A stretch of 64,000 nucleotides of DNA from the IMG/VR virus record IMGVR_UViG_3300048582_000084, positions 1-64,000 of that record. One strand, 5' to 3'. The number at the start of each line of letters is the position of its first letter. The first letter of the stretch is position 1. The DNA is from a virus. Below are positions 1 through 64,000 of the stretch, one piece after another. The notes under the pieces are model-generated. The model did no database searches. It was not told the origin of the DNA and saw only the letters and a list, made by a program, of their open reading frames with translations. The position numbers were made by a program, and so were the translations under genes.

Positions 1-78
1 CTCGCCCTCGCCCTCGCCCTCGCCCTCGCCCTCGCCCTCGCCCTCGCCCTCGCCCTCGCCCTCGCCCTCGCCCTCGCC
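1..78. repeat. CTCGCC hexamer tandem array
   Basis: Thirteen perfect head-to-tail copies of CTCGCC begin at the first base. They are followed by the palindrome TGGATATCCA (79-88). The array may continue to the left of the window, so its true length is unknown. It could be a genome-end feature or an assembly edge in low-complexity DNA. Confidence 0.95.
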
Positions 79-105
79 TGGATATCCAGCCAAGCTAGCC
101 CGGTT

Positions 106-120
106 TGGTATACTATCCGC
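106..120 (+). promoter_or_regulatory. TGGTATAC promoter-like motif, copy 1
   Basis: TGGTATACTATCCGC resembles an extended -10 element (TGN-TATACT) followed by ATCCG. Related copies are at 455 and 1019 and, as TGGTATAATCCGG, at 25262. No clear -35 box is seen. Confidence 0.35.
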
Positions 121-191
121 CCCGTTTCTTTCCATAATACCAAAAACGCCCCATTATGCGGCAATGGCCGTAAAGGCCCCTATAAACCTCA

Positions 192-249
192 CCTAGGGGC
201 CTCCCGTTTTTTCCATACCTAGACCTAGCAGAAAAACGAGGCCCCTAGG
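192..249. repeat. Long imperfect inverted repeat
   Basis: CCTAGGGGCCTC followed by CCGTTTTTT (192-212) pairs with GAAAAACGAGGCCCCTAGG (231-249), giving a stem of about 18 bp with one small bulge. GAGGCCCCTAG recurs directly at 251-261. It could form a strong hairpin or a protein-binding site. Confidence 0.6.
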
Positions 250-454
250 CGAGGCCCCTAGACCCCTAGAAACGCGTGCGGCGTGAAACATTAACTTTCG
301 AACAGAATTTGTTTCACGGTATAGGCGTGTAATACTGAATCAGTCATTAAGCATTGATTTGTAATTAAATTACGCGATTAAATACTCGTTTGATTGATTA
401 AATCAGTCTCGCAATATCGGGCTAATAGAGCCCCGAACGTATTACTTGCCGCTT

Positions 455-482
455 TGGTATACAATCCGGCAAAAGTACTTTG
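455..482 (+). promoter_or_regulatory. TGGTATAC motif followed by AAAGTACTTT palindrome
   Basis: TGGTATACAATCCGG (455-469) is followed at once by AAAGTACTTT (472-481). The same order, promoter-like motif then AAAGNACTTT, occurs at 25262-25296. The arrangement looks like an operator overlapping or just downstream of a transcription start. Confidence 0.4.
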
Positions 483-700
483 GCCAGCCTGCCAATGCGT
501 TACAGAATGCCGGGCTATGGCGCGCGTTTTGTAACATACGCCAAACCTTACGAATACCAGCGCCAGCCCCCGACGCGTTACCGAATAGCGGCCCATGCCA
601 CGCGTTCCGTAACATAAGCCGGAACGCATACTGGGCCGGTTTCTACCATAACGCTTCGCGCTTCTACCATTTCACGATTACCGCGCGTGGATTCTCGCGT

Positions 701-787
701 TTCTGCCATGGCGCCCGGTTCTGCCATGTCGCCCGGTTCTGCCATGGCGCCCGGTTCTGCCATGGCGCCCGGTTCTGCCATGGCGCG
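701..787. repeat. 18-bp tandem repeat
   Basis: Almost five copies of TTCTGCCATGGCGCCCGG, one with a G-to-T change, each containing CCATGG. Degenerate units (TTCTACCAT) precede it from about 640. It has no CRISPR-type spacers. The phase would encode FCHGAR repeats, but there is no other sign of coding. Confidence 0.9.
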
Positions 788-1018
788 CGCCTGGATTCCG
801 CAAATTTAGACGCTATCCCATACCGCGCGACGTTGTCTCATGTCTTGATTTGCTGTTACAATTTGCATCGCAATTTGCGAAAATATCTCATTAACTTGCG
901 AAACCTTCACTTATGGCAAGTTACCAACGGAATTCAGATTCTTCCCATCTCATGAGACTTTACAACTTAAGGTTGAACCTTGCAACCTAGAGTTGAGTCA
1001 AGGGGACCCCAACCGGGA

Positions 1019-1034
1019 TGGTATACGACCGCCC
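1019..1034 (+). promoter_or_regulatory. TGGTATAC promoter-like motif, copy 3
   Basis: TGGTATACGACCGCCC, the weakest of the left-end copies. An AAAGTCCTTT palindrome follows at 1124-1133. Confidence 0.3.
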
Positions 1035-1123
1035 GCCGCGCCAGCAGGCCATGTAATACCTACATTTTACTGTTTCGGCGCCCTATATGGCCCCAAAACG
1101 CCAACCCGTTAGCGCCCTAACCT

Positions 1124-1133
1124 AAAGTCCTTT
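1124..1133. promoter_or_regulatory. AAAGTCCTTT site (candidate operator)
   Basis: One of twelve AAAGNNCTTT sites in the window; here it is flanked as CTAAAGTCCTTTAAG. It lies in non-coding DNA upstream of the portal gene and is not next to a start codon. Confidence 0.5.
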
Positions 1134-1433
1134 AAGTCACAGCGTTACGCTCGCTTCCAGTAACGTCAATACTAACGTCGGCGCACTGTCAAAACAGGTG
1201 CCGGGGACCCACCCCACCGGGTAGTGAACGACCCTCAGCGCAGGTTCACCCTACAAAAATTTTGCCCCGTGGACCCGCCGTACTGGGTACTCTTAACCCA
1301 ACACCGCACCGTGGACCCACCGTACCGGGCACTTTTGATGTACAAGTAACGATTTCAGTGTTACAATTCGGCCCCTTTCCAATTCCTGCTGCGAGGTCAG
1401 CAACGCCAACATAAACCCGACTCACTGGATTCC

Positions 1434-2939
1434 ATGATTTACTCCGCTACATCTTCCCTATTTACCTCGCTTCCAAACACGACCGCAACGAATGGCGAGT
1501 ACCTGTTTTGGTGGCCCTACTGGCAGACCATTCGCGACTGCCTCATGGGCGAGATTCTCGTCAAGCAGCGCAAGGAGCGATACCTCCCCAAGGTCGAGGC
1601 GCAGAGCGCCATTGAGTACGAAGCATATCTCGCTCGCGCCACCTTCTACAACGCGACCTCTCGCACCGTATCTGGACTTGTCGGCTCCGTCCACAGGCGC
1701 ACGCCTGTAATCGAAGGCCTACCTGATTCGATTGACCTAACGAATATCACCAACGACGGTCAGTCGTTTGAGATGTTCATGAAGAAGGTGACACGCGAAG
1801 TCATCGCGATGGGCCGATACGGCGTGATGATCGATGCCCCACCAGACGGTGGAGACCCCTATTTCGTAGGCTTTGATGCCGAAGACATCGTTGACTGGTC
1901 TACGACCAGAGTAGGCAGCCGCGAGAAGCTTGAATACGTCGTGCTTCGTGAAGTGAAGCGTGTACGTCTCCCATTCACAGCGACGGCGAACGAGCTGGTC
2001 GAGACCTACCGTGTTCTACTTATCGACGACGACGGGTTTTACAAGCAGCGCGTTTTCGACAGCGGCTCTCTAAACGGACCCGACTACATGGAGTACGTTC
2101 CGCTTCTACAGGGACGCCCGATGACGGAAATTCCGTTCCTGTTCATCAGCCCCTACGATTTCGGCTTCGAAGTCGAGAAGCCTCCGATTCTCGACATCGC
2201 TCTTCTCAATCTATCTCACTATCGCAGCTACGCCCAGCTTGAGGCAGGCCGGTACTACACCGCTACGCCGGTCTACACCGTATTCCTCCAGGGCGGCGGT
2301 GACGATGATACAGAGTTCAAGGTCGGTCCTAACGTGGTCTGGCAGCTCGGCAGCCAGGACAAGGCCGAAATTATGGAATTCAAGGGCTCTGGGCTCGCGT
2401 ACCTAGAGAACGCGCTCTTGACCAAGGAGCAGCAGATCGCAGCGCTGGGTGGGAAGTTGTCTGGCGCCTCTCGCGGCGGCGCTGCGGAGGCTCCTGAAGC
2501 CATCATGGCGCGAGAGCGCGGCGAAGCGTCGTTCCTCGGTTCGGTTGTGGCGACGATCAGCGAGACCGGCAGCCGCCTGTTGAGCGCTCTAGCAACTTGG
2601 CGCGGCACGCCTGCGGAAATTTCCGTGACGTATTCCTCCGAAGCGACCGAGATTTACCTCGACGGGCGCGAGATTCGCGCAATGGCGATGCTCTACGACA
2701 CCGGTCTCATGCCGCTGGAGACGATCTTTGCGGTCTTCAAGCAGAACAACATCATCCCTGCGGGTCTGTCGTTCGAAGAGTTTGAGACTATGCTGCCGCA
2801 ACGGGCTCCGAAGGTGGAAAACAAGGTGGTCGAGGCAGAAGAAAAGGCGAAGATTGAGCAAAAATACGCTCCACCGGAGCCTTCGACGCCTCCTTCAGCC
2901 ACTCGACAGCGACCTACACCGCGTAATTCACGCGGATAA
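1434..2939 (+). CDS. Portal protein (DUF4055 family)
   Basis: A 501-aa protein. Its N-terminal segment YWQTIRDCLMGE, the YLPK motif and ATFYNATSRTVSGLVGSVHRR are typical of DUF4055 phage portals. Portals form the dodecameric ring at the capsid vertex through which DNA is packaged and to which the tail attaches. The C-terminus (about 460-501) is charged and Pro-rich, as is common for portals. The scaffold and head genes follow on the same strand, which supports the call. A terminase gene would normally lie just upstream, but here there is only non-coding DNA. The ATG at 1434 precedes the conserved region by about 25 residues. Confidence 0.85.
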   Translation: MIYSATSSLFTSLPNTTATNGEYLFWWPYWQTIRDCLMGEILVKQRKERYLPKVEAQSAIEYEAYLARATFYNATSRTVSGLVGSVHRRTPVIEGLPDSIDLTNITNDGQSFEMFMKKVTREVIAMGRYGVMIDAPPDGGDPYFVGFDAEDIVDWSTTRVGSREKLEYVVLREVKRVRLPFTATANELVETYRVLLIDDDGFYKQRVFDSGSLNGPDYMEYVPLLQGRPMTEIPFLFISPYDFGFEVEKPPILDIALLNLSHYRSYAQLEAGRYYTATPVYTVFLQGGGDDDTEFKVGPNVVWQLGSQDKAEIMEFKGSGLAYLENALLTKEQQIAALGGKLSGASRGGAAEAPEAIMARERGEASFLGSVVATISETGSRLLSALATWRGTPAEISVTYSSEATEIYLDGREIRAMAMLYDTGLMPLETIFAVFKQNNIIPAGLSFEEFETMLPQRAPKVENKVVEAEEKAKIEQKYAPPEPSTPPSATRQRPTPRNSRG

Positions 2940-3026
2940 GTTATTTTTACTTTACATAAGGTGTTCATTTCTTTAGAATATGGCCTTATTGAAAACGAAG
3001 ACTTGCTTATTTCTAGTTTGACCCCG

Positions 3027-3055
3027 GTGTATGGGGGTTTTCCGCCCCCATACAC
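3027..3055. other. Perfect 11-bp hairpin after the portal gene
   Basis: GTGTATGGGGG, a 7-nt loop, then CCCCCATACAC. No U-tract follows on either strand, so it is not a classical intrinsic terminator. It may be a processing or partial termination site between portal and scaffold. Confidence 0.6.
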
Positions 3056-3145
3056 TGTATTATCCAGACAACATCACGGCTTATGGCCCTGATTTCGCGT
3101 TTATGACGCAAAAGCACCTAAATCCCTAAGGGAACAAGTACTACC

Positions 3146-3994
3146 ATGCCTATTTGGATGAAGCACTACGTCGATCTACCTGTGTTCTATCGCGCTCCTG
3201 AAGGGACCGATGGCGGCGGCGGGGACGACAACAAGAATACCCCTGGAGACGACAACGGCGCAGTCGCCGGAACCTCCGCAGGCGGCGAAGACGTCGCCAA
3301 GCTGATTGAGAAGGCGGTCGCAGACGCTGTCGCGGGCCTTCGAAAGAAGAACGAAGAAGTCATTGGGGACAACAAGAAGCTTAAGGATCAGATCAACACT
3401 CTGAAGTCTAAGCCCGCTCTGTCTGATGACGAATACTCCGAATTTAAGTCCCTCAAGGAGCGCATGGAGCGCGACGAGTTCCTGAAGGCGCTCGCTGAGG
3501 GGAAGAGCGAAGAGGTCATCGAGAAGGTGACCCGCAAGACCAAGCTCGATTACGAAGCGAAGCTCGCCGCAGAGGCTGAGGCACGCACGAAGACCGAGAC
3601 AGAAGCGAACGCATGGCGCGCTCGATACGAAGAGACACTGATCAATGCGGAGATTAAGTCCGCTGCTGCTGGGTCGGTGAAGCCGCAGTACCAAGACCTA
3701 GTCGCTCGCCTTGTCGGGGACCGGGTTAAGCTAGTGGACGGCGCAGTACGCGTCGTGAATTCCGACGGCGACATCGAGATGTCGGTCAACGGGACTAAGC
3801 CGCTGGCAGTGTCTGAGCTAGTCGAGTCGCTACGCGCTACCTATACCGATCTGTTTCTCACTTCCACGGGAGGTGGCACGACCGGGTCCACGAAGCGAGG
3901 TTCTGGTACGACCAGCAACAAGATCGCTGTCGAAGTCGCCTCGACCATGTCAGTTGAAGACTACATGAAGGCGCGCGCTGAGGGCCGGATTTAA
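3146..3994 (+). CDS. Putative capsid scaffolding protein
   Basis: A 282-aa protein with an acidic, Gly-rich N-terminus (residues 20-45). A long charged helical/coiled-coil segment follows (about 55-165; many K/E/A, including KSEEVIEKVTRKTKLDYEAK). The C-terminal part is Gly/Thr-rich. This composition and its place after the portal fit phage scaffolding proteins (minor structural GP20-like), which assemble inside the procapsid and are released before DNA enters. There is no recognisable protease motif. Unusually, the coat gene is not the next gene but 4.3 kb downstream. The call rests on composition and position. Confidence 0.6.
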   Translation: MPIWMKHYVDLPVFYRAPEGTDGGGGDDNKNTPGDDNGAVAGTSAGGEDVAKLIEKAVADAVAGLRKKNEEVIGDNKKLKDQINTLKSKPALSDDEYSEFKSLKERMERDEFLKALAEGKSEEVIEKVTRKTKLDYEAKLAAEAEARTKTETEANAWRARYEETLINAEIKSAAAGSVKPQYQDLVARLVGDRVKLVDGAVRVVNSDGDIEMSVNGTKPLAVSELVESLRATYTDLFLTSTGGGTTGSTKRGSGTTSNKIAVEVASTMSVEDYMKARAEGRI

Positions 3995-4035
3995 TATCCC
4001 CCTTCTCTCCGATCTCTTAACCTGAACATCATCCG

Positions 4036-4073
4036 GCCTCAAGGACAGACCATCGTCTGCCTTGAGGCTTTTT
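4036..4073 (+). terminator. Intrinsic terminator after scaffold gene
   Basis: GCCTCAAGG-A-CAGAC, loop CATC, GTCTG-CCTTGAGGC, then TTTTT. Strong stem with a U-tract. Confidence 0.9.
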
Positions 4074-4126
4074 GCCGAATATCGGCCTTTTACTATCAAG
4101 TGACTAAACTAGGAGCTACTGACTAA

Positions 4127-5278
4127 ATGTCTGGTACTTTGGCCGATACGAATTCTGGCCGGATTTCTATTATTGCCGAATCTACGTTCGGTACTACGCC
4201 TGCTACTCCAACCCTTCAAATCCTCCGCGCCACCAGCTTCGACCTGGGCGCGCAGAAGGAAACCGTCGTCTCCGACGAAATCCGCTCCGACCGTATGGTC
4301 TCCACCGTGGCCGAAGTCGCCGCGATGTCTGCGGGCTCCATGGGTTACGAACTCTCCCTCGGCGGCTCGTTCGACACGCTGTTTGAAGCGGCGCTCTGCG
4401 GTACGCTGCAAACGGCCACAAGCACCACCAACGTCGCGACACTCACTACAAGCACTTTCGACCACGCTGGCGCCGGATTCACCAATATCGTCGTCGGTCA
4501 GTGGGTGTTTGCAGCAGGCTTCGTCAACACCGCCAACAACGGTTGGCACCGAGTGACAGCCCGAACAAGCACAGTCCTGACGGTTGCTTCGGTTCTAGTG
4601 ACTGAGTCCTCGACGGCTGGTAAGACTATCCGCGCTCGTATGGTCCGGAACGGCACCACACGTCGGTCCTTCACGATTGAAGAAGCTTTCACGGATGTCT
4701 CGCAGTTTTTCGCGTTCCGTGGTCAGCGCCTCGGCACGCTGAGCATGGACGTCACGGCGGGCCAGATTGTGACGGGCTCGTTCGGTTTCCAGGGTACTTC
4801 TACTGTTGCCCAGGGTACGACGATTTCTTCCGCCCTCACCCCCGCCACCACCACGCAGGTCGTGAACGCGACGTCCAACGTCGGCGCGATCCTTGAGTCT
4901 TCGACTCTGATCCCCCTCGCGACGGCAATTCAGAGCTTCAACATCAATCTGGATAACGCCCTGCGTAATCAGATGGCTGTTGGTAGCAAATTCCCAACTG
5001 GTATCGGCTACGGCCGACAGACCATTACGGGCAGCCTGAACGCCTACTTCCAAGATCGCACTCTGTACGACCGGTTCCTTAACCACACCTCTTCCGCCCT
5101 GTCGTTTGCTTTCACCGACGGCACCAACCACATGCGAATTACTCTCCCTCGCGTGTTCTTCAACTCGTCCAATCCTAACGTCTCCGGTATCGACCAAGAC
5201 GTCATGGAGAACATCGAGTACACCGCTGTGCAGGACCCGACGACGGGCTGCCAGATTCAGATCGACATCATCACCTAA
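4127..5278 (+). CDS. Tail tube-like protein (Phage_tube_2 type)
   Basis: A 383-aa protein. Its opening (AESTFGTTPATPTLQILRAT, then a VVSDEIRSDRM segment) is characteristic of the Phage_tube_2 family of major tail tube proteins. These stack as rings around the tape measure to build a non-contractile tail. The rest is Ser/Thr-rich beta-structure with no obvious extra domain. It is flanked by intrinsic terminators (4036-4073 and 5292-5324), so it forms its own transcription unit, as expected for an abundant virion protein. Its position between scaffold and coat genes is unusual; tail tube genes normally lie after the neck genes. Confidence 0.75.
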   Translation: MSGTLADTNSGRISIIAESTFGTTPATPTLQILRATSFDLGAQKETVVSDEIRSDRMVSTVAEVAAMSAGSMGYELSLGGSFDTLFEAALCGTLQTATSTTNVATLTTSTFDHAGAGFTNIVVGQWVFAAGFVNTANNGWHRVTARTSTVLTVASVLVTESSTAGKTIRARMVRNGTTRRSFTIEEAFTDVSQFFAFRGQRLGTLSMDVTAGQIVTGSFGFQGTSTVAQGTTISSALTPATTTQVVNATSNVGAILESSTLIPLATAIQSFNINLDNALRNQMAVGSKFPTGIGYGRQTITGSLNAYFQDRTLYDRFLNHTSSALSFAFTDGTNHMRITLPRVFFNSSNPNVSGIDQDVMENIEYTAVQDPTTGCQIQIDIIT

Positions 5279-5291
5279 GCTGCACTGATAT

Positions 5292-5324
5292 GGCGGGGCG
5301 TTTCAGCGCCCCGCCTCGATTTTT
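5292..5324 (+). terminator. Intrinsic terminator after tail tube gene
   Basis: GGCGGGGCG, loop TTTCAG, CGCCCCGCC, then TCGATTTTT. Confidence 0.9.
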
Positions 5325-5340
5325 ACGTAAAGAGGCATAA

Positions 5341-5946
5341 GTGGGTATTTTTCATAAGACAACAGACGGCGGTAGGGATGGACATATCATTCACGTTATT
5401 CCGTCGGTTGGTACTGTGCCGATTTCCGGTGAATCTCCCTTTCCTGTAAGCGCACCGCCTTCTACAACTCCTACAGCCACTTTTGCACGTCCGACGAACA
5501 CGACCCCGTATTCGACCGGCCAGCTTGTAGCAAACAGTACAGCCGCAGGTAGTGTTGCCCCCCTAACTCTCCCAGTAGCTCGTTTTACTGGTGGTACCGG
5601 ACAGCTTTGGAGGTGTAGAGTTCGTAAATCTACGGCGTCACTCACGAACGCCGTGTTTAGGGTTCACATTTTTAGCGGACCCGCCGCTCCTACAGTAGCA
5701 AACGGCGACGGTGGGGTGTTCCTTCCCAACAATGTTGCTAACTACATCGGCGCTTTTAATGTAACTCTCGATTGTGCTTTTTCTGATGGGGCTATCGGAA
5801 TTGGCACCCCCTCGTTTGGCGGCGCTGTAGTCTTCGCGACTGACCCGTCTACTCAGAATTTGTGGGCGCTTATCGAGGCTCGGGGAGCTTACACGCCTGG
5901 AAATGCAGAAGTTTTCGGTGTTACATTGGAAGCGGTACGAGACTAA
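5341..5946 (+). CDS. Conserved virion surface/decoration-like protein
   Basis: A 201-aa protein with a GTG start preceded by AAAGAGG. Segments such as FARPTNTTPYSTGQLVANS, GQLWRCRVRKSTASLTNAVFRVHIF and FSDGAIGIGTP resemble a family of small beta-rich phage structural proteins often encoded near coat genes. Its stop codon overlaps the start of the next gene (TAATG), so the two are probably co-translated and may act together on the virion. There is no signal peptide or membrane segment. The family resemblance is from memory of motif patterns; the role as capsid decoration is inferred. Confidence 0.5.
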   Translation: MGIFHKTTDGGRDGHIIHVIPSVGTVPISGESPFPVSAPPSTTPTATFARPTNTTPYSTGQLVANSTAAGSVAPLTLPVARFTGGTGQLWRCRVRKSTASLTNAVFRVHIFSGPAAPTVANGDGGVFLPNNVANYIGAFNVTLDCAFSDGAIGIGTPSFGGAVVFATDPSTQNLWALIEARGAYTPGNAEVFGVTLEAVRD

Positions 5947-8003
5947 TGCCTTTTCGCCGCTATACGGCTACTATTTTTGAGTATAGTACACGCGAACCGC
6001 TTGTAGCTAACAGCGACGGTGTAGCCGCTTCTTACTCGCGCGTTCCGTTACTGGCTGCTTTAGCTGGCGGTTCGTCATCGGCTACCCTACTGGCGTCGGT
6101 GTCTGATCGAACGTGGGCAAACGTAGGCAGCGTACCGGCCAGCGGAAGTTTAGCTATTGCTATGCGTACTGAGGCTATATCGGCACCGGGAGGTCATCTT
6201 TATTATGACCTCGGATCGTCTGGCACAGGCACACCAGGGACACCTACGGTGTTGATCGAAGAGGCGCCCGACACTGGTAATAACACTCCTCCGGTTTCAG
6301 GTTGGACTACTATTTCTCACACCCCCTTCGCTCCGATTGGTGTTACCGGCCCCACACGACTGATTGAGCGCGGCCTAGTGTGCGGTCTCGCCGCCGGACC
6401 ACGGCGCTGGATTCGACTCACGGTCAGCACCGACAACACACGGCCGATCCCCCTTCGCGTGGCTCTGATGCAGCGGCCAGCGAGCGGGCGCGAAGATTTC
6501 TGGATTATCACAGGCGCGTCGCGTGAGGATCAGGCGCTCAAGGCGGCGGCGCTGCGCGACGAAGTGCAGTCGCAGTTTCCGACGCGTGATCCGATCATCG
6601 TCTGCGGCGCTCGGTCTGGTGCGACGTTGGGTGACGTGGTGACAGAGTGTGTGGAGGCGGGCCTCGCCGCCTATCCCGCCGCCGGTTACTTTATCCTCGG
6701 CAATCCCGGCGGGAACAACGTCAACAGCAGCCGCCCCTACGCCACAGATGCCGCACCGAACACGATCACGACCGAACTCAACGCGGCGCTGGACGCCATC
6801 GAAGCGGCTGGCAAGATCGCCTATGCAGGCGCGATTTCGTATCGCCCCTATGACGTGGCGCCGATCATCGTCGGCCCTGACGCGAACAACGACGGCAGCA
6901 AGCCCTATAACGAGGCGCAGCTTTACCCTCGCATCGCTGCGCGTGTCGCGCGGTCGTGGATCGCGGGCGTGGCGTTGCCTGCGACAGACGAATACAGCCT
7001 GTTCCTGCGAGGCGCGTCGGTCTACGCGGACGTGGCTGGCGCCGAGACGGGCGTGCATCCAACCAGCGTCGGCGCAGAGGCTGGGCGCGTGGTGATGCGG
7101 CGTGAATGGGCGCGCACCGCGTTCTCCCACGCCTACACGGGCGCCCAAGCCGCGACCTACGCCGACCACATTCTCAGTACATTTGAACCGGCGACTGACG
7201 CGGCGACGCGCACAGGGTTGATCGATATGTGTGCAGACCTACCTTCCGGCGCGACGCAGACCGCCTACGCCGCACGCGCTGCGGCCATCGTCACGGCATG
7301 GACCGACCCCGTAGCGGGATGGAAGCCAACCAACGTGGCGGGCGCGGTGTGGTTCGATCTGCGTGACCATTCCACCGCGACCATGGAGGTTGATTACATC
7401 TCCGCGCTCGCCGCCAAGGGTGGCACAGCAACATTGGCACAGACCGGCACCTCCCGACCGACCCGACGAAAGCTAATAGGCCGCAGTCAGTTTGGCTTCG
7501 CTGATGGCGTAAATGACCGCATGACCAGCACCGACGCGGCGATTGTTGGCATGCTCGACGCAGCGTCGCAGCCGTTCACCATTGGCTGGGTGCAGCGCGA
7601 TGCGTCGTTGGCGTCGCTGCGGCGGGTGTTCGGCTGGGGCACTGGGGCAGCCGATCTGCTGTCTGTCGAGGTCAACACCAACTTCACGATCCGCCCGTTG
7701 AACGGATCGTCGATCCTTATCACCGGCGTCGCGATCCCGACGAACACCTGGGATGCGTTCACGCTACTTTACGACGGCACCACGCTGTCTCTGCGCCGCA
7801 ACGGCGCGCAGATCAGCAGCGCCGCATGGGCTAAGCCGGCATGGACCGGCACCGGCTTCGCCCTGTTCTCCCGGTCCTTTACGACTGCCTCTCCGTGGCG
7901 TGGTGACATTGCGACGTGGTTCGCTACACCTACCGCGCTGACCGGTGACGATTTGGCTAGCGCTGAGGCGTTCCTCTCGGTGGCGCGCGGGTCTTTATCA
8001 TAA
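5946..8003 (+). CDS. SGNH-hydrolase-like virion protein with C-terminal lectin-like domain
   Basis: 685 aa from the ATG that overlaps the previous stop codon. Three parts are visible. The N-terminal region (1-165) is Ser/Gly-rich. A central SGNH/GDSL-like esterase region (about 170-400) carries a block I variant ITGASRED, a block III-like GNPGGNNVN and a block V-like ETGVHPTSVGAEAGR (catalytic His). The C-terminal domain (about 510-685) is concanavalin/LamG-like (FADGVNDRMTSTDAA, TLLYDGTTLSLRRNGAQ). Such proteins bind and deacetylate or de-esterify host surface polysaccharide. The GDS motif is degenerate (GAS), so activity is uncertain. Its place beside the coat gene suggests a capsid or neck appendage. 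Confidence 0.6.
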   Translation: MPFRRYTATIFEYSTREPLVANSDGVAASYSRVPLLAALAGGSSSATLLASVSDRTWANVGSVPASGSLAIAMRTEAISAPGGHLYYDLGSSGTGTPGTPTVLIEEAPDTGNNTPPVSGWTTISHTPFAPIGVTGPTRLIERGLVCGLAAGPRRWIRLTVSTDNTRPIPLRVALMQRPASGREDFWIITGASREDQALKAAALRDEVQSQFPTRDPIIVCGARSGATLGDVVTECVEAGLAAYPAAGYFILGNPGGNNVNSSRPYATDAAPNTITTELNAALDAIEAAGKIAYAGAISYRPYDVAPIIVGPDANNDGSKPYNEAQLYPRIAARVARSWIAGVALPATDEYSLFLRGASVYADVAGAETGVHPTSVGAEAGRVVMRREWARTAFSHAYTGAQAATYADHILSTFEPATDAATRTGLIDMCADLPSGATQTAYAARAAAIVTAWTDPVAGWKPTNVAGAVWFDLRDHSTATMEVDYISALAAKGGTATLAQTGTSRPTRRKLIGRSQFGFADGVNDRMTSTDAAIVGMLDAASQPFTIGWVQRDASLASLRRVFGWGTGAADLLSVEVNTNFTIRPLNGSSILITGVAIPTNTWDAFTLLYDGTTLSLRRNGAQISSAAWAKPAWTGTGFALFSRSFTTASPWRGDIATWFATPTALTGDDLASAEAFLSVARGSLS

Positions 8004-8321
8004 CTTTTACTGGGGGTTTTTTAATTGTCACCTTACTGAGCGCCGTGTGACGTTACCACTAAACCCATTAACCAACCAATAAACGAGTTTATTGGTACAA
8101 ATAAATCCACACCACACGCCTACGCCAGATGATGGTTTAATATGAATTAAGTCTCGCAATAATGTGTGTGAATGGTAAAATTGCTTCCTAAATTGGGAAA
8201 ATGTTTCTATAATAGAGCACTTTCTCATAAATGACGGTTAGGCCGCTCATAATTGCTTCTATATATGATTATTACACTACTCGGGCGCAGCCCCGTTTAA
8301 GAGAAAAGGTTTTCTTTTACT
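8004..8321 (+). promoter_or_regulatory. Intergenic promoter region upstream of coat gene
   Basis: 318 bp of AT-rich DNA without a gene. It contains a perfect 9-bp inverted repeat (ACCAATAAA, loop CGAG, TTTATTGGT; 8075-8096). A consensus -10 box TATAAT is at 8208-8213, with a weak TTCCTA -35 17 bp upstream. Transcription from here would give the coat protein, the most abundant product, its own mRNA with an untranslated leader of about 100 nt. Confidence 0.5.
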
Positions 8322-9422
8322 ATGCCTATGCTAGTTCCGAGCATTATCGCTCGCGAGTCCCTGATGATCCTGAGCAGCAACCTCGTTGCCGCTTCTCTCG
8401 TCTACAAGGGCGACACTTCCAACTTCCTCGGCGCCAAGGTCGGTGACACCATCACCATCCGCAAGCCAGCCGACTTCGTGACCAACGAGTTTACAACCAC
8501 GATCTCTCCGCAGACCGTCAACGAGACCAGCGCGACGCTGACCCTTGAGAAGCACTTCGACCTTTCCGTCGAACTGACGACCAAGCAGACCACGCTGGAA
8601 CTGAATGACTTCAGCGAGCAGGTTGTGGCCCCGGCCATGCAGTCGATTGCCGAGAAGATCGACACCTACATCTACAGCAAGTACGCTGAAATCTACAACA
8701 TCCAGGGCGACGGCGCTCTAAACTCCGTGGCTGATCTTGCCGGTGTGAACCGCAAGCTGATGGAGCAGCGGGTTCCGCAGGCTGGCCGCGTTGGCTTCCT
8801 CGACCCGGCGTCGGTTGAAGCCTTCCTGTCCATCGACAACCTGAACCGTCTCGACACCCGTGGTGGCGAAGGCCTCGCGGCCCTGCGTGAAGCCTCCCTG
8901 GGCCGCGTGATGGCGATTGACTGGTACGGCGCGCAGAACGTGTTCACGCACACCCCTGGCGTTCCTGGCGGCACACCGGCTGGTACGGGCTCCCTGGGCG
9001 CGACTTCGGTCACCGTGGCGTCTGGCGGCAACCTCGGCACGTTCAAGCGTGGCGACATCATCACCTTCGCGAACCACACTCAGACCTACACCGTCCTCGC
9101 GGACGTGACGCTGAGCGGCGCTGGTGGCGGCATCATCACCATCTCCCCTGCCCTGACGACCGCCGTCTCTGGCTCTGCCATCACGGTGCGCGCGGCCCAC
9201 TCCGCGAACATCGTCGGCCATCCACGCGGCCTGTCCCTGGCTTCGGTGCCTCTGGAAATGCCGATGGAGACGATGGGTGCGGCTACGCTGTCCTACAACG
9301 GCTTCAACATCCGCGTCGTGTACGGCTACGACATCTCGACGAAGAAGAACACCATCTCCTTCGACCTGATCATGGGCGCCAAGGTCACTGACCCACGCCT
9401 CGTCGCGCGCTTCGACGCCTAA
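8322..9422 (+). CDS. Major capsid protein (P22 coat-like)
   Basis: A 366-aa protein. The N-terminus (PSIIARESLMILSSNLVAA, then GDTITIRKPADF) matches the P22 coat protein family, which has the HK97 fold and builds the icosahedral shell. The middle (about 215-300) is a Gly/Thr-rich insertion (GGTPAGTGSLGATSVTVASG), likely the surface-exposed I-domain region. The C-terminal stretch ISFDLIMGAKVTDPRLVARFDA is typical of the family. The gene is bracketed by its own promoter-like region and a terminator at 9432. High Gly/Ala content and regular codon use fit high expression. Confidence 0.9.
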   Translation: MPMLVPSIIARESLMILSSNLVAASLVYKGDTSNFLGAKVGDTITIRKPADFVTNEFTTTISPQTVNETSATLTLEKHFDLSVELTTKQTTLELNDFSEQVVAPAMQSIAEKIDTYIYSKYAEIYNIQGDGALNSVADLAGVNRKLMEQRVPQAGRVGFLDPASVEAFLSIDNLNRLDTRGGEGLAALREASLGRVMAIDWYGAQNVFTHTPGVPGGTPAGTGSLGATSVTVASGGNLGTFKRGDIITFANHTQTYTVLADVTLSGAGGGIITISPALTTAVSGSAITVRAAHSANIVGHPRGLSLASVPLEMPMETMGAATLSYNGFNIRVVYGYDISTKKNTISFDLIMGAKVTDPRLVARFDA

Positions 9423-9431
9423 TCTTCTAGC

Positions 9432-9461
9432 GGGAGAGACTCTAACGGGTCTCTCCCTTTT
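9432..9461 (+). terminator. Intrinsic terminator after coat gene
   Basis: GGGAGAGAC, loop TCTAACGG, GTCTCTCCC, then TTTTCTCG. Confidence 0.85.
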
Positions 9462-9487
9462 CTCGTTCTACTTATACTAAGGCAACT

Positions 9488-9703
9488 ATGCCTCTCATCC
9501 TCATGCACCGCGACGGCGACGTCGCTGAGGTCAACACGGATATCGTGGCGACCTACCAGAATTTTCTCGCACACGGTTGGGTAGAAAAACCTGCCGAAGC
9601 TCCCGAGACGCCTCCCATCGAGGCACCCGCGCCGTCGGCCGAAGCTCCGAAACCGGAGCAGGCTGAACCAGCTTCCCGCCAAGGCCGCAAGGCGGGTAAG
9701 TAA
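9488..9703 (+). CDS. Small Pro/Ala/Glu-rich protein of the head region
   Basis: A 71-aa protein. Residues 1-35 could fold (LILMHRDGDVAEVNTDIVATYQN); residues 36-71 are a Pro/Ala/Glu-rich tail ending in a basic patch (RQGRKAGK). Small proteins of this kind are common directly after phage coat genes, but no function is recognised. It lies between two terminators (9432 and 9731). Confidence 0.6.
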   Translation: MPLILMHRDGDVAEVNTDIVATYQNFLAHGWVEKPAEAPETPPIEAPAPSAEAPKPEQAEPASRQGRKAGK

Positions 9704-9730
9704 GTAAAAGCGCCTCTGCTATACAAATTA

Positions 9731-9770
9731 AAGCTGAACTGTCGGCCTCCGCAGTTCAGCTTTTTCTTTT
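9731..9770 (+). terminator. Intrinsic terminator
   Basis: AAGCTGAACTG, loop TCGGCCTCCG, CAGTTCAGCTT, then TTTCTTTTT. An 11-bp perfect stem; it separates the coat unit from the lysis genes. Confidence 0.95.
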
Positions 9771-9783
9771 TAGGGTACTGCCC

Positions 9784-10134
9784 GTGGACATCGATCTTCG
9801 CGATATGCTTACTATCGCAGGGTTTTTTATCAGTATCATTGGTCTTTGGTACAAAATCAGCCAGGATACGAACACAAAAATCGAAAAGGTGCGCGACGCG
9901 AGTGGTAGTAAGACCGACGTAGCGCAACTTAAGGAAGAAGTAGCCAATATGCGCGCTAACGCCATCAGCCGTCAGGAACACGACCGAGATATTGAAAAGG
10001 TTAAGGTCGAGATTCGGACTTTCCGAGATGAAGTCCGTGAGGATATTCGCTCTTTGAGTACTAACCTCAATACTCGCCTGGACCTGATGATGGAGCGCAT
10101 TTTCAACATCCATACGGATCAGAAGAACAAGTAA
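9784..10134 (+). CDS. Single-TM coiled-coil membrane protein (holin candidate)
   Basis: 116 aa from a GTG start. A hydrophobic helix (about residues 8-24, MLTIAGFFISIIGLWY) is followed by a long charged coiled coil (30-112). The layout, TM near the N-terminus and a helical cytoplasmic or periplasmic rod, recalls small phage lysis-associated membrane proteins such as XhlA types, though the order of TM and coil differs. It abuts the lysozyme gene (stop TAA directly followed by ATG), which supports a role in lysis such as holin or holin partner. No sequence family is recognised with confidence. Confidence 0.5.
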   Translation: MDIDLRDMLTIAGFFISIIGLWYKISQDTNTKIEKVRDASGSKTDVAQLKEEVANMRANAISRQEHDRDIEKVKVEIRTFRDEVREDIRSLSTNLNTRLDLMMERIFNIHTDQKNK

Positions 10135-10887
10135 ATGAAGACCAACAAAGTTGGGATCGATCTCATCAAGCAGTTTGAAGGGCTGGTTGACGGCGATCCA
10201 AAGACGCCGGGCCTCGATCCCTATATCTGCCCCACCGGTTTTGTCACGATTGGTTACGGCCACGTCTTGAAGGACACCAACGGACAGCCTCTCAAGGGCC
10301 GCGCCGGTCTCACCCGCGCCAAGGACCTACACAAGCCGATCACCGCAGCCGAAGCGGACGAACTACTCACACAAGACCTTATCTTGTACGAGGGCGAAGT
10401 TCGCCGCCTCACGCAGGGTATCACATTGAACGAGAACCAGTTCTCGGCTCTCGTTTCGTTCGTGTTCAATCTCGGTGGGTCGAAGTTTCAGCGGTCCACA
10501 CTCCGGAAGCATCTTCAGGAAGGTCGTCACGACCTCGCCTCGGAAGAGTTCGGGAAGTGGGTTAAGGGCGACACGAACGGTGATGGGACTCTTGAAACCC
10601 TGCCAGGCCTAGTTCGCCGCCGTGAAGCCGAGCGGCAGCTTTTCATGAAAGAGGTCAAGCCCCTCACGTCCAGCCGAACCATCCTCGGCAGCGCAGGCGC
10701 TGCGGCAGCCACGGTTGCCTCAGTTGTTGCAGAAGTGGCGGCTGAGGTTCAGACCGCAGACGCGGCGGTGACCGCGACAGGAACCGAACTTGATATCCTC
10801 AAGTACATCCTGGCCGGGCTTGCTGTAGTCGGCGCTCTGTTTGCGATCTACGCCCGCGTCGATGACCGCCTGAAGAAGGGCCACTAA
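10135..10887 (+). CDS. Endolysin (GH24-type lysozyme) with C-terminal membrane anchor
   Basis: A 250-aa protein. The catalytic core (1-170) has the T4/P1-type arrangement: Glu15 in KQFEGL, Cys32 in YICPTG and Thr38 in FVTIGYGH, an E-(D/C)-T triad. Later NQFSALVSFVFNLG and GLVRRREAERQLF are lysozyme signatures. It cleaves the glycan strands of peptidoglycan. The C-terminus (about 220-250) adds a hydrophobic helix (ILKYILAGLAVVGALFAIYA) and a basic end, so the enzyme is probably membrane-tethered at the C-terminus. This is unusual compared with N-terminal SAR endolysins. Confidence 0.88.
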   Translation: MKTNKVGIDLIKQFEGLVDGDPKTPGLDPYICPTGFVTIGYGHVLKDTNGQPLKGRAGLTRAKDLHKPITAAEADELLTQDLILYEGEVRRLTQGITLNENQFSALVSFVFNLGGSKFQRSTLRKHLQEGRHDLASEEFGKWVKGDTNGDGTLETLPGLVRRREAERQLFMKEVKPLTSSRTILGSAGAAAATVASVVAEVAAEVQTADAAVTATGTELDILKYILAGLAVVGALFAIYARVDDRLKKGH

Positions 10888-10889
10888 GT

Positions 10890-11249
10890 GTGCTGGCCCT
10901 TCTCCCTTTCCTAGCGCCGTTCGTGAACCTCAAAAAGTACTTTATCCTTGGTTTGGTGCTGGCCTGCTTGGCCACTGCCTCTCTCGCCCTCTACTACCGC
11001 GCGAGCTACCACAGCGAGTATTCTGCCCGAACCGTTGTCGCGCTTGAACTTCGTGCTGCCACAGAGAATTTGGCCGCACTCCGACAGGCTCACGAAGCTC
11101 AACTTTCTGCTCTGTCTCAGGCCGAAGCTGACCAGCGACGGATCGCGGAAGAGCGCCGAACCCTGCGCGAACAAGTCCTCAATGCCTCCGAACAAGACCT
11201 TCCTACCTCTCCTACTCTGCGCTGCGCTGTTATCGGCGTGTGCGACTAA
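10890..11249 (+). CDS. Inner-membrane spanin subunit (Rz-like)
   Basis: 119 aa from a GTG. An N-terminal TM helix (about 14-35, KKYFILGLVLACLATASLALYY) is followed by a periplasmic coiled-coil region rich in Ala, Glu, Gln and Arg. Size, topology and position after the lysozyme fit the i-spanin of Gram-negative phages. It works with the outer-membrane lipoprotein encoded in an overlapping frame (11182-11442) to fuse inner and outer membranes at the last step of lysis. An AAAGTACTTT palindrome lies inside the gene at 10934-10943. Confidence 0.8.
   Translation: MLALLPFLAPFVNLKKYFILGLVLACLATASLALYYRASYHSEYSARTVVALELRAATENLAALRQAHEAQLSALSQAEADQRRIAEERRTLREQVLNASEQDLPTSPTLRCAVIGVCD
10934..10943. 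promoter_or_regulatory. AAAGTACTTT site inside the Rz gene
   Basis: One of six exact AAAGTACTTT copies in the window. It encodes part of the KKYF segment of the i-spanin. Confidence 0.4.
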
Positions 11250-11442
11250 CTCGCCCCCAGTTACACACGTTCGGATTCCGGACGCCCTACTGACATGCTC
11301 GCCTGAGCCTACACCGCCGCCGAGTTCAATGACTCAGCGCGATGTCGGGTTGTACATCATCGATCTCCGCGCTTTCGGGCGCTCTTGCGAAGCCCAACTC
11401 CGCGCGGTGCGTGAGCTACAGGACAGTCTCACGCAAGAGTAG
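11182..11442 (+). CDS. Outer-membrane spanin lipoprotein (Rz1-like)
   Basis: An 86-aa protein in the +1 frame relative to Rz, starting 68 bp before the Rz stop and extending beyond it. The signal peptide ends in a lipobox (LLSAC, with Cys at about residue 17). A Pro-rich stretch follows (PEPTPPPSS), typical of Rz1 o-spanins. It would be lipidated, sorted to the outer membrane and bind the Rz C-terminus in the periplasm. A partly overlapping Rz/Rz1 pair like this is a well-known architecture. Confidence 0.85.
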   Translation: MPPNKTFLPLLLCAALLSACATNSPPVTHVRIPDALLTCSPEPTPPPSSMTQRDVGLYIIDLRAFGRSCEAQLRAVRELQDSLTQE

Positions 11443-11492
11443 TTCACTAGGTCCGTTACTGTTTCTGCGATTTAGATCGATTTCCGTTGATC

Positions 11493-11535
11493 CTTTCTAC
11501 CCATATTCTTGCTATAATTATCATCGCGGTGGTCA
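11493..11535 (+). promoter_or_regulatory. Promoter-like element upstream of phoH
   Basis: An extended -10 box TGCTATAAT (TATAAT at 11513-11518). A perfect inverted repeat GGTGGT-C-ACCACC follows just downstream and could be an operator. A -35 box is weak. Between Rz1 and phoH this is the only obvious signal, apart from a short palindromic AGCGCT pair near 11594-11607. Confidence 0.45.
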
Positions 11536-11637
11536 CCACCACTGCGGTTCAAATAACCCCTTATCGCGTAAAACGCGGATACCTCATATAACGGAGCGCT
11601 AGAGCGCTCTGTGCCCCGGATAACTAGGAATCACTTT

Positions 11638-12408
11638 GTGGCTCGAAAGCCTGCTCCCGCTGCCTCTACAGACGTTTTTGATACAAGCGCCCGCCCTTCT
11701 AAGGGTGATCTTCGAAAAGCTCGCCGCACCCTAAAGACGGCCAAGCAGGTGGGTCGTCACTTCACACCACTTACACCCAAAAACGATGCTCAGCGCGAGT
11801 ATCTCACCGCTCTTCAAGAGAACGACGTGATCCTCGCCTGCGGCGGCGCTGGCGTCGGCAAGACCTACGTGGCCGCGCGATATGGGCTTCAGGAACTCCT
11901 CGACGGCAACTACGAGCGCATCATCATCACTCGCCCGATGGTGGCGGTCTCCGGAGAGAACATTGGGTTCCTTCCAGGCGGTGTGGCCGAGAAGACCGCA
12001 CCGTGGGGTATCCCAATCACAGACGCCTTCAACGAAGGCGCGGCTAAGACGACCATCGAGCGGCTGATGAAGGACGGCAAGATCGACTTCGTCCCGTTTG
12101 CCCTGATCCGGGGACGGACGTTCAACGACTGCTACATCCTCGCGGACGAGAGCCAGAACCTCACCGTCGAGCAGGCCAAGGTGCTGATCACCCGTGTCGG
12201 TGAAAACAGCAAGATCGTCGTCAACGGCGATATCAGCGGACACCAGTCCGATATTCGGGGCACGAACGGCCTCGATTTTCTCATCAACATTGCAGAGACC
12301 TACGACCTCGATTGCGAGATTTTCGAATTCGATGACTCCGACGTGGTTCGCTCGGGCGTCGCCGCGCAGTGGGTGAAGGCCTTTACCGAATACGGAGTCC
12401 GGAAGTAA
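11638..12408 (+). CDS. phoH: PhoH-like P-loop ATPase
   Basis: About 256 aa from the GTG at 11638, which has TAGGAA 8 nt upstream. An in-frame GTG at 11611 is possible but poorly spaced. The Walker A motif is GGAGVGKTYVA, with the PhoH signatures ITRPMVAVSGENIGFLPGG, a Walker B-like YILADESQNLTVEQ and VVNGDISGHQSD. PhoH proteins are RNA-associated ATPases common in phages; their exact role is unsettled. It sits between the lysis genes and the head-tail connector and overlaps neither. Confidence 0.88.
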   Translation: MARKPAPAASTDVFDTSARPSKGDLRKARRTLKTAKQVGRHFTPLTPKNDAQREYLTALQENDVILACGGAGVGKTYVAARYGLQELLDGNYERIIITRPMVAVSGENIGFLPGGVAEKTAPWGIPITDAFNEGAAKTTIERLMKDGKIDFVPFALIRGRTFNDCYILADESQNLTVEQAKVLITRVGENSKIVVNGDISGHQSDIRGTNGLDFLINIAETYDLDCEIFEFDDSDVVRSGVAAQWVKAFTEYGVRK

Positions 12409-12945
12409 GTGATCGATTTTATTGTAGAGGATGGTACAGGCCTCGCGAACGCAACCAGCTACGTGTCTGCGGAGGAGTCCGACTCCCTCGCAGCACTCAA
12501 CATTCACAACACCGATGCGTGGCTCGCGCTTCCTCTCGATGAGAAGCGCAACCTCCTGATTTACGCCTCTCGCGTATTGGATACCCGAGCCACTTGGACA
12601 GGCATCCGAGCGACGACAACGCAGGGCCTGGACTGGCCGCGTACAGATGTCGTGGACAGATACGGCAACGAGGTCTCGCCAGCGTCGGTTCCCCTCAACG
12701 TCCGATGGGCGGTAGTCGAGTTCGCTAAATGGAGCATGAGCCAAGACCGCCTAGCTACTACGCGACCTGAAAACGCCCTCAGTGAGGTCAAAGTCGATAC
12801 GATTACGCTCAAGTTCGCCAACGCGGCCGAGATCGCTGATCTTCAGTTCAAGACACCGGATATCGTGGTCGATATCCTTCGGGGCCTCGCGACGGTTCGC
12901 CACAGCGACCGAAAGGTCACGTTCGGGAGGCTGCGGGCGCAGTGA
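12409..12945 (+). CDS. Head-tail connector (DnaT-like family) protein
   Basis: 178 aa from a GTG directly after the phoH stop. The pattern VEDGTGLANATSYVS, then RNLLIYASRVLDTRATWTG and LDWPRTDVVD matches the phage family named putative DnaT-like ssDNA-binding protein. Its genomic position in many phages indicates an adaptor that docks below the portal. Here it is followed by stopper- and terminator-like genes, which supports the connector role over any replication role. The stop codon overlaps the next start (GTGA). Confidence 0.75.
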   Translation: MIDFIVEDGTGLANATSYVSAEESDSLAALNIHNTDAWLALPLDEKRNLLIYASRVLDTRATWTGIRATTTQGLDWPRTDVVDRYGNEVSPASVPLNVRWAVVEFAKWSMSQDRLATTRPENALSEVKVDTITLKFANAAEIADLQFKTPDIVVDILRGLATVRHSDRKVTFGRLRAQ

Positions 12946-13337
12946 GTGTAGACCTTTCAGCGCTGGTAAAAACAGCGTTCAGCGCTGTCGGTAGCGGCGT
13001 GGATAATGTAACGAAATCCGCTACTTACCGAGCCACCTCCGGAGCCCAAACCTATAATCCTACTACAGGAGCCATAACGACTCCGCGAACGGATTACTCG
13101 GTATCGGTTATCCTGACGTCCTATAAACGTCGCGACAAAGAAACTGAATTTCAGAACTCTCAGCGCCAGAGCATTGAGTTCGGGGATATGAAGTGCCTTA
13201 TCCCCTATAGCGATCTACCGATTACAGTGTCTCAGGAAGATATCATCGTTATTTCTGGCGTGAGCTGGAGGATCATGGATCATTCACTCGATCCTACCGG
13301 GCAGGCTCTTCACACTTTTCAAATCAGGCAGTCCTAA
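12942..13337 (+). CDS. Putative head-closure (stopper) protein
   Basis: A 131-aa protein starting at GTG in the GTGA overlap with the previous gene. It is predicted to be beta-rich (DYSVSVILTSYKRRDKETEFQ, DIIVISGVSWRIMDHSLDP). Size, order and tight overlap (also with the next gene at 13337) fit the head completion or stopper slot between adaptor and tail terminator in siphoviruses. The sequence itself is not recognised as a named family with certainty. Confidence 0.55.
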   Translation: MSVDLSALVKTAFSAVGSGVDNVTKSATYRATSGAQTYNPTTGAITTPRTDYSVSVILTSYKRRDKETEFQNSQRQSIEFGDMKCLIPYSDLPITVSQEDIIVISGVSWRIMDHSLDPTGQALHTFQIRQS

Positions 13338-13765
13338 TGTCATTTGAAGCAGAGCGCGCTGCAATCGAGACGCATTTCAACACAGCTTGGCTTTTGTCGG
13401 CTTATGCGAGCGTGCCGGTTATATACGAAAACACCAACATCAAGCAACCAAAAGACAGCGACTTCTTGATCCACCGGATCGGGAATTCGGACGGTCAGCA
13501 AATGGAAATCGTGGGCCAAGCCGATGCCCTACATCGTTACGTTGGTTTGGTTATGGTCGATATTTTGGCGCTCCCAGGCGCAGGAACTGCGAGACCTAGA
13601 GCCATCGCTGACGTTGTTTCTGAAATCTACCGCCGCGCGGAGTTCTCTTCTGTCCAGGCTGGTCGGTTTGTCTTTCGAACACCTTCAATCAAGTCGTTTG
13701 GACTGTACAGCGAGCGCTATCGGTTCTGCGTTACTTGCCCATACCGGCGAGATATTCACCAGTAA
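13337..13765 (+). CDS. Tail terminator-like protein
   Basis: A 142-aa protein; its ATG overlaps the preceding stop (TAATG). It begins with a short helix and WLLSAYASVPVIYEN, followed by a beta-rich core (FLIHRIGNSDGQQMEIVG) and VSEIYRRAEFSSVQAGRFVFRTPS. This is the usual pattern of DUF4128/tail-terminator proteins, which cap the tail tube end and join it to the head. Position directly before the tail assembly chaperone supports this. Confidence 0.65.
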   Translation: MSFEAERAAIETHFNTAWLLSAYASVPVIYENTNIKQPKDSDFLIHRIGNSDGQQMEIVGQADALHRYVGLVMVDILALPGAGTARPRAIADVVSEIYRRAEFSSVQAGRFVFRTPSIKSFGLYSERYRFCVTCPYRRDIHQ

Positions 13766-13778
13766 AGCAACACTTTAG

Positions 13779-13807
13779 TTGTCTTATTCGCAGAAATTCT
13801 TTATACT
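13779..13807 (+). promoter_or_regulatory. Sigma70-like promoter for the tail genes
   Basis: TTGTCT (13779-13784), 17-bp spacer, TATACT (13802-13807): one of the best promoter matches in the window. The expected start is near 13814. The transcript meets a palindrome and a terminator before the next gene (see 13861-13899). Confidence 0.65.
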
Positions 13808-13860
13808 ATTAACTTAGTCATCAATCCCGACATACAGCGAGTTTCTATCGCGCGATAGCT

Positions 13861-13899
13861 GGGGGAGGATCGTCGTCGGGATCGGTCCTCCCCCTTTAA
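13861..13899 (+). terminator. Terminator/attenuator between promoter and tail chaperone
   Basis: GGGGGAGGA, 16-nt loop region, TCCTCCCCC, then TTTAATT. It is preceded by the 14-bp palindrome CTATCGCGCGATAG (13845-13858). It lies between the promoter at 13779 and the gene at 13930, so it either attenuates the tail operon or ends a short RNA of about 85 nt. Confidence 0.7.
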
Positions 13900-13929
13900 T
13901 TCCGACAAACAAAGGTTCAAAAACACACT

Positions 13930-14319
13930 ATGGGTTTTCTTAACAAGTACAAGACCGACAAGACCGCCGAAGTTGCGGGCGTTTGGGTCGAAATCGATGC
14001 AGGCGTTGAGTGGAAAGTCGCTCGACTGAACAACGAGAAGGCGCGCACTGAGCGCCGCAATCTGGAGAAGCCGTACCGGAACTTCCAGACAATCCCCGAC
14101 CATGTGAACGAGGAAATCCTCCGCAAGGTCGTGGCCCGCGCCGTCCTCCTAGATTGGAAGGGCGTCACCGGTGATGATGGTAAGGAAATTCCTTACACCC
14201 CCGAGACCGCTGAGAAGCTGTTCAAGGAGCTTCCGGACCTCCTGAACGACGTCGTGTCTCTCGCGATGGCCCGCGAGACCTTCCAGGCGGAAGGTACTGA
14301 GGCTGCAAAAAACGCCTAA
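13930..14319 (+). CDS. Tail assembly chaperone, short form (gpG-like)
   Basis: A 129-aa protein, mostly helical and charged (VEIDAGVEWKVARLNNEKARTERRN, then IPDHVNEEILRKVVARAVLLDWKG). This resembles siphovirus tail assembly chaperones, which bind the tape measure protein while the tube polymerises. It lies two genes upstream of the tape measure gene. Its last codons contain a canonical -1 slippery heptamer at 14307-14313, giving a longer product. It would be made by normal termination at TAA 14317-14319. Confidence 0.8.
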   Translation: MGFLNKYKTDKTAEVAGVWVEIDAGVEWKVARLNNEKARTERRNLEKPYRNFQTIPDHVNEEILRKVVARAVLLDWKGVTGDDGKEIPYTPETAEKLFKELPDLLNDVVSLAMARETFQAEGTEAAKNA

Positions 14320-14708
14320 CAGCGTTCCAAACTTGGAGCCAGAAGTACGGCGACAAGATCGAGTTTCTTGAGGGCCTTGCGGCGGAAAATCCAACAGCCG
14401 ATCTTCCGCCCGCCCTCAAGGACCGCCCTACCCTCCACGGCTTCGAAGTGGATGTGTGGAACGCCTTTTGTAAACTATCCGCCCGTAGACCAGTAAGCGG
14501 GTTCGGGTCCGTAGGGGCGATTCCCTACACAGAGATTACAGCCTACCTAGACCTTATTCTTTATATCGACGACCCCGAAGAACAGGCTCTCTTCATAGAA
14601 CTGGTGGATCATTTAGACTCCCTTTTCTTGAAAAACTACGCTGAGAAACAGCGGGTCGAAAACGAGAAGTCTAAAAACAAGTCTTCTTCAAAACGATCAC
14701 GAACTTAA
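13930..14708 (+). CDS. Tail assembly chaperone, frameshifted form (gpGT-like)
   Basis: A -1 ribosomal frameshift at A AAA AAC joins the short form to the open frame that runs to TAA at 14706-14708. That frame has no good start of its own upstream of 14448. The product is about 259 aa. The added part (about 131 aa) contains FQTWSQKYGDKIEFLEGL and FEVDVWNAFCKLSARR, and ends in a Lys/Ser-rich tail. G/GT pairs with this geometry are a hallmark of lambda-like tails. Confidence 0.8.
14307..14313 (+). other. Programmed -1 frameshift slippery site
   Basis: The heptamer A AAA AAC is read in frame as GCA AAA AAC, ten bases before the end of the short chaperone frame (stop at 14317-14319). It fits X XXY YYZ exactly. 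The -1 frame downstream is open for 131 codons. Confidence 0.85.
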
Positions 14709-14713
14709 TACCT

Positions 14714-14750
14714 AGGCCACCCACGCACCCGTCGATGGGTGGCCTTTTTT
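14714..14750 (+). terminator. Intrinsic terminator after tail chaperone
   Basis: AGGCCACCCA, 12-nt loop, TGGGTGGCCT, then TTTTT. Confidence 0.95.
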
Positions 14751-14752
14751 CT

Positions 14753-14762
14753 AAAGGACTTT
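14753..14762 (+). promoter_or_regulatory. AAAGGACTTT site doubling as ribosome-binding site
   Basis: AAAGGA is positioned 8 nt before the GTG at 14767 and so acts as a Shine-Dalgarno sequence. The full ten bases belong to the AAAGNNCTTT family of sites. Similar leaders precede the genes starting at 40671 and 56848. Confidence 0.55.
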
Positions 14763-14766
14763 AAGC

Positions 14767-15375
14767 GTGCCGAAGCTGTCTGTCTCCCTCTCACCCGATG
14801 CTGAGAAGCGCCTACGCGCCCGCATCGCTGCCATGGCCGGGAAGAAGCTTCGTGAAATCGTCTACAGTCTCCACGCTCGCATCCTTGAGAACACGCCGCT
14901 AAACACCGGGCGCACACTCGGAAGCTGGGCTGCTTCTGCGGACACCGCTCTTCTTATCGATATCGCGGACACCCTTGGCCGCGACGAGTTCATCTACACA
15001 CCGATGAACCCTGAAACTAATAACCGCCCGGTCGGCAGTGAACCCGGCCGTAGCCAGTTTGTTCAGATGTCTCTTAATACGTCAAAAAAGATCGACTTCG
15101 AACGAAATCCATATCGCATTTTTTTCGTCTCCAACGGCGCTCGCCTCGACTCTGGCTTCATGGAATGGCCAAACGGCTTCGTGAGTGAGAGCCTACCAAG
15201 CGGGTTACCCCAAACTGCTGGATCGCGAGCCTACGCACAAGAATACGGCCTAGTCGCTGGTTTTGACGTCTACGCCAAATCTACAGGTCTTATGACTTTC
15301 CCCTTCAACGCGCGCGGTACACTGGCCGTACATATGGCTGTTGAAAGTATTCGCCTCACCTACGGTAAATTTTAA
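14767..15375 (+). CDS. HK97 gp10-like/minor tail protein
   Basis: 202 aa from GTG, with the AAAGGA ribosome site described above. The segment SLHARILENTPLNTGRTLGSWAAS has the pattern (helix, then AP/TP-x-TG and LxxSW) seen in HK97 gp10-like and lambda gpZ-like proteins. These act in head-tail joining or tail completion. Its place between the chaperone and the tape measure is later than usual for gp10. No catalytic motif is seen. Confidence 0.5.
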   Translation: MPKLSVSLSPDAEKRLRARIAAMAGKKLREIVYSLHARILENTPLNTGRTLGSWAASADTALLIDIADTLGRDEFIYTPMNPETNNRPVGSEPGRSQFVQMSLNTSKKIDFERNPYRIFFVSNGARLDSGFMEWPNGFVSESLPSGLPQTAGSRAYAQEYGLVAGFDVYAKSTGLMTFPFNARGTLAVHMAVESIRLTYGKF

Positions 15376-15395
15376 GTACAGGATTATTACGGTAA

Positions 15396-18300
15396 ATGTC
15401 TGATATCGCCCTGAAGGCCTCGATTGATTTCCGCGACGCGGAGAAGCAGGTCAACGAGTTCGTCAACAAGACCAAGAAGAAAATGTCGGAGATCATGGCT
15501 GCTGCTGCACAGCGCGGCGGGTCTCTCGGCGGCGGCGTGACAGGCGGCGGGTCTCCAAGCCGTGGAGGCGGCAGGCTTAATAACATCCAAAACGACATCA
15601 GGATGCGGTGGGCTCTTGAACGGTCTTACACATCGTTCTGGAAGAAAGAACTTGATGCCAAAGATCGGCTGAGCCGGGTCACTAACCAAGCGTTTGAGCG
15701 GGAGCGCAAGATGCGCGCCCAGGCAGACCGCGATAATCGGGCGTTCGACCTTCGGCGGGAGCGCGCGGCTGCCACTCTCGCCCGCGCAAACGAAACGGCA
15801 ATCGAGCGCGAACGGAAGATGCGCGCCCAGGCAGACCGCGATAATCGGGCGTTCGACCTTCGGAGGGAGCGCGCGGCTGCCGCGCTTGCTCGCACCAATG
15901 AGACGGCAATCGAGCGGGAGCGCAAGATGCGCGCCCAGGCAGACCGAGACAATCTGGCATTCGACCTTCGACGGGCTCGGGCGGCTGCCGCCCTCTCTCG
16001 CGCGAACGAAACGGCAATCGAGCGCGAACGCAAGATGCGTGCCCAGGCAGACCGCGACAACCGTTCCTTCGACCTTCGCCGGGAGCGCACGGCTGCCCAA
16101 GCTATTGAGCGCGAGCGTAAGATGCGCGCCCAGGCAGACCGCGACAATCTGGCGTTCGACCTTCGCAAGTCTCGGGCGGCTGCCGCCCTCGCCCGCACAA
16201 ACGAAACGGCAATCGAGCGCGAGCGTAAGATGCGCGCCCAGGCAGACCGCGACAATCTGGCGTTCGACCTTCGCAAGTCTCGGGCGGCTGCCGCCCTCGC
16301 CCGCACAAACGAAACGGCAATCGAGCGCGAGCGTAAGATGCGCGCCCAGGCAGACCGCGACAATCTGGCGTTCGACCTTCGTAGGGAGCGCGCAGCCGCT
16401 GCGTCTTCCAGAAACATGGGCACCGCCGACCAGTCGCGCGCCCGCGTCATTGGAGGCGCCGAAAACACGGCACTCGGCGTTCGTAATCGCATCGGTCGCC
16501 AGCTTTCTGATGATCCTGCACTACAGACTCGCCTTATCAATCAACTCGACGGAGCCCTCCGCAATTACACCGGCACTGTCCAAACTTACGGTGCCCGCTC
16601 GATTGAAGCCACCAGGGCGACTGTCGTCTGGAACCGCGAACTCCAGAACATCCGTGGAACCATTGCTGAAAAGGGGGGTCTTCTTCGGACCCTTAATACG
16701 AACACGGAGACTCTTCGTTCTTCCATTGGCAGTCTCGGCACCGGATTCGGTAGCCTAAACCGGCTTATGCTGAATACCCAGGTCGTGCTTAGCGGCCTGA
16801 CGGCTGCCCTTGGCCTGCGCGAAGTGCTTGATGCTATTCAAGTCTTTGAGCGGTTTTCCAACACACTTCGTACTGTTTCTGCCAGTACTGGCGAGTTTCA
16901 ACAGAACATGGCGTTTCTCTTCGGGGAAGCGGATAGGATCGGTTTCTCCGTCGGGGAAGTCGGCAATGCGTTTGCGCGCCTGTCCGTAGCCATGAGCGGC
17001 GCCGGGTTCTCCACAGAAGAGACACGCCGCGCGTTTACTGGTCTTTCCGAAGCGTCTCGTAACTTCGGCATCACCTCCGCAGACACCAACGGCATCATCC
17101 GTGCCCTTGAGCAGTCCATGTCGAAGGGCAAGTTCATGGCTGAAGAAGTGCGGCTCCAGATGGGCGACCGCCTTCCTATTGCTATGGCTGCTCTTAAGGC
17201 AGCGATGGAACGCGTCGATGGTGGCATAGTTGACGTCAATAAGCGTTTTGAAGAGGGCACAATCGATGTTCGGCGCTATGCGATGGCGTTTGTTGAAGAA
17301 ATCAACCGCATGTCGGGTGGGGCTGAGGCTCTACAGCGGACCTCTACCAGCCTTAGCGCCGCTTTCGGTCGCCTAAGCACTGAATTCCTGCGCTTCTCGC
17401 AGGCTCTGGGCGAAGGCGGTCTTACCAACGCCACCATCACCGTGACTGAGAACCTTAGAAACCTCATGGAGACGGCGCGGGAATCCGGCGCTCTGAATGT
17501 TCTTGGAGATGTGCTGGAGAAACTTGCTAACAGCATGAACCTTTTTGTCGCTGCGGGTGTCGCCCTTGGCGCGCTGTTCGCTGGTCGCATGGTTCAGGCC
17601 TTGATATCGTTTGCCGCTGCTGCGAGCCCCGTCGTGCGCGTTCTGTCTCTTCTTGCGGGCGGCGCTGTCCTGGCGTTTGAAATGATCGACCGCGTTACTT
17701 CTTCAGGTAGGGCCTTTAACACGTTTAACTCTGCCATGCGTGATTTCAACACGTCCGCAGAGAATGTTCGTGGCACAATCAGCCAGTTCAACAACGTACT
17801 GAGCCAGAATACGCAGCAACTTTCGTCTTCTTCTACCGCCGTCGAGCGGCGGATCGAGGCGCTTCGACGTTTGGGTGAAGGCGAAGCCGAAGCGACTCGC
17901 ATCGCGGCGGCAGAAGAGCGCCGCCGCATACAAATCCGCGCCGAGTCGATGCGGGCCGATCTGGCTCGCGCGGAAGCTGCACAGGCTACTCAGAACCGGC
18001 AGGCTCTCGGACGCACGGGGCGTGCCTTTGTTGATGGATTTAACAACAGCAGGGCCATTGCTAATTCACCGCGCTTTAACAACATTGCCGACGACGCATC
18101 CGCGCACGTTGTTGCCCGATACAACGCTGGAATACAGGTTGTTACAGATTTTACTAGCGGTGTTCTCACCGCTAGGGAGGCTGTGCGTAAGCTTAATGAG
18201 ACCTTCGCTGATGGCACCATGCCAAGTGAGATTGACGCTATTCGACGCGCAATCAACGAAGCTTCTATGTCTGAGCAGTTCACGGCTAGCGAGGAAGCGA

Positions 18301-21300
18301 TCCGGTCTGCCCGCCGCGAACTAGAGAGCATTGACCGGGCAATCGCAGAATTTGCCGCAAAATACTCGAATGCGATTAACATCCAAATTAACATGGATTT
18401 GGTGCGACGCGAACTTGCCGACGCCCCTAACACCGGCCAGAACGGTCGAAATGTTCAGCCTCTCTCCGGTGTAGATGCTCAGGGCAACCGGACAGGTGTA
18501 GACGGCACGACCGCGTCGGAGATTACACGAAACCCAACACCAGCCCGCGCGGCACAAGCCGTTCGCACCGCCCTGACCGAACACAACCTCGACCGCACTA
18601 TCGACGGCGGAAATCGCTTCGGTTTCGACGCTAGGGCCGTTAGCGACAGAGAGCTTATTACGCAACTACGCGGTAACCCTCTGTTCCGTAACCTTCTACC
18701 GGGAGCTTCCGCCGCTCTAGGTCGTGTCAACATAAACGAGGGGGGTGGAGGCAACGCAGCCCGACTGGGCAACGCTGTTGGTGAACTGGTTCAGGACATC
18801 AACCGCCAAGCCGACGCAGCGGGTGTCGCTGAGGGCGCCGCGAAGGCCTATGCTGATGCACTCAACCGGCTGAAAGACGCCGCAGCAAACGCGCAGGGCG
18901 GGATCGACATCAACGCGGCCAGCACTGAAGTACTGGCTGCCGTTACTCGTCGTCTTAACTCTGAGTACGAGGCGTTCAACCGCTATGCCGCGCAGGCAAT
19001 GGCGTCCAACAACGAAGTCGCTGATGCTTATATCCGTAGTTCTGAGGCAGGTCAGCAGGCCGAACTACGCATTCGCGCCATGACCGAAGCCCGTAAGACG
19101 GCTATTGAGTTCGAAGCCGACGGCGTAACTCGCACCGCTCTCTATAACCAGCGAGTGAACGAACTAATCACGACGCTGGGACAAGCTGAGCAGGCCGAAC
19201 GCGGTCTCGCCGCAGCGCGCGAAATTAGCCGCAACAATGATGAAATCGAAGTCCTTGAAGCCGAAAGCCGTCTAATCGCTTCCAACGCGGACGCCCGCGA
19301 GCGCGAGGTCGCGGCAATCCGCGCACGTCAGCAGGCCCGTGGGTCTGGTCGCGAGGATGCGGCTGGCCTCAGCGCCGCGCGTGTTGTCGAACTTCGGCAG
19401 CGGAACGAACTCATGTCTAACTCTTGGAATGAGATGGGCCGCGTCGCTGAACAAGCCTTCGAACGCGTCGGCTCCGCGATCACGGAAGCCTTCGCCAAGG
19501 GCGAAATTCGTGCGGTGAAGTTCAGCAACATCTACCGTGCCATCGTGTCTGAAATCATTCAGGCTACGCTGCGTATGGCGGTACTGAATCCTATTCTGAA
19601 CAGCGCTCTTGGTGGCTCTCGCCCTACGATGGCTGGGCTGTTCCAAGCGCAAGCTTCTGGGGCTGCTTCTAGCGGGTCCGGTAGCTCTGGTATCGTTGGC
19701 GGCGCTGCCAGTATTGCTGGTATGGGAACTTCTATCAACAACTGGTGGAACGGAACTTCCTCGACCTCTGCCGCCCCCGCGTCAGGCGCTTCGGGAGGCT
19801 TTGCCGGTCTAGCTGGCATCGGAGCGTCTATCAGCAACTGGTGGAATGGTACGCCAGCAACTGCTGCCGCTGCTTCTACCTACATGGGTCCAGGCGCATT
19901 GGCTGACGGCGCGGGCTTCCAGGCAGCAGGTGCTGGCGCCGCTCCAGCCGCCGCCTCGGGCGCAGCGGGCGGTGCTGGTAGCATGCTCGGCGGCATGGCC
20001 CTAGGCTTCGGTCTTGGGTCCATGGCTGGCGGTCTTGTCGCAGGCAACAGCCGTCCACGTCAGCAGAACGCTCAAATCGGCGCTGCTATCGGCGCCGTTG
20101 CTCTAGGCCCTATTGGGGGTCTCGCTGGCGGTCTAATCGGCGGCGCTATCGGCCCAGGCAACCCTCGGTCCTTTGGTCACGTCGGCGTCGAGAGCCGCGA
20201 CGGTCGTCTTGCTATCACAGGCAGCGGCGGAAAAAATACTGACGTCGAAGCTCTACTGAGTTCCGCTCGTCGCGAAATTGAGAGCCTGAACGATCAGCTC
20301 GATCAGCGCGGCTGGAGCCTCGGCGGCTCGACCTATCTCGGCAACGGCGTAGCCGACATCGAGCAGTTCGATACGCTGGGTGAAAGCACGGCACTGCGGC
20401 TGCGGACAGGCGACGCTAGGGTAGATGGAGCCATCGCCCGCGCTGATGGCGCGAGCCTGGAACGCCAGTTTTCGGTTGCCGAACGCGCCCAAAGTTTCGC
20501 AGACCAGCTTGACCAAATGACTAACGCGATCAAGGACGCCACCAATCCGCTTGGCGGCATCACGCGAGAATTTGACGAGCTATGGGAACAAGCCGACCGT
20601 CTGGGCTTTGGTTGGGATCAGGTCACAGAGGCTGCCAATAACGCGGTCGCTGAATTCAATCGTAACCGCTATCGCGCGAACGAAGACGCCGCTATGGGTT
20701 TCGAGGGTCGCGCCGCCGGTACTGATCGTGCCAAGCAACTAGCCGCTCAGCAGCGTTCTCTTCAAATCGAACAACAGCGGGAGCGTGAAGACCTAGAGCG
20801 GGAACTGATGGCTCTAGGCCTAGATGCTCAATGGGTTGCCAATCTTCGCCCAGAACTTGAGCGCGCGCAGGCTGTAGAGACGGCAGCGATGGTGAAGGCG
20901 TGGGAAGCTCTATGGCGCTCTCAGCGCGAAGCTGTTGAGGGTCTATCGATCCGTGCTGACCGCGCTCGCGCATCGGTCTCTGGTAACGCTATGGACGCGC
21001 AGGGTGCAGACCTTCGCGCCTTTGACCTCCAGGCGTCCGGTGAAATCATTGACACACGACAGGCCCTTCTCGACCTAGGCCTAGCGGCTGACGCCGTTGA
21101 AGCGGAAATCCTCAAGCTTATCGCTACGCACGGGCTGGAGCGGCAGGCTATTGCCGAAACTTACCAAGCCCGGCGCAACGCTATCGCGACGTCGCTCGAC
21201 GACCGACTGTTCGCGGCAACCACCGACACGCAGGGGCTTTCCGGAGCCTTGGCCGCGTTCGAACGGGCGGCTTCTCGGGAACGCGAGCAGGCTGCACGCG

Positions 21301-22523
21301 AGGGTCTTACGAACCTCGTCCAGCTAGAGGCTGTCCATGCGGCCGAGCGTGCTGACCTGATCGAAGAGTTCGCCCGTCAATCCGCTGATCGCATCCGTGC
21401 GCTGGGCGGGAGCATTCGGTCCTTCTTGGATGGTCTCAGCACCGACGCGAGCATCACATCGCCTCAGGATCGTCTGGCGGCTGCTCAAGAGCAGTTCGGG
21501 CGCGACCTGACGCTGGCGCGCGGCGGCGATGAAGAAGCTCTCGGGCGGATCACCGGAACAGCGGATACGCTGCTGACTGCGGGTAAGGACATGTACGCGT
21601 CCAGCCCGCAGTTTCAGGCCATTCTGTCTATGGTTCGGTCGAGCCTTGAAAACCTACCCGCCGTCAAGAACTACGACGCGCTTATTTTGGCTGAATTGCA
21701 GAGTCTTCGTGACGGTATCGCCGTCGGCGTTGATCTTGAGGTCTTCCGTGTTATCACGGAAGCTCTGAACGCGCTGTCTCCTGTGGACCGGGAACGCCTT
21801 ATCCAAGCTGCTACGGTTCTCCGCAACATCACGCAGACTGTTCAGACGCCGAACGGCGACTCTCTGATCACTGAAGCCAATATCACGCGGCAGATTCAGC
21901 TAGGCTTCGACTACGCTGTGGCTAACCAGTTCTCTTATCTGCACAACCTTGCGGATATTCGCATGTTTCTGTCGCATATTCGGGACATGGCTCGCGGCGG
22001 CGCTGGTGGTCTGCGTGTTACGACCTATCAGGCCAGCGGCGCGGCCAATGACGACTACGCTCGCGGATCGTCCAGCCAGATTAACCCACTGTTCAACCCA
22101 CTTCCGGCGAGAATCGGCGGCGTAGTCCGCAACTACGGCGGGCTTCAGTCCGGTGGATGGGTCGGGAACGGCGCATGGAACCGCGACAGTGTCATCGCTG
22201 GTTACGCGGGAGGCGGGTCGATCATGCTGGCCGGTGGTGAACATGTCACGAACGCTGTCCAGGCCGCTCGATATGAGCCCATTTTGAATAGCATCAATAC
22301 TGGCGACTATAACCCCAACTTCGGGGGAGGCGAGATGACAGCTCAGCTCTCCGCTCTAGCCTCTCAAGTTGCGATGCTTAACACTCAGGTCTCTAACCTA
22401 CGCGAAGAAGCCGCACGTACCGCTGAAGCAGCGGAGCGAACGGCCGACGCTGCGGAAGATACCGCAAAGACGAACAAGACAATGGCACGAAACGAAAGTG
22501 TCGCGGCTCGGAGGGTGGCGTAA
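15396..22523 (+). CDS. Tape measure protein
   Basis: A 2375-aa protein, the largest in the window. Its N-terminus (1-98) is helical. Residues 99-335 contain seven repeats of a 36-residue coiled-coil unit (ERERKMRAQADRDN). Residues about 480-600 carry the tape-measure domain (RTVSASTGEFQQNMAFLFGE, then MSKGKFMAEEVRLQMGDRLP). One to three hydrophobic stretches (about 710-755) and Gly/Ala-rich membrane-like segments (about 1520-1590) follow. The C-terminus has ISGGEHVTN-like AGGEHVTNAVQAARYEP. It sets tail length and may form a channel in the inner membrane. At about 1.5 A per residue the tail would be near 350 nm. It overlaps the next start by one base. Confidence 0.95.
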   Translation: MSDIALKASIDFRDAEKQVNEFVNKTKKKMSEIMAAAAQRGGSLGGGVTGGGSPSRGGGRLNNIQNDIRMRWALERSYTSFWKKELDAKDRLSRVTNQAFERERKMRAQADRDNRAFDLRRERAAATLARANETAIERERKMRAQADRDNRAFDLRRERAAAALARTNETAIERERKMRAQADRDNLAFDLRRARAAAALSRANETAIERERKMRAQADRDNRSFDLRRERTAAQAIERERKMRAQADRDNLAFDLRKSRAAAALARTNETAIERERKMRAQADRDNLAFDLRKSRAAAALARTNETAIERERKMRAQADRDNLAFDLRRERAAAASSRNMGTADQSRARVIGGAENTALGVRNRIGRQLSDDPALQTRLINQLDGALRNYTGTVQTYGARSIEATRATVVWNRELQNIRGTIAEKGGLLRTLNTNTETLRSSIGSLGTGFGSLNRLMLNTQVVLSGLTAALGLREVLDAIQVFERFSNTLRTVSASTGEFQQNMAFLFGEADRIGFSVGEVGNAFARLSVAMSGAGFSTEETRRAFTGLSEASRNFGITSADTNGIIRALEQSMSKGKFMAEEVRLQMGDRLPIAMAALKAAMERVDGGIVDVNKRFEEGTIDVRRYAMAFVEEINRMSGGAEALQRTSTSLSAAFGRLSTEFLRFSQALGEGGLTNATITVTENLRNLMETARESGALNVLGDVLEKLANSMNLFVAAGVALGALFAGRMVQALISFAAAASPVVRVLSLLAGGAVLAFEMIDRVTSSGRAFNTFNSAMRDFNTSAENVRGTISQFNNVLSQNTQQLSSSSTAVERRIEALRRLGEGEAEATRIAAAEERRRIQIRAESMRADLARAEAAQATQNRQALGRTGRAFVDGFNNSRAIANSPRFNNIADDASAHVVARYNAGIQVVTDFTSGVLTAREAVRKLNETFADGTMPSEIDAIRRAINEASMSEQFTASEEAIRSARRELESIDRAIAEFAAKYSNAINIQINMDLVRRELADAPNTGQNGRNVQPLSGVDAQGNRTGVDGTTASEITRNPTPARAAQAVRTALTEHNLDRTIDGGNRFGFDARAVSDRELITQLRGNPLFRNLLPGASAALGRVNINEGGGGNAARLGNAVGELVQDINRQADAAGVAEGAAKAYADALNRLKDAAANAQGGIDINAASTEVLAAVTRRLNSEYEAFNRYAAQAMASNNEVADAYIRSSEAGQQAELRIRAMTEARKTAIEFEADGVTRTALYNQRVNELITTLGQAEQAERGLAAAREISRNNDEIEVLEAESRLIASNADAREREVAAIRARQQARGSGREDAAGLSAARVVELRQRNELMSNSWNEMGRVAEQAFERVGSAITEAFAKGEIRAVKFSNIYRAIVSEIIQATLRMAVLNPILNSALGGSRPTMAGLFQAQASGAASSGSGSSGIVGGAASIAGMGTSINNWWNGTSSTSAAPASGASGGFAGLAGIGASISNWWNGTPATAAAASTYMGPGALADGAGFQAAGAGAAPAAASGAAGGAGSMLGGMALGFGLGSMAGGLVAGNSRPRQQNAQIGAAIGAVALGPIGGLAGGLIGGAIGPGNPRSFGHVGVESRDGRLAITGSGGKNTDVEALLSSARREIESLNDQLDQRGWSLGGSTYLGNGVADIEQFDTLGESTALRLRTGDARVDGAIARADGASLERQFSVAERAQSFADQLDQMTNAIKDATNPLGGITREFDELWEQADRLGFGWDQVTEAANNAVAEFNRNRYRANEDAAMGFEGRAAGTDRAKQLAAQQRSLQIEQQREREDLERELMALGLDAQWVANLRPELERAQAVETAAMVKAWEALWRSQREAVEGLSIRADRARASVSGNAMDAQGADLRAFDLQASGEIIDTRQALLDLGLAADAVEAEILKLIATHGLERQAIAETYQARRNAIATSLDDRLFAATTDTQGLSGALAAFERAASREREQAAREGLTNLVQLEAVHAAERADLIEEFARQSADRIRALGGSIRSFLDGLSTDASITSPQDRLAAAQEQFGRDLTLARGGDEEALGRITGTADTLLTAGKDMYASSPQFQAILSMVRSSLENLPAVKNYDALILAELQSLRDGIAVGVDLEVFRVITEALNALSPVDRERLIQAATVLRNITQTVQTPNGDSLITEANITRQIQLGFDYAVANQFSYLHNLADIRMFLSHIRDMARGGAGGLRVTTYQASGAANDDYARGSSSQINPLFNPLPARIGGVVRNYGGLQSGGWVGNGAWNRDSVIAGYAGGGSIMLAGGEHVTNAVQAARYEPILNSINTGDYNPNFGGGEMTAQLSALASQVAMLNTQVSNLREEAARTAEAAERTADAAEDTAKTNKTMARNESVAARRVA
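15690..16405 (+). repeat. 108-bp in-frame tandem repeats in the tape measure gene
   Basis: Seven units start at 15690, 15798, 15906, 16014, 16101, 16209 and 16317. The fourth is 21 bp shorter and the last is partial. Units 5 and 6 are almost identical in DNA sequence, pointing to recent duplication. The encoded unit is strongly helical and highly charged. Confidence 0.95.
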
Positions 22524-25252
22524 TGCCTTACCTCCTCCGCGCGCAGCCTTACGATGAGGCTCTCCCAGGTATCCGAAGCCTATATTTCAGTGATGTGGGC
22601 TTCACTACCACTCCCGCAGAATCACCCGCGAACGTCTACTGGGACCGCCGTATTGAGGTTCCTTTGGTAGTTCAGCAGAGCCTATTCTCGGACAGTTCGG
22701 TCGGTGGTCGGAGCGAGATCAGCTTCGGTCGCATCAGTCTGGCTAACGATGACGGCGCTCTAAATGTTCTTGGAGATTACGACTGGGACGGTCGCCTCAT
22801 TGAGGTACTGTACACAGAAAAAGAACGGCCGGTTTATGCTGATTTCATTGCTGTTTTCAGCGGCACCGCCGAGCAGTTTCTTCTTGGTGATATCGTTGAG
22901 ATTGAGGTCCGAGACCTTCAAATTCTGTTTGAAGAGCCATTTCAGCCGAGCAAATTCCTTGGAACAGGCGGCGTCGAAGGCCCTACCGAGTACACCGGTC
23001 GCCGTAAACCTCACCTTCTCGGGACAAAAAGACAGTTCACGCCGTTGCCTCTTGATCCCGCAAATCTAGTGTGGTGCTACCACAGCGGTCCAGCAGGCGG
23101 CGTCCTGGGAGTTAAGGACTCTGGCGCCGATCTCCCCTATGCGGGCGACTACCCGAGCTACGCCGCGCTTATCGCTGCGTCCATCCCTGCTGGTCAATAT
23201 GCGACATGTAATGCTCTTGGACTTCTGCGTTTGAATGCTCCACCAATCGGCGTACTCACTATTGATGCTGAGGGTCAGCGCGAAAATCTTCTGATTTCTC
23301 CTTTCACGCTGACCCGCACTCAAGCGGGCGGCGCGTCTTCGACTGCATTGAACAGCGACGGTTTGACTTGGCGCGAGTATGTCGCCAACGCCGCGCGCAC
23401 GAACGGAACCGCACGCGGTCGCCTTCTTGAGGGCGAACGGACCAACGGTATCCGGAACATTCGGGCAGAGGGCACAGCGGGCGCACTTCCTACCAACTGG
23501 GCACGCGTCAACGCCGGATCGGGTGTTAATCCTACATATTCCGCGATTACAGCGAACGGTATGACAGGACTTCGAATCACATATGTCGGAACCACCGCAG
23601 GCGTTCCGGGTACGGAAACTATCGAGTTCGATGGGCGAACTCCCGGTATTTTCGCCGCGAACGCGGGGGTTCTTATCAACAGCTCGTTTTTCTACCGCCT
23701 ATCCAGTGGAGCCCTGCCTGTAGGCGCTCCGGTTGTACAGAATCGAATTGTTACCTTCAACAATGCTGGCACTGTTATCGCCGCTACTGGTCAAAATTTT
23801 ACGGCGTTGGATGGTGACATTCGCAGGACTTCCCACACCCACACCCCCGCCGCAGGCGTTGGAGTAAACGGTAGAGCTATCAGCGGTATTCACTTTGGGA
23901 CGTGGCCCGCGAGTACTGCTGTAAATTTTTCTATCGACGTTTTTTGGCCGCAACTTGAGACGGGGTGGTCTGCCTCGTCCCCAATTCTTCCGACAAGCGG
24001 CACTCCCGCTTCGGCTACTCGCGGTTCCGATATTGTTTCTGCTCCTTTGTCTTCCTTGGGTGTACCTTCGACGGGAACATGCACGGTTCTGTGGAGTGGC
24101 GTAATTCCACAACAATCCCCGACAGGTTTTGGTCAAAACCTAGTACAGCTTGAACAAACTGGCTCAGACGCCAACAGCTATAGGCTCCGCAACCCCGCTG
24201 CCAGCAACAGTATTGATTTGATGCGAGTCAACGCAGGCGTTGTTAGCAGCATCTCTCTTGGCACGATGACTCCGGGCACGGCGTTTAGAGCGGGTTTCGT
24301 TATCAACGGTTCTGGCCGAATGGCTGGAAGTTTCAACGGCGGCGCGGTTCAAGCCGTGACTGGAGGCGTGACGACAGGCCTGACGGACATGCGGGTTGGA
24401 AACATTGTCAGCGGACTACAACCGCTGTTCGGTGATGTTGCTGTGTTCCGTGTGCTTCCATACGCCCTATCAGACGCGGACCTCCAAACCGCAGTTGCGG
24501 CCCTGCCCGTCGTTAATGGGACGCTGAAAACTTTTGCCGATATCGCCCAGCACAGTATTCTTCGCTCTGTCCCTCTGACCCTCGCAGATTTCAACCCGAC
24601 GACTGTAAGTGCGCTGAACACTAGCTGTTCGCAAGGCCTAGGTTACTGGTACGGTGGAGATTCCGAAGAACCACTACGTGGTGTACTGGACACACTCGCG
24701 TCGAGTGTGGGCGTTTATTACGGGTTTGACGAGTCGAGGAAGATTTTCTTCGGACGGTTCGAGGCTCCAGCCGTCACGCCTGACTATGTGTTTAGTGAGC
24801 GAGACATTTACGACCTTCAACCTATCCCAGCGGATCGCCGCCTCAAGACTCAGATCGTAGCGTGGGGAGAGCGCGTCAGGCCTCTGGAAGATCAAGAGAT
24901 TGCCGGTACCATTACTGGAACCTCACGAACCGCTTTGATGGAGAAGTGGCGGCTTGAGACCCATACAAGTTCTTCTGTCGCGACAGCTTCCCTACTCGCG
25001 CGCGAAGAACGCATTGATAGCTCCTTCGACGTCCTTGCGGATGCTCAGAACGAAGCGCAGCGCCGTGTTGCGCTCTTTGGTCCACGCCGTCAGGCGTTCA
25101 CCGTGGAGGTCCCATTCACGCCGAACCTGCGACCAGGGCATACTGTCGAACTTCAAGACAGTCGCCTCATCGGTGTGGCTAAGCGCTTTCGGGTTCTTAA
25201 GATCGAGCGAGACGCGTCCGAGCAGAGAGTTACAATGGAAGTTTGGGGATGA
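22523..25252 (+). CDS. Tail hub/tip protein with inserted lectin-like module
   Basis: A 909-aa protein. The flanks (1-250 and 663-909) read as one tail tip or hub protein: YFSDVGFTTTPAESPANVYWDRRI at the start; TFADIAQHSILRSVPLTLADFNP and FTPNLRPGHTVELQDSRL at the end. Between them (about 258-662; 23294-24508) lies a separate Ser/Thr/Gly-rich beta module with GRLLEGERTNGIRNIRAEG, FFYRLSSGA, FWPQLETGWSASSPILPTSG and a concanavalin-like second half. The same module occurs alone at 26860-28119. The insertion would place a receptor- or sugar-binding domain on the tail tip. Confidence 0.75.
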   Translation: MPYLLRAQPYDEALPGIRSLYFSDVGFTTTPAESPANVYWDRRIEVPLVVQQSLFSDSSVGGRSEISFGRISLANDDGALNVLGDYDWDGRLIEVLYTEKERPVYADFIAVFSGTAEQFLLGDIVEIEVRDLQILFEEPFQPSKFLGTGGVEGPTEYTGRRKPHLLGTKRQFTPLPLDPANLVWCYHSGPAGGVLGVKDSGADLPYAGDYPSYAALIAASIPAGQYATCNALGLLRLNAPPIGVLTIDAEGQRENLLISPFTLTRTQAGGASSTALNSDGLTWREYVANAARTNGTARGRLLEGERTNGIRNIRAEGTAGALPTNWARVNAGSGVNPTYSAITANGMTGLRITYVGTTAGVPGTETIEFDGRTPGIFAANAGVLINSSFFYRLSSGALPVGAPVVQNRIVTFNNAGTVIAATGQNFTALDGDIRRTSHTHTPAAGVGVNGRAISGIHFGTWPASTAVNFSIDVFWPQLETGWSASSPILPTSGTPASATRGSDIVSAPLSSLGVPSTGTCTVLWSGVIPQQSPTGFGQNLVQLEQTGSDANSYRLRNPAASNSIDLMRVNAGVVSSISLGTMTPGTAFRAGFVINGSGRMAGSFNGGAVQAVTGGVTTGLTDMRVGNIVSGLQPLFGDVAVFRVLPYALSDADLQTAVAALPVVNGTLKTFADIAQHSILRSVPLTLADFNPTTVSALNTSCSQGLGYWYGGDSEEPLRGVLDTLASSVGVYYGFDESRKIFFGRFEAPAVTPDYVFSERDIYDLQPIPADRRLKTQIVAWGERVRPLEDQEIAGTITGTSRTALMEKWRLETHTSSSVATASLLAREERIDSSFDVLADAQNEAQRRVALFGPRRQAFTVEVPFTPNLRPGHTVELQDSRLIGVAKRFRVLKIERDASEQRVTMEVWG

Positions 25253-25270
25253 CAAAAAATGTGGTATAAT
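25243..25270 (+). promoter_or_regulatory. Promoter upstream of fibre genes
   Basis: TTGGGG (25243-25248), 16-bp spacer, and a consensus extended -10 TGG-TATAAT (25262-25270), followed by CCGG. The -10 region matches the left-end TGGTATAC motifs. An AAAGCACTTT site lies 17 bp downstream. Confidence 0.6.
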
Positions 25271-25286
25271 CCGGTCCTTAGGGCTT

Positions 25287-25296
25287 AAAGCACTTT
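25287..25296. promoter_or_regulatory. AAAGCACTTT site downstream of promoter (candidate operator)
   Basis: Sits inside GGGCTTAAAGCACTTTAGCCC, itself nearly palindromic over 21 bases, between the TATAAT box and the start of the 25328 gene. The position is that of a roadblock-type operator. Confidence 0.5.
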
Positions 25297-25327
25297 AGCC
25301 CCTTCATGTTTTCCCCTACCCAACGCT

Positions 25328-26206
25328 ATGCCCCGAGAGGCGATTTTGTCTAATCTTTCTATATTGTGGCGAAAGCCGACAGATTCTGGGACATTCAGCG
25401 GCGGTTCCTGGGCGGCTGGGCTACCGCTAAACAATCTGAAAACCGCAGACGTAAAGCAGGTTGCTAGGTCAACGAACGCAACCACAGCGTTTACTCAGTT
25501 TCGCGTCGATTGCGGCCTACCCATGAACGCTATTTCTATGTTCGCTGTCCTGAATCACAACATGTCTACTTCAGCTAGAATTAGATATGTAGTCACCAAC
25601 AGCGAGACGGACGTTGTCCTTGATCGCGTCTATGACAGCGGACTAATTCCCGTATGGGTTCCTACAGTCGGGTTTGGAACCCTGCCTTGGGGTGTAATGC
25701 CCTGGGACGGTATCTCAACTGATGGGTATCCCGGAGGCACTATCTGCTTTCATTTGGCGCCCGAACCTTACTATGGACGATACATTTTTATCTACATCGA
25801 GGATACGGCGAACCCGTCCGGATACATCGAAATTGGTAGGTTCCTCGCGGGAGAAGCGTGGTCTCCCGCCATCAACATGTCCTATGGCGCAGCTATTCAA
25901 GTTGTCGATCCCTCGGAAAGCCGCAGAACACGCGGCGGTAGGAAGATTGTCCAAGAGCGACCAAAGTATCGAACCCTCAATCTTACACTAGAGGATCAGA
26001 ATCAGTACGATTCTCTCAGTGTTGTTTTTGAAATATCCCGACAAGTTGGGAAGGGGGGTAACATGCTTGTTGTATATGACGTAGATGACAACTCTTCGAT
26101 ACTTTTCCGTCGCACATTCTACGGTTCTCTTGTCGATACTGCCCCCATTTCTCAGACATACTACGATTCTTATTCGACAGAGTTCTCCTTAGAAGAGCTT
26201 ATCTAA
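25328..26206 (+). CDS. Minor tail protein of unknown family
   Basis: 292 aa from ATG 25328. Predicted all-beta, aromatic-rich, with segments such as ILWRKPTDSGTFSGGSWAAG, FRVDCGLPMNAISMFAVLNHN, WGVMPWDG and YIEIGRFLAGEAWSP. The N-terminal part resembles a galactose-binding-like (discoidin-type) fold by pattern, but no family is certain. It lies between the tail hub and the fibre genes and has its own upstream promoter and candidate operator, so it is likely a distal tail or fibre-base component. Confidence 0.55.
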   Translation: MPREAILSNLSILWRKPTDSGTFSGGSWAAGLPLNNLKTADVKQVARSTNATTAFTQFRVDCGLPMNAISMFAVLNHNMSTSARIRYVVTNSETDVVLDRVYDSGLIPVWVPTVGFGTLPWGVMPWDGISTDGYPGGTICFHLAPEPYYGRYIFIYIEDTANPSGYIEIGRFLAGEAWSPAINMSYGAAIQVVDPSESRRTRGGRKIVQERPKYRTLNLTLEDQNQYDSLSVVFEISRQVGKGGNMLVVYDVDDNSSILFRRTFYGSLVDTAPISQTYYDSYSTEFSLEELI

Positions 26207-26239
26207 AATTCACTACACACCTTACTGGAGATTCTTTAG

Positions 26240-26857
26240 TTGACTTACCCTGTAACTTTCGGCGGGGAGACTTTCGTCGAATCTGATTTCACTGGTTACG
26301 CCTACACCAACAACTGGGAGCGTTTTCTGACTGCTTATGCCCAGGCCGGTCAGGACGTCGAAGACCTCATTGCAGCAAGCACAGTATCTTTTGAAGGTAT
26401 CCGTGAGGCGTCCGAAGACGCTAGGGACGCTTCCGCCGGGTCGGCCGCAGCAGCAGCGGCGTCTCTTGCAGCGGCTCAACTCCTCACAGGAGGCTCGCAA
26501 GGCATCGGGCCGGGCGCACTTTCGCTTCCCCGTGGTATCGATCTAGGGGATGCGGCTTACTGGGACAGCATGTCACTCGCTGGGCGGTTCATCCTTCAGC
26601 AGAACACATCCTATCAGATGGTGCCTCAGGACTTTAGGAAGCTACTGTTGGGCCTAAGCGGGGCGCCTACATACACACTACCCCTGGCAAGCGATGTTCC
26701 CATCGGGTGGTGGGTAGAAGTTAAAGCGCGCGGTACCACAATCACGGTTGCCCGAGCCGGGGCGGATACCGTTGACGGTACCACATCTCTTTCTATCACA
26801 ACTGGTACAGCTCGGCGGATAGTCCGAAGCGGCGCCACTTCGTTTGAGTCGATCTAA
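26240..26857 (+). CDS. Short tail fibre-like protein
   Basis: 205 aa from a TTG start with GGAG nine bases upstream. The N-terminal portion (1-35) may attach to the tail. Residues 40-85 form an Ala/Ser-rich helical segment (ASEDARDASAGSAAAAAASLAAAQ) typical of trimeric fibre shafts. The C-terminal 90 residues are beta-rich (YTLPLASDVPIGWWVEVKARG, ITVARAGADTVDG), a pattern seen at the tips of many phage fibres. No catalytic motif is seen. Confidence 0.55.
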   Translation: MTYPVTFGGETFVESDFTGYAYTNNWERFLTAYAQAGQDVEDLIAASTVSFEGIREASEDARDASAGSAAAAAASLAAAQLLTGGSQGIGPGALSLPRGIDLGDAAYWDSMSLAGRFILQQNTSYQMVPQDFRKLLLGLSGAPTYTLPLASDVPIGWWVEVKARGTTITVARAGADTVDGTTSLSITTGTARRIVRSGATSFESI

Positions 26858-26859
26858 AC

Positions 26860-28119
26860 ATGAGCATTATTCGACCATCTCTGATGATGGACTTTTCGGC
26901 AACAAACCGCCGTATTCCTCCAACTTTGTCTTTCTCCCGCACAAGCGGCGCGACGGTCCTAGGAAATGCTGGTTCTTGGAGAGAGGTCCCAGCCAACGTG
27001 CCGCGTTTTCAGCACGACCCTATTACTGGGGCCTGCCTAGGAATTTTGCGGGAAGCTAGCACAACAAACAACAACCGGAACCCTCGCGGCGAGGGAACCG
27101 GCGGCACGTCGGGTGCGCCCACTAATTGGGTTGTTGGTTTGGGTGGTCTCACTCTTACTAAGGTCGGGAATTTCGTAGTTAACGGTGTTGACGTAACTCG
27201 CCTCCGCTTGAACGGCACAGCGTCTGGTGTGACGGCAACGGTGGATTTCGAAACCACAACTGGGATCGTTGCTGCACCTAGCCAGTCTTGGACTAGCAGC
27301 TTCTTTTATCGTACTTTTAGCGGTTCTGGTGCCCCCAACAACTATCGCTTCCGAATGAACGGCAGAACGGCTGCTGGCGCGGGAGTTAGCGGTAACTCGT
27401 TTAACACTACGATTTTCTCTCCAACTTCTGTTCTTACACGGTACGAGCGCTCGGAGACACTGACTTCGGACGTTTCTATCGAACGAGTGACTAATGGCGT
27501 TCAGTTCGACCTAACAAATGGAGCGGCTTACGACTTCACTTTTGATGTCGGTTGGCCGCAGATGGAGCTAGGCCTTTTCGCGTCTTCCCCCGTTCTTCCT
27601 CCAGTTGGCGCACCCGCCGCTACAGCGCGTTCTGCCGACAGCATCTCGCTAGCCCTAGCTGACTTTGGGCTGGCTTCCCTTCCAGAGTACACGGTAGTTG
27701 CTTCCGCGCTTGCGGGGTCGTCTACTATCTCTACTAACCAGTCTATCGTTGAGCTGCATAACGGCACTGCGGACGAAGTCATCCAGTTGGTTCGCCGGGG
27801 ATCAGGCGGCAACGCCCGTGGTTTTGTGATCACCAGTGGTGTCGAACAGGGACCACTCGACGCAAACCTTATTTCTATTCCTACCGGGGCCGCTTACACG
27901 GTAGCGTTCGGTGTCAAGTCCAACGATCTTGCGATCACTTTTAACGGCTCTGCTGTGGCCATTGATACCAGCGCTGCTGTACCAACGGTCCTCACTACTA
28001 TGCACCTAGGTGGCGCCCGCGCCGGTGACCGCGCTATTGCGAGTACTTTGCGCCGTGTTGCTGTTTACCCGCGCCGCCTAACAAACGCTCAACTTCAGAC
28101 GATTGCGGCGGGAGTCTAA
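26860..28119 (+). CDS. Tail spike/fibre protein with concanavalin-like domain
   Basis: A 419-aa protein starting three bases after the previous stop. Its whole length parallels the module inserted in the tail hub: GILREASTTNNNRNPRGEG and GAPTNWVV, then SFFYRTFSGSGAP, then VGWPQMELGLFASSPVLPP and APAATARSADSIS, then a LamG-like half ending LRRVAVYPRRLTNAQLQTIA. It probably binds host surface carbohydrate. The hub copy and this one are paralogous modules in one virion. No hydrolase residues are evident. Confidence 0.7.
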   Translation: MSIIRPSLMMDFSATNRRIPPTLSFSRTSGATVLGNAGSWREVPANVPRFQHDPITGACLGILREASTTNNNRNPRGEGTGGTSGAPTNWVVGLGGLTLTKVGNFVVNGVDVTRLRLNGTASGVTATVDFETTTGIVAAPSQSWTSSFFYRTFSGSGAPNNYRFRMNGRTAAGAGVSGNSFNTTIFSPTSVLTRYERSETLTSDVSIERVTNGVQFDLTNGAAYDFTFDVGWPQMELGLFASSPVLPPVGAPAATARSADSISLALADFGLASLPEYTVVASALAGSSTISTNQSIVELHNGTADEVIQLVRRGSGGNARGFVITSGVEQGPLDANLISIPTGAAYTVAFGVKSNDLAITFNGSAVAIDTSAAVPTVLTTMHLGGARAGDRAIASTLRRVAVYPRRLTNAQLQTIAAGV

Positions 28120-28124
28120 TCACT

Positions 28125-28661
28125 ATGCAGTACACTTACTACCGTTGGGCTGATCGTTCTTCCTGGCTCGCCGCCGCAGATTCCGCTGGTTGGGACCTCG
28201 ATCACTCGGGGTCTCCGCTAGTTGAGGGTGTAGAAGCCATCGCAGGGCTCGCTCCTTCACCCGAAGGCGAGCCCTCTGACACGCGTTGGCATCTCGTTCT
28301 AGCGACGTCTTCCGAGCTACCGGAAGCCATCACCTCGGCTGAGCAGCCTACCACTGACGCGCCATTCTGGTGGTCTGGTGTCCCTCGCGAAGTGGCGGCT
28401 CCGGTCTCTCTGGCGCTTCCAGACCTAACGGCTAGACAGCTACGCCTCGGCCTTCTTCTGGTTCTCGGGATGACTGCCGCCGACGTTGAGTCCCTAATCG
28501 AGAGCATCCCAGATGCCACGCAGCGTCAGGTCGCCCACATCGAGTGGGAGTACGCTACGACCTACGTTCGGACGCACCCCCTCATTACTACCATTTCGTC
28601 TGCTCTAGGGCTGACAGACGCTCAGATTGATTCGGCTTGGGTATACTCCGCTTCGCTGTAA
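28125..28661 (+). CDS. Tail fibre-associated/assembly protein
   Basis: A 178-aa protein. The N-terminal half is aromatic and acidic (YTYYRWADRSSWLAAADSAGW). The C-terminal half has the pattern ARQLRLGLLLVLGMTAADVESLI, then IEWEYATTYVRTHPLI and LGLTDAQIDSAWVYSASL. This pattern is common to small proteins encoded at the end of phage fibre operons, where they act as fibre assembly factors or tip proteins. It is the last gene of the rightward arm, followed by a terminator. Confidence 0.6.
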   Translation: MQYTYYRWADRSSWLAAADSAGWDLDHSGSPLVEGVEAIAGLAPSPEGEPSDTRWHLVLATSSELPEAITSAEQPTTDAPFWWSGVPREVAAPVSLALPDLTARQLRLGLLLVLGMTAADVESLIESIPDATQRQVAHIEWEYATTYVRTHPLITTISSALGLTDAQIDSAWVYSASL

Positions 28662-28696
28662 CCATCTGATAAATCTACAAACTCAATCTCGTTCAG

Positions 28697-28729
28697 CCGC
28701 ACGATCTATGGTCGTGCGGTTTTCTTTTT
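28697..28729 (+). terminator. Terminator of the structural operon
   Basis: CCGCACGA, loop TCTATGG, TCGTGCGG, then TTTTCTTTTT. Ends rightward transcription before the attachment region. Confidence 0.95.
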
Positions 28730-28785
28730 GACAATAAAGAGTGAAATAAAAGCCCGACATACTAAGTATAGTGTCAGTCTGATCG

Positions 28786-28795
28786 AAAGTACTTT
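28786..28795. promoter_or_regulatory. AAAGTACTTT site near attP
   Basis: In non-coding DNA between the operon terminator and the att core (GATCGAAAGTACTTTATATG). A partial match, AAAGCACT, lies 25 bp further on. Confidence 0.5.
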
Positions 28796-28832
28796 ATATG
28801 TAGCGCGAAGTAAAAAGCACTCAATAACGGTT

Positions 28833-28876
28833 TTGGTAAGGGAGAGGTCGAGAGTTCAATCCTCTCCAGCAGCACC
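28833..28876 (+). other. attP core: 3' half of tRNA-Thr(GGU)
   Basis: A 44-bp segment reads as the distal half of a tRNA: anticodon loop TTGGTAA with anticodon GGT, stem arm GGGAG, variable loop, T-arm GAGAG-TTCAATC-CTCTC, acceptor strand CAGCAGC, discriminator A and CC. No 5' half is present (the upstream sequence is unrelated), so it is not a functional tRNA gene. Tyrosine integrases commonly recombine at tRNA 3' ends, and the integrase gene ends 94 bp away. The core would restore the host tRNA after integration. The rest of the 28662-28969 gap holds only repeats. Confidence 0.85.
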
Positions 28877-28920
28877 TCGGAACCCTTTGAAAAACCTCGG
28901 TTTTCTCAGCGGCTCCAATC

Positions 28921-28942
28921 CGGGTTTATCGTGCAAAACCCG
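28921..28942. repeat. Inverted repeat between attP core and integrase
   Basis: CGGGTTT, 8-nt spacer, AAACCCG. No U-tract follows on the minus strand, so it is a weak terminator candidate for the integrase or a protein-binding site. Confidence 0.5.
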
Positions 28943-28959
28943 ATATTCAGGTACAAGTA

Positions 28960-28978
28960 TAGAACGCAGCTAGAACGC
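28960..28978. repeat. Direct repeats, possible integrase arm sites
   Basis: TAGAACGC occurs at 28960-28967 and 28971-28978, with an 11-bp period (one helical turn). The second copy overlaps the integrase stop codon. Position near the att core suits arm-type sites. Confidence 0.4.
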
Positions 28979-30031
28979 TACAGCACGCATCGCGCCCGCC
29001 ACGAACTCCGGGGAGTGGTGTCCATAGACGCGCTCCACTACGTCCTTCGATGTGCTGGTGAATTTGGCGATTTCTTCGAAGGTCATCCCGGCCTGAACCA
29101 TCCACGTAATCGCGGTATGTTTCAGCACATGCGCGCTGATGACCTCGATACCCGCCCGCTCGCACGCAGCCCTTAAAGCGACTTTAACGTCCTTGATCGG
29201 TTCCCCTCGGAACTCGATGACAAAAGACGTCTTCGCGCGCTCCTTGGCCGATTTGAGCGCCTCGATCAGCCTGACGTTTCCAGCGATGGGCGTCCTGCCC
29301 CGCCGCTTGTTCCCGACGTCGTCACCAAAATCGAGCGATTCATGTCCTGGGCGGCTCAGGTCCACGGATGACCAAGGCAGTGTCAAAATCGCCTCGCGGC
29401 GCTTGGCGCTCGTCAGTCCGATGAGAATGAACAGGGCGAGGTGCGGAGGTGCCGCCAGCATGAGGCGGTTCGCTTCTTCCTTCGTGATCCAGCGCGCTCG
29501 GCTTGCGCCTGCGGATAGTTCCACCCGGAAGGTCACCTCTCGCTCGATCATATGCTCCGACCACGCCCAATTCAGCGCAGCCCGTAGCGACCGAAGCTCC
29601 TTGCTGACGGTTGCCTCGCCCACCGGCTGGTCACCGTAGCGCCCGCCCTTCCGGATCACAGGCTCTTCAAGGCGATCTTCAACGTAGTCGTTGACGACGG
29701 TCTGCGTGATGCTGTCCGCGTAGAGCGCTCCAAGATGGCGCTTGAGGGGCGCGTAGCAGTACGGAAGCTGGCCAGGGCGCGCGACGGTCGGCGTTCGATA
29801 CGTCACATAGGCATCGCATAGCTCTGCCACAGTAGGGCGAGCGGCAAGCTTCGGCTTTCTGTAGTCCTGCGCGAACCGTGTGCGTTGTGCTTCGGCTTCC
29901 TTGGGGTCTTTGGTGCCCGTCGCCTTGTCGCGCGTCTTCCCGGTCTCGGGGTCTGTGTAGCGAATGACGTAGTAACCATCATCGCGCTTCGTTAGATTGA
30001 AATTTGGGGACTGAAGTTTGGTCCTGGGCAT
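28970..30031 (-). CDS. int: Tyrosine recombinase (integrase)
   Basis: A 353-aa protein. The N-terminal AP2-like/arm-binding part (FNLTKRDDGYYVIRYTDPETGK) and the core-binding SAM-like part are followed by the catalytic domain (about 180-353). Arg211 (SAKRREAIL), a beta-hairpin with basic residues (NKRRGRTP), His301 and the nucleophile Tyr336 (RVYGHH) are visible. The second catalytic Arg is Lys304 here (HVLKHT instead of HxLRHT), which is unusual. It would integrate the phage at a tRNA-Thr gene. It is the first leftward-strand gene next to attP, preceded by AAGGAG and a terminator of the upstream operon. Confidence 0.9.
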   Translation of the reverse strand: MPRTKLQSPNFNLTKRDDGYYVIRYTDPETGKTRDKATGTKDPKEAEAQRTRFAQDYRKPKLAARPTVAELCDAYVTYRTPTVARPGQLPYCYAPLKRHLGALYADSITQTVVNDYVEDRLEEPVIRKGGRYGDQPVGEATVSKELRSLRAALNWAWSEHMIEREVTFRVELSAGASRARWITKEEANRLMLAAPPHLALFILIGLTSAKRREAILTLPWSSVDLSRPGHESLDFGDDVGNKRRGRTPIAGNVRLIEALKSAKERAKTSFVIEFRGEPIKDVKVALRAACERAGIEVISAHVLKHTAITWMVQAGMTFEEIAKFTSTSKDVVERVYGHHSPEFVAGAMRAVAF

Positions 30032-30045
30032 TTTTGCTCCTTACT

Positions 30046-30075
30046 AAAATACCCTCGCGGTCTCCCGCGAGGGTA
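30046..30075 (-). terminator. Terminator (minus) after AbrB-like gene
   Basis: On the minus strand: TACCCTCGCGG, short loop, CCGCGAGGGTA, then TTTTAG. It separates the dUTPase operon from the integrase gene. Confidence 0.85.
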
Positions 30076-30079
30076 TAGC

Positions 30080-30265
30080 TTAATCTACGAGCTTGCGAAG
30101 CATAATTCCGCCGTCTGCGGTAACGACGCAGAGAAACTCGTCGCCTTCCTTTGCACCGACGATATCGGTGATGATTTCGGGTAGAGGAAAGATTTCCCTA
30201 CCCTTCTCGTCTTTCTCGACGGTCAGCCGAGTTCGGAAGTTGTAAGCTAGGCTCCAATGACTCAT
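30080..30265 (-). CDS. AbrB/MazE-like small DNA-binding protein (putative)
   Basis: A 61-aa protein. The pattern RTRLTVEKDEKGREIFPLPEII, then VGAKEGDEFLCVVTADGGIMLRKL is that of the SpoVT/AbrB swapped-hairpin fold, used by transition-state regulators and antitoxins. The start overlaps the dUTPase stop (TAATG), so the two are coupled. No toxin gene is adjacent. Since no other regulator is evident near the integrase, it is a candidate for control of lysogeny or early genes, but this is speculative. Confidence 0.5.
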   Translation of the reverse strand: MSHWSLAYNFRTRLTVEKDEKGREIFPLPEIITDIVGAKEGDEFLCVVTADGGIMLRKLVD

Positions 30266-30705
30266 TACCGTGCCCCCGTGGAGCCAAACGCTCCGTCGCC
30301 TCGATCCGTGTCCCCCAGCAGGCCGACTTCCACGAATTCCGCCCGCTCAACGCGGGCGAATACCATCTGCGCGATCCGGTCTCCCGCATTAATGACGAAG
30401 CTGATATCCCCATGATTGATTAGGACGACACCAATCTCGCCACGATAGTCGGAGTCGATAGTACCCGGCGAGTTCAGGACAGTGACGCCGTGCTTCAAGG
30501 CAAGCCCAGAACGGGGGCGAATCTGCGCTTCGTAGCTATCAGGAATCTCCAGGCAGATTCCGCACTTCACCAGCGCTCGACTGCCTGGACCGATGATCAG
30601 ATGTTCGGCTGAAATGAGGTCCATACCCGCAGCGCCCGCACTGGCGTAGAACGGGTAATTCCACTTTGAAGCATATGCTAGCTGATTGATCTTAACTTGC
30701 AGCAT
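30265..30705 (-). CDS. dut: dUTP diphosphatase
   Basis: A 146-aa protein, the usual size of a trimeric dUTPase. All five motifs are visible: [23 protein letters not shown], then [26 protein letters not shown] and the C-terminal [10 protein letters not shown]. It hydrolyses dUTP to dUMP, feeding thymidylate synthesis by ThyX (35709-36449) and keeping uracil out of phage DNA. It is part of a compact overlapping operon with the macrodomain, phosphoesterase and AbrB-like genes. Confidence 0.95.
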
Positions 30706-30712
30706 TTACGTT

Positions 30713-31162
30713 TTACCCTTCGTAGTCGTAGACGACTGGCTGGTAGCTTGTCGCCGTTTCTTCGATGATTGTCTCAATGATCCGCCAGTTACCGCCGCCG
30801 AGACCGGCTCCGATGCGAGGCATGGCAATCTCGGTAACTTTCTGAGCCTTGGCTTCGATGTTAATCGTTTCGAAGCACTTATAGATCGACTCGTAGTTGA
30901 CTTGGCGCTTGTCGGTCCCGTATCCGCCCTGTGTGATGGCGTTTAGGATACGTTTCCCGTTCGTCATTCCACCGTCGTAGACGCTACCGAGTTTAAGACC
31001 GAAGTTTTCATGCTCTTCGCGGTAGCTCTTATAGGCCTCGGGAAACTTCTCCCGAATGGTCTTGGCGACGCCACTACCCATGACGCCTAGAGCGTTGCAG
31101 CCGTGAACGATAACGCCCTCGGAAGCTTCCGTGACGTCGCCCTTCTTGTAGATGATCTTCAT
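30713..31162 (-). CDS. Macrodomain protein (ADP-ribose binding/processing)
   Basis: A 149-aa protein that is a single macrodomain: IVHGCNALGVMGSGVAKTIREKFP near the N-terminus and PRIGAGLGGGNW in the second half form the ADP-ribose pocket. Members bind ADP-ribose or hydrolyse ADP-ribose-1''-phosphate, a by-product of tRNA splicing and repair, or remove ADP-ribose from targets. Its ATG overlaps the phosphoesterase stop (ATGA). In this genome it may connect RNA repair and NAD metabolism; that link is inferred. Confidence 0.88.
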   Translation of the reverse strand: MKIIYKKGDVTEASEGVIVHGCNALGVMGSGVAKTIREKFPEAYKSYREEHENFGLKLGSVYDGGMTNGKRILNAITQGGYGTDKRQVNYESIYKCFETINIEAKAQKVTEIAMPRIGAGLGGGNWRIIETIIEETATSYQPVVYDYEG

Positions 31163-31926
31163 ATTTCCACTACCAAATTGGGGTTGAAGTTAGGATTTTC
31201 GAAACGCAGGCCCAGGCCGAACCTGTCGGTCGGGTATCCGCGAGGGTTCGCAATTACGCGCGTCTTGCCGACCATGTAATCGTGGCTGGAATGGACATGA
31301 CCGTGGACCCACAGAATCGGCTCGTACTTTAACATCATCCATTCAAGGTCGCTGACGAACGCGGGGTTCAGCGGGCTTCCAATGAACTCTGGAGAGATTG
31401 ACTGAGGCGACGGTGCATGATGCGTCATCACGACTGTCCTGTAGCTTCGGTACTTCTCCAACTGAACGCTTAGCCAGTCTACGGCTTCGTCGTGTAGGCT
31501 GCGCGTGTAGAATGGCGTTAGTCGGGCGTGTTCCTTACCAACACCGATCAGCCGATAGTCCGACATTTGCATCGATGCGTATTGCATCGCTGTCACCTGA
31601 CCGCCGTGGGCGAAATCGGTCCACAAGGTGCAGCAAAGAAACACCACGTCGTTGATGAGGGTGACCTTCATGTCGAGGAACCGAACGGATTGGTCCCTGT
31701 CGGCTTCGAACTCTTTCAGTAGGTCCTCAAGATTTTCCCCATAGAACTCATGATTCCCTGGAACCGCGAGGACTGGGCTCTTGTACCCAAAGGACTTTAA
31801 GGCTTCGATGCCCGCCGTCCCGTTCGCCACGTCGCCCGCGATCAGATTCACGTCGGCTTCTGGCGGCTTGTACGTCCAAGCGGGTGTGAACTCCAAATGG
31901 AGGTCCGACGCAATGTGTATCTTCAT
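31159..31926 (-). CDS. Calcineurin-like metallophosphoesterase
   Basis: A 255-aa protein with the metal-binding motifs in order: SDLHLEF, AGDVANG, PGNHEFYG, MTHHAPS and VHGHVHSS. Substrate is unknown; relatives cleave phosphodiesters such as 2',3'-cyclic phosphates, nucleotides or DNA ends. Coupled by ATGA overlaps to the HNH gene upstream and the macrodomain gene downstream. An AAAGGACTTT site falls inside the gene at 31789. Confidence 0.85.
   Translation of the reverse strand: MKIHIASDLHLEFTPAWTYKPPEADVNLIAGDVANGTAGIEALKSFGYKSPVLAVPGNHEFYGENLEDLLKEFEADRDQSVRFLDMKVTLINDVVFLCCTLWTDFAHGGQVTAMQYASMQMSDYRLIGVGKEHARLTPFYTRSLHDEAVDWLSVQLEKYRSYRTVVMTHHAPSPQSISPEFIGSPLNPAFVSDLEWMMLKYEPILWVHGHVHSSHDYMVGKTRVIANPRGYPTDRFGLGLRFENPNFNPNLVVEI
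31789..31798. promoter_or_regulatory. AAAGGACTTT site inside phosphoesterase gene
   Basis: Coding copy of the dispersed AAAGNNCTTT site; not near a start codon. Confidence 0.4.
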
Positions 31927-32222
31927 TTATTTCTTCCGAATAATTGCGCGTTTCCGCGAAGGGTGTTTTCTCGTACCGTTACCGGTTCAAGATGGTTTGG
32001 ATTTACACAGGCTCGATTGCGGCATAGGTGGTCTAGCAGAAGTCCGCTCGGCACCGGGCCGACGATCTCTTCGTAGAGCGCCCTATGCGCCACGCGGCAT
32101 CGGCCGTTGACTCGCAGCTTCGCGTAGCCGTTTCCCGTGTTCCAACCAGAACACACCCAACACCCACTTTCCGGATCGACTTTCATGCGACCGGACAAGC
32201 GAGTGTAGATTGATGTTGACAT
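31923..32222 (-). CDS. HNH homing-type endonuclease (short)
   Basis: A 99-aa protein. WVCSGWNTGNGYAKLRVNG and AHRALYEE are followed by LLLDHLCRNRACVNPNHLEPV, an HNH_3-type active site (DH...N...H), and VRENTLRG. Free-standing HNH genes of this kind are mobile elements of phages. Its ATG lies in the U-tract of the hairpin at 32224-32252, without a clear Shine-Dalgarno site. Its stop overlaps the phosphoesterase start, so it is fully embedded in the operon. Confidence 0.85.
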   Translation of the reverse strand: MSTSIYTRLSGRMKVDPESGCWVCSGWNTGNGYAKLRVNGRCRVAHRALYEEIVGPVPSGLLLDHLCRNRACVNPNHLEPVTVRENTLRGNAQLFGRNK

Positions 32223-32223
32223 G

Positions 32224-32252
32224 AAAAAGGGGAGGGCCTTGCGGCTCTCCCC
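32224..32252 (-). terminator. Terminator (minus) upstream of HNH gene
   Basis: Minus strand GGGGAG-A-GCC, loop, GGC-CTCCCC, then TTTTTC; the HNH ATG follows immediately. Confidence 0.85.
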
Positions 32253-32260
32253 TTTCTTAT

Positions 32261-32314
32261 TTAGCCGCCGAACTTCTTAATGACGGTCGGCTTGCCGTCT
32301 TTCCATCCGCTCAT
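32261..32314 (-). CDS. 17-codon mini-gene after ribonucleotide reductase
   Basis: The frame encodes MSGWKDGKPTVIKKFGG and stops with TAA. It begins 13 bases after the reductase stop, with AGAGGTAAAAT before the ATG, a good ribosome site. A strong terminator follows directly. Short Lys/Gly-rich peptides can be real phage products, but this one is not recognised, and a chance frame cannot be excluded. Confidence 0.4.
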   Translation of the reverse strand: MSGWKDGKPTVIKKFGG

Positions 32315-32327
32315 ATTTTACCTCTTC

Positions 32328-34328
32328 TTAGCGAACCGGGCAGGCGCCCGTAGCGCACTCGTCACCCGCATCGATTGCATCTTCGGACTGCTCCGACAGC
32401 GACTCGATATTGATGAACTTCAGACCAGCCACATAGGCGTCGTAGACTTCCTTCGTGACAGGCTCTTGGGGAAGGTAGGGATAGCCAAGATCGGCGGCGG
32501 TCTTCAGCGGATCAGCCCGCAACAGGAAACTGACTCCCACGTAGTGGTCCCAGTTCTCCATCAGCCAGTCGATGATGGCTTCAATCTCGCTCGGGTCGTA
32601 GGACACGGTGATCGAGCAGTTCTGCTCGACGTAGTTGTCCATTGCGACCTTGTAACGCTCAAGCTGGCTTACCGCCGACTCAAGGTTGACCTCAAGATCG
32701 CCCACCTTCTCAAACTCGACGTCTTCCCAGGCCACAGGCAGCGTGACCACCCAATCGTAGCCGTTCGGGTGCTGGAAGACCTTGTAGTTGCCATCACGTA
32801 GGACAGGCACCAGCGGGTCATGGCGACCGAATGCCACATTGTTGAAGATGTACTTCGCCAGCGGCTTGTGGATGCCCTCAGGCGCGTCGTAGCACTTCGA
32901 CCCAGTGCCTTCCGGCTTGATCGTGGTGACGTTCTTCGGACGCGGTGTCCCTAGTTCGTCAGCCATGCTGTACGCGCCCATGACAGCCGTGTTCTTCAGC
33001 ATGCGGTATTCGTAGGGGCCAATGTCCGACCGCGCTGCGATGCCAGTCAGGCTGACGCCGCACAGGCGCAGGAATTGGTTGTTCTCATGCCACGCGCTCT
33101 GGAGGATTTCGTCCTTCAGGTTCACGCAGGTCTGGCGGTAGTTGGCCCGCGAGATGAGGTAGATCGCTCGCAGTAGGCCAGCGGGGTCATTCTTGAACCT
33201 GTTCAGTACAACCGTGACGAGGTTACAGAAGCCCTTGTTACTGAGCAAAATCTCCGCGCATGGATTTAGGCCAGAGAACCACGGAGCGCGGCTCAGCGCC
33301 GCCTCACCATTGATCATGCCCGGCTCCGACCCACCAGCGGCGAGCATGAGTTCGAACATATGCTTGAGGTCTTCGCGCTTCGGCTTCTTGTAGAAGACCA
33401 GGGAGTTGTTCGACTGCCCTCGCTGCATCTGGCCCTTAGACCAGTAGTCCTTCTTACAGACTGCGAAGTCTTCCCATTCGGGGGAGCCGTATTCGAACAG
33501 GCTGATCTGCGCGGAGCGCCGGGTCGAGAGAATCGTGCCCAGCCAGTTGACGATGTCGTGGATGTCCATCTTACGAAGAAGCTGACCCGCACGCCGGTTC
33601 ATCAGTTCGCAGATCGCGCGATACGCCACAGCAATCGTCTCGTCGCCTTGGCTGATCCAGCCATAGCCGCGCAGCCGCACACCGGCAGGACGAATCTCGC
33701 TGAAATCTAGGACCAGCTTCTCGGCGGCATACTTGCCCGCCATCAGCTTACCGACCGACTTCGCCCAGGCCTCCGCAGAGTCGCCCACGCTGATCGTCCA
33801 CGTCTTGGTCTCGGCATCCCAGGTCTCGACGTTCGTCTCGCGACCGCGTTCGCCTTCGTTCCACTGCTCAAGCGTGCGCTTGGAGCGAACGACCTCGATG
33901 TTGTGGATCGGCTTGGTGAAGCCCGACAATGTGCCTGTAATAGGCGAGAAGCCAACGCCGCACCCCTGAAGCAGCAGCCACAGGGCGTCCACAACGTCCG
34001 CTACGGTCTCGATGTGCGAGAACGCGCAGTTAAAATTGGAGGCCTCACGGCGCCTAGCGACTTCAGTGCCGCCAAGCCAGAGGGTTCGGCCTGCAACGCC
34101 GACCTTGCGGTCTAGGAGTAGCTGGCGAAGTTCGGTAAGTTCGGCATCCTGGCTCTTGTTAAGAGGGCGACCTAGGGCTCGCTTCCAAAGCCACCGCTGG
34201 TGTTCGACCACCCGGTCGATTGTCTCTTCCCAACTTTCGAAGACAGTACCTTCGGCGTCGAGCGGGCGGTTGTACGTGCGGCGCGTAATAACCTGCGCGC
34301 GAAAAGACGGAGTATAAGTTGTAGTCAT
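32328..34328 (-). CDS. nrdJ: Class II (B12-dependent) ribonucleotide reductase
   Basis: A 666-aa protein resembling monomeric adenosylcobalamin-dependent ribonucleoside triphosphate reductases. ASNFNCAFSHIETVADVVDALWLLL carries the first active-site Cys (about 101). NPCAEILL has the radical-site region, and the C-terminal CATGACPVR carries the redox-active Cys pair regenerated by thiol donors. It makes deoxynucleotides for phage DNA without oxygen requirement but needs host B12. The glutaredoxin at 36449 could be its reductant. It is followed by a mini-gene and a terminator. Confidence 0.9.
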   Translation of the reverse strand: MTTTYTPSFRAQVITRRTYNRPLDAEGTVFESWEETIDRVVEHQRWLWKRALGRPLNKSQDAELTELRQLLLDRKVGVAGRTLWLGGTEVARRREASNFNCAFSHIETVADVVDALWLLLQGCGVGFSPITGTLSGFTKPIHNIEVVRSKRTLEQWNEGERGRETNVETWDAETKTWTISVGDSAEAWAKSVGKLMAGKYAAEKLVLDFSEIRPAGVRLRGYGWISQGDETIAVAYRAICELMNRRAGQLLRKMDIHDIVNWLGTILSTRRSAQISLFEYGSPEWEDFAVCKKDYWSKGQMQRGQSNNSLVFYKKPKREDLKHMFELMLAAGGSEPGMINGEAALSRAPWFSGLNPCAEILLSNKGFCNLVTVVLNRFKNDPAGLLRAIYLISRANYRQTCVNLKDEILQSAWHENNQFLRLCGVSLTGIAARSDIGPYEYRMLKNTAVMGAYSMADELGTPRPKNVTTIKPEGTGSKCYDAPEGIHKPLAKYIFNNVAFGRHDPLVPVLRDGNYKVFQHPNGYDWVVTLPVAWEDVEFEKVGDLEVNLESAVSQLERYKVAMDNYVEQNCSITVSYDPSEIEAIIDWLMENWDHYVGVSFLLRADPLKTAADLGYPYLPQEPVTKEVYDAYVAGLKFINIESLSEQSEDAIDAGDECATGACPVR

Positions 34329-34392
34329 TTGTCCTGTTATTATTCTGATATTTCAAAGGCTTATATGGACCAGCGTAAAGCTGCGGTCCTGC

Positions 34393-34422
34393 AAAAAGGG
34401 GACGGGCTAATGCCCGATCCCC
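34393..34422 (-). terminator. Terminator (minus) after SpeD-like gene
   Basis: Minus strand GGGG-AT-CGGGC, loop ATTA, GCCCG-T-CCCC, then TTTTT. Overlaps the SpeD-like stop codon. Confidence 0.8.
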
Positions 34423-34805
34423 GTACCAGCCGACACTACTCGCTGCTGGTGAATGCTGTACTCGCGGTCGAACAGCCGCCACTCGTAATTGTCGAGCCCG
34501 TGACAGGTCTTGAGATACGTCGCGACCTCTTCCGGCTCAAAATCGGCACAGGAATACAGGTCGAACTGGAGATTCGACGTCCCATCGAACCTGTCCCAAT
34601 CATGCCACACCATGTGCGAGGTCGTTAGAAGGACCGCGCCCGTGTACCCTACATTGTCCTGCTCGTTACACTTCACCACGTTCGGCGGTGAAAGTACTTT
34701 CATCCCAACGAGACGGACGATGTTCAGCAGTGTATGGTAGATATCCGCTTCGGACGTGGGGCTCGTAATGAACCCCTTTAGAATCAAGTGCTTATGTGCA
34801 AGCAT
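34407..34805 (-). CDS. SpeD-like (S-adenosylmethionine decarboxylase family) protein
   Basis: 132 aa, the length of class 1B bacterial AdoMet decarboxylase proenzymes. TGAVLLTTSHMVWHDWD, then FDLYSCADFEPEEVATYL matches the SpeD core (ESHISIHTWPE... DVFTCG). The Ser that would become the pyruvoyl group, the His five residues later and the downstream Cys are all kept. The residue before the Ser is Thr instead of the usual Glu, so processing or substrate may differ; some viral homologues use ornithine or arginine. It may supply or alter polyamines that neutralise packaged DNA. AAAGTACTTT lies within the gene at 34691. Confidence 0.7.
   Translation of the reverse strand: MLAHKHLILKGFITSPTSEADIYHTLLNIVRLVGMKVLSPPNVVKCNEQDNVGYTGAVLLTTSHMVWHDWDRFDGTSNLQFDLYSCADFEPEEVATYLKTCHGLDNYEWRLFDREYSIHQQRVVSAGTGIGH
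34691..34700. promoter_or_regulatory. AAAGTACTTT site inside SpeD-like gene
   Basis: Exact coding copy of the dispersed palindrome, in the context GGTGAAAGTACTTTCATCC. Confidence 0.4.
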
Positions 34806-34822
34806 GTGGAGTCCTGATAGAA

Positions 34823-34843
34823 ACGGGGGCTATTCGCCCCCGT
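34823..34843 (-). terminator. Hairpin (minus) overlapping a stop codon
   Basis: ACGGGGGC, loop, GCCCCCGT, with only a short T run (GTTTC). Overlaps the stop of the 34830-35108 gene. Confidence 0.6.
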
Positions 34844-35108
34844 ATTCGTATTCTTCTGGAAGGTGGTGGAACCCCATAGGAACGGTGTCCCGCCATTGGA
34901 GTCGATATATCTCGTCCCCGTTCTCGTCTAAGATGCCTGTAGGTACAGGGTCTTCGTCGTATAGGGTCTCGATTAGCGTACTTGCTGTCGAAGAATATCC
35001 CATGTCTTCGTCGTAGAAAATTTGGATAGCTGTCGATCCGCCGCTTGATTGCCCGCCTGCTGCGGCGCTCTTGGCGAGACGCCGTTTGGTTTGGGCAGAG
35101 ATACTCAC
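34830..35108 (-). CDS. Hypothetical acidic protein
   Basis: A 92-aa protein. A basic, Ser/Gly-rich N-terminus (MSISAQTKRRLAKSAAAGG) leads into an acidic C-terminal half (YDEDMGYSSTAS, DENGDEIYRL, ending EEYEYGGE). No family is recognised. It is leftward and follows the 98-aa gene after a 47-bp gap. Confidence 0.5.
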   Translation of the reverse strand: MSISAQTKRRLAKSAAAGGQSSGGSTAIQIFYDEDMGYSSTASTLIETLYDEDPVPTGILDENGDEIYRLQWRDTVPMGFHHLPEEYEYGGE

Positions 35109-35155
35109 GAACTGAGCCTTTCGCGGCTTAGTTCCTGTGCTTTTGTTTCGAATAC

Positions 35156-35452
35156 TTACGGCTCCAATTCCACCACAACATTTGGGTTGTAGAGTGGACC
35201 GGCATAACTCTCTTCAACTTCTTGGACCTCGACCGGCTTAGGAAGGTCCTCAACAAGAACCATCTTCACTTCGACCACTTCACAGTCGATTGGGGGCTGG
35301 TTGCCGTTCCACCGGCACGGCTTGTTCATCCGAGTGATAAACGCCCGCATAGGCCCCTTACCAGCGTAGTAAATCGCAGACTGTAGGTCAGGACTCGATG
35401 TCCTGTACCCCGTAACAAATTCACCTGTTGCAATGACTCTTGCTACAAACAT
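35156..35452 (-). CDS. Hypothetical protein
   Basis: A 98-aa protein, mixed alpha/beta (MFVARVIATGEFVTGYRTSSPDLQSAIYYAGKG with FITRMNKPCRWNG). Its C-terminus YNPNVVVELEP resembles the C-terminus of the phosphoesterase at 31159 (NPNLVVEI). No function is recognised. It lies 8 bp after the zinc-finger gene. Confidence 0.5.
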   Translation of the reverse strand: MFVARVIATGEFVTGYRTSSPDLQSAIYYAGKGPMRAFITRMNKPCRWNGNQPPIDCEVVEVKMVLVEDLPKPVEVQEVEESYAGPLYNPNVVVELEP

Positions 35453-35460
35453 TTTTCACC

Positions 35461-35712
35461 TCAAAGCGTTGTTGCGTGTGTGAAAACCGGACACCGAGAA
35501 TACGGGCACGAATATCCATAGGCGGCATTGTTTTCGAATTTCACACCGCAGTGCCCACACTGGACACCCTTCTCAACTATAGGCTCTGGAATTGGCGGGA
35601 TGATTCGATAGCCGTCGGGGGTGATGGTGTACTCTTCGATACTCCACCAACCCTCTGACCTGACACGCATCGGAGGCGGCGGTACCTTGGAAGGCGAATT
35701 AGGCGGCTTCAA
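35461..35712 (-). CDS. Small zinc-ribbon-like protein
   Basis: About 83 aa from a TTG start that overlaps the thyX stop (TTGA). An ATG at 35670 would give 69 aa. The C-terminal part has CGHCGVKFENNAAYGYSC and CPVF, a four-cysteine zinc-binding pattern; the middle is Pro-rich. Function unknown. A longer frame runs upstream inside thyX, but it is a shadow of that gene. Confidence 0.55.
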   Translation of the reverse strand: MKPPNSPSKVPPPPMRVRSEGWWSIEEYTITPDGYRIIPPIPEPIVEKGVQCGHCGVKFENNAAYGYSCPYSRCPVFTHATTL

Positions 35713-36449
35713 GCAGTCAAAACCTTCCAAGATGTCGGGAACAGCGGCTCGATGATCTTGCCGACTTGGATCGCGAGGTCTTGAATTTCCTTCTGAGCGT
35801 GCGGATCGATCCGCTGCTTGTACATACGACCCCACGCGGCCAGAGAGCCGCTGACGTAGTAGGACGTGTACATCGACTGAGGCAGCACCATACGAGCCTG
35901 TTCGGGACACACACCGTCAAGCAACATTTCGCGGTATAGCTTCAACGAGGACTCGATGTGCCGCGCGTATTTGCGCTTAATAGAACCTAATGGAAGGCCC
36001 GTGAACACGGAATCAGAAGAGCCTTGCTTTTTGTTCACAGCGCGCTTGCGCCAATCCTCAGGAACGAAGAACGTCGGGGCGCTGTCCACGTAACGACGGC
36101 TGACCTCGTTGTACGAGAAGCCGACCATGTGCTTGAACCGCTGACGCGCCACGAAGATCGGGACGGTCTCGCGCAGTGTGATGAAGCAGTGGCTGAACGG
36201 CGTCCAGTGGCCGTGCGACGCGAGATAACCGATCAGCTTCTCGTCTCGTTCCGAGAGCTTGTAGTTTCCGTCGCAGTGATCATCGCTTCGCGCATCAGAG
36301 CAAAAGTCCGCCCGAGACGATTTATCCTCGATATCCTGGCAGTAGCCGCACAAGCCCTTCTCCCACTCGCTCTCCTTATCGAAGGACACACGCGCAGCGT
36401 TCACGACTGTTAGGTCTGACCCAACATGCTGAATGTAAGAGGCTTCCAT
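35709..36449 (-). CDS. thyX: Flavin-dependent thymidylate synthase
   Basis: About 247 aa from the ATG that overlaps the glutaredoxin stop (TAATG); a GTG 18 bases upstream is possible. The ThyX motif is present as RQRFKHMVGFSYNEVSRRY (RHRxxSxNExSxRY), with HWTPFSHCFITL before it and a C-terminal LAAWGRMYKQRIDPHAQKEIQ. It converts dUMP to dTMP using FAD and methylene-tetrahydrofolate. A Cys/Asp-rich insertion after residue 30 (GLCGYCQDIEDKSSRADFCS) is unusual and could bind a metal. Confidence 0.93.
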   Translation of the reverse strand: MEASYIQHVGSDLTVVNAARVSFDKESEWEKGLCGYCQDIEDKSSRADFCSDARSDDHCDGNYKLSERDEKLIGYLASHGHWTPFSHCFITLRETVPIFVARQRFKHMVGFSYNEVSRRYVDSAPTFFVPEDWRKRAVNKKQGSSDSVFTGLPLGSIKRKYARHIESSLKLYREMLLDGVCPEQARMVLPQSMYTSYYVSGSLAAWGRMYKQRIDPHAQKEIQDLAIQVGKIIEPLFPTSWKVLTA

Positions 36450-36685
36450 TAGCGCGACGCCAACCACTCTACGAGGTCGGTATAGCCGCCAATCAAGCCA
36501 TGCTCTTTCGACGCGCCTGCGACGTAAATCTGTGGAACGGTCATGAAACCATGCGCCTTGAAGTCGGCCATATGCGCGTTGACGCTTAGGTCGCGAACTT
36601 CAAACTCGTACCCAAGGCGTGTCAGCAGAGCCTTAGCTTTGTCGCACCATGTACAGGACGACTTAGAATAAACGATGAACTTCAT
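36449..36685 (-). CDS. Glutaredoxin
   Basis: A 78-aa protein with active site SSCTWCDKAKALL and the TVPQIYV cis-Pro region plus GGYTDLVEWL. It reduces disulfides using glutathione and may regenerate the class II ribonucleotide reductase or serve ThyX-side redox reactions. It overlaps thyX and the DUF3310 gene at single bases, so they form one translational unit. Confidence 0.92.
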   Translation of the reverse strand: MKFIVYSKSSCTWCDKAKALLTRLGYEFEVRDLSVNAHMADFKAHGFMTVPQIYVAGASKEHGLIGGYTDLVEWLASR

Positions 36686-37029
36686 TATGGGTTTTGAATA
36701 CCGTCAATACCGTTCGATGCGTAGGCGGCACTAATGGAGCCTCGGATCAGTTTGTCGGACGCCACTAGGACAGAGGCTTTGGCTTCCGCGAGCCCCTTAG
36801 CCTTTTCAGCTTCTTCCCGCTTCGCGCGTTCAATCATGACGCCGAGATAGAACTGCGCCTTTGCCAAGTCTTGGGCGCCGCCTTTATGCCGCCACCGCCA
36901 GAGGTACTTGAGGATATTACCCTTGAGCCAGCCAAGAAACTCGTCGGCTGTCATGCTCGCTTCGATGGCCTGAATGGCCTCGATACCGCCCTGCGTATAG
37001 TGAGCAGGGTAACTTACTGGATCATTCAT
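36685..37029 (-). CDS. DUF3310-type protein
   Basis: A 114-aa protein. YPAHYTQGGIEAIQAIEA, then FLGWLKGNILKYLWRWRHKGGAQDLAKAQFYL is the DUF3310 signature, found in many phages and sometimes linked to nucleotide metabolism. The C-terminal third is a charged helix plus a unique tail. It overlaps the P-loop gene upstream by eight bases. Confidence 0.85.
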   Translation of the reverse strand: MNDPVSYPAHYTQGGIEAIQAIEASMTADEFLGWLKGNILKYLWRWRHKGGAQDLAKAQFYLGVMIERAKREEAEKAKGLAEAKASVLVASDKLIRGSISAAYASNGIDGIQNP

Positions 37030-37561
37030 TCCGTAGTTTTACTTTCAGTGATTTAGCCGCTTCATCTGCGATGGTGTAAGCTTCCGCAATCATGGACACG
37101 GTTTCCCGGTACACGACGCCCCCTCGCTTGAGCGTGTCTTCGATCTTGGCCGATATCGGCGCTTCGTCGATCTCTCCGTGAACACGCGCTTTGCTCTCAA
37201 AGGCGTGGCGACGCGTGACGAAATAATTGAGAGACGGGTACATGTTGTGATAATGCACACACACGTCGAAGAACGCGGCAGGGAGGTCTTCACCGTAGAC
37301 GGGCGAAAGTAGAATAGGGCTATCGCAGACGACTATATCTGCGTGTCCCTCACATCGGGCGATCTGCCAATGCTGGCGACCGGCGATGTAGATTTGACAC
37401 CGAAGTGCCTTGTGCGCCTCGTCGTAGACAGCGAGTTTCGCGATCTCGTCTGGACACTCGGTAGAGAATTCGGGGTACTTCGTTTTGAGTATCCCCGCGA
37501 CAAGAAGAGCAAGCGTAGATTTTCCTGCCCCCGGCGCGCCGAACAGATTTACTACCAGCAT
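37022..37561 (-). CDS. P-loop NTPase (AAA/kinase-like)
   Basis: 179 aa from the ATG one base after the preceding stop. Walker A is GAPGAGKSTLALLVAGIL; IVVCDSPILLSPVYG may be the Walker B region, and FFDVCVHYHNMYPSLNYFVTRRH follows. The scheme resembles AAA_28/NadR-type kinases of phages that phosphorylate small molecules. Substrate unknown. Its neighbours in nucleotide metabolism hint at a nucleoside or NMN-type kinase. Confidence 0.65.
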   Translation of the reverse strand: MLVVNLFGAPGAGKSTLALLVAGILKTKYPEFSTECPDEIAKLAVYDEAHKALRCQIYIAGRQHWQIARCEGHADIVVCDSPILLSPVYGEDLPAAFFDVCVHYHNMYPSLNYFVTRRHAFESKARVHGEIDEAPISAKIEDTLKRGGVVYRETVSMIAEAYTIADEAAKSLKVKLRNE

Positions 37562-37562
37562 T

Positions 37563-37748
37563 TTACCCGGACATGATCCCGATAATCTTTCCTGTCTTGT
37601 CAAGAACGATATTAACTCGGCTCATGTCAAAATCGGCCTGAACCGGCGTACCCGGCCAGAGAACGCGGCTGGAATCTGCAAGGCCTGGGGGAAGGTCCGC
37701 TAAGACCTTCCCCACATATTCCTTGTACCGCTCGGAAGCGGGAATCAT
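37563..37748 (-). CDS. I78-like protease inhibitor (small)
   Basis: A 61-aa protein. The C-terminal half SRVLWPGTPVQADFDMSRVNIVLDKTGKI matches the I78 inhibitor pattern (RVxxPGxxVTxDYxxxRxNxxxDxxGxI). The usual final Cys-Gly is Ser-Gly here, and there is no signal peptide, so it would act in the cytoplasm. It may block a host protease during infection. Inferred from motif only. Confidence 0.5.
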   Translation of the reverse strand: MIPASERYKEYVGKVLADLPPGLADSSRVLWPGTPVQADFDMSRVNIVLDKTGKIIGIMSG

Positions 37749-38461
37749 CCGAAGTTCCGTCGCCGCCCGCTGGCAGCGTTGCCCTTCGTGTTCACCTGAA
37801 CGTCTTCCTCCTCGGCCTCAGCCTCAGCGCCCGAGTCCTTCGCAGCGTCTAGCTTGGCGATCAGGTCGGCTTCCGAAGCCCACTCCACGATCTTGAAGAC
37901 CGGCGCGAACTTCTTACCGATGGAATCGCCGTCTTCGTCCTTCGCTTCGAAGGAGACGTGCTGAAGCTCGATGATGGCAAGCTCGCCGGGGTGCTGAGAG
38001 AACGCCTTACCGAAGTCCCGGATCAGATTGGCGACCGAGATGTTGCCGCCCTTGGACGACGTCTTGAACTGGAACTGAGTGCCGTCCTCGATGTCGCGCA
38101 TCTCAAACGAGGCCTGTTCGCGCCAGCCGTCCTGCTTCTTCTTGTAGGGGCCATGGTCGGTCAGGCTGCCCTTGGCAGGCGGCTTGCCCTCAACAACGCG
38201 GACCATGATTTCTTCCATCACTTCCTTGTTGTTCCAGCAAATCCAACCACGCTTGAATTCGTTCGGGTTCAGCGCGAGGCGCGTGCCCTTCTGGAGTTCT
38301 TCGGCGTCCTTGCCGAAGCTGTAGATACCCGTGTTGCCGTCAAACTTGAGGTACAGAGCGCCCGAAGACGCGCCCATGTCATCGGCGGCGTCGAGGAACG
38401 GGTTGTGACCGGCAGCGGTCATGGCACCATTCGGCGCAACAGCGGGGAGATTCGTAGTCAT
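37745..38461 (-). CDS. Conserved phage protein, possible ssDNA-binding role
   Basis: A 238-aa protein. Contains LYLKFDGNTGIYSFGKDAEEL, then LALNPNEFKRGWICWNNKEV, an oligomer-like beta-rich core. An acidic linker (AEAEEEDVQ) leads to a basic C-terminus (ASGRRRNFG). Proteins with these motifs recur in phage replication regions. The acidic tail recalls ssDNA-binding proteins but the match is not firm. Its leader carries the hairpin and -10 element at 38541-38583. Confidence 0.5.
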   Translation of the reverse strand: MTTNLPAVAPNGAMTAAGHNPFLDAADDMGASSGALYLKFDGNTGIYSFGKDAEELQKGTRLALNPNEFKRGWICWNNKEVMEEIMVRVVEGKPPAKGSLTDHGPYKKKQDGWREQASFEMRDIEDGTQFQFKTSSKGGNISVANLIRDFGKAFSQHPGELAIIELQHVSFEAKDEDGDSIGKKFAPVFKIVEWASEADLIAKLDAAKDSGAEAEAEEEDVQVNTKGNAASGRRRNFG

Positions 38462-38540
38462 ATTAGTACTTGTTAACCTTGTGCTTAGTATCTTGGTAGA
38501 GGGACGCCTTAGGCGTCGTAATGCAGGAACTTAGCCTGTC

Positions 38541-38583
38541 AAAAAGCGGCGAAAGGGGGTAATTATACTCCCTTTCGTTCGCT
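38541..38583 (-). terminator. Terminator (minus) with a TATAAT in its loop
   Basis: Minus strand GCG-AA-CGAAAGGG, loop containing TATAAT (38567-38562), CCCTTTCG-C-CGC, then TTTTT. The gene downstream starts at 38461. A second short palindrome GACGCC-TTA-GGCGTC lies at 38503-38517. Confidence 0.7.
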
Positions 38584-38599
38584 TCATTGAACTACTTTA

Positions 38600-39787
38600 T
38601 CACTGGAATTCGGTGATATTTCCCTTGCGCGTCAGATATTCGCCAGAGACGTTCTTGAGAATCTTCCGCCCGAAGCGGTGGACGTTTTCCTCCGTGGCGG
38701 AAGTGATGACGACACCTTCTCGAATGTGACCACCACCGAGTGTGGTCTTGCCGTCAGTCAAGGACAGCATCGTCTCTCGATTGAACGGGCCTCGGTAGAG
38801 GACCGGCACAGTCGGGATGCCAAGGCGGTCGAGTAGGCTGTACTTGTCGGCGGCATCAATGAACCGACCGCCCTGGGGCGTGCCAACCCATAGGTCGAAC
38901 GCACGGAAAGTCGGACTGCTGTGACCATAGCCCAGGTCCTGCACGCCGATTCCATAGACCTCACCGAAGAGGAATATCGGCGTCTCGGGCGGCGCCAGCC
39001 CCAGGTCGTACAGACCCTCCGCAAGGCGCTCTGTGACGGTCGCGGCTAGGGCACTGTCGCTGGTCATCCCGTGGAACGCCTTCAGGTACACGTTGTCGGC
39101 GGGGGTGCCATCATCGTTCACCCATTTGAAGACGTTCCCACGCGCGCCGAGACCCTTCGAATAGACGAAGACGTCATCCGGAAGATCGGGGTGCATCAGC
39201 CCAGGGAAGTAGGCGAAGCAGCACATCGTCCCGTGTAGCTTCTCGGTGATGACGACTTCATCCCCGTCCTTGAAGATGTTCGGGTACTTCTTCCAGTTTT
39301 CGAAGTCGTACCGGACAGTCTTCTCGGGACCGACGTAGGCGCAGTTCCCATAGAACCGCTTCCGCAGTGCCGGGTCCATCGCTTCCATGGGGTCGTACTT
39401 CTTGACGCCAAGGAATTCGGTGACGTCGTCGCCTTCGGAGACCTCGACGGCCTGAAGATTTCCAGCACCCCGTACTACATGGCAGGAGTGATCCACCATT
39501 TCGTTGACCTGATACACGATCCCCTGGCTCAGACAGCCGCGCAGCTTGATCGCCTTGATGCGGTTCTTCTGCGAGCCGGATAGCTTACCGACCAGATTGA
39601 GCCTTTCGATCAGCCACTCAGGTAGAACGGAGGCCTCGGGTAGATAGACCGCGAGGTCGCCGGGCTTGAACGAGCCCTTAGCAACGATGCTACGGTACTC
39701 TCCGACAACGGCGAGTTCGATCTTGTCGGCGCCCTCGACGGGCTCGATGGCGCTGATACGCTCCACCGTCACTACAAAGTCAGACAT
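38600..39787 (-). CDS. RNA ligase (DRB0094-type)
   Basis: A 395-aa protein. The N-terminal OB-like domain (VERISAIEPVEGADKIELAVVG, about 1-110) precedes the nucleotidyltransferase core with the adenylation motif ITEKLHGTMCC (Lys about 197). SKGLGARGN, IFLFGEVYGIGVQDLGYG and REGVVI fit motifs III, IIIa and IV. The architecture matches the DRB0094 branch, which seals 3'-OH/5'-PO4 nicks in RNA. It is one of two RNA ligases here and likely repairs tRNAs cut by host defences. Confidence 0.85.
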   Translation of the reverse strand: MSDFVVTVERISAIEPVEGADKIELAVVGEYRSIVAKGSFKPGDLAVYLPEASVLPEWLIERLNLVGKLSGSQKNRIKAIKLRGCLSQGIVYQVNEMVDHSCHVVRGAGNLQAVEVSEGDDVTEFLGVKKYDPMEAMDPALRKRFYGNCAYVGPEKTVRYDFENWKKYPNIFKDGDEVVITEKLHGTMCCFAYFPGLMHPDLPDDVFVYSKGLGARGNVFKWVNDDGTPADNVYLKAFHGMTSDSALAATVTERLAEGLYDLGLAPPETPIFLFGEVYGIGVQDLGYGHSSPTFRAFDLWVGTPQGGRFIDAADKYSLLDRLGIPTVPVLYRGPFNRETMLSLTDGKTTLGGGHIREGVVITSATEENVHRFGRKILKNVSGEYLTRKGNITEFQ

Positions 39788-39793
39788 TTTATG

Positions 39794-39812
39794 ATCCTTA
39801 ATTTGGTTGCAA
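39794..39812 (-). repeat. 19-bp leader repeat, copy 1
   Basis: Minus strand TTGCAACCAAATTAAGGAT occurs here and again at 40294-40312, each time between a hairpin and the next gene. AAGGA provides the ribosome site. Confidence 0.8.
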
Positions 39813-39836
39813 AAAGACCCACCTCGCGGCGGGTCT
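39811..39836 (-). terminator. Terminator (minus)
   Basis: Minus strand AGACCC, loop, GGGTCT, then TTTTG; follows the membrane protein gene. Confidence 0.75.
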
Positions 39837-39844
39837 ATATTCTC

Positions 39845-40285
39845 TCAGATACTCAGTACACGCTTCGCGATGATCAGACGTGGATCGTACAGCGCGGCCC
39901 AATTCCAGACGTCGAAGACGCTACTAGCGCCGACAATTACTAGGGTGAAGCAGAGAAGAGCAGCGAAGATTGACACCACTCCCACGACGGCTCGTGATTC
40001 CTCTTTCTCGGCTTGATTTTCTTTCGCGGCCCTATATTCGATGTAGTCCGCGTAATCTGATCGATCTACTGCTGGGTTCTTTTTACTTGCATACAAGGCT
40101 CCTCGATATGACGCATATCCAAAGCCGATACCCAGGCACATGAGAAATGCGCCCCACACAACCGCACTAATGTGCTGGACAATGATAGCTGTCATCGCGA
40201 GTGCGAAGACTTCAGGCCCAACTTGGGCAGCAAGCTCGGCAAGCTTCTCGCCCCAGCGCTCAATCAACTGAATTGCTTGATCCAT
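39845..40285 (-). CDS. Putative membrane protein
   Basis: A 146-aa protein with TM helices at about 27-60 (LAMTAIIVQHISAVVWGAFLMCLGIGFGYASY, one long or two short) and 101-121 (VVGVVSIFAALLCFTLVIVGA). A charged loop lies between. The C-terminus (FDVWNWAALYDPRLIIAKRVL) looks amphipathic. No family is recognised. Possible roles are superinfection control or a membrane anchor for replication. Confidence 0.55.
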   Translation of the reverse strand: MDQAIQLIERWGEKLAELAAQVGPEVFALAMTAIIVQHISAVVWGAFLMCLGIGFGYASYRGALYASKKNPAVDRSDYADYIEYRAAKENQAEKEESRAVVGVVSIFAALLCFTLVIVGASSVFDVWNWAALYDPRLIIAKRVLSI

Positions 40286-40293
40286 GTTCTGTC

Positions 40294-40312
40294 ATCCTTA
40301 ATTTGGTTGCAA
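40294..40312 (-). repeat. 19-bp leader repeat, copy 2
   Basis: Identical to 39794-39812. Lies upstream of the membrane protein gene. Confidence 0.8.
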
Positions 40313-40336
40313 TAAGGAGACCCGAAGGTCTCCTTA
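40311..40336 (-). terminator. Terminator-like hairpin (minus), UUCG loop
   Basis: TAAGGAGACC-TTCG-GGTCTCCTTA on the minus strand, a 10-bp perfect stem; U-tract short. Confidence 0.75.
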
Positions 40337-40341
40337 TAGGT

Positions 40342-40671
40342 TCACGGAACCGTGATTTTTGGTTTCCACAGCCTAGCGAACTTCAGTACGTTCGGAATCT
40401 CAGAGTCTGCACAGGGTAGCAGAATCGCGCAGCTTTTGATTCCGTCTAGGGTCTTGTTTTCGTGGCCGAGATAGGTCCAAGGAAGCATAGCGATCTTGTC
40501 GAATTCGCGCCGGTTTACCCGAACCACACACTTCTTGAAGCTGTTATTCAGCCAATACTGATAGTCAGCATTTTTGGAGAACACTAGATGGGCGCCCAAA
40601 ACTGAATGGGCGACCAGTGTCGGTGCCATGAAGTCCGGAAACTCATCCAACACCGCGATATACATTTTCAT
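40342..40671 (-). CDS. Peptidyl-tRNA hydrolase II-like protein
   Basis: A 109-aa protein. MKMYIAVLDEFPDFMAPTLVAHS, then YWLNNSFKKCVVRVNRREFDKI, HENKTLDG and CAILLPCADSEIP follow the order of PTH2-fold motifs (KxVxVxR/D, AH, WxxxxFKKxVxxV, a central D/T-rich loop, hydrophobic end). PTH2 releases peptides from peptidyl-tRNA. In a phage it may help rescue tRNAs, fitting the neighbouring RNA-repair genes. The start has an AAAGGACTTT leader. Confidence 0.55.
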   Translation of the reverse strand: MKMYIAVLDEFPDFMAPTLVAHSVLGAHLVFSKNADYQYWLNNSFKKCVVRVNRREFDKIAMLPWTYLGHENKTLDGIKSCAILLPCADSEIPNVLKFARLWKPKITVP

Positions 40672-40675
40672 TCTT

Positions 40676-40685
40676 AAAGTCCTTT
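40676..40685 (-). promoter_or_regulatory. AAAGGACTTT leader of the PTH2-like gene
   Basis: Minus strand TTAAAGGACTTTAAGA then ATG. AAAGGA is the ribosome site; the whole is a 14-base near-palindrome. Confidence 0.55.
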
Positions 40686-41847
40686 AACCGTTCAGATCGA
40701 CTGGAGTTGCGGTCCAAGGCTCGACGCCTCCCAACAAGGCGAGAAATTCGCGCGCCTTGGTCGTTGAAGACACTTGCTTTAGGGCATGCTGACGCAGTGC
40801 CTCCAAAGGATCGGCCCCATCGTAGATTCGGAAGCAGATCGATGTAGCGAACTGGTAATTGGAGAACTTGTCCCGCACGTACTGTGCGAAAGCCTTCCGG
40901 TCTCGGTGAACGAAGGAGGGAGAATTAACTGCCCCGTTACGGATGATGGCAGCGACGATCCTGAGCCGCCAGTTCAGCGCATCGCGCCACGCCAGCAGCC
41001 GCTTCGCCTCGTCCTCAGGCAACAGAGCCGACACATCATCGACCTTGTTCTCTAGTACGAGCCGAAGGACGTCCTTTTCCCACAACAGCCCCGAGCGAGC
41101 CCGGTGCGCTGCGACGTAGTCGTCGGCCTTCAGCTTGATGAGTTGCTGGCCCACGCGAACGACATAGCCCTCCGTGTCCTTCAGCGCCTTCGTGTGTTCC
41201 ACGAACGCGTTGATGTCTTGGATGGCGTTCCCGAAGATACGGACGGCGCCAACTCCCAGTTTATTCAGCGTTTCTGCGAACGGGGCGGTGTCCGCATACG
41301 TGCCGGTGTCGTTCATTCTTACGGCGAGAAGTGTGAGGTTCTCGCTCGCGTAGCGAACAACGATCTGGTTGAGGGGCGACGTGAATTCGAAGATAGGCGT
41401 TGCGCCTCCACGAAGAACACCTTCGCACCATGCTAGGACAAACTCACCGAGCGGCAGTCGCTTGCACGCCGCCAGCGCCATCTTCGCCTGCTCGGTGACG
41501 CCTGCCCTGGTCATGAAGACCAGTTCGTCGTTAACCATCGCCGGGTGGATCATTGACCCGTCCAGCTTCTCCATGATCACAGCGTCGTCCCAAGACGTCG
41601 GGATTTCGGCGGGCTTCTCATGGAGGTTGAAGAACTTGTGGAACGGGCGGGCGATCAGCTTACCGTCGAGGTCGAACTTGAGACCCCGGCACTCGCGGCG
41701 GATCGGGCAGTCGAAAGAATCCGAATCCGCGTAGTTGTAGTCGATGAACATGTAGCCGTCTCGTTTACCGACCACGAATTCATCGCGTTCAGCAATCGCG
41801 GGTAGCACGTCATTGATGTGGTGGATCACGGGAAAATCATAGGGCAT
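40684..41847 (-). CDS. T4 Rnl1-like RNA ligase
   Basis: 387 aa from the ATG with CAGGAG eight bases upstream. The adenylation motif is VIMEKLDGSMIHP (Lys about 93). RECRGLKFDLDGKLIARPFHKFFNL before it and FMTRAGV, PIFEFTSPLNQIVVRY and GYVVRVGQQLIKLKADDY after it match the T4 RNA ligase 1 family. The enzyme joins 5'-PO4 and 3'-OH ends, classically repairing tRNA anticodon loops cut by PrrC-type nucleases. The end-healing partner is at 43924-44910. Confidence 0.9.
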   Translation of the reverse strand: MPYDFPVIHHINDVLPAIAERDEFVVGKRDGYMFIDYNYADSDSFDCPIRRECRGLKFDLDGKLIARPFHKFFNLHEKPAEIPTSWDDAVIMEKLDGSMIHPAMVNDELVFMTRAGVTEQAKMALAACKRLPLGEFVLAWCEGVLRGGATPIFEFTSPLNQIVVRYASENLTLLAVRMNDTGTYADTAPFAETLNKLGVGAVRIFGNAIQDINAFVEHTKALKDTEGYVVRVGQQLIKLKADDYVAAHRARSGLLWEKDVLRLVLENKVDDVSALLPEDEAKRLLAWRDALNWRLRIVAAIIRNGAVNSPSFVHRDRKAFAQYVRDKFSNYQFATSICFRIYDGADPLEALRQHALKQVSSTTKAREFLALLGGVEPWTATPVDLNG

Positions 41848-41878
41848 TGGTTCTTCTCCTGAGTGGGTTTTGGTTTTC

Positions 41879-41905
41879 AAAAAAAGAGAGCCTAATCGGG
41901 CTCTC
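41879..41905 (-). terminator. Terminator (minus) after DNA ligase gene
   Basis: GAGAGCC, loop, GGCTCTC on the minus strand, then TTTTTTT. Overlaps the ligase stop codon. Confidence 0.9.
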
Positions 41906-42767
41906 CTATATCAATCGGGTCTCTAAATCCTTGAAACGAAGGAATGCGTGGCTTGTTCTTCGTACCATCTGGTTGGTATCGAAACTTCACCGTCTTTCCG
42001 AGATAGTCAGAGCGGTTGTCCCAGATTTCTTGGCGCAACTTTGCGTCGAATCCTGTACCTAGATTGAAGAGCCCAAACTGTGAGTTTTCAAGAATTAACG
42101 AACCCATCGTTCCGGCTGGAACAAGGTTCTTCTTGGAAGAGCTGCGCTTAGTCCGCCCAAAGGCGTCTTTGATCGCTTCGTTTTCGTTGTGCATAAGTTC
42201 TTCGAAACCGACAACGACCGCTTCGTCGTCCTTGAAGTTCTTAAGTTTCAGGAGGATACCTTCTCGTTCCGTAGAACGCCCGAACTTGTAGTAGCTTCGC
42301 GGTGAGCGGATCATCGACCCTTCGAAGTTTTGCGACAGATCGACGTGGAGATTAACGACCTCGTCCCAAGACGACGCTTCGTATTGCGGAGTAACGATGA
42401 GAAACTTGATTCCAATAGCCGCCGATACTCGGCGCCTCAAGATCGCCAATCGCGCTGTGAAGATCAGTAGCGGATCAGTGAAATCATCGAACACATAAAA
42501 CGTGAAGTTTGGCTCACCAGCTTCGCGCATGACGTTGCCGGTCGTCTCTTGAAATGTGTCTCCAGCAATAAGTTCTCCGTCGAAACCGCTAAACTCTGGC
42601 CTGGACAGCGTCGTCCTGATGAAGTGGTTGGGGATCGGCTTCAGTGTGCGGCTGACAAGCTGACCATCGATAACGAGGGCACGAATGCCGTCGAGTTTGG
42701 GGGACACGTAAACCGGGAAGGTCAGCTTCGCCGGGTCTGTCAATTCTGCTGCAAGAAGGGGTTTCAT
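41892..42767 (-). CDS. ATP-dependent DNA ligase
   Basis: A 291-aa protein starting at the ATG directly after a hairpin U-tract. PVYVSPKLDGIRALV contains the adenylated Lys (KLDGIR), SRTLKPIPNHF, FDGELIAG, NFEGSMIRSP and GILLKLKNFKDDEAVVVGF are motifs III to V. The length matches minimal phage ligases of T7 type: nucleotidyltransferase plus OB domain (the final 80 residues, TVKFRYQPDGTKNKPRIPSF). It seals DNA nicks in replication. A 15-residue basic insert (RTKRSSSKKN) lies between the domains. Confidence 0.93.
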   Translation of the reverse strand: MKPLLAAELTDPAKLTFPVYVSPKLDGIRALVIDGQLVSRTLKPIPNHFIRTTLSRPEFSGFDGELIAGDTFQETTGNVMREAGEPNFTFYVFDDFTDPLLIFTARLAILRRRVSAAIGIKFLIVTPQYEASSWDEVVNLHVDLSQNFEGSMIRSPRSYYKFGRSTEREGILLKLKNFKDDEAVVVGFEELMHNENEAIKDAFGRTKRSSSKKNLVPAGTMGSLILENSQFGLFNLGTGFDAKLRQEIWDNRSDYLGKTVKFRYQPDGTKNKPRIPSFQGFRDPIDIGEPD

Positions 42768-42768
42768 C

Positions 42769-42789
42769 AAAAACCCACCTTTCGGTGGG
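42769..42789 (-). terminator. Terminator (minus), GAAA loop, abutting a start codon
   Basis: CCCACC-GAAA-GGTGGG then TTTTTG directly before the ligase ATG at 42767. Confidence 0.8.
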
Positions 42790-42796
42790 TCTTGAG

Positions 42797-43117
42797 TCAG
42801 CGAGCTGTCATGAACTCACCCCGGTCGATGCGTCGCCGCATGCTTCCTGGGATGTTGGTCTTCGGATAGGTCTTCTTGCTGACGCGATGGAACAGGCGGC
42901 GAGGGATCATAGATGCCTCACCGTTCGTCTTGAGGGGCGCGGGCTCCATGACACCACCGACCGTCAGCGCGGTCAGCTTGTTGTCGCGGCGAACCTGCTT
43001 CGCGCGGTTGCGGCGGGAAGCGCGGTACGTGCGCGCAGATCGGGCAGCAGACGCCTTGCCAGAGGCCAGCCGCGCGCGAGCGCGCTTAGAAGACCGATAG
43101 GCGACGGGGCGAGGCAT
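42797..43117 (-). CDS. Highly basic hypothetical protein
   Basis: A 106-aa protein, extremely rich in Arg/Lys/Ala, especially residues 8-45 (SSKRARARLASGKASAARSARTY broken across several blocks). It likely binds nucleic acid. No family is recognised. It overlaps the 43117 gene by one base at its start (TAATG type). Confidence 0.5.
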   Translation of the reverse strand: MPRPVAYRSSKRARARLASGKASAARSARTYRASRRNRAKQVRRDNKLTALTVGGVMEPAPLKTNGEASMIPRRLFHRVSKKTYPKTNIPGSMRRRIDRGEFMTAR

Positions 43118-43461
43118 TAGGTGCCATCCTTTCGAATAATCTCAGCAAGGCCCCGAAGCAATTCCAACTGCGCCTCTGCGTCGAGCATTGCGCGCCGCTT
43201 AGTTTCTGCAACGGCGTTATCGAAGGCGTCTTGATCCACCACGCGGGCCGAGACGATTTCTTCGGTAGCAATCACCATTTCGCCGTCGAGGGAGATGAGT
43301 CGATGGCTGGAGTTATCAGGGTCGTTGTAGCGCCGAGTCCCGATCTTGGGCGCGAGGCTTTCTAGCTGTTCTAGCGCCGCTTCTTGGGTGCCAAACGTAA
43401 GTCTGTGAGAAATCGGCGTGTACTTACCTGTGACGATTTCTAGGTAGAAAGTAGTCACCAT
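43117..43461 (-). CDS. Hypothetical protein
   Basis: A 114-aa protein with a predicted beta-rich front (FYLEIVTGKYTPISHRLTFG) and a helical C-terminal half (AFDNAVAETKRRAMLDAEAQLELLRGLAEII). No known family. One-base overlaps to both neighbours indicate a coupled operon of small proteins between DNA ligase and the end-healing kinase. Confidence 0.5.
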   Translation of the reverse strand: MVTTFYLEIVTGKYTPISHRLTFGTQEAALEQLESLAPKIGTRRYNDPDNSSHRLISLDGEMVIATEEIVSARVVDQDAFDNAVAETKRRAMLDAEAQLELLRGLAEIIRKDGT

Positions 43462-43742
43462 CAGTTTGACTCCTTAATCATAGGTTCGTAGGTCATGGCG
43501 AAAATATCAGGCTTGCACGGGTAACACTCACCCTGGACGCCTCGGATAACCCAATCCGACGGCGATGCCGTCATTGAGCCCTCAAGCGTGTGGATCACCA
43601 GGGTTTCGTATTCGCTGCTCTCCCATTCAGCGTCCCGTAGAATGTGATGAAGGTCAGCCAACGCCGCCTCGGAGATGTCTTCTCCCGCAGGCGGTAGTTG
43701 GACTGCCTCAATCACGACAGGCTTCTTTCGGTAGAAGGGAAT
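43461..43742 (-). CDS. Small phage protein of the FYRKKPVVIEA type, likely ATT start
   Basis: 94 aa if begun at ATT 43742, or 84 aa from GTG 43715. The sequence upstream of the GTG reads PFYRKKPVVIEAVQ. That is the conserved start of a widespread phage family ending in DWVIRGVQGECYPCKPDIF and YEPM, so the upstream start is favoured. ATT has GGAGGG eight bases before it and overlaps the preceding TAA (TAATT). Function unknown. Confidence 0.65.
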   Translation of the reverse strand: MPFYRKKPVVIEAVQLPPAGEDISEAALADLHHILRDAEWESSEYETLVIHTLEGSMTASPSDWVIRGVQGECYPCKPDIFAMTYEPMIKESN

Positions 43743-43927
43743 TAGCCGTCCCTCCGCGTGACACCGAGCCAGTTATCCAGCGCGCCCTCTTCAATCGAAC
43801 GGCGGCGTGAAAAACTATCGAGATAGGCAGCGGCGGCTTCCGGATTGTACTTCCGGATCAGGCTCGCGATATAGCGAGCCTGCGCGAGCGTCTTCACCTT
43901 CACAGGCGGTTCAGCCATAGTATTCAT
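43742..43927 (-). CDS. Hypothetical small protein
   Basis: A 61-aa helical protein (VKTLAQARYIASLIRKYNPEAAAAYLDSFSRRRSIEEGAL). It overlaps the start of the following gene and the stop of the kinase upstream (ATGA). No family is recognised. Confidence 0.5.
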   Translation of the reverse strand: MNTMAEPPVKVKTLAQARYIASLIRKYNPEAAAAYLDSFSRRRSIEEGALDNWLGVTRRDG

Positions 43928-44910
43928 TTTTGGTCCTTAGTTTTTCTGAGGTCAGTGACGTGGATATTCTTCAATCCATCCCCGTTGAGGATGTCCTTCA
44001 AGGCGCTCTTCATCATCTTGTGGTGACGCTCGACCAGGGTCTCTCCGTCTTTGACGACGTCGAGACGCCACCCGCCATCGCGCATCTTGTCCGACAGCGG
44101 TCGGTCGATGACGATGTACTCCACAACCGTTTTCGCAGGCGCGAGAGCAACGGACGCGAGGCGGTCCTTGCGACGAAGATGCGTCGCATCGATAATCGTG
44201 GGGAGACCGTACTTGAGGCGGGTCTTCACAAGGTCATGGACGTAGCTGAACACCCGCGCGTTCTGCGACTGGTCGCGAAAGTCCCCGAGCATTTCGGCGC
44301 GGACCTTGTCCGACGAAACGACCGACCCCTCGGTCCCAGAGAACTGGGTCAGATAGGAAGTCTTCCCCGCCCCGCTCGGGCCGACCATGAGACGCAACAG
44401 GATTTCCTGTGGCTTCGGCGTGTAGGCGAATCCAGCAGGCGATGTGTCGAAGTCGCCGGGCGCGCACTGGAACACGGTAATCCCGTTCTCGCGCCACATG
44501 TCCACAACACGCTGACGGTCATCCACGACGAACCAGATGTCGTGGCCCTCGGCGCGGAGCGCATCGAGCATTTCGCGCTTGATGATGCTGTCCTCACGGC
44601 TGTCCTTGGCAGGACGCATGCGGAGGTCGAGCGACCTCAGAAGCCCGCCGTAGACGTGCTTGTTGAGCCACTCCACAGTCGTCTGGCGATGTTCCTCGCC
44701 GCGTCCCGAGCAGAACACAACGCGGAACTTACCGGCGCAATCGAACAGCAGGAACTGGCAGAACGAGACCACATCTTCGATGGGCGGGTCCTTGTCCATC
44801 TCTGCGAAGAACAAGTCCCAACGCTTCGGCTTATTCGCAACATGGTGGCGGCGGTGTTCGACACACGCGAGCGTGCCATCGATATCAAAGATGACGGTCT
44901 TCATTCTCAT
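43924..44910 (-). CDS. Phosphatase-kinase end-healing enzyme (Pnkp-like)
   Basis: A 328-aa protein. The N-terminal HAD phosphatase has VIFDIDGTLACVEHR, VFCSGRGEEHR and FVVDDRQRVVD. The C-terminal P-loop kinase (about 165-328) has LMVGPSGAGKTSYLTQF, SSDKVRAEMLGDFRDQ and IIDATHLRRKDR. It would remove 3'-phosphates (or cyclic phosphates) and phosphorylate 5'-OH ends, preparing RNA or DNA for the ligases nearby. Domain order, phosphatase then kinase, is the reverse of T4 Pnkp. Confidence 0.88.
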   Translation of the reverse strand: MRMKTVIFDIDGTLACVEHRRHHVANKPKRWDLFFAEMDKDPPIEDVVSFCQFLLFDCAGKFRVVFCSGRGEEHRQTTVEWLNKHVYGGLLRSLDLRMRPAKDSREDSIIKREMLDALRAEGHDIWFVVDDRQRVVDMWRENGITVFQCAPGDFDTSPAGFAYTPKPQEILLRLMVGPSGAGKTSYLTQFSGTEGSVVSSDKVRAEMLGDFRDQSQNARVFSYVHDLVKTRLKYGLPTIIDATHLRRKDRLASVALAPAKTVVEYIVIDRPLSDKMRDGGWRLDVVKDGETLVERHHKMMKSALKDILNGDGLKNIHVTDLRKTKDQK

Positions 44911-44955
44911 TTTTGGCTCCTGATTTATGTCTTCTCTATGAGGGTAGAGTATTCC

Positions 44956-45390
44956 CTACTTGGTCCCGTCGAATTGGTGAGGGTACTTGTCCCTGAAGCG
45001 CATGGCCTGGATTGTCTGTACGGCGGTCTCAGTCTTCAACTGCTTCACCACCTCGTCTTTTGGCGCGACGACCCAAGTCTGCCCCCGCGCGCCGCGCCGA
45101 GTTACCCGCTTATTGTCAAAACGGTCTAGTACATGCTTCTTAATCCTTGTCGCCATCAATCGGCTTTGGACAGGAATGATTTCGGCACAAACAATGGTGG
45201 GATTGACACATCGGATATCTTCGACACGCTTCTCCGCATTTTTCGAAAGACCTACACGACATTCGCCGTGCTTTGTAGCGGCCACGTATATGTAGGTGGG
45301 TAGGGCGTCTTTGCGGTACATTTTAGCTTTCCGCTCAAGATCTTTCACCGTACTAATCTGTAAGTTTTGTTTGCGTGGTGTGATGTACAA
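44956..45390 (-). CDS. T5orf172/GIY-YIG-type nuclease-like protein
   Basis: About 144 aa from TTG 45390, which has AAGGAG six bases upstream; a TTG at 45408 is less well placed. YIYVAATKHGECRVGLSKNAEKRVEDIR matches the start of the T5orf172 (MUG113) domain, a GIY-YIG relative, with the usual Y...V/I-G and R-helix. The rest is basic and helical. It may be a homing or genome-modifying nuclease. Located next to the Pnkp gene. Confidence 0.6.
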   Translation of the reverse strand: MYITPRKQNLQISTVKDLERKAKMYRKDALPTYIYVAATKHGECRVGLSKNAEKRVEDIRCVNPTIVCAEIIPVQSRLMATRIKKHVLDRFDNKRVTRRGARGQTWVVAPKDEVVKQLKTETAVQTIQAMRFRDKYPHQFDGTK

Positions 45391-45406
45391 TTTTGTCTCC
45401 TTAGTC

Positions 45407-45430
45407 AAAAGGGAGGCCCGAAGGCCTCCC
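45407..45430 (-). terminator. Terminator (minus), UUCG loop
   Basis: GGGAGGCC-TTCG-GGCCTCCC then TTTTG. Confidence 0.9.
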
Positions 45431-45437
45431 TACTTAC

Positions 45438-46517
45438 CTATTCGTCCTTCGGACTCCGCACCGTCAAGCGCTCGCTTGGCGAGCCCTCGACCATGTAGTC
45501 CGCGAGGTCGATGCCAGTGTCCTCAACAACGCGATCCATATCGACGCTCTTGCGTCCCGCCATCTTCGTCCACGACACGGACGAGCCGTCCGAAAGATTT
45601 GCCCACCTTTTGCCGATCCCGATCAGGAAGGTCTTGATGGCTTCCTGGGCTGCGGCCTTGTCGGTCTTTGCCGCCTTCTCTCGCGCAGACGCGTCGCGCT
45701 CTCGCACGACCAGTGTGGTCAGGGTCTGTTCGTCGTTCAGGGCGAGGTCGGATCGACGCTTCTTCGTCCCCGGCGTTTCCTCTGGAATGCGCCCTACCTG
45801 GGCCAGCGAGCATTGCTGCTGAAACGGGCAGTAGTCGCACTCAGCACCACCACGAAGCTTGCCTTCTGCGGCAAGGGCCTTGGCCTCGGTGGCCTCGTAG
45901 ACGAGGTCTGCTCGCTTCTTGCACGCCTCATAGATCGCTGGATCGCGCTTGATGACGAACGGACGGACGTCGTCCAGCCAGGACGCGTTGATGTAGAGAA
46001 TGACGGCATAGTTGGGACGATGGTTCGTCGTTTCCCACACCAAGCCCATCTGCTGTTGCACCTGACCGGCGTGAACCGGCTTGGGCTCCTTTAGATCGAG
46101 ACGCGAATCGAAGGTCTTGATTTCGACTAGGATTTCGTCGCCTTCGATGTCGTCAATCCCGTAGTCCTTGAGGGCATCCCTCGGAAGGCCGGTGATCAGC
46201 CCGTCAGGCGTCGCGGATAGTCGGTCCTTGATCAGGGTGACTTGGTCGTCGCCCGCCCACAAGATGTGGGCGTCATCGGGAAGCTGCGACCGCAGCGCCG
46301 GGACCACGTAGTGGGCTTCCAGAAGGCTTCCGCGCGTCGTCGCGCCATAGCTCTCCTTGAAGTCGGGATCAGGCTTGTAGCCTCGCTTCACGAAGAACGT
46401 GCGCCGAATGCACTGGAACTGCTCCGATGCACCGACCGTCTTGGAGCGGTCATGCTCCCATACGCGTTTGTTGCTGTCGGCGTGGCCGTCAAATACGCGC
46501 TTAAAATTCAAACTCAA
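45438..46517 (-). CDS. PD-(D/E)XK exonuclease (RecB/YqaJ/Cas4-like)
   Basis: 359 aa from a TTG overlapping the stop of the upstream gene (TTGA). Core motifs in order are LEAHYVVPAL, ATPDGLITG (Asp), GDEILVEIKTFDSR (E-x-K) and HAGQVQQQMGLV (QxxxQ). A CDYCPFQQQC cluster resembles the Fe-S cysteines of Cas4/AddB nucleases. The C-terminal 100 residues form a charged helix. It likely processes DNA ends for recombination. Confidence 0.8.
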   Translation of the reverse strand: MSLNFKRVFDGHADSNKRVWEHDRSKTVGASEQFQCIRRTFFVKRGYKPDPDFKESYGATTRGSLLEAHYVVPALRSQLPDDAHILWAGDDQVTLIKDRLSATPDGLITGLPRDALKDYGIDDIEGDEILVEIKTFDSRLDLKEPKPVHAGQVQQQMGLVWETTNHRPNYAVILYINASWLDDVRPFVIKRDPAIYEACKKRADLVYEATEAKALAAEGKLRGGAECDYCPFQQQCSLAQVGRIPEETPGTKKRRSDLALNDEQTLTTLVVRERDASAREKAAKTDKAAAQEAIKTFLIGIGKRWANLSDGSSVSWTKMAGRKSVDMDRVVEDTGIDLADYMVEGSPSERLTVRSPKDE

Positions 46518-46954
46518 GGTAGTTTAAGCTCTTTCAGCGCTGCCTCAAAAGTCGTTTGGGCAGCGTCCGCTGTAGTGAATGCGCTCTCCGGATATCGAAT
46601 CAGCGTTTTCGCCGCCTGCGTGACCGGGACGAAAAGTACTTTATCGATGGGGAGAGCAGCGCAGGCGATGATATCAATGTCGTCCTGCGTGTAATGGGTA
46701 AGGCTCACCGCGTGGCTGTTCTTGTTGGCGTATCTGCCGCGCGCAGTGATGAACTTGAAACTACCGCCGTCGCGGTACTGCGTAGACTTCGTCTGGATTC
46801 GGACAGATTTCCCATCCACGAAGGCCAGTACGTCGAAGGAAAACCCTTCTCCTGCCTCCATGGATGAAATACCCAACTTCCGAAGTGTGTAGAGGACCAA
46901 CGCGACACCTTGAGCCCCGACGAGGGCGTAGTTCTTAGGCGCTAGTTTCGTCAG
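46514..46954 (-). CDS. PDDEXK_5-like nuclease
   Basis: About 146 aa from CTG 46954, which overlaps the exonuclease stop (CTGA); the frame runs open upstream to 47068 but there it shadows the exonuclease. The core reads ALVGAQGVALVLYTLRKLG, FDVLAFVDGKSVRIQTKS (the D...ExK-type motif as Q-x-K) and VPVTQAAKTLIRYP. This fits group I intron-type PDDEXK or resolvase-like nucleases. An AAAGTACTTT site is at 46633. Confidence 0.6.
   Translation of the reverse strand: MTKLAPKNYALVGAQGVALVLYTLRKLGISSMEAGEGFSFDVLAFVDGKSVRIQTKSTQYRDGGSFKFITARGRYANKNSHAVSLTHYTQDDIDIIACAALPIDKVLFVPVTQAAKTLIRYPESAFTTADAAQTTFEAALKELKLP
46633..46642. promoter_or_regulatory. AAAGTACTTT site inside PDDEXK gene
   Basis: Coding copy in the context GACGAAAAGTACTTTATCG. 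Confidence 0.4.
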
Positions 46955-47526
46955 GGGTCCATTCCATAATGGCGGCAAAGAGCGCCGTAAACCTTGATAG
47001 TTGCGCGCACGTCCACAAGAGCGTCGTGTGCGCCATCGAAGTCTTCCTGAAAGAAGAACTTGTGGCACTCGGACAGGCTAGGGAACTTGTAAGCGTCGTT
47101 CACGTATGGGTTTCGATTTGGTAGTTTCAATACGGGCTTTGCAGCGCGCATGGTACAGAGCGGAGGTTTACCTTCGAAAGGTTTTGCCTCGCTCTTGATC
47201 CGCGCCAGGGCGTTCTCGATAACCGGGACGTCGTACTCGGCGTTGTGGATGACAAACTTTGTTGCAACGCCCGTGAGAGCGAGGAACACAGACATCACGT
47301 CAGGGAGAGCCAGACCTTCGGCTTCGGCCTTGGCGTGGCTGATTCCGTGAATTGCGGCAACCTCGTCCGAAATAGTCCAGTACGTCGGGTAAACGATGTT
47401 GTTGAGAGCGACGATTTCGTTGAGGTCGTCGTCTGTTAGGACAGCAGCCAACTGCACGATATCAGGCAGCGGCTGGCGGGGTTTGATCTTACCCGTTGTT
47501 TCTGTGTCGAAAAAGAGAATAGGCAT
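46951..47526 (-). CDS. DnaQ-like 3'-5' exonuclease (DEDDh)
   Basis: A 191-aa protein. ILFFDTETTGKIKPRQPLPDIVQLA has the DxE motif, FVIHNAEYDVPVIENAL the second Asp, and HDALVDVRATIKVYGAL the HxAxxD motif. It removes 3'-terminal nucleotides and may proofread or repair. It lies two small genes downstream of the DNA polymerase, which has its own exonuclease domain. Confidence 0.9.
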   Translation of the reverse strand: MPILFFDTETTGKIKPRQPLPDIVQLAAVLTDDDLNEIVALNNIVYPTYWTISDEVAAIHGISHAKAEAEGLALPDVMSVFLALTGVATKFVIHNAEYDVPVIENALARIKSEAKPFEGKPPLCTMRAAKPVLKLPNRNPYVNDAYKFPSLSECHKFFFQEDFDGAHDALVDVRATIKVYGALCRHYGMDP

Positions 47527-47532
47527 CTCGGC

Positions 47533-47658
47533 CTACTTCTTCTTTAGGAGGAAGGCGAGGAGAATAATCCCCCCGCCCGCCACCAGAGCTACAGACGCAA
47601 GCTGCAACACGAAGATCACCCCCAGGACCGCGAGCGCGGCTTCTGGGATTTGGGTCAT
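47533..47658 (-). CDS. 41-aa membrane peptide
   Basis: Starts at ATG 47658 in an ATGA overlap with the 47655 gene. Hydrophobic from residue 6 to 38 (AALAVLGVIFVLQLASVALVAGGGIILLAFLL), ending in KKK. One long or two short TM helices. Function unknown. Confidence 0.5.
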   Translation of the reverse strand: MTQIPEAALAVLGVIFVLQLASVALVAGGGIILLAFLLKKK

Positions 47659-47912
47659 GCCTTTACCGTGGATGCCTTGAAGAAGCCGCCCACGAAGCCG
47701 AGCATAGCGCCGAGTTGCCACATTTCCAGCTTCTGCATTCCGAGCGCGTTCAGGAATTCCCGAGACGTCTCGTCGAAGAAGAATCCGATCACCGCGCCCG
47801 CGAACGCGCCGAAGAGCGGCATGATCAGCGGGAGTAGCACTGCCGCGACAGCGACGCCTAGGGCGCTAAGTACAAATATCATAAATTTTTCCATGTAGTT
47901 TGCTTTCTTCAT
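47655..47912 (-). CDS. Small membrane protein
   Basis: An 85-aa protein with two or three hydrophobic stretches (FMIFVLSALGVAVAAVLLPLIMPLFG and FAGAVIGFFF; then LGAMLGFVGGFF). Gly-zipper-like spacing is seen. It starts five bases after the polymerase stop. Function unknown; a membrane role in replication or exclusion is possible. Confidence 0.5.
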   Translation of the reverse strand: MKKANYMEKFMIFVLSALGVAVAAVLLPLIMPLFGAFAGAVIGFFFDETSREFLNALGMQKLEMWQLGAMLGFVGGFFKASTVKA

Positions 47913-47916
47913 TGTT

Positions 47917-50028
47917 TCAGTGGCAATCAGCCCAGTTCAGGCCGACCTTGAATTCACAATCAAGAGGACAAAGGAATTCGAAATGCTTCTCGACTTCCTT
48001 GATTGCCTCTTTAACTGCTGTTCCGATTCGGCGGATTTCCGGCGACTTCCCCCAGAACCAGTCCTGAAGATGCTTGGCCTTGTGCGCCTTGATCTTCTTT
48101 TCATCTTCCCAGGTCGAGTAGTCGGTATCGTTCTTATATTCACACAACATGTTGTATGTCGATTCCGCGCGCACCGCTATTTGTAGCTCGTCGTGGAAAT
48201 AGCCAAGGATCGCGAAGTCGCCGTCCCAGCCGTGTTTCCATCCCGTGCCGAGAAGCTTCTCCTCCAAAAGAACGGACCACTTCTTAGCCACCAACGCGCC
48301 TGCCGATTGAAGGGACGTATTGAGGGCCTTGTGTTCACTGCGAACGTGCAGTCGCCCGCCGTCGAGGGCTGGAATCCAGCCGTTTCGGGTGACCTGTTTG
48401 TTGAGGCGTTTGACCACTTCGCCGTATGCAGGAACCGCCTTCATGAAATTCTTCTTGATGCGTCTTCCGGCCTCGGAACCTTGGTCGATGATACTACCTA
48501 GCTTGGCGTCCCCCGCGCCGTATAATAGGGCGTACAGCGTAGTTTTTGCGTTGTCCCGTGTAGGGACGCCGAAAGCTTTCTGGTTCTCGCTGTGAACGTC
48601 GCCCTCGATGACAATGCGGGCGTACTCGCCGCCATCGAATTCGGCCAGGACGTCCGCGAAGCACCTAATCTCGATACCCGACAAGTCGGTTCCGAATTGC
48701 AGCCAGCCCTTAGGAACATGCCACAGCTTCCGCATCTCGACGCCGTAGGGCGACCGCACAGCGGGGCACTGAGACATGTTAGGCTTGGCGTGCGTGACGC
48801 GGCGGGTGACTGCGCCTAGGCCGTTTACGGACCCATGGACCTTGCCGTCTCTGACGAGTTTCAGCCAGCCGTTCTTGCCCTCGGCAAGCTGACCAATACG
48901 CTTCTGAACGAGGAAGTAGTCCGCGAGGTACTTGGCCTCAGGAACCGTCGTGACGAGCTTGTCGTAGAGTTCCTGTTCGGACTCTTCGATGCCGTCTTCG
49001 TCTTCGTCCAGCTCGCCCACAAGGTCGCGTAGAACGTCCTCGCTGACTTTGGGCTTGCCGGTGTCGGTGAACTGTTTCGGCTTCCAACCGTAGCCCCGTT
49101 GCAGGCGGTCAGCGATTTGATCGCGGCTGCCTGGATTGAATTCTTCCAGCTTGACAGGACAGAAGGGTGCGCCCGCTGTGCGTGAGGCCTTCAGCGGGTC
49201 CTTGTAGTTGAGCGTTTTCTGTGGGGTGATGGTACTAGCTTCACGCCACGCCATAGGGCGGTCTCGATTGTCCTTCTCCCACTTTTCAGCCTTCCACCAG
49301 GGGCGGAACTGAGAAAGTAGGAAGCCTTCGATCTGTGCTTTCTCTTCGCTGAGTCGGGCGTAGAGCGCCTTCGCCTCTTCCTCGTTGAAGGGGAAGCCGT
49401 TGTGTTCGATCTTCGTCAGAAGATTGGCGAACTGATGCTCCAGCCGAATTGCTTCCTGGCTGTAGTTCATTCGTGCAATCTGGCGTTCGACATACCGCCA
49501 CAGCTCGACGTTCACGACGACGTCCTGGCGGGCGTAGGTCTCCATCTCAGGAGTCCAAACCGCCCAGTCCTCGATGCCGCCTTCTCCGAATTCGGCCTTG
49601 TGTACGCCGATGCGGTAGCCCCAAGCCTTGAGCGAGTGCATGCCGATCAGTTTGCCGGGGAGCGAACCCTTCCGGAACTTGACGAAGTCGTCGTCCTTGA
49701 TGTCGGAGAACAGTAGCCGCGTCAGGATCAATGTGTCGCGGATTAGTCCGGACACTTCAAACCAAGGGTACAAGTCCTCAAGCGTGGGGATATCATAGCC
49801 GATCAAATTGTGCCCTACCAACAGATCAGCACTCATTAGCAAGCGAAGGCCGTCTTCGATCCAACCGTCGCATGGGGCTACTTCGGCGGCTCGGTGTAAT
49901 TGAACGTCTGCCCTATTTCGAAAGACCATCTCTTTATCTGAGTCAATGTCACGGACGATAAGGAGGTGAACCTTGGTAACACTTCTCCGCAGCCCGTCCG
50001 CTTCAATATCCCATGTTAGGCGCTTCAT
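47917..50028 (-). CDS. DNA polymerase I family (family A)
   Basis: A 703-aa protein. The N-terminal 3'-5' exonuclease has LTWDIEADGL and LVGHNLIGYDIPTL. The polymerase domain has GAVTRRVTHAKPNMSQCPA, FGTDLSGIEIRCFADVLAEF (motif A), RDNAKTTLYALLYGAGDAKLG (motif B) and ILGYFHDELQIAV (motif C, HDE). The T7-like layout lacks a 5'-3' exonuclease. It is the only polymerase in the window. An HNH-AP2 endonuclease gene lies directly upstream. Confidence 0.96.
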   Translation of the reverse strand: MKRLTWDIEADGLRRSVTKVHLLIVRDIDSDKEMVFRNRADVQLHRAAEVAPCDGWIEDGLRLLMSADLLVGHNLIGYDIPTLEDLYPWFEVSGLIRDTLILTRLLFSDIKDDDFVKFRKGSLPGKLIGMHSLKAWGYRIGVHKAEFGEGGIEDWAVWTPEMETYARQDVVVNVELWRYVERQIARMNYSQEAIRLEHQFANLLTKIEHNGFPFNEEEAKALYARLSEEKAQIEGFLLSQFRPWWKAEKWEKDNRDRPMAWREASTITPQKTLNYKDPLKASRTAGAPFCPVKLEEFNPGSRDQIADRLQRGYGWKPKQFTDTGKPKVSEDVLRDLVGELDEDEDGIEESEQELYDKLVTTVPEAKYLADYFLVQKRIGQLAEGKNGWLKLVRDGKVHGSVNGLGAVTRRVTHAKPNMSQCPAVRSPYGVEMRKLWHVPKGWLQFGTDLSGIEIRCFADVLAEFDGGEYARIVIEGDVHSENQKAFGVPTRDNAKTTLYALLYGAGDAKLGSIIDQGSEAGRRIKKNFMKAVPAYGEVVKRLNKQVTRNGWIPALDGGRLHVRSEHKALNTSLQSAGALVAKKWSVLLEEKLLGTGWKHGWDGDFAILGYFHDELQIAVRAESTYNMLCEYKNDTDYSTWEDEKKIKAHKAKHLQDWFWGKSPEIRRIGTAVKEAIKEVEKHFEFLCPLDCEFKVGLNWADCH

Positions 50029-50030
50029 TT

Positions 50031-50582
50031 TTACTTATTAACCCCAGTGTATTTGGCGAATGCTCCGTGATGCGTGATTGCCGCTTCTGCGTATGCTGCG
50101 GCAGCCTCTTCGGCACTATCGAAATGGCCTAGGAAGCGCTGTTTACCGCCGTGATATATGCAGGCTCGCCATTTGTCCCGTTCAGCGCGAAAAGTTACAC
50201 CCTTAATTCCGCTCTTCGAATCTTTGTGATGGCGCCTATTATGTATGTTCTGAGTCCGTGAGGCTTCGCGCAGATTAGACGGCCTGTTGTTGGTGGGATT
50301 GCCGTCGATATGGTCGATTTCATCCGCTGGCCATCTGCCGTTCTCAAGAGCGAAAACTATTCGGTGTGCAAGGTGGTGGACGCCGCTTATACTAACGATG
50401 ACGAACCCGTGTGTTTTATCTTTGTGCCCCGCTACTTGTCCCGCGAAGCGTGTATTCCATGTCTTTACGTGCCTACTATGTCCCGACCTTATTTTCCAAA
50501 TCAGAGTCCCAGTTGTTTTATCTAGGTCCAGCCTCGTTCTTATGTAGGCGATAGCTTGTGGTGTTTCGTCTTTCTTTGGCAT
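50031..50582 (-). CDS. HNH endonuclease with AP2 domain
   Basis: 183 aa from ATG 50582. HLAHRIVFALENGRWPADEIDHIDGNPTNNRPSNLREAS is the HNH_3 motif (split here as DHIDGN...N...NLREA). SGIKGVTFRAERDKWRACIYHGGKQRFLG is an AP2 DNA-binding domain. This pairing is typical of phage homing endonucleases. It ends two bases before the polymerase start and begins right after a hairpin U-tract, with no clear ribosome site. Confidence 0.92.
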   Translation of the reverse strand: MPKKDETPQAIAYIRTRLDLDKTTGTLIWKIRSGHSRHVKTWNTRFAGQVAGHKDKTHGFVIVSISGVHHLAHRIVFALENGRWPADEIDHIDGNPTNNRPSNLREASRTQNIHNRRHHKDSKSGIKGVTFRAERDKWRACIYHGGKQRFLGHFDSAEEAAAAYAEAAITHHGAFAKYTGVNK

Positions 50583-50583
50583 T

Positions 50584-50608
50584 AAAAGGAGACCCAAAGG
50601 TCTCCTTT
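50584..50608 (-). terminator. Terminator (minus) abutting HNH-AP2 start
   Basis: AAAGGAGACC-TTTG-GGTCTCCTTT then TAATG; the endonuclease ATG follows directly. Confidence 0.85.
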
Positions 50609-50612
50609 ATAG

Positions 50613-51134
50613 TCACTGCGCCGCAGAGGGAACGACGGACACGATGACCGGCTCAACGCGCAGACGAATCGGCTGAGTCGAGTAGAAGTAAGCACCAGAC
50701 CACTGCCGATACTCACCGTTGGTGTTCCAGTAGTAGATGTACGGGTTAGACGAGCCGTAAGTCCCCTCGTCAGAGGGCGCCTGCCGGGTCACGTACTGCG
50801 TACCGTTACCGGTACTGTGGCCGGTCACCCGATCTGGCTGAGTCAGGCGCTTGCTACCCGACGTCACCTTGCCACGGACGCCCTCGTACATGATGGGAGC
50901 GCCAGCCTCATTGAAGAGGACGATGAAGCCGAGCAGGTTCGGATTGGCTGTCAGTTCCAGCCGCCTGCGGACGTTGTCGATTTCCGCATTGTCGGTGAAG
51001 GAGATTGAGTTGGCAGCCTGTTGCGCCGCCTGCGCCTGCCGGTCGCGCGCGGTCGGTGCTGGGGCCTCCGGAACGCACGCCGAGAGGGCGAACATCAGCG
51101 GAGCGGCGAGCAGTAGAACGATGAGCTTCTTCAT
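50613..51134 (-). CDS. Phage lipoprotein
   Basis: A 173-aa protein. Signal peptide with lipobox LSAC (Cys about 20), then a Pro/Ala/Gln linker. The body has NAEIDNVRRRLELTANPNLLGFIVLFNEAGAPIMYEGVRGKVTSGSKRLTQP, a pattern shared by lipoproteins of several phages. It would sit in the outer or inner membrane facing the periplasm, a common place for superinfection-exclusion proteins. Followed by a membrane protein operon. Confidence 0.75.
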   Translation of the reverse strand: MKKLIVLLLAAPLMFALSACVPEAPAPTARDRQAQAAQQAANSISFTDNAEIDNVRRRLELTANPNLLGFIVLFNEAGAPIMYEGVRGKVTSGSKRLTQPDRVTGHSTGNGTQYVTRQAPSDEGTYGSSNPYIYYWNTNGEYRQWSGAYFYSTQPIRLRVEPVIVSVVPSAAQ

Positions 51135-51140
51135 GGGGGC

Positions 51141-51539
51141 TTACTCACAGAGTTGGGCGTCGAGTTCGACCGGGGCGGTTTGCCCCCGGAAGATCGCGCG
51201 GTTGGTCATGGTGGAACGAGCGTTGTAGGTCTGCGCCAGATCGCGACAGGCCTGTTGAACGGCAGCCATCTCGATACGGAGACGGCGCTTCTCAGCGTCG
51301 TTGGTCTCACTGCTTAGGAAGCCCTTGAATTGGGCGACCTGACGCGTGCGGGTCTGGAACGTGCCGTTCGCTTGGTGGAACCATTCGTAGTTGGTGATGA
51401 TGTTGTCGGTCTCCAGCGTGCGCTGAATGACTCGACCGGGCGCCGTAGCGACGGATGAGAACGTCCCCGCCATGTTGAGCGCGATAACCAGGGCGACCAG
51501 GGCGAGAATCCCACCCAGTGCCCATCCGATGATCTTCAT
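51141..51539 (-). CDS. Membrane-anchored conserved phage protein
   Basis: A 132-aa protein with an N-terminal TM helix (3-27, IIGWALGGILALVALVIALNMAG). It continues as DNIITNYEWFHQANGTFQTRTRQVAQF and RLRIEMAAVQQACRDLAQTYNARS, a recurring motif in membrane proteins paired with the lipoprotein above in other phages. Function unknown; likely envelope-associated with its partner. Confidence 0.65.
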   Translation of the reverse strand: MKIIGWALGGILALVALVIALNMAGTFSSVATAPGRVIQRTLETDNIITNYEWFHQANGTFQTRTRQVAQFKGFLSSETNDAEKRRLRIEMAAVQQACRDLAQTYNARSTMTNRAIFRGQTAPVELDAQLCE

Positions 51540-51573
51540 TAAGTATTCAATCTCCGTAGTTGAGTTGTTGACG

Positions 51574-51598
51574 AAAAGGAACCGCCTAAGCGGTTCCT
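51574..51598 (-). terminator. Terminator (minus)
   Basis: AGGAACCGC, loop TTAG, GCGGTTCCT then TTTTC. Confidence 0.85.
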
Positions 51599-51821
51599 AA
51601 TCCCGCTTCGCCCGAATGATCGTGAAGTTGAGTCGAGACAGGTTGATGTTGCCGTCCAGCCAGACTACCAGCCCGGCGATCCATACAATCACCAGCACGC
51701 CGAGCAAGGTGGAGAGCTTAATATCCATCCCGTCAGAGAGCATGCGGCGGATCGTGGCTACGACACCGAAGACCCACATGCAGAGAATCAAGATCAAGAC
51801 TAAAGTGCCAAGGATGGTCAT
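51597..51821 (-). CDS. Small two-TM membrane protein
   Basis: A 74-aa protein with TM helices at about 3-23 and 36-54 (TLVLILILCMWVFGVVATI; LGVLVIVWIAGLVVWL), a short basic C-terminus and AAGGAAAAG before the ATG. Unknown function; near the lipoprotein operon. Confidence 0.5.
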   Translation of the reverse strand: MTILGTLVLILILCMWVFGVVATIRRMLSDGMDIKLSTLLGVLVIVWIAGLVVWLDGNINLSRLNFTIIRAKRD

Positions 51822-51846
51822 TTCTTTTCCTTATTTTGTGTGTGTG

Positions 51847-51871
51847 AAAAGGAACCGCTTTCGCGATTCCT
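51847..51871 (-). terminator. Terminator (minus)
   Basis: AGGAATCGC, loop GAAA, GCGGTTCCT then TTTTC. Confidence 0.8.
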
Positions 51872-51876
51872 AATCA

Positions 51877-53271
51877 TTACATACGGTTCGACCGCGCGCG
51901 GATATCCGCGAACGTCTGGTCATTGAGTGCGGTGCCGTTCCCGAACACCGGGTCCAGTACGTCATCCAAGTCTAGGATATCGCCCCCAAACTTATCGACA
52001 GTTGTGTACTCGCCGGTCCACCTGTCGCGGACGAGCGCTAGTCTGCCCGTCTTCGACCGCTTGCCGGGGTCTGTGACCGGGTCCTTCTGCACGTCGCGCC
52101 ATTGTCCGTTCGCACGGATGGCGCTGCACTTCATCGCGAACTTCTGCGTGTCACGGTTGATGCCCTGTAGAAGAGCGCCACCCATGCCGAACGCGATGTT
52201 GTCGGCAGAGAATCCAGTCTTGGTCAGCTCTTGTAGAATCGAGGTAATCGAATCCGCATTGATGCCGTCGCCCTGGATGACACGGACGTTGTTCAGGACG
52301 TGGTAGCCCTTACTGTTCGTTGTGTACCCAAACTTCGACGCGAGACGCGCCACCGCCACGACGGGTGTCAGCACGGGATCGCCGCTGTCAGGCCGGATCA
52401 CGACCGTGGCGCCGCTATTGACGACGTCCTCGCGGAGCTTGTCGCCCCAGAGATTGTCGATAGCGTTCCAGAGGTCGTAGGAGTCGCTCACCACAGCGAC
52501 GAGGCTTCCAGGCTTGGCGAACTTCCAGAGCATGTTTCTGTACGCATGCTCTTCGTTACTCCTACCCCACGAAGTGATCGTGGAGTGTTCCGAAGCAGGG
52601 ATCGAGAACCCCGCCATGCCAGCCTTGTAGAAGCGGTTGGCAGCGAGAACACCCTCGACGGTGTCGGAGCCCATGAAGTTGACGAGGTGAGCAGCACCAC
52701 CAATGGCCGCGCTCTCTGCACTCGACACACCCCTCGCGCCGAAGTCGTGAAGCTTGAACGGGAGCTGTCCCTCAGGATCGTCCGACGTCTCTGTTAGTGT
52801 CTTCCGGATGATCTGCTTGATATGCCAGGACTGCGTCGCGACCGTCGTCGGATACCAGACCGCTCGCAGGAGCGCCGTCTCAAGATACGACGTCAGCCAG
52901 AAGCACTTCGGGTCCGTGTTAACGACGGTCGCCAGCACGTTCTTCGTCGGGACCACCAAGCCTTCCGGCACCGCGCGAATCAGCACGGGCAGGAATCCGT
53001 CGTGGGCCTTGACGATGTAGTCCCAACCTTCGCGGTTGAACGGAAGACCATGCGCCTGGAAAAAGGTTTCGGCTTCGTCCACGTCCTTGGCGGAAATGGG
53101 CTTCAGCAGGTATCGCTTGATGAACATCTGAAGACCGAAGAACAGGGTACGGTCGTGGGCGCCGCCGCGAGACTCGATATACGAGTAGACGTACTCGGTG
53201 CCGGGCGGGTACTGGACGAAGTGGGAGGACTTATAAGAGTCCACCATCAGAAGAATGTTGTCGTTGTACAT
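51877..53271 (-). CDS. nadV: Nicotinamide phosphoribosyltransferase (NAMPT/NadV)
   Basis: A 464-aa protein. ILLMVDSYKSSHFVQYPPGTEYVYSYIESRGG opens the family. KLHDFGARGVSSAESAAIGGAAHLVNF and TVVIRPDSGDP carry the catalytic and PRPP-binding residues, and AFGMGGALLQGINRDTQKFAMKCSAI completes the core. It makes NMN from nicotinamide and PRPP. With the NadM-Nudix protein (54093-55160) it forms a two-step NAD salvage route that can restore NAD emptied by host defences. Confidence 0.93.
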   Translation of the reverse strand: MYNDNILLMVDSYKSSHFVQYPPGTEYVYSYIESRGGAHDRTLFFGLQMFIKRYLLKPISAKDVDEAETFFQAHGLPFNREGWDYIVKAHDGFLPVLIRAVPEGLVVPTKNVLATVVNTDPKCFWLTSYLETALLRAVWYPTTVATQSWHIKQIIRKTLTETSDDPEGQLPFKLHDFGARGVSSAESAAIGGAAHLVNFMGSDTVEGVLAANRFYKAGMAGFSIPASEHSTITSWGRSNEEHAYRNMLWKFAKPGSLVAVVSDSYDLWNAIDNLWGDKLREDVVNSGATVVIRPDSGDPVLTPVVAVARLASKFGYTTNSKGYHVLNNVRVIQGDGINADSITSILQELTKTGFSADNIAFGMGGALLQGINRDTQKFAMKCSAIRANGQWRDVQKDPVTDPGKRSKTGRLALVRDRWTGEYTTVDKFGGDILDLDDVLDPVFGNGTALNDQTFADIRARSNRM

Positions 53272-53374
53272 TGTGGATAAGAACTCCTCTATCCGGTTAT
53301 GAGTCCCGTCTTTCGAGGACCCAAAAAACAGCGGAAGAGTACTTCGATACCATAAATTATGTTACAATAATTGT

Positions 53375-54157
53375 ATGATTACAAAATACGGATTTATCTA
53401 CATCACTACTAATACGGCTAATGGTAAGCAGTACATAGGCAAGCGTTCGTACATGAAAAACGGGTGGGAGCGTTATCTCGGCTCAGGGAAGCTTCTGCTT
53501 CGGGCAATTCGAAAGTACGGGAGGACGTCATTCAGCCGGGAAATTATCTACGAGTCCTTCTCCAAAGAAGACTTAGATGCCGCCGAAAGGTCGGTCATCC
53601 GCAGTCTCAGCGCTGTTGAATCAGAGGCGTTCTATAATCTCTCTCCCGGTGGGAGTGGGACATCGTTTGGGTTTATGGGTAAGAAGCATAGTGCCGATAC
53701 TAGGGCTCGGATGTGCGCTTCAGCCAGGAAGGAAAACTCCAGACGGCAGATTACCGATAAACTTCGGAAGGCCACATCGGAGAATGGTAAAAATTCTATT
53801 GGAAAGCTTATCGCATATCGTAGAAGTATTGGCTATCAGACCGGTGCGGAACACCCAAGGAGTATACCAGTCACCGTCGATGGTGTTCTGTACAACTCAG
53901 TGTCTGCGGCCAAAGAAGCAGGGTATCGCTACAAAGACATCAAAGCACTTATCGCGGGGGAAGTTAGCGAGATCGACACTAGTACAAAAGGGCGCGGCCC
54001 AGCGAAGGCAGCGCACCTATTTGGCGTACATTATCAATCAATAGCAGCAGCCTGCCGAGCGCTGGGGCTGACGCGCAGAGAAGTTAAGGCTCTCACAGAG
54101 AACGCCACATACACATCAGAATATCTTGGTGGTCCTCAAACATCATCGACCGCTTGA
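53375..54157 (+). CDS. GIY-YIG homing endonuclease
   Basis: A 260-aa protein on the opposite strand to all its neighbours. GFIYITTNTANGKQYIGKRSY and the conserved Arg helix (WERYLGSGKLLLRAIRKYGRTSF) give the GIY-YIG core. NLSPGGSG and the NUMOD-like repeats (TVDGVLYNSVSAAKEAGYRY; AHLFGVHYQSIAAACRALGLTRREV) are DNA-binding modules. It is inserted between the two NAD genes and its end overlaps the NadM-Nudix 3' end by 65 bp. TTACAAT lies upstream as a weak promoter. Confidence 0.93.
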   Translation: MITKYGFIYITTNTANGKQYIGKRSYMKNGWERYLGSGKLLLRAIRKYGRTSFSREIIYESFSKEDLDAAERSVIRSLSAVESEAFYNLSPGGSGTSFGFMGKKHSADTRARMCASARKENSRRQITDKLRKATSENGKNSIGKLIAYRRSIGYQTGAEHPRSIPVTVDGVLYNSVSAAKEAGYRYKDIKALIAGEVSEIDTSTKGRGPAKAAHLFGVHYQSIAAACRALGLTRREVKALTENATYTSEYLGGPQTSSTA

Positions 54158-55160
54158 CGTGGTTGATGTGCCACCACTGCGCCTTACTTGCGTCGCTGGA
54201 CGCCTTGACCGCTGGCAGTCCATCGCCGTGCGGCGGTAGGTGGATCAGCGAGGCATGTGTGATCGTGCGACCGCGTAGCGACCGACCTGGGTCATCGAAG
54301 ACTTTGGTGGTTACGACGTTTCCGCGAAGTACGGCTTCGGGAACCTTGAGACGCGTCTCTTCGCGAAGCTCGCGGATCGTCGCATCGAGGATGCGCTCGC
54401 CTTGGTCTAGGAAGCCCCCAGGAAGCGCCCAGAGACCCCTGCCCGGCTCAGCCCGGCGCTCGACCAGTAGGATGTGACTGGACTGCACCACGACCGCGTC
54501 CACCGTCACGAAGGTTGGTGGGTATGGGGCGGATGCCCAAGACGCTCGGTACTTATCGATGAAGGCCTTCTCGGCTTCAAGCTGCTCCCGTGCCGGTGTC
54601 CAGTAGAAGCTGCCATCAGCTTCAACGTCCGTGCTGAGGAACTTCTGGACGCCTACCGGGAGGTAGTCCCACAGCCCCGCGCTGTTCCATTTGGACGAGA
54701 AGTAGGCGTTGCGGAAATCAGTCGCGCTGATGGGCTTGCCCTTCTGCGTGTGCTGTCCGGCCTCCACGAACTTCCATTGAGGAAACATTCGCACATGGGA
54801 TGCGCCTGCATCCTTGTCGTGACCGACATGGATGACGGTAGGGAGGTGTTCGGAATCCGCGCTGAGGATGATGTCGTCAACCGCAGCGACTACCGCCGCT
54901 TCCCAGGCACCGTCGTTGTAGACGGAATCCTCAATAGGAACGAAGGTGACGTGCTTGTTTTCGAAATCGGTCAGGCAGGCGCGAATCATGGTCTCGCGCT
55001 CTTCATGCGTAAACGGGTTCTTGACAGTTCGCGGGCCGAAGCTGGACCCGAGAATGACGATAACGTGGGAAGCCAACGATAGCGCCTGAGTTAGGACGTG
55101 AAAGTGGCCAAGATGAAAGGGCTGAAAACGCCCAATGTAAACTGCATAGTCTGCTCGCAT
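54093..55160 (-). CDS. nadM: NadM-Nudix bifunctional enzyme
   Basis: A 355-aa protein. The N-terminal NMN adenylyltransferase has VYIGRFQPFHLGHFHVLTQAL and FTHEERETMIRACL; KGKPISATDFRNAYF is the second nucleotide site. The C-terminal Nudix domain has GGFLDQGERILDATIRELREET. It converts NMN to NAD and may hydrolyse ADP-ribose or NAD breakdown products. Together with NAMPT it forms the pathway reported as NARP2-type NAD reconstitution against Thoeris-like defences. Confidence 0.93.
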   Translation of the reverse strand: MRADYAVYIGRFQPFHLGHFHVLTQALSLASHVIVILGSSFGPRTVKNPFTHEERETMIRACLTDFENKHVTFVPIEDSVYNDGAWEAAVVAAVDDIILSADSEHLPTVIHVGHDKDAGASHVRMFPQWKFVEAGQHTQKGKPISATDFRNAYFSSKWNSAGLWDYLPVGVQKFLSTDVEADGSFYWTPAREQLEAEKAFIDKYRASWASAPYPPTFVTVDAVVVQSSHILLVERRAEPGRGLWALPGGFLDQGERILDATIRELREETRLKVPEAVLRGNVVTTKVFDDPGRSLRGRTITHASLIHLPPHGDGLPAVKASSDASKAQWWHINHVKRSMMFEDHQDILMCMWRSL

Positions 55161-55210
55161 AGCAATACTCCATTGCTTAGTTTGGCGACCGCCCGTCTAT
55201 CGTGACGGTC

Positions 55211-55235
55211 AAAAGGAGACCGGAAGGTCTCCTTT
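55211..55235 (-). terminator. Terminator (minus)
   Basis: AAAGGAGACC-TTCC-GGTCTCCTTT then TGACC; strong 10-bp stem, short U-tract. Confidence 0.75.
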
Positions 55236-55237
55236 AT

Positions 55238-56125
55238 TTACCGATACTTACTCAGCAGCCCGTCGATATCTCGGACCAACTGATCTATCGACGGGTCGCG
55301 CTGAACTACGACCGCCATCGAGCCGTAGTAGTTCTCAAGGCAGTCGAGAAGTAAGGCCTTGAGCGCGCGTTCGTTTGCCTGCTCCGGAAGTTTGGATTCG
55401 GCGTACTGCTTCTCCAAAGAATGCTCCTTCTCAGTGAAGTAGCGCTCCAAATCTTCGAACTTCCAGTCACCACGTCGGATCGACTTTAGCTGCTCGCGGT
55501 TGCGTTCGATGTCGAGGTCGCCCTCGACGAGGATTTGCTCGACCTCGTTCAAGAGTCGTACAGTGTGGTAGGCATACTTCAGATCGTAGCCGTGTTCTGC
55601 AATCGACTCTGCGCGGGCTGGATTAAGCGACGCGGTCTTGTCCCTAATCTTGCCCATCTGCCCGTAGGCATAGCCCTTGAACTTCGGCCAGCAGCCTTTA
55701 TGCAAGAACTCGCGGCGGCGTTCACGGACCATCTCCGCAACCGGTGTCGTGTGAAGGACACAGCGGCGTGGCGTGAACAGGCTGTTTAGCATGTTCGGAT
55801 TATTGTCCATGCAAAGCTGAAAGTACTTTACGATGGAGAAGACCGCGAAGTCGTAGGTCTGGTCCTTGCCGTCCGGATTCTTGATGTGGTGATGTTGCCA
55901 CTGTTCGAATCGCTTGGGCTGTTCTCCGAAGCCTGGAATGACGCCCTGTAGGTGGGGGAAGATGTCCTCCTTGGGAGGAACGCAGAATCCGTAGATATCC
56001 ATGTCGGACGTGTCGGCCGAGACGCCGTAAGCGTTGCTGCCCATCATCGTCAGGTATGCTGTCTGGCCTGGGAGCCACTTCGGTGGGTGGGCGGCTCCAG
56101 CAGCCACCAGTTTGTCGAGGATCAT
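55238..56125 (-). CDS. RlaP-type nucleotidyltransferase
   Basis: 295 aa from ATG 56125; the frame is open further upstream without a better start. YLTMMGSNAYGVSADTSDMDIYGFCVPP has the GS...DxD nucleotidyltransferase motif of the PF10127 family, found next to RNA ligases and proposed to act in RNA repair. Later YDFAVFSIVKYFQLCMDNNPNMLNSLF and YAYHTVRLLNEVEQILVEG match the family. AAAGTACTTT is inside the gene (55822). It probably adds or trims nucleotides at RNA ends. Confidence 0.8.
   Translation of the reverse strand: MILDKLVAAGAAHPPKWLPGQTAYLTMMGSNAYGVSADTSDMDIYGFCVPPKEDIFPHLQGVIPGFGEQPKRFEQWQHHHIKNPDGKDQTYDFAVFSIVKYFQLCMDNNPNMLNSLFTPRRCVLHTTPVAEMVRERRREFLHKGCWPKFKGYAYGQMGKIRDKTASLNPARAESIAEHGYDLKYAYHTVRLLNEVEQILVEGDLDIERNREQLKSIRRGDWKFEDLERYFTEKEHSLEKQYAESKLPEQANERALKALLLDCLENYYGSMAVVVQRDPSIDQLVRDIDGLLSKYR
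55822..55831. promoter_or_regulatory. AAAGTACTTT site inside RlaP gene
   Basis: Coding copy, context GCTGAAAGTACTTTACGATGG, similar to the one at 46633. Confidence 0.4.
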
Positions 56126-56145
56126 TTTCTTTAGCCCTGTTGTGC

Positions 56146-56179
56146 AAAAAAGAGGGCAACCCAAACTGGATTGCCCTCT
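56146..56179 (-). terminator. Terminator (minus)
   Basis: GAGGGCAA, loop, TTGCCCTC then TTTTTT. Ends transcription of the genes upstream, ahead of RlaP. Confidence 0.9.
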
Positions 56180-56186
56180 CAACCCG

Positions 56187-56384
56187 TCACAACCGGTCGC
56201 GGATAGCGCGCAGTAGCCTCGCCAACACGCGAGAGTCGATGATCGTCTTGTAGTCGTTGTGCTTGTGCGCCGTACTCACCAGATCGTCGTAGTGACCGGC
56301 TTTGACCGCCTGGATGAGGCGAGTCTCTTCCCAGCGGCGTGTCTCTTCTTCTGCGGCTTCGCGCTGGTCGTCGTAGTGCCCCAT
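56187..56384 (-). CDS. Small helical hypothetical protein
   Basis: 65 aa from ATG 56384 in a TGATG overlap with the Nudix gene. HYDDQREAAEEETRRWEETRLIQAVKAGHYDDLV contains two HYDD segments. Highly charged; no family is recognised. Confidence 0.5.
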   Translation of the reverse strand: MGHYDDQREAAEEETRRWEETRLIQAVKAGHYDDLVSTAHKHNDYKTIIDSRVLARLLRAIRDRL

Positions 56385-56848
56385 CAGCACGCACCTCGCG
56401 CGTCGATAGCCTTGAACCCATACTCGATCAGGACTGGAATATCGGTCTCGCTGAGAGTCAGGCTCATGGGGAGCAACCAGCGAAGGTTGGGCATCAGGTC
56501 GAGGTCCGGACGAACCAGTACATCGCCGTCGAAGATGCGAACTTCTTCACTCTCGGGAGAACGAACTTCATCGAGGATCGATGGCGGGAGAATGGTGACG
56601 AAGCAGTCGATCTCAAATCCAGCCTGTTTGTCCCGTAGAATAGCGAACTTCTGCCATACGGTGTGGAAAATCGACACACCGGTCTCTTCGCGGAACTCGC
56701 GAGCCATTGCGGCATGAGGGTCCTCGCCCGGTTCGATCTTACCGCCGACGCCGTTCCATTTCCCTGCCATCCAATCAGGACGGTCTTTCTTAATTAGGGT
56801 CACACGAATGTCGTAATCGAAGGCAAAACCTAGTACATAGTGTTGCAT
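56384..56848 (-). CDS. Nudix hydrolase (MutT-like)
   Basis: A 154-aa protein. Nudix box GVGGKIEPGEDPHAAMAREFREETG at about 35-59; front GFAFDYDIRVTLIKKDRPDWMAGKWN. It cleaves nucleoside diphosphate-linked compounds such as 8-oxo-dGTP, NADH or ADP-ribose; the substrate cannot be told. Its leader is an AAAGGACTTT site. Confidence 0.9.
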   Translation of the reverse strand: MQHYVLGFAFDYDIRVTLIKKDRPDWMAGKWNGVGGKIEPGEDPHAAMAREFREETGVSIFHTVWQKFAILRDKQAGFEIDCFVTILPPSILDEVRSPESEEVRIFDGDVLVRPDLDLMPNLRWLLPMSLTLSETDIPVLIEYGFKAIDARGAC

Positions 56849-56850
56849 CT

Positions 56851-56860
56851 AAAGTCCTTT
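56851..56860 (-). promoter_or_regulatory. AAAGGACTTT leader of the Nudix gene
   Basis: Minus strand TTAAAGGACTTTAG then ATG (56848). AAAGGA acts as the ribosome site. Same arrangement as at 40676 and 14753. Confidence 0.55.
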
Positions 56861-56870
56861 AAGTTTGTAG

Positions 56871-56894
56871 AAAGGGAGGCCCGAAGGCCTCCCT
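56871..56894 (-). terminator. Terminator (minus), UUCG loop
   Basis: AGGGAGGCC-TTCG-GGCCTCCCT then TTC. The stem equals that at 45407-45430. Confidence 0.85.
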
Positions 56895-56901
56895 CAGTCA
56901 A

Positions 56902-58086
56902 TCACCAGCGCGAAAGCTGCCAGCGCTTGCTACCAGATACGATGTGGACATTCACGACGCGTGCGCCGTCTTCCCAAACGTCAGCAGTTTCGAAGAATTC
57001 ATCCTCGTCAGGCTGGCAGTCTGCGGCCCACTCGACTGTGACAGTCTCAGTCATGAGGTCCCCATCTTCATCAAGCCACCGGATTTGACCCGTCCAGTCT
57101 GCCACTTCCTCCATGCAGGAGGCCTTGAAATCCTCAATGGCTTCCTCAAGGTCCTCCAGACAGGTCGCGTATTCCTGATCTTCACCATCGACGGTGAAGT
57201 GGGCGACCCACTCGTCGTCGTAATCAAGGGCGAAACGCACGACGACGCCGTGGATATCTCGGATCACGTCCGTCTCATCTGCCTCCAGAGTACCTCCGGA
57301 GGTGAGGTCGGACTCGGCACGCGGCGCGAAGTTCGCTTCGCTCATGACAGCCGACGAGAAGATCGTAGCCACATCGGCCGGGGCGACCTCACCGATCACG
57401 CGGTAACCCGCGCAGCGCATCTTCGCGTTGTTGTAGTCGCGAGGAATGGCGACCACATCGGCAGGATCGACCTCAACGATGACCACGCGGTCGCCGTTGG
57501 AGTAGCTACCAAAGTGCGGCAGATACGACGCCGAGCAGACGTGCAAGCCGTGCGAACAGGTCTGGTCAGGGTTCTCGTCCACCTGATTGCGCGGGATGCG
57601 GAGCGTCTGCCCCACCGCGTTCAGCATGGTGCCGCTGTGAATGTCGTAGTAATCCTTCCGGACCTTCTTGTAGGCAAGGAACTTACCATCCGGCGTGATC
57701 GGAATGTTGGTAGCCTCAAGGAAGTCGTAGAGGCCCGTCACCGCACGGTTAGACGGGTTGTTCATCAGGCGCTCAAGGAAGTTGGTGAGCGGGCTGATAT
57801 CGAAGCCCTCGGACAGCATGCTGAGCATGCGACGCGACAGCGTCGAGTGTAGCGGCTTTCCGTCGAAGAAGACGGTGTCGTTGGTGATCGTCACCCGACC
57901 GGCGCTCTTGGTCTGGATCGCCTGCGGAATGTCGAACATCTTGGCGAGCTTGGCCTTGTCGGCGGCGCCAGCCTTCAGGTAGTCCTTGATATCCGCGAAG
58001 TTCGGGTGCGAAGTCTTGGCAACGTAGGTCTTGCCGTCAACGATGACGGTGATCGAGGCGCTGCCGATGATAAACGGAACAGTCAT
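56902..58086 (-). CDS. rIIB-like protein
   Basis: 394 aa from the ATG with CGGAGA before it. FIIGSASITVIVDGKTYVAKTSHPNFADI, then SRRMLSMLSEGFDISPLTNFLERLMNNPS and GLYDFLEATNIPITPDGKFLAYKKVRKDYYDIHSGT and HGLHVCSASYLPHFG are features of T4 rIIB-family proteins. The C-terminal 130 residues are very acidic. With rIIA it affects lysis timing and resistance to exclusion systems in T4; the mechanism is not known. Confidence 0.8.
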   Translation of the reverse strand: MTVPFIIGSASITVIVDGKTYVAKTSHPNFADIKDYLKAGAADKAKLAKMFDIPQAIQTKSAGRVTITNDTVFFDGKPLHSTLSRRMLSMLSEGFDISPLTNFLERLMNNPSNRAVTGLYDFLEATNIPITPDGKFLAYKKVRKDYYDIHSGTMLNAVGQTLRIPRNQVDENPDQTCSHGLHVCSASYLPHFGSYSNGDRVVIVEVDPADVVAIPRDYNNAKMRCAGYRVIGEVAPADVATIFSSAVMSEANFAPRAESDLTSGGTLEADETDVIRDIHGVVVRFALDYDDEWVAHFTVDGEDQEYATCLEDLEEAIEDFKASCMEEVADWTGQIRWLDEDGDLMTETVTVEWAADCQPDEDEFFETADVWEDGARVVNVHIVSGSKRWQLSRW

Positions 58087-58116
58087 TTTATTCTCCGTAA
58101 TAGGGGGTTTGGGAGT

Positions 58117-58138
58117 GGGGAGAGACACGGCTCTCCCC
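58117..58138 (-). other. Hairpin between rIIA and rIIB
   Basis: GGGGAGAG, loop, CTCTCCCC without a U-tract; may stabilise or attenuate the rIIA-rIIB mRNA. Confidence 0.55.
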
Positions 58139-58145
58139 ACCAAGA

Positions 58146-60437
58146 TCAAGCTGCGATGGTGGTAGACGACGCAGCGGTAGTTTGAACGATAGCGGCAGTC
58201 TTCGCTGCGGCACGGGTTGCGTGCAACAAGTCGATAGCCTCAATGTACTCCAAGATTGGTGCGAGGTCGGCAGAAGACCCGCGAGTGAGTGTATAGTGGT
58301 CGTACTTACGCAAGATGGGGTAAGACCTGTTGCACGCCTGAATCTTACTAATCAGTGTGGCGAGCTTAGGCGAGTTGTTGACCCGAGACTGCGCCTTACT
58401 TCTCACATTGGAGACGTCGTAACCCAAATCATTAAAGGCGACGAGTGTACGCGCATAGGGTGCAGCAAGCGCATTGAGCCACTTCTCGGTGTTCTCGATC
58501 CCGAGATTCGGGATGGCGCTGTGGATATCGTAAAGATTCCCCCGCTTGGAGTTCTGGACGACTCCCACAAGCGTCTGGTTCACACGCAACAGAGTACACC
58601 AGTTGTCTCCGCGTAGCATGTTAGCGAGAGACTGGTTTTCCCCCTCAACTGTAAGCTTGTCTTCCAGCGTAGTGACATGGGGAGCCAGGGTCGCGGACCA
58701 CTCGGTCCAGCTTCCGCTGTCTTCCACACGCTTCTGGTAGACCACACTGACTACGTAGAGGGGCTTAGTTGAGTCAACGAACCCGGCAGCGTGAAGGCCA
58801 TGCAGCCCATTGAGGAAGGTGCTGATTTGGGCCTTGATTTTACGCGGACCCAAGTCTTGGATTATCGATTCGCGCATGAACACGTAGTAAGCATCACCGT
58901 CCAGTTGGACGACCTTCTCCGGTTCAAGGGCGTAGCCGTCCTTACCAAGCTTGGCTTCACGAACCTTGACCTCTTCCTTCTTCGTCGTGCCACGCTTGGG
59001 AGCGCTGGCGCGAGGCGTCATGACAGGGGCCGGTAGATCGCGCGTCCACGTCACCATCGTCGCTGGAGGGTTGCCCATCGCATCGAGGATAGCCTTGTGG
59101 TCCGCTTCATCCGCGAGGACGAAGAGGATGGCGCTGCCGTTGTTGGCTACACGCTTGTAGTGTTCCATGATGCGGCGCCCTTCGTGGGTTGGGCGCTTCT
59201 CGGCAACAGTGAAGTAGATGGATAGGGTTTCGTTGCCGTAATCCCACAGCATCCGACTGCCGCTGGAACGCGAGTCCCCGTCGATGTAGACGGACGAGTT
59301 GAGGCGTCGCAGGCGGTAGTATTCCCAGAAGTATGGAGAGAACTTGATTCCCTTTGCGTCCAGATCAGTAATGATCCGGGACATAGAGAAGTTGTCGCAG
59401 TTCGTCGTGCCCTTCCACTTGGTGCCAGCAATCAGCCGCACCAGCGAGATGGGAAGGTTCGACTTTTGAGACAGTTCTCTAAGCTTCTTGCCCGCCTCCC
59501 AAAGCGTGGGAGCGTCCTTGATCGACTTACCGTAGTGTTCGTGGACGTCCTTGGACACGCTGTTGAGGCGTGCAACGATGTTCGCACACGTAGGGGCGTC
59601 ATAGGACAGAGACTCGCGAGAGGCTGCGACGTCGAGGCTGCCAATCGGGAAGTCGATCAGCAGCGGCGCGTTCAGTAGTGCCACGTACTCAGGTGGAAGC
59701 TGACTGATCGAGGAGGCCGACAGCGGGTAGACCACGCAGCCCTGGCGAGCGCGAGCGCCGCCGTGGGACTGAAGAAGCTGCCAGCCCTTGCCAGAGGCGA
59801 GGGTAACAGGCTTCATCAACGTGATCTGGTTCCCCTCGATCTTTGGGAAGGTCGGGAACCACTGAAGAATCGAAGCCGCCTTGTCCCGGAACCCGGTGAC
59901 GTCCTTCTGCTCGATGGTCATCTGGAATTCGACGCCCTGCGGCTCCGTCGAGGGCTGGCGGTCCATCAGCGCGATGCTGGGGACACCGTCCTTGGCGAAG
60001 TACGCGGTGTAGACGCGCCGTTCGCCGTCCTTCCACACCGTGATGGTGAAGGAATCGACCAGCGAGAACGGGGACTTCGACCCCAGGCCGAACGCGCCGA
60101 CTTGGTTGTTCGACGTGTCCTTGGACGATTCGAAGACCGTGCTGAGCAGACGCATCGTCTGTTCGTGCGTCATGGAGACGCCGAAGTCGCGAACCTTGAA
60201 GGTGGGGTCGAAGATGGTCGGCAAGCGGACGACGAACGGGACGTCGCCCTTGCCGATTGCAAGATGCGCGTCGTAGGCGTTCGTGCAGAGTTCGCGGATA
60301 ACCGCCGCGACCTTGTCGGCGTACAGCCCGTCGATCAGAATCTTGAATGCCTTACCCGACGCGCGGATCGTGAAATCGCGGGTCTCGGTCAGGTTGGCGG
60401 TCTCAAATGCGCCGCCAGTCGAAGTGTTGAGTTTCAT
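58146..60437 (-). CDS. rIIA-like protein (GHKL ATPase domain)
   Basis: A 763-aa protein. The N-terminal GHKL ATP-binding fold shows VIRELCTNAYDAHLAIG (N box), KVRDFGVSMTHEQTMRLL (G1) and GAFGLGSKSPFSLVDSFTI (G2), like T4 rIIA and Hsp90/MutL relatives. The middle and C-terminal parts have no clear domain, apart from a basic linker (SAPKRGTTKKEEVKVREAK) near 480. It is membrane-associated in T4. It directly precedes rIIB in transcription, a conserved pair. Confidence 0.85.
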   Translation of the reverse strand: MKLNTSTGGAFETANLTETRDFTIRASGKAFKILIDGLYADKVAAVIRELCTNAYDAHLAIGKGDVPFVVRLPTIFDPTFKVRDFGVSMTHEQTMRLLSTVFESSKDTSNNQVGAFGLGSKSPFSLVDSFTITVWKDGERRVYTAYFAKDGVPSIALMDRQPSTEPQGVEFQMTIEQKDVTGFRDKAASILQWFPTFPKIEGNQITLMKPVTLASGKGWQLLQSHGGARARQGCVVYPLSASSISQLPPEYVALLNAPLLIDFPIGSLDVAASRESLSYDAPTCANIVARLNSVSKDVHEHYGKSIKDAPTLWEAGKKLRELSQKSNLPISLVRLIAGTKWKGTTNCDNFSMSRIITDLDAKGIKFSPYFWEYYRLRRLNSSVYIDGDSRSSGSRMLWDYGNETLSIYFTVAEKRPTHEGRRIMEHYKRVANNGSAILFVLADEADHKAILDAMGNPPATMVTWTRDLPAPVMTPRASAPKRGTTKKEEVKVREAKLGKDGYALEPEKVVQLDGDAYYVFMRESIIQDLGPRKIKAQISTFLNGLHGLHAAGFVDSTKPLYVVSVVYQKRVEDSGSWTEWSATLAPHVTTLEDKLTVEGENQSLANMLRGDNWCTLLRVNQTLVGVVQNSKRGNLYDIHSAIPNLGIENTEKWLNALAAPYARTLVAFNDLGYDVSNVRSKAQSRVNNSPKLATLISKIQACNRSYPILRKYDHYTLTRGSSADLAPILEYIEAIDLLHATRAAAKTAAIVQTTAASSTTIAA

Positions 60438-60474
60438 GTTAGAGGGTTTGGCTCCTGAGTTTGGGTTGAATTAC

Positions 60475-60498
60475 AAAAAGGACCCGAAGGTCCTTTTC
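60475..60498 (-). terminator. Terminator (minus), UUCG loop
   Basis: AAAGGACC-TTCG-GGTCCTTT then TTG. Confidence 0.85.
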
Positions 60499-60535
60499 TT
60501 GATTTTCTCTCTAGGAGGGTTGAGTATTCGGCTGC

Positions 60536-61693
60536 TCAGAGGTTTGACAGACCTCCTAAGTGTTCGACCCGTGTCCAATAATCTTTCACACTTACCGTGT
60601 GTATGTTCTTACCTTTAGCAAGTAGATAAAGAGGTTGGTCCGCTCCGAATGTACTTCTAATCGCAGTCTCTACTGCCTCTCTCAAAACACCGTTTTTCAG
60701 ACAGGAAAAATGGATTCGAATAAGAGGTATTTGATTCTTAACGCAGAACGCGTCTTTTTCCCTATCTGAGGGGAGCGTTCTAGATGCCAGCCTCCCTTTC
60801 TCTCCCCATAACGGCGCACCATCAGAAAAATGCTGCTGGCCGTCGAATTCGATCATCATCCCGTCCTGTAACCTGAAATCGAATTTGCGAAGTCTTTCGC
60901 CTATTCTAACCGAAAACTCTTTCTGAAAGTTTATACCTTCTTCGATTAGAAAATTCTCGATAATAGTCTCGCCCCTGCTCTGCTTTGGGTGACACCCAGG
61001 ACAGCGCGCAGTACCTTCGTCGATAGCGGTCATTTGGCGCCTACACGGTGTTAGGCAGAGCATACATTCATAGAACCCATACACCGATCCATCGGTTCGT
61101 ATAAACCTGAAGCCCATATCCGTCGCGCGAGTTTTTCGCCTGTTTTCGACGCATCTGTCACATCTGAACTCACCTCTACGGACTGAATCCCTCTTTCGGT
61201 TTACGACGAGGTCGCACTTCAGACATGCGTACTCGGACCTAGCCCGGTCAATACGGCGGATATGCTGAAGGCCGACTTTAGCCGCCTCGTCCCGCCACCG
61301 TGTACCTTCGCATCCGGGGCACTGCACGCTGGCGCTCTTTATACACGAACGCTCGCGTTCGAATTGTTCACTACAGGTAAGGCACTCGTACAGAGCCTTC
61401 CCATGCTTTTTGTTTTCCACATAACGTAGACCGAGACGGGCCGCTGCGTCTTCGCGCTTTAGTATCACACATGTAGGACACTTTGTTTCTCCACGTCTCA
61501 TGGACGAGCGCGAGGCCGTCAGTTCAGCCGTGCAAGCGCGACACTTATACGCACCAGACGCGCTGCCTACAGATGCTATAAAATTGAAGTTGTTTGCGGC
61601 TGCTTCTTCCCGCCAAATCGCAGTTTTATTCGATCCATTTTTAGCTGAATCGGTAAGCACATTAGGGGGTAGACCTGTCTGACATGACAGCAT
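60536..61693 (-). CDS. EDxHD/Vsr-like homing endonuclease with zinc ribbons
   Basis: A 385-aa protein. Four or five CxxC...CxxC zinc-ribbon repeats fill residues 45-245 (YKCRACTAEL; CPTC; YECLTCSEQF; CPGC; YACLKCDLV; CDRC). The C-terminus (about 255-385) is a Vsr/DUF559-type nuclease: FQKEFSVRIGERLRKFDFRL, MIEFDGQQHFSD, DREKDAFCVKNQIPLIRI. The start overlaps the helicase 3' end; GTG after the helicase stop (61661-61659) is an alternative. A free-standing mobile endonuclease. Confidence 0.82.
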   Translation of the reverse strand: MLSCQTGLPPNVLTDSAKNGSNKTAIWREEAAANNFNFIASVGSASGAYKCRACTAELTASRSSMRRGETKCPTCVILKREDAAARLGLRYVENKKHGKALYECLTCSEQFERERSCIKSASVQCPGCEGTRWRDEAAKVGLQHIRRIDRARSEYACLKCDLVVNRKRDSVRRGEFRCDRCVENRRKTRATDMGFRFIRTDGSVYGFYECMLCLTPCRRQMTAIDEGTARCPGCHPKQSRGETIIENFLIEEGINFQKEFSVRIGERLRKFDFRLQDGMMIEFDGQQHFSDGAPLWGEKGRLASRTLPSDREKDAFCVKNQIPLIRIHFSCLKNGVLREAVETAIRSTFGADQPLYLLAKGKNIHTVSVKDYWTRVEHLGGLSNL

Positions 61694-63056
61694 CGATATT
61701 TGCCTGTTTCTCTACAAGTTTGTTTGCAATCGTTGCGTCCAAACTACCCCCAAGAACAAGGTAAGAAATGTTACAGGGAAGGGTTTGGCTAATCCTGTGG
61801 ACGCGATCCGCACATTGTAACATGCTTGCAGGGACATAATCCAGTTCCGCAAATACAACGGTACGGCTCTTAGTCAGCGTCAGTCCCACACCTGCGGCGC
61901 GAATCTGACCGATGAACACCATAGGTTGCCCATCCGCCTGGAACGCATCCACGGCGGGTTGCCTAAGTTTCTCGGGGGTATCTCCGGTGATGGTTACCGC
62001 ATCGTCTCCGAAATGGTCCGTCAGCGCAAGAGAAATAGCCTTATGATACGTGAAGACGACGACTTTCTCGCCCTGCTCAACAAGGTTCTCAACGAACGAC
62101 ACGACCATCGGGAGCTTCTTCAACGCGACTTCCTGGCGGGTCGCTGCGAGGTCGGTCATGATCTGAACGCGGTCAGGTGCCTTTTCTTTGGCGAGCCGTT
62201 CGACCTGTTCGTCGAAATCCTCGGCCTCCAGATCGACACCGCTTTGCGCCAGTTTGGCGAATAGTTCGGCCTCACGTTTCAGCAGCTTATCGACGCCCAA
62301 ACCATCAGTCGGAAGTTCGATGACGCTGTGAAGCTTCGGAGGAAGGTTCAGCAGGTCTTTGTCATGTCGAATCATGAAGGAGGCGCGCAGCTTGTCGCCA
62401 AGTTCTTCAAGGTTCGAAGCACCAGAGACGTCGAGGCCCCACGGGCTTCGCCACGCCTTGCAGTAGCGCTTGACGAACGAGAAGTAGTCCTTCCCAAGAC
62501 CCTTGGGATCAGCGACCTGACAGAAATTCCACAGATCGATGGGGCGGTTGGTCATCGGCGTGCCGGTGAGCAGCACAAGCCGCTTGTACGGAATACCAAT
62601 GATCGGCTTTCGCTTCGCCTTCTTGCCGAAGATCAGCTTCGTGCGCTTCGCGTCTGGATTCTTGGCGTAGTGCGCTTCGTCCAGAACGACGAAGTCCCAG
62701 GTCTTCGCAATCAGCAGAGCGTGGTGCTTGTCAATGAGGTCGTAGTTAATAACAACGACATCGCCATCGAGAGCGACCGTCTTTGAGTTCACAATTTGCA
62801 CGACTATGTGGTCATGGACCGTGTACTTGTTCCACTCTCTCTGCCAGTTCAGCTTAAGAGACGCGGGGCAGACGATAAGGACGCGCTTGGGTTGGAAGCA
62901 GTTCATCAGCGCGATAGTGCTGAAGGTCTTGCCCAAGCCTGGAGCGTCCGCTATTAAAGTTACTTTACGTCCCGCCGCGAACCGTACATTTTCGTCTTGG
63001 TGCTTCATTAGAGCGACGCCGTCGGGGAGCGGGACGACGTAGTCGTCCGGTAGCAT
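61662..63056 (-). CDS. SNF2-family helicase/ATPase
   Basis: A 464-aa protein. Motif I is LIADAPGLGKTFSTIALMN, Ia VLIVCPASLKLNW, II FVVLDEAHYAKNP, III VLLTGTPMTN, IV-VI VVFTYHKAISLAL, VFIGQIRAAGVGLTLTKSRTVVFAELDYVP and QCADRVHRISQT. It looks like the SMARCAL1/phage branch, which remodels or anneals forked DNA. No primase domain. It is followed by a homing endonuclease gene. Confidence 0.93.
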   Translation of the reverse strand: MLPDDYVVPLPDGVALMKHQDENVRFAAGRKVTLIADAPGLGKTFSTIALMNCFQPKRVLIVCPASLKLNWQREWNKYTVHDHIVVQIVNSKTVALDGDVVVINYDLIDKHHALLIAKTWDFVVLDEAHYAKNPDAKRTKLIFGKKAKRKPIIGIPYKRLVLLTGTPMTNRPIDLWNFCQVADPKGLGKDYFSFVKRYCKAWRSPWGLDVSGASNLEELGDKLRASFMIRHDKDLLNLPPKLHSVIELPTDGLGVDKLLKREAELFAKLAQSGVDLEAEDFDEQVERLAKEKAPDRVQIMTDLAATRQEVALKKLPMVVSFVENLVEQGEKVVVFTYHKAISLALTDHFGDDAVTITGDTPEKLRQPAVDAFQADGQPMVFIGQIRAAGVGLTLTKSRTVVFAELDYVPASMLQCADRVHRISQTLPCNISYLVLGGSLDATIANKLVEKQANIDAVMSDRSTP

Positions 63057-63063
63057 TCCAGCC

Positions 63064-63450
63064 TTAGTTACGCCTTCGTGGGCGATGAATTGTCGTTATC
63101 TCGACACGCGCGATCCCTCGCTCCGTCATCTGGAGGCGGTCTGCGGTCCCCCGACTGACGTCGAGAATTCGCCCGCGAATGTAGGGTCCGCGATCCGTGA
63201 TCGTGACAATGACGGATGTGTCATTGGCGAGATTACGGACGTGGATGCGTGTACCGAGAGGAAGGGTGCGGTGGGCAGCCGTAAGCGCCCACTGGTTGAA
63301 AGGTTGACCATTCGCCATCAGCTTTCCGTGATGGTTTGATCCGTACCAACTAGCTGCCCCGCGCTCTCGCGCGGTCGCCTCACTTGGAGCCGACAGCAAG
63401 ATCGCGGTCGCTGCGATGAGGCAGCGGAGTGTCTTGATGCAGGTTTTCAT
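63064..63450 (-). CDS. RlpA-like double-psi beta-barrel protein
   Basis: 128 aa from ATG 63450. A signal peptide (about 1-28, LRCLIAATAILLSAPSEATA) precedes GAASWYGSNHHGKLMANGQPFNQWALTAAHRTLPLGTRIHVRNLAN and ITDRGPYIRGRILDVSRGTADRL, the RlpA signature. RlpA proteins bind or cleave denuded peptidoglycan in the periplasm. Unusual for a phage; possibly a second lysis or septal factor. Begins right after a hairpin U-tract. Confidence 0.85.
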   Translation of the reverse strand: MKTCIKTLRCLIAATAILLSAPSEATARERGAASWYGSNHHGKLMANGQPFNQWALTAAHRTLPLGTRIHVRNLANDTSVIVTITDRGPYIRGRILDVSRGTADRLQMTERGIARVEITTIHRPRRRN

Positions 63451-63451
63451 G

Positions 63452-63473
63452 AAAAGGAACCCGCTAGGGTTCC
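63452..63473 (-). terminator. Terminator (minus) abutting RlpA start
   Basis: GGAACCC, loop TAGC, GGGTTCC then TTTTC and the ATG at 63450. Confidence 0.85.
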
Positions 63474-63485
63474 GATCCATCACCA

Positions 63486-63743
63486 TCAGGTGGTGGTGTG
63501 ATACTCAACGACACGGCGCTTGGCGGCGGGCGACAGAGAGAGCGTCGCGTCCTCGATCAGGTCAAGGACGTCCTGAAGGAGTACCTCGGCTGCGAGCCTA
63601 GCGGCGTGGGCCTCGCCATTTCGTCCGTCAGCCAGACGGACGTGCATGTTGAGGAAGCATTCATCGAGGCCTTCGTGTAGCGAATTCGATGCCATAGCCA
63701 TTGCCACGGCACAGCGAAGGTCTTGCTCTGTAGTTGCGGTCAT
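63486..63743 (-). CDS. Hypothetical protein
   Basis: An 85-aa helical protein (RCAVAMAMASNSLHEGLDECFLNMHVRLADGRNGEAHAARLAAEVL). No family is recognised. It lies between tRNA-Tyr and the RlpA gene; a TATAAT-like element is at 63774-63769. Confidence 0.5.
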   Translation of the reverse strand: MTATTEQDLRCAVAMAMASNSLHEGLDECFLNMHVRLADGRNGEAHAARLAAEVLLQDVLDLIEDATLSLSPAAKRRVVEYHTTT

Positions 63744-63785
63744 TTGTTTCCTGAGTAGGTGTCTGGATATTATATTGGTGGGGTA

Positions 63786-63874
63786 TGGTGGGCGATGTAG
63801 GATTCGAACCTACTCACTCCCTAAGGAGAACAGATTTACAGTCTGTCGCGACTCTCCAACTTCGCCGCTCGCCC
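63786..63874 (-). tRNA. tRNA-Tyr (GUA)
   Basis: On the minus strand, starting GGGCGAG. D-arm GCGA/TCGC, anticodon loop CTGTAAA with anticodon GTA, a long type II variable arm (CTCC TTA GGGAG), T-arm GTAGG-TTCGAAT-CCTAC and encoded 3' CCA. The acceptor pairs over six bases; position 7 has a G-A mismatch. Phage tRNAs often compensate for codon use or for host tRNA cleavage. Confidence 0.95.
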
Positions 63875-63883
63875 GAAAGGGGA

Positions 63884-64000
63884 TTAGTATTTGCGCCTGT
63901 TTGCCACCCGTTCGGCGGTTCGGTAGCACTCACCGAAGAGTGCTTGGCAGTATAGTTCTAGGCTCTTCTCGTTTCGCCACAGCGTGCGCCGCCTGGGAGA
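63884..64000 (-). CDS. Partial protein at right edge
   Basis: The C-terminal 38 codons of a leftward gene that continues beyond the window: ends LYCQALFGECYRTAERVANRRKY. Basic and helical. Identity cannot be told from this fragment. Confidence 0.5.
   Translation of the reverse strand, partial: SPRRRTLWRNEKSLELYCQALFGECYRTAERVANRRKY

Follow-up and report, generated by a model that had tools for sequence, protein, structure and literature searches.

The 44 bp at positions 28833-28876 of the window, as we call the whole 64,000-nt stretch of viral DNA under analysis, very probably (we estimate about 95%) constitute the attP core of a temperate tailed phage. The adjacent integrase (28970-30031) is predicted to recombine this core with the 3' half of the tRNA-Thr(GGU) gene of a Roseomonas-type member of the Acetobacteraceae, or of a close alphaproteobacterium, with the strand crossover within the anticodon loop or immediately 3' of it. 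The 3' half carried by the phage would then restore a base-paired tRNA at the integrase-side end, and the displaced host 3' half would mark the opposite end of the prophage. tRNA-type attP sites are textbook knowledge, and the site in the window is a further example of this well-known type. Direct support comes from the exact identity to tRNA genes, the single copy of the core, the joint arrangement of core and integrase that four relatives also show (the closest ones with conserved arms as well), and the prophage of a relative that ends at this site. From these observations we infer that the window phage itself integrates, at which point the strands would cross over, and where in the arms the integrase would bind. 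The region contains the following features:

28125..28661 (+), last gene of the late operon (ORF), left of the putative attP

28697..28729 (+), terminator-like hairpin followed by a T run, closing the late operon (inverted repeat 28697-28704/28712-28719), kept in the left arm of the prophage in the Roseomonas MAG G003

28728..28832 (+), putative left attP arm with the conserved TTGACAATAAAG (28728-28739), homologous to the left end of the G003 prophage

28833..28876 (+), putative attP core, tRNA-Thr(GGU) 3' half from the anticodon loop to C75, exact match to 22 complete tRNA-Thr(GGT) genes

28833-28839 (+), anticodon loop TTGGTAA

28833..28849 (+), 17-bp putative crossover region (anticodon loop, 3' anticodon stem, variable loop), over which the core copies of the G003 prophage agree, differing at 6 positions beyond

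28877..28969 (+), putative right attP arm with conserved blocks at 28883-28906, 28930-28943 and 28952-28965, homologous to the right arms of the G003 prophage and of an island in genome G068

28970..30031 (-), tyrosine integrase, 353 aa (Pfam PF00589, 1.9e-08; PHROG 1 integrase, 6.1e-38)

30080..30265 (-), 61-aa ORF adjoining the integrase, candidate accessory or regulatory gene (no Pfam family; weak match to PHROG 661, of unknown function)

The 44 bases TTGGTAAGGGAGAGGTCGAGAGTTCAATCCTCTCCAGCAGCACC read on the plus strand from the anticodon loop through the 3' strand of the anticodon stem (GGGAG), the variable segment AGGTC and the T-arm (GAGAG/TTCAATC/CTCTC) into the acceptor strand CAGCAGC, the discriminator A and CC. 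ARAGORN and Rfam found no tRNA at 28833-28876, Rfam left the half unscored even at a permissive threshold, and a 5' half is absent upstream, just as the first-pass annotation of this DNA had claimed. The 44-mer is present once in the window, where shuffled sequences (n=100) lead one to expect none even with 3 mismatches, and once in the entire 81,136-bp virus record that holds the window (IMGVR_UViG_3300048582_000084); phage genes flank this sole copy on either side. With one core between phage genes, the earlier proposal of a free or circularised phage holds for the non-integrated form; its circularised part gained no support, as terminal repeats were searched for and none were found. The record starts with a tandem CTCGCC repeat (window 1-80), possibly an assembly end. 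The base 3' of the core is T in the window versus A in the related phages, prophage and island (28874-28879), so that integration would cost the encoded A of the CCA end. In a lysogen of the window phage, the tRNA-Thr gene would accordingly encode CCT instead of CCA.

We scanned one genome per species from 84,980 prokaryote species for the exact 44-mer. It was found in 25 places, all in Alphaproteobacteria, and 22 of these are complete tRNA-Thr(GGT) genes (ARAGORN) ending in exactly these bases; both the assignment of the segment to the 3' half of tRNA-Thr(GGU) and the alphaproteobacterial host group suggested at first sight were thus borne out. Roseomonas, Falsiroseomonas, Neoroseomonas and other Acetobacteraceae prevail among the matches, which extend to Beijerinckiaceae, Arenibaculum, other Rhizobiales and two sphingomonad MAGs. 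Among 299 sampled Acetobacteraceae genomes, 48 hold the 44-mer with at most one mismatch. The remaining three places, in Falsiroseomonas bella, Neoroseomonas nitratireducens and the Roseomonas MAG G003, are 3' halves only. In the first two, the half lies 39.6 kb and 20.2 kb, respectively, from a complete gene in the same orientation, a pattern that points to integrated elements. Together with a third pair of cores, 15.4 kb apart in G068, these direct repeats indicate that the site is in use. A related prophage, whose portal is 77% identical, narrows the host to the Acetobacteraceae (Roseomonas group), and the matches support a Roseomonas-type member of this family, or a close alphaproteobacterium, as the predicted host.

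The core lies beyond the stop codon of the integrase gene, and the adjacency of the two noted earlier holds, although the distance is 93 nt rather than 94 bp. Among the catalytic residues expected of a tyrosine integrase (R, K, HxxR, H/W, Y), R211, K242, H301 and Y336 are present; HxxR is changed to HxxK and the His/Trp position is taken by Thr (R211-K242-H301-K304-T327-Y336). HxxK occurs in 22 of 104 relatives, all of which also possess Thr at the His/Trp position, and both residues are present in the window integrase as well as in the four relatives closest to it. Since members of this group sit integrated, the combination of HxxK and Thr is probably active.

While a single-protein search of viral contigs yielded only a 23% relative of the integrase, a profile search recovered close ones in G400 (IMGVR_UViG_3300043414_000781; 65% identical) and G401 (63%). 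In both, a tRNA-Thr 3' half that starts at the anticodon loop and lacks the 5' half is found ~0.1 and 0.5 kb past the integrase. The closest integrases in the 299-genome Acetobacteraceae sample are those of G003 (76%; a C-terminal fragment at a contig end) and G068 (68%). They adjoin complete tRNA-Thr(GGT) genes whose 3' ends face the integrase stop across gaps of 225 and 114 nt, which is the layout of the window. For the four closest integrases (63-76% identical), encoded by the phages G400 and G401, the G003 prophage and the G068 island, the gap to tRNA-Thr(GGU) or its 3' half thus measures about 0.1-0.5 kb in every case, in agreement with the proposed attP function. Eight further integrases (29-38% identical) likewise have tRNA-Thr(GGT) or its 3' half as a neighbour, and other relatives adjoin tRNA-Val or tRNA-Glu. 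The relatives beside tRNA-Thr(GGT) or its half indicate that the site preference belongs to the integrase group of the window phage.

An integrated relative of the window phage was found in one of 397 Acetobacteraceae genomes, the Roseomonas MAG G003; a class-wide sample of 385 alphaproteobacterial genomes contained portal relatives of 33-39% identity only. Contig C8 of G003 opens with a late-gene module colinear with window 1434-22523, whose proteins are 50-83% identical overall to those of the window phage (portal, 77%; major capsid, 72%). This module is followed by a left arm homologous to window 28690-28832 (107/136 aligned bases identical; z = 19 versus shuffles), the exact 44-bp core at 27611, and DNA of 70% GC. 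A 159-aa gene precedes the core at the position equivalent to that of the window gene 28125..28661; similarity between the two products was not found. At the end of contig C4, tRNA-Thr(GGT) is followed by a right arm with homology to window 28877-28990 (75/93 aligned bases identical; z = 8.5 versus shuffles) and by the 76% identical integrase. Split over these two contigs of the MAG are thus both ends that one would expect if a phage of this group had integrated at the predicted site. We searched the bin for the middle of this prophage via its DNA polymerase and did not find it. Falsiroseomonas oryziterrae (L030) served as the unoccupied site, and its flanks match both G003 flanks (upstream, 93 bp at 82%; downstream, 396 bp at 73%). 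Since the downstream match coincides with the beginning of another integrase gene (DUF6538 domain) at the same tRNA, it is weak proof that C4 and C8 adjoin. The two G003 core copies are identical for 17 bases and diverge at six positions from there on, with the T-stem of the regenerated tRNA remaining paired (CGGGG/CCCCG). This distribution of differences suggests a crossover in or just after the anticodon loop. The conserved blocks of the right arm are probable arm sites of the integrase.

In G068, a 15.4-kb island (C53:114532-130014) lies between two tRNA-Thr cores on one contig and encodes the 68% identical integrase, a VapE/DUF5906 protein, a resolvase and a DNA polymerase III alpha-like protein; this is a satellite-like element that has its att module in common with the window phage. 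Searching for the two items proposed in the first-pass annotation thus recovered both the complete bacterial tRNA-Thr(GGU) genes and relatives with the core at either end (G003 on two contigs, the G068 island on one). The two outcomes that it had set against its own reading, a lack of tRNA matches and an integrase acting elsewhere, did not appear when they were pursued at the sequence level. In several Roseomonas-type genomes (L050 10551-10988, L030 1817-3403, L009, L048), the place immediately downstream of tRNA-Thr(GGU), or of its 3' half, is taken by an integrase of a different kind (DUF6538-type), so that this site is a hot spot for unrelated elements.

Several findings count against an attP served by the adjacent integrase of a temperate phage: HxxK and Thr in this integrase (though integrated relatives have both too), a second recombinase in the record, the presence of the G003 prophage on two contigs, the T after the core, and the fact that no repressor or excisionase was recognised among the scanned proteins. 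One might instead regard the core as what decay has left of a tRNA gene carried by the phage, like those arrayed in CbK-like phages, with no relation to integration. CbK-related phages do bear many tRNA genes, the complete tRNA-Thr of DSS3_MAL1 has 42/44 of the bases, and the window phage holds a complete tRNA-Tyr. Yet the truncation falls exactly at the anticodon loop both here and in independent phages, near the integrase stop codon, the arms are conserved on both sides, and prophage ends fall on the core. We consider such decay extremely improbable and rejected it, because truncation at this same base, next to an integrase, recurs in independent phages.

A real attP might alternatively be served by the second tyrosine recombinase, encoded on the minus strand at record positions 76032-77051 (L034 14033-15052) and 65% conserved in G400. 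The phage does have two recombinases, and the Microcystis phage Mae-Yong1326-1 carries its core about 12 kb from its integrase, but the four closest relatives of the adjacent integrase all sit beside tRNA-Thr(GGT) or its 3' half. The second enzyme resembles recombinases of Streptomyces phage ZL12 and Arthrobacter phages, and a tRNA half was not found beside its gene, which makes its involvement very improbable. That the attP is a relic of a now virulent phage that has lost integration appears unlikely. Genes for rIIA/rIIB, NAD salvage, RNA repair and a T7-like polymerase are typical of virulent phages, and a repressor was not recognised among the scanned proteins; against this stand the intact integrase frame, catalytic Tyr, first Arg, core and arms, all conserved relative to kin at 63-76% protein identity, and the integration of the sister phage in G003.

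The record places the late module left of the attP and the early module right of it; the terminase is encoded beyond the window, elsewhere in the record. The early module in the window comprises genes for dUTPase, class II RNR, ThyX, RNA ligases, polynucleotide kinase, a T7-like DNA polymerase, NAD salvage, rIIA/rIIB and a helicase. Window 47917-60437 of this phage, which has temperate relatives, encodes rIIA/rIIB, nicotinamide phosphoribosyltransferase, an RlaP-type nucleotidyltransferase for RNA repair and NUDIX proteins. No repressor, immunity region or excisionase was recognised in the set of proteins that we scanned with Pfam or PHROGs. G400 (L250-L253, about 56-77 kb) has the early half and the attP/integrase region in common with the window, gene by gene, but no match to the window head genes, which may reflect modular exchange of the late half. 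G402 and G403 have the late half in common with the window.

The best isolate matches to portal and terminase are CbK-related phages, at about 34-41% identity: Mwe-JY26, Erythrobacter XM05, RcXuper, DSS3P8, Lacusarx and Caulobacter phages. The window phage has the homologous portal and terminase but not the genome of at least 130 kb or the many tRNA genes of this lineage (81 kb, few tRNAs), and its group would thus be a distant temperate relative of the CbK-like lineage rather than a member by size and tRNA content. Of the isolates, Microcystis phage Mwe-JY26 (PP438418) comes closest, with 41% identity in the portal, 40% in TerL and about 20 genes in common; it has two tyrosine recombinases, as the window phage does, but its integrase adjoins a complete tRNA-Tyr gene. 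Sphingobium phage Lacusarx (portal, 35%; TerL, 39%) also possesses two tyrosine recombinases; in contrast to the 81 kb of the window phage, it has 130 kb and 24 tRNA genes, and a test for lysogeny was negative (PMC5648845). Roseobacter phage DSS3P8 (portal, 37%; TerL, 35%) likewise combines an integrase with a tRNA-like candidate attP. The latter is a proposed site of 63 bp with 81% identity to tRNA-Met, and no prophage is known (PMC4961962), whereas the core of the window phage is exact and its sister phage is integrated. Tyrosine integrases that use tRNA genes as attP/attB with crossover at the anticodon loop form class A in the Islander scheme (PMC4383910, citing Williams 2002). Like members of this class, the window phage carries a tRNA 3' half from the anticodon loop on, adjoining its integrase, and a regenerated tRNA and a displaced fragment would mark its two ends once integrated; particular to the present case are the Acetobacteraceae tRNA-Thr(GGU), the HxxK and Thr integrase subfamily, and a crossover point that is inferred.

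The exact 44-bp core is also present at 22971-23014 of Microcystis phage Mae-Yong1326-1 (OP028995.1; 71.8% GC), published as a cyanophage (PMC9503304), where it does not belong to a complete tRNA gene. Similarity of this phage to the window phage is otherwise distant and at the protein level only (integrase, 26% identical). No cyanobacterial match to the exact 44-mer occurred in the 84,980 genomes, and the true host of Mae-Yong1326-1 may be an alphaproteobacterium living with the cyanobacterium in culture. The same tRNA-Thr half is present at 40/44 in Microcystis phages Mae-JY04 (PP395637.1 4001-4044), 17 nt from a tyrosine recombinase gene, and Mae-JY28 (PP438420.1 25030-25073). Since an exact match to the Mae-JY04 core was not found in 385 alphaproteobacterial genomes, we make the host claim for Mae-Yong1326-1 only.

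Taken together, an uncultivated phage group gains a precise site of integration and, in Roseomonas-type Acetobacteraceae, a host that can be tested; the core in Mae-Yong1326-1 makes its published cyanophage host doubtful. We lean towards the view that these phages form a temperate branch related to the CbK-like lineage, in which virulent-type genes (rIIA/rIIB, NAD salvage, RNA repair) would coexist with an integrase subfamily that targets tRNA-Thr(GGU) and has Lys in place of the second catalytic Arg, together with Thr where His/Trp is usual. In that lineage, lysogeny was suspected (DSS3P8) but not demonstrated (negative in Lacusarx); our analysis supplies a prophage from among its relatives, and the added value lies in this evidence of lysogeny in a distant relative of the CbK-like phages.
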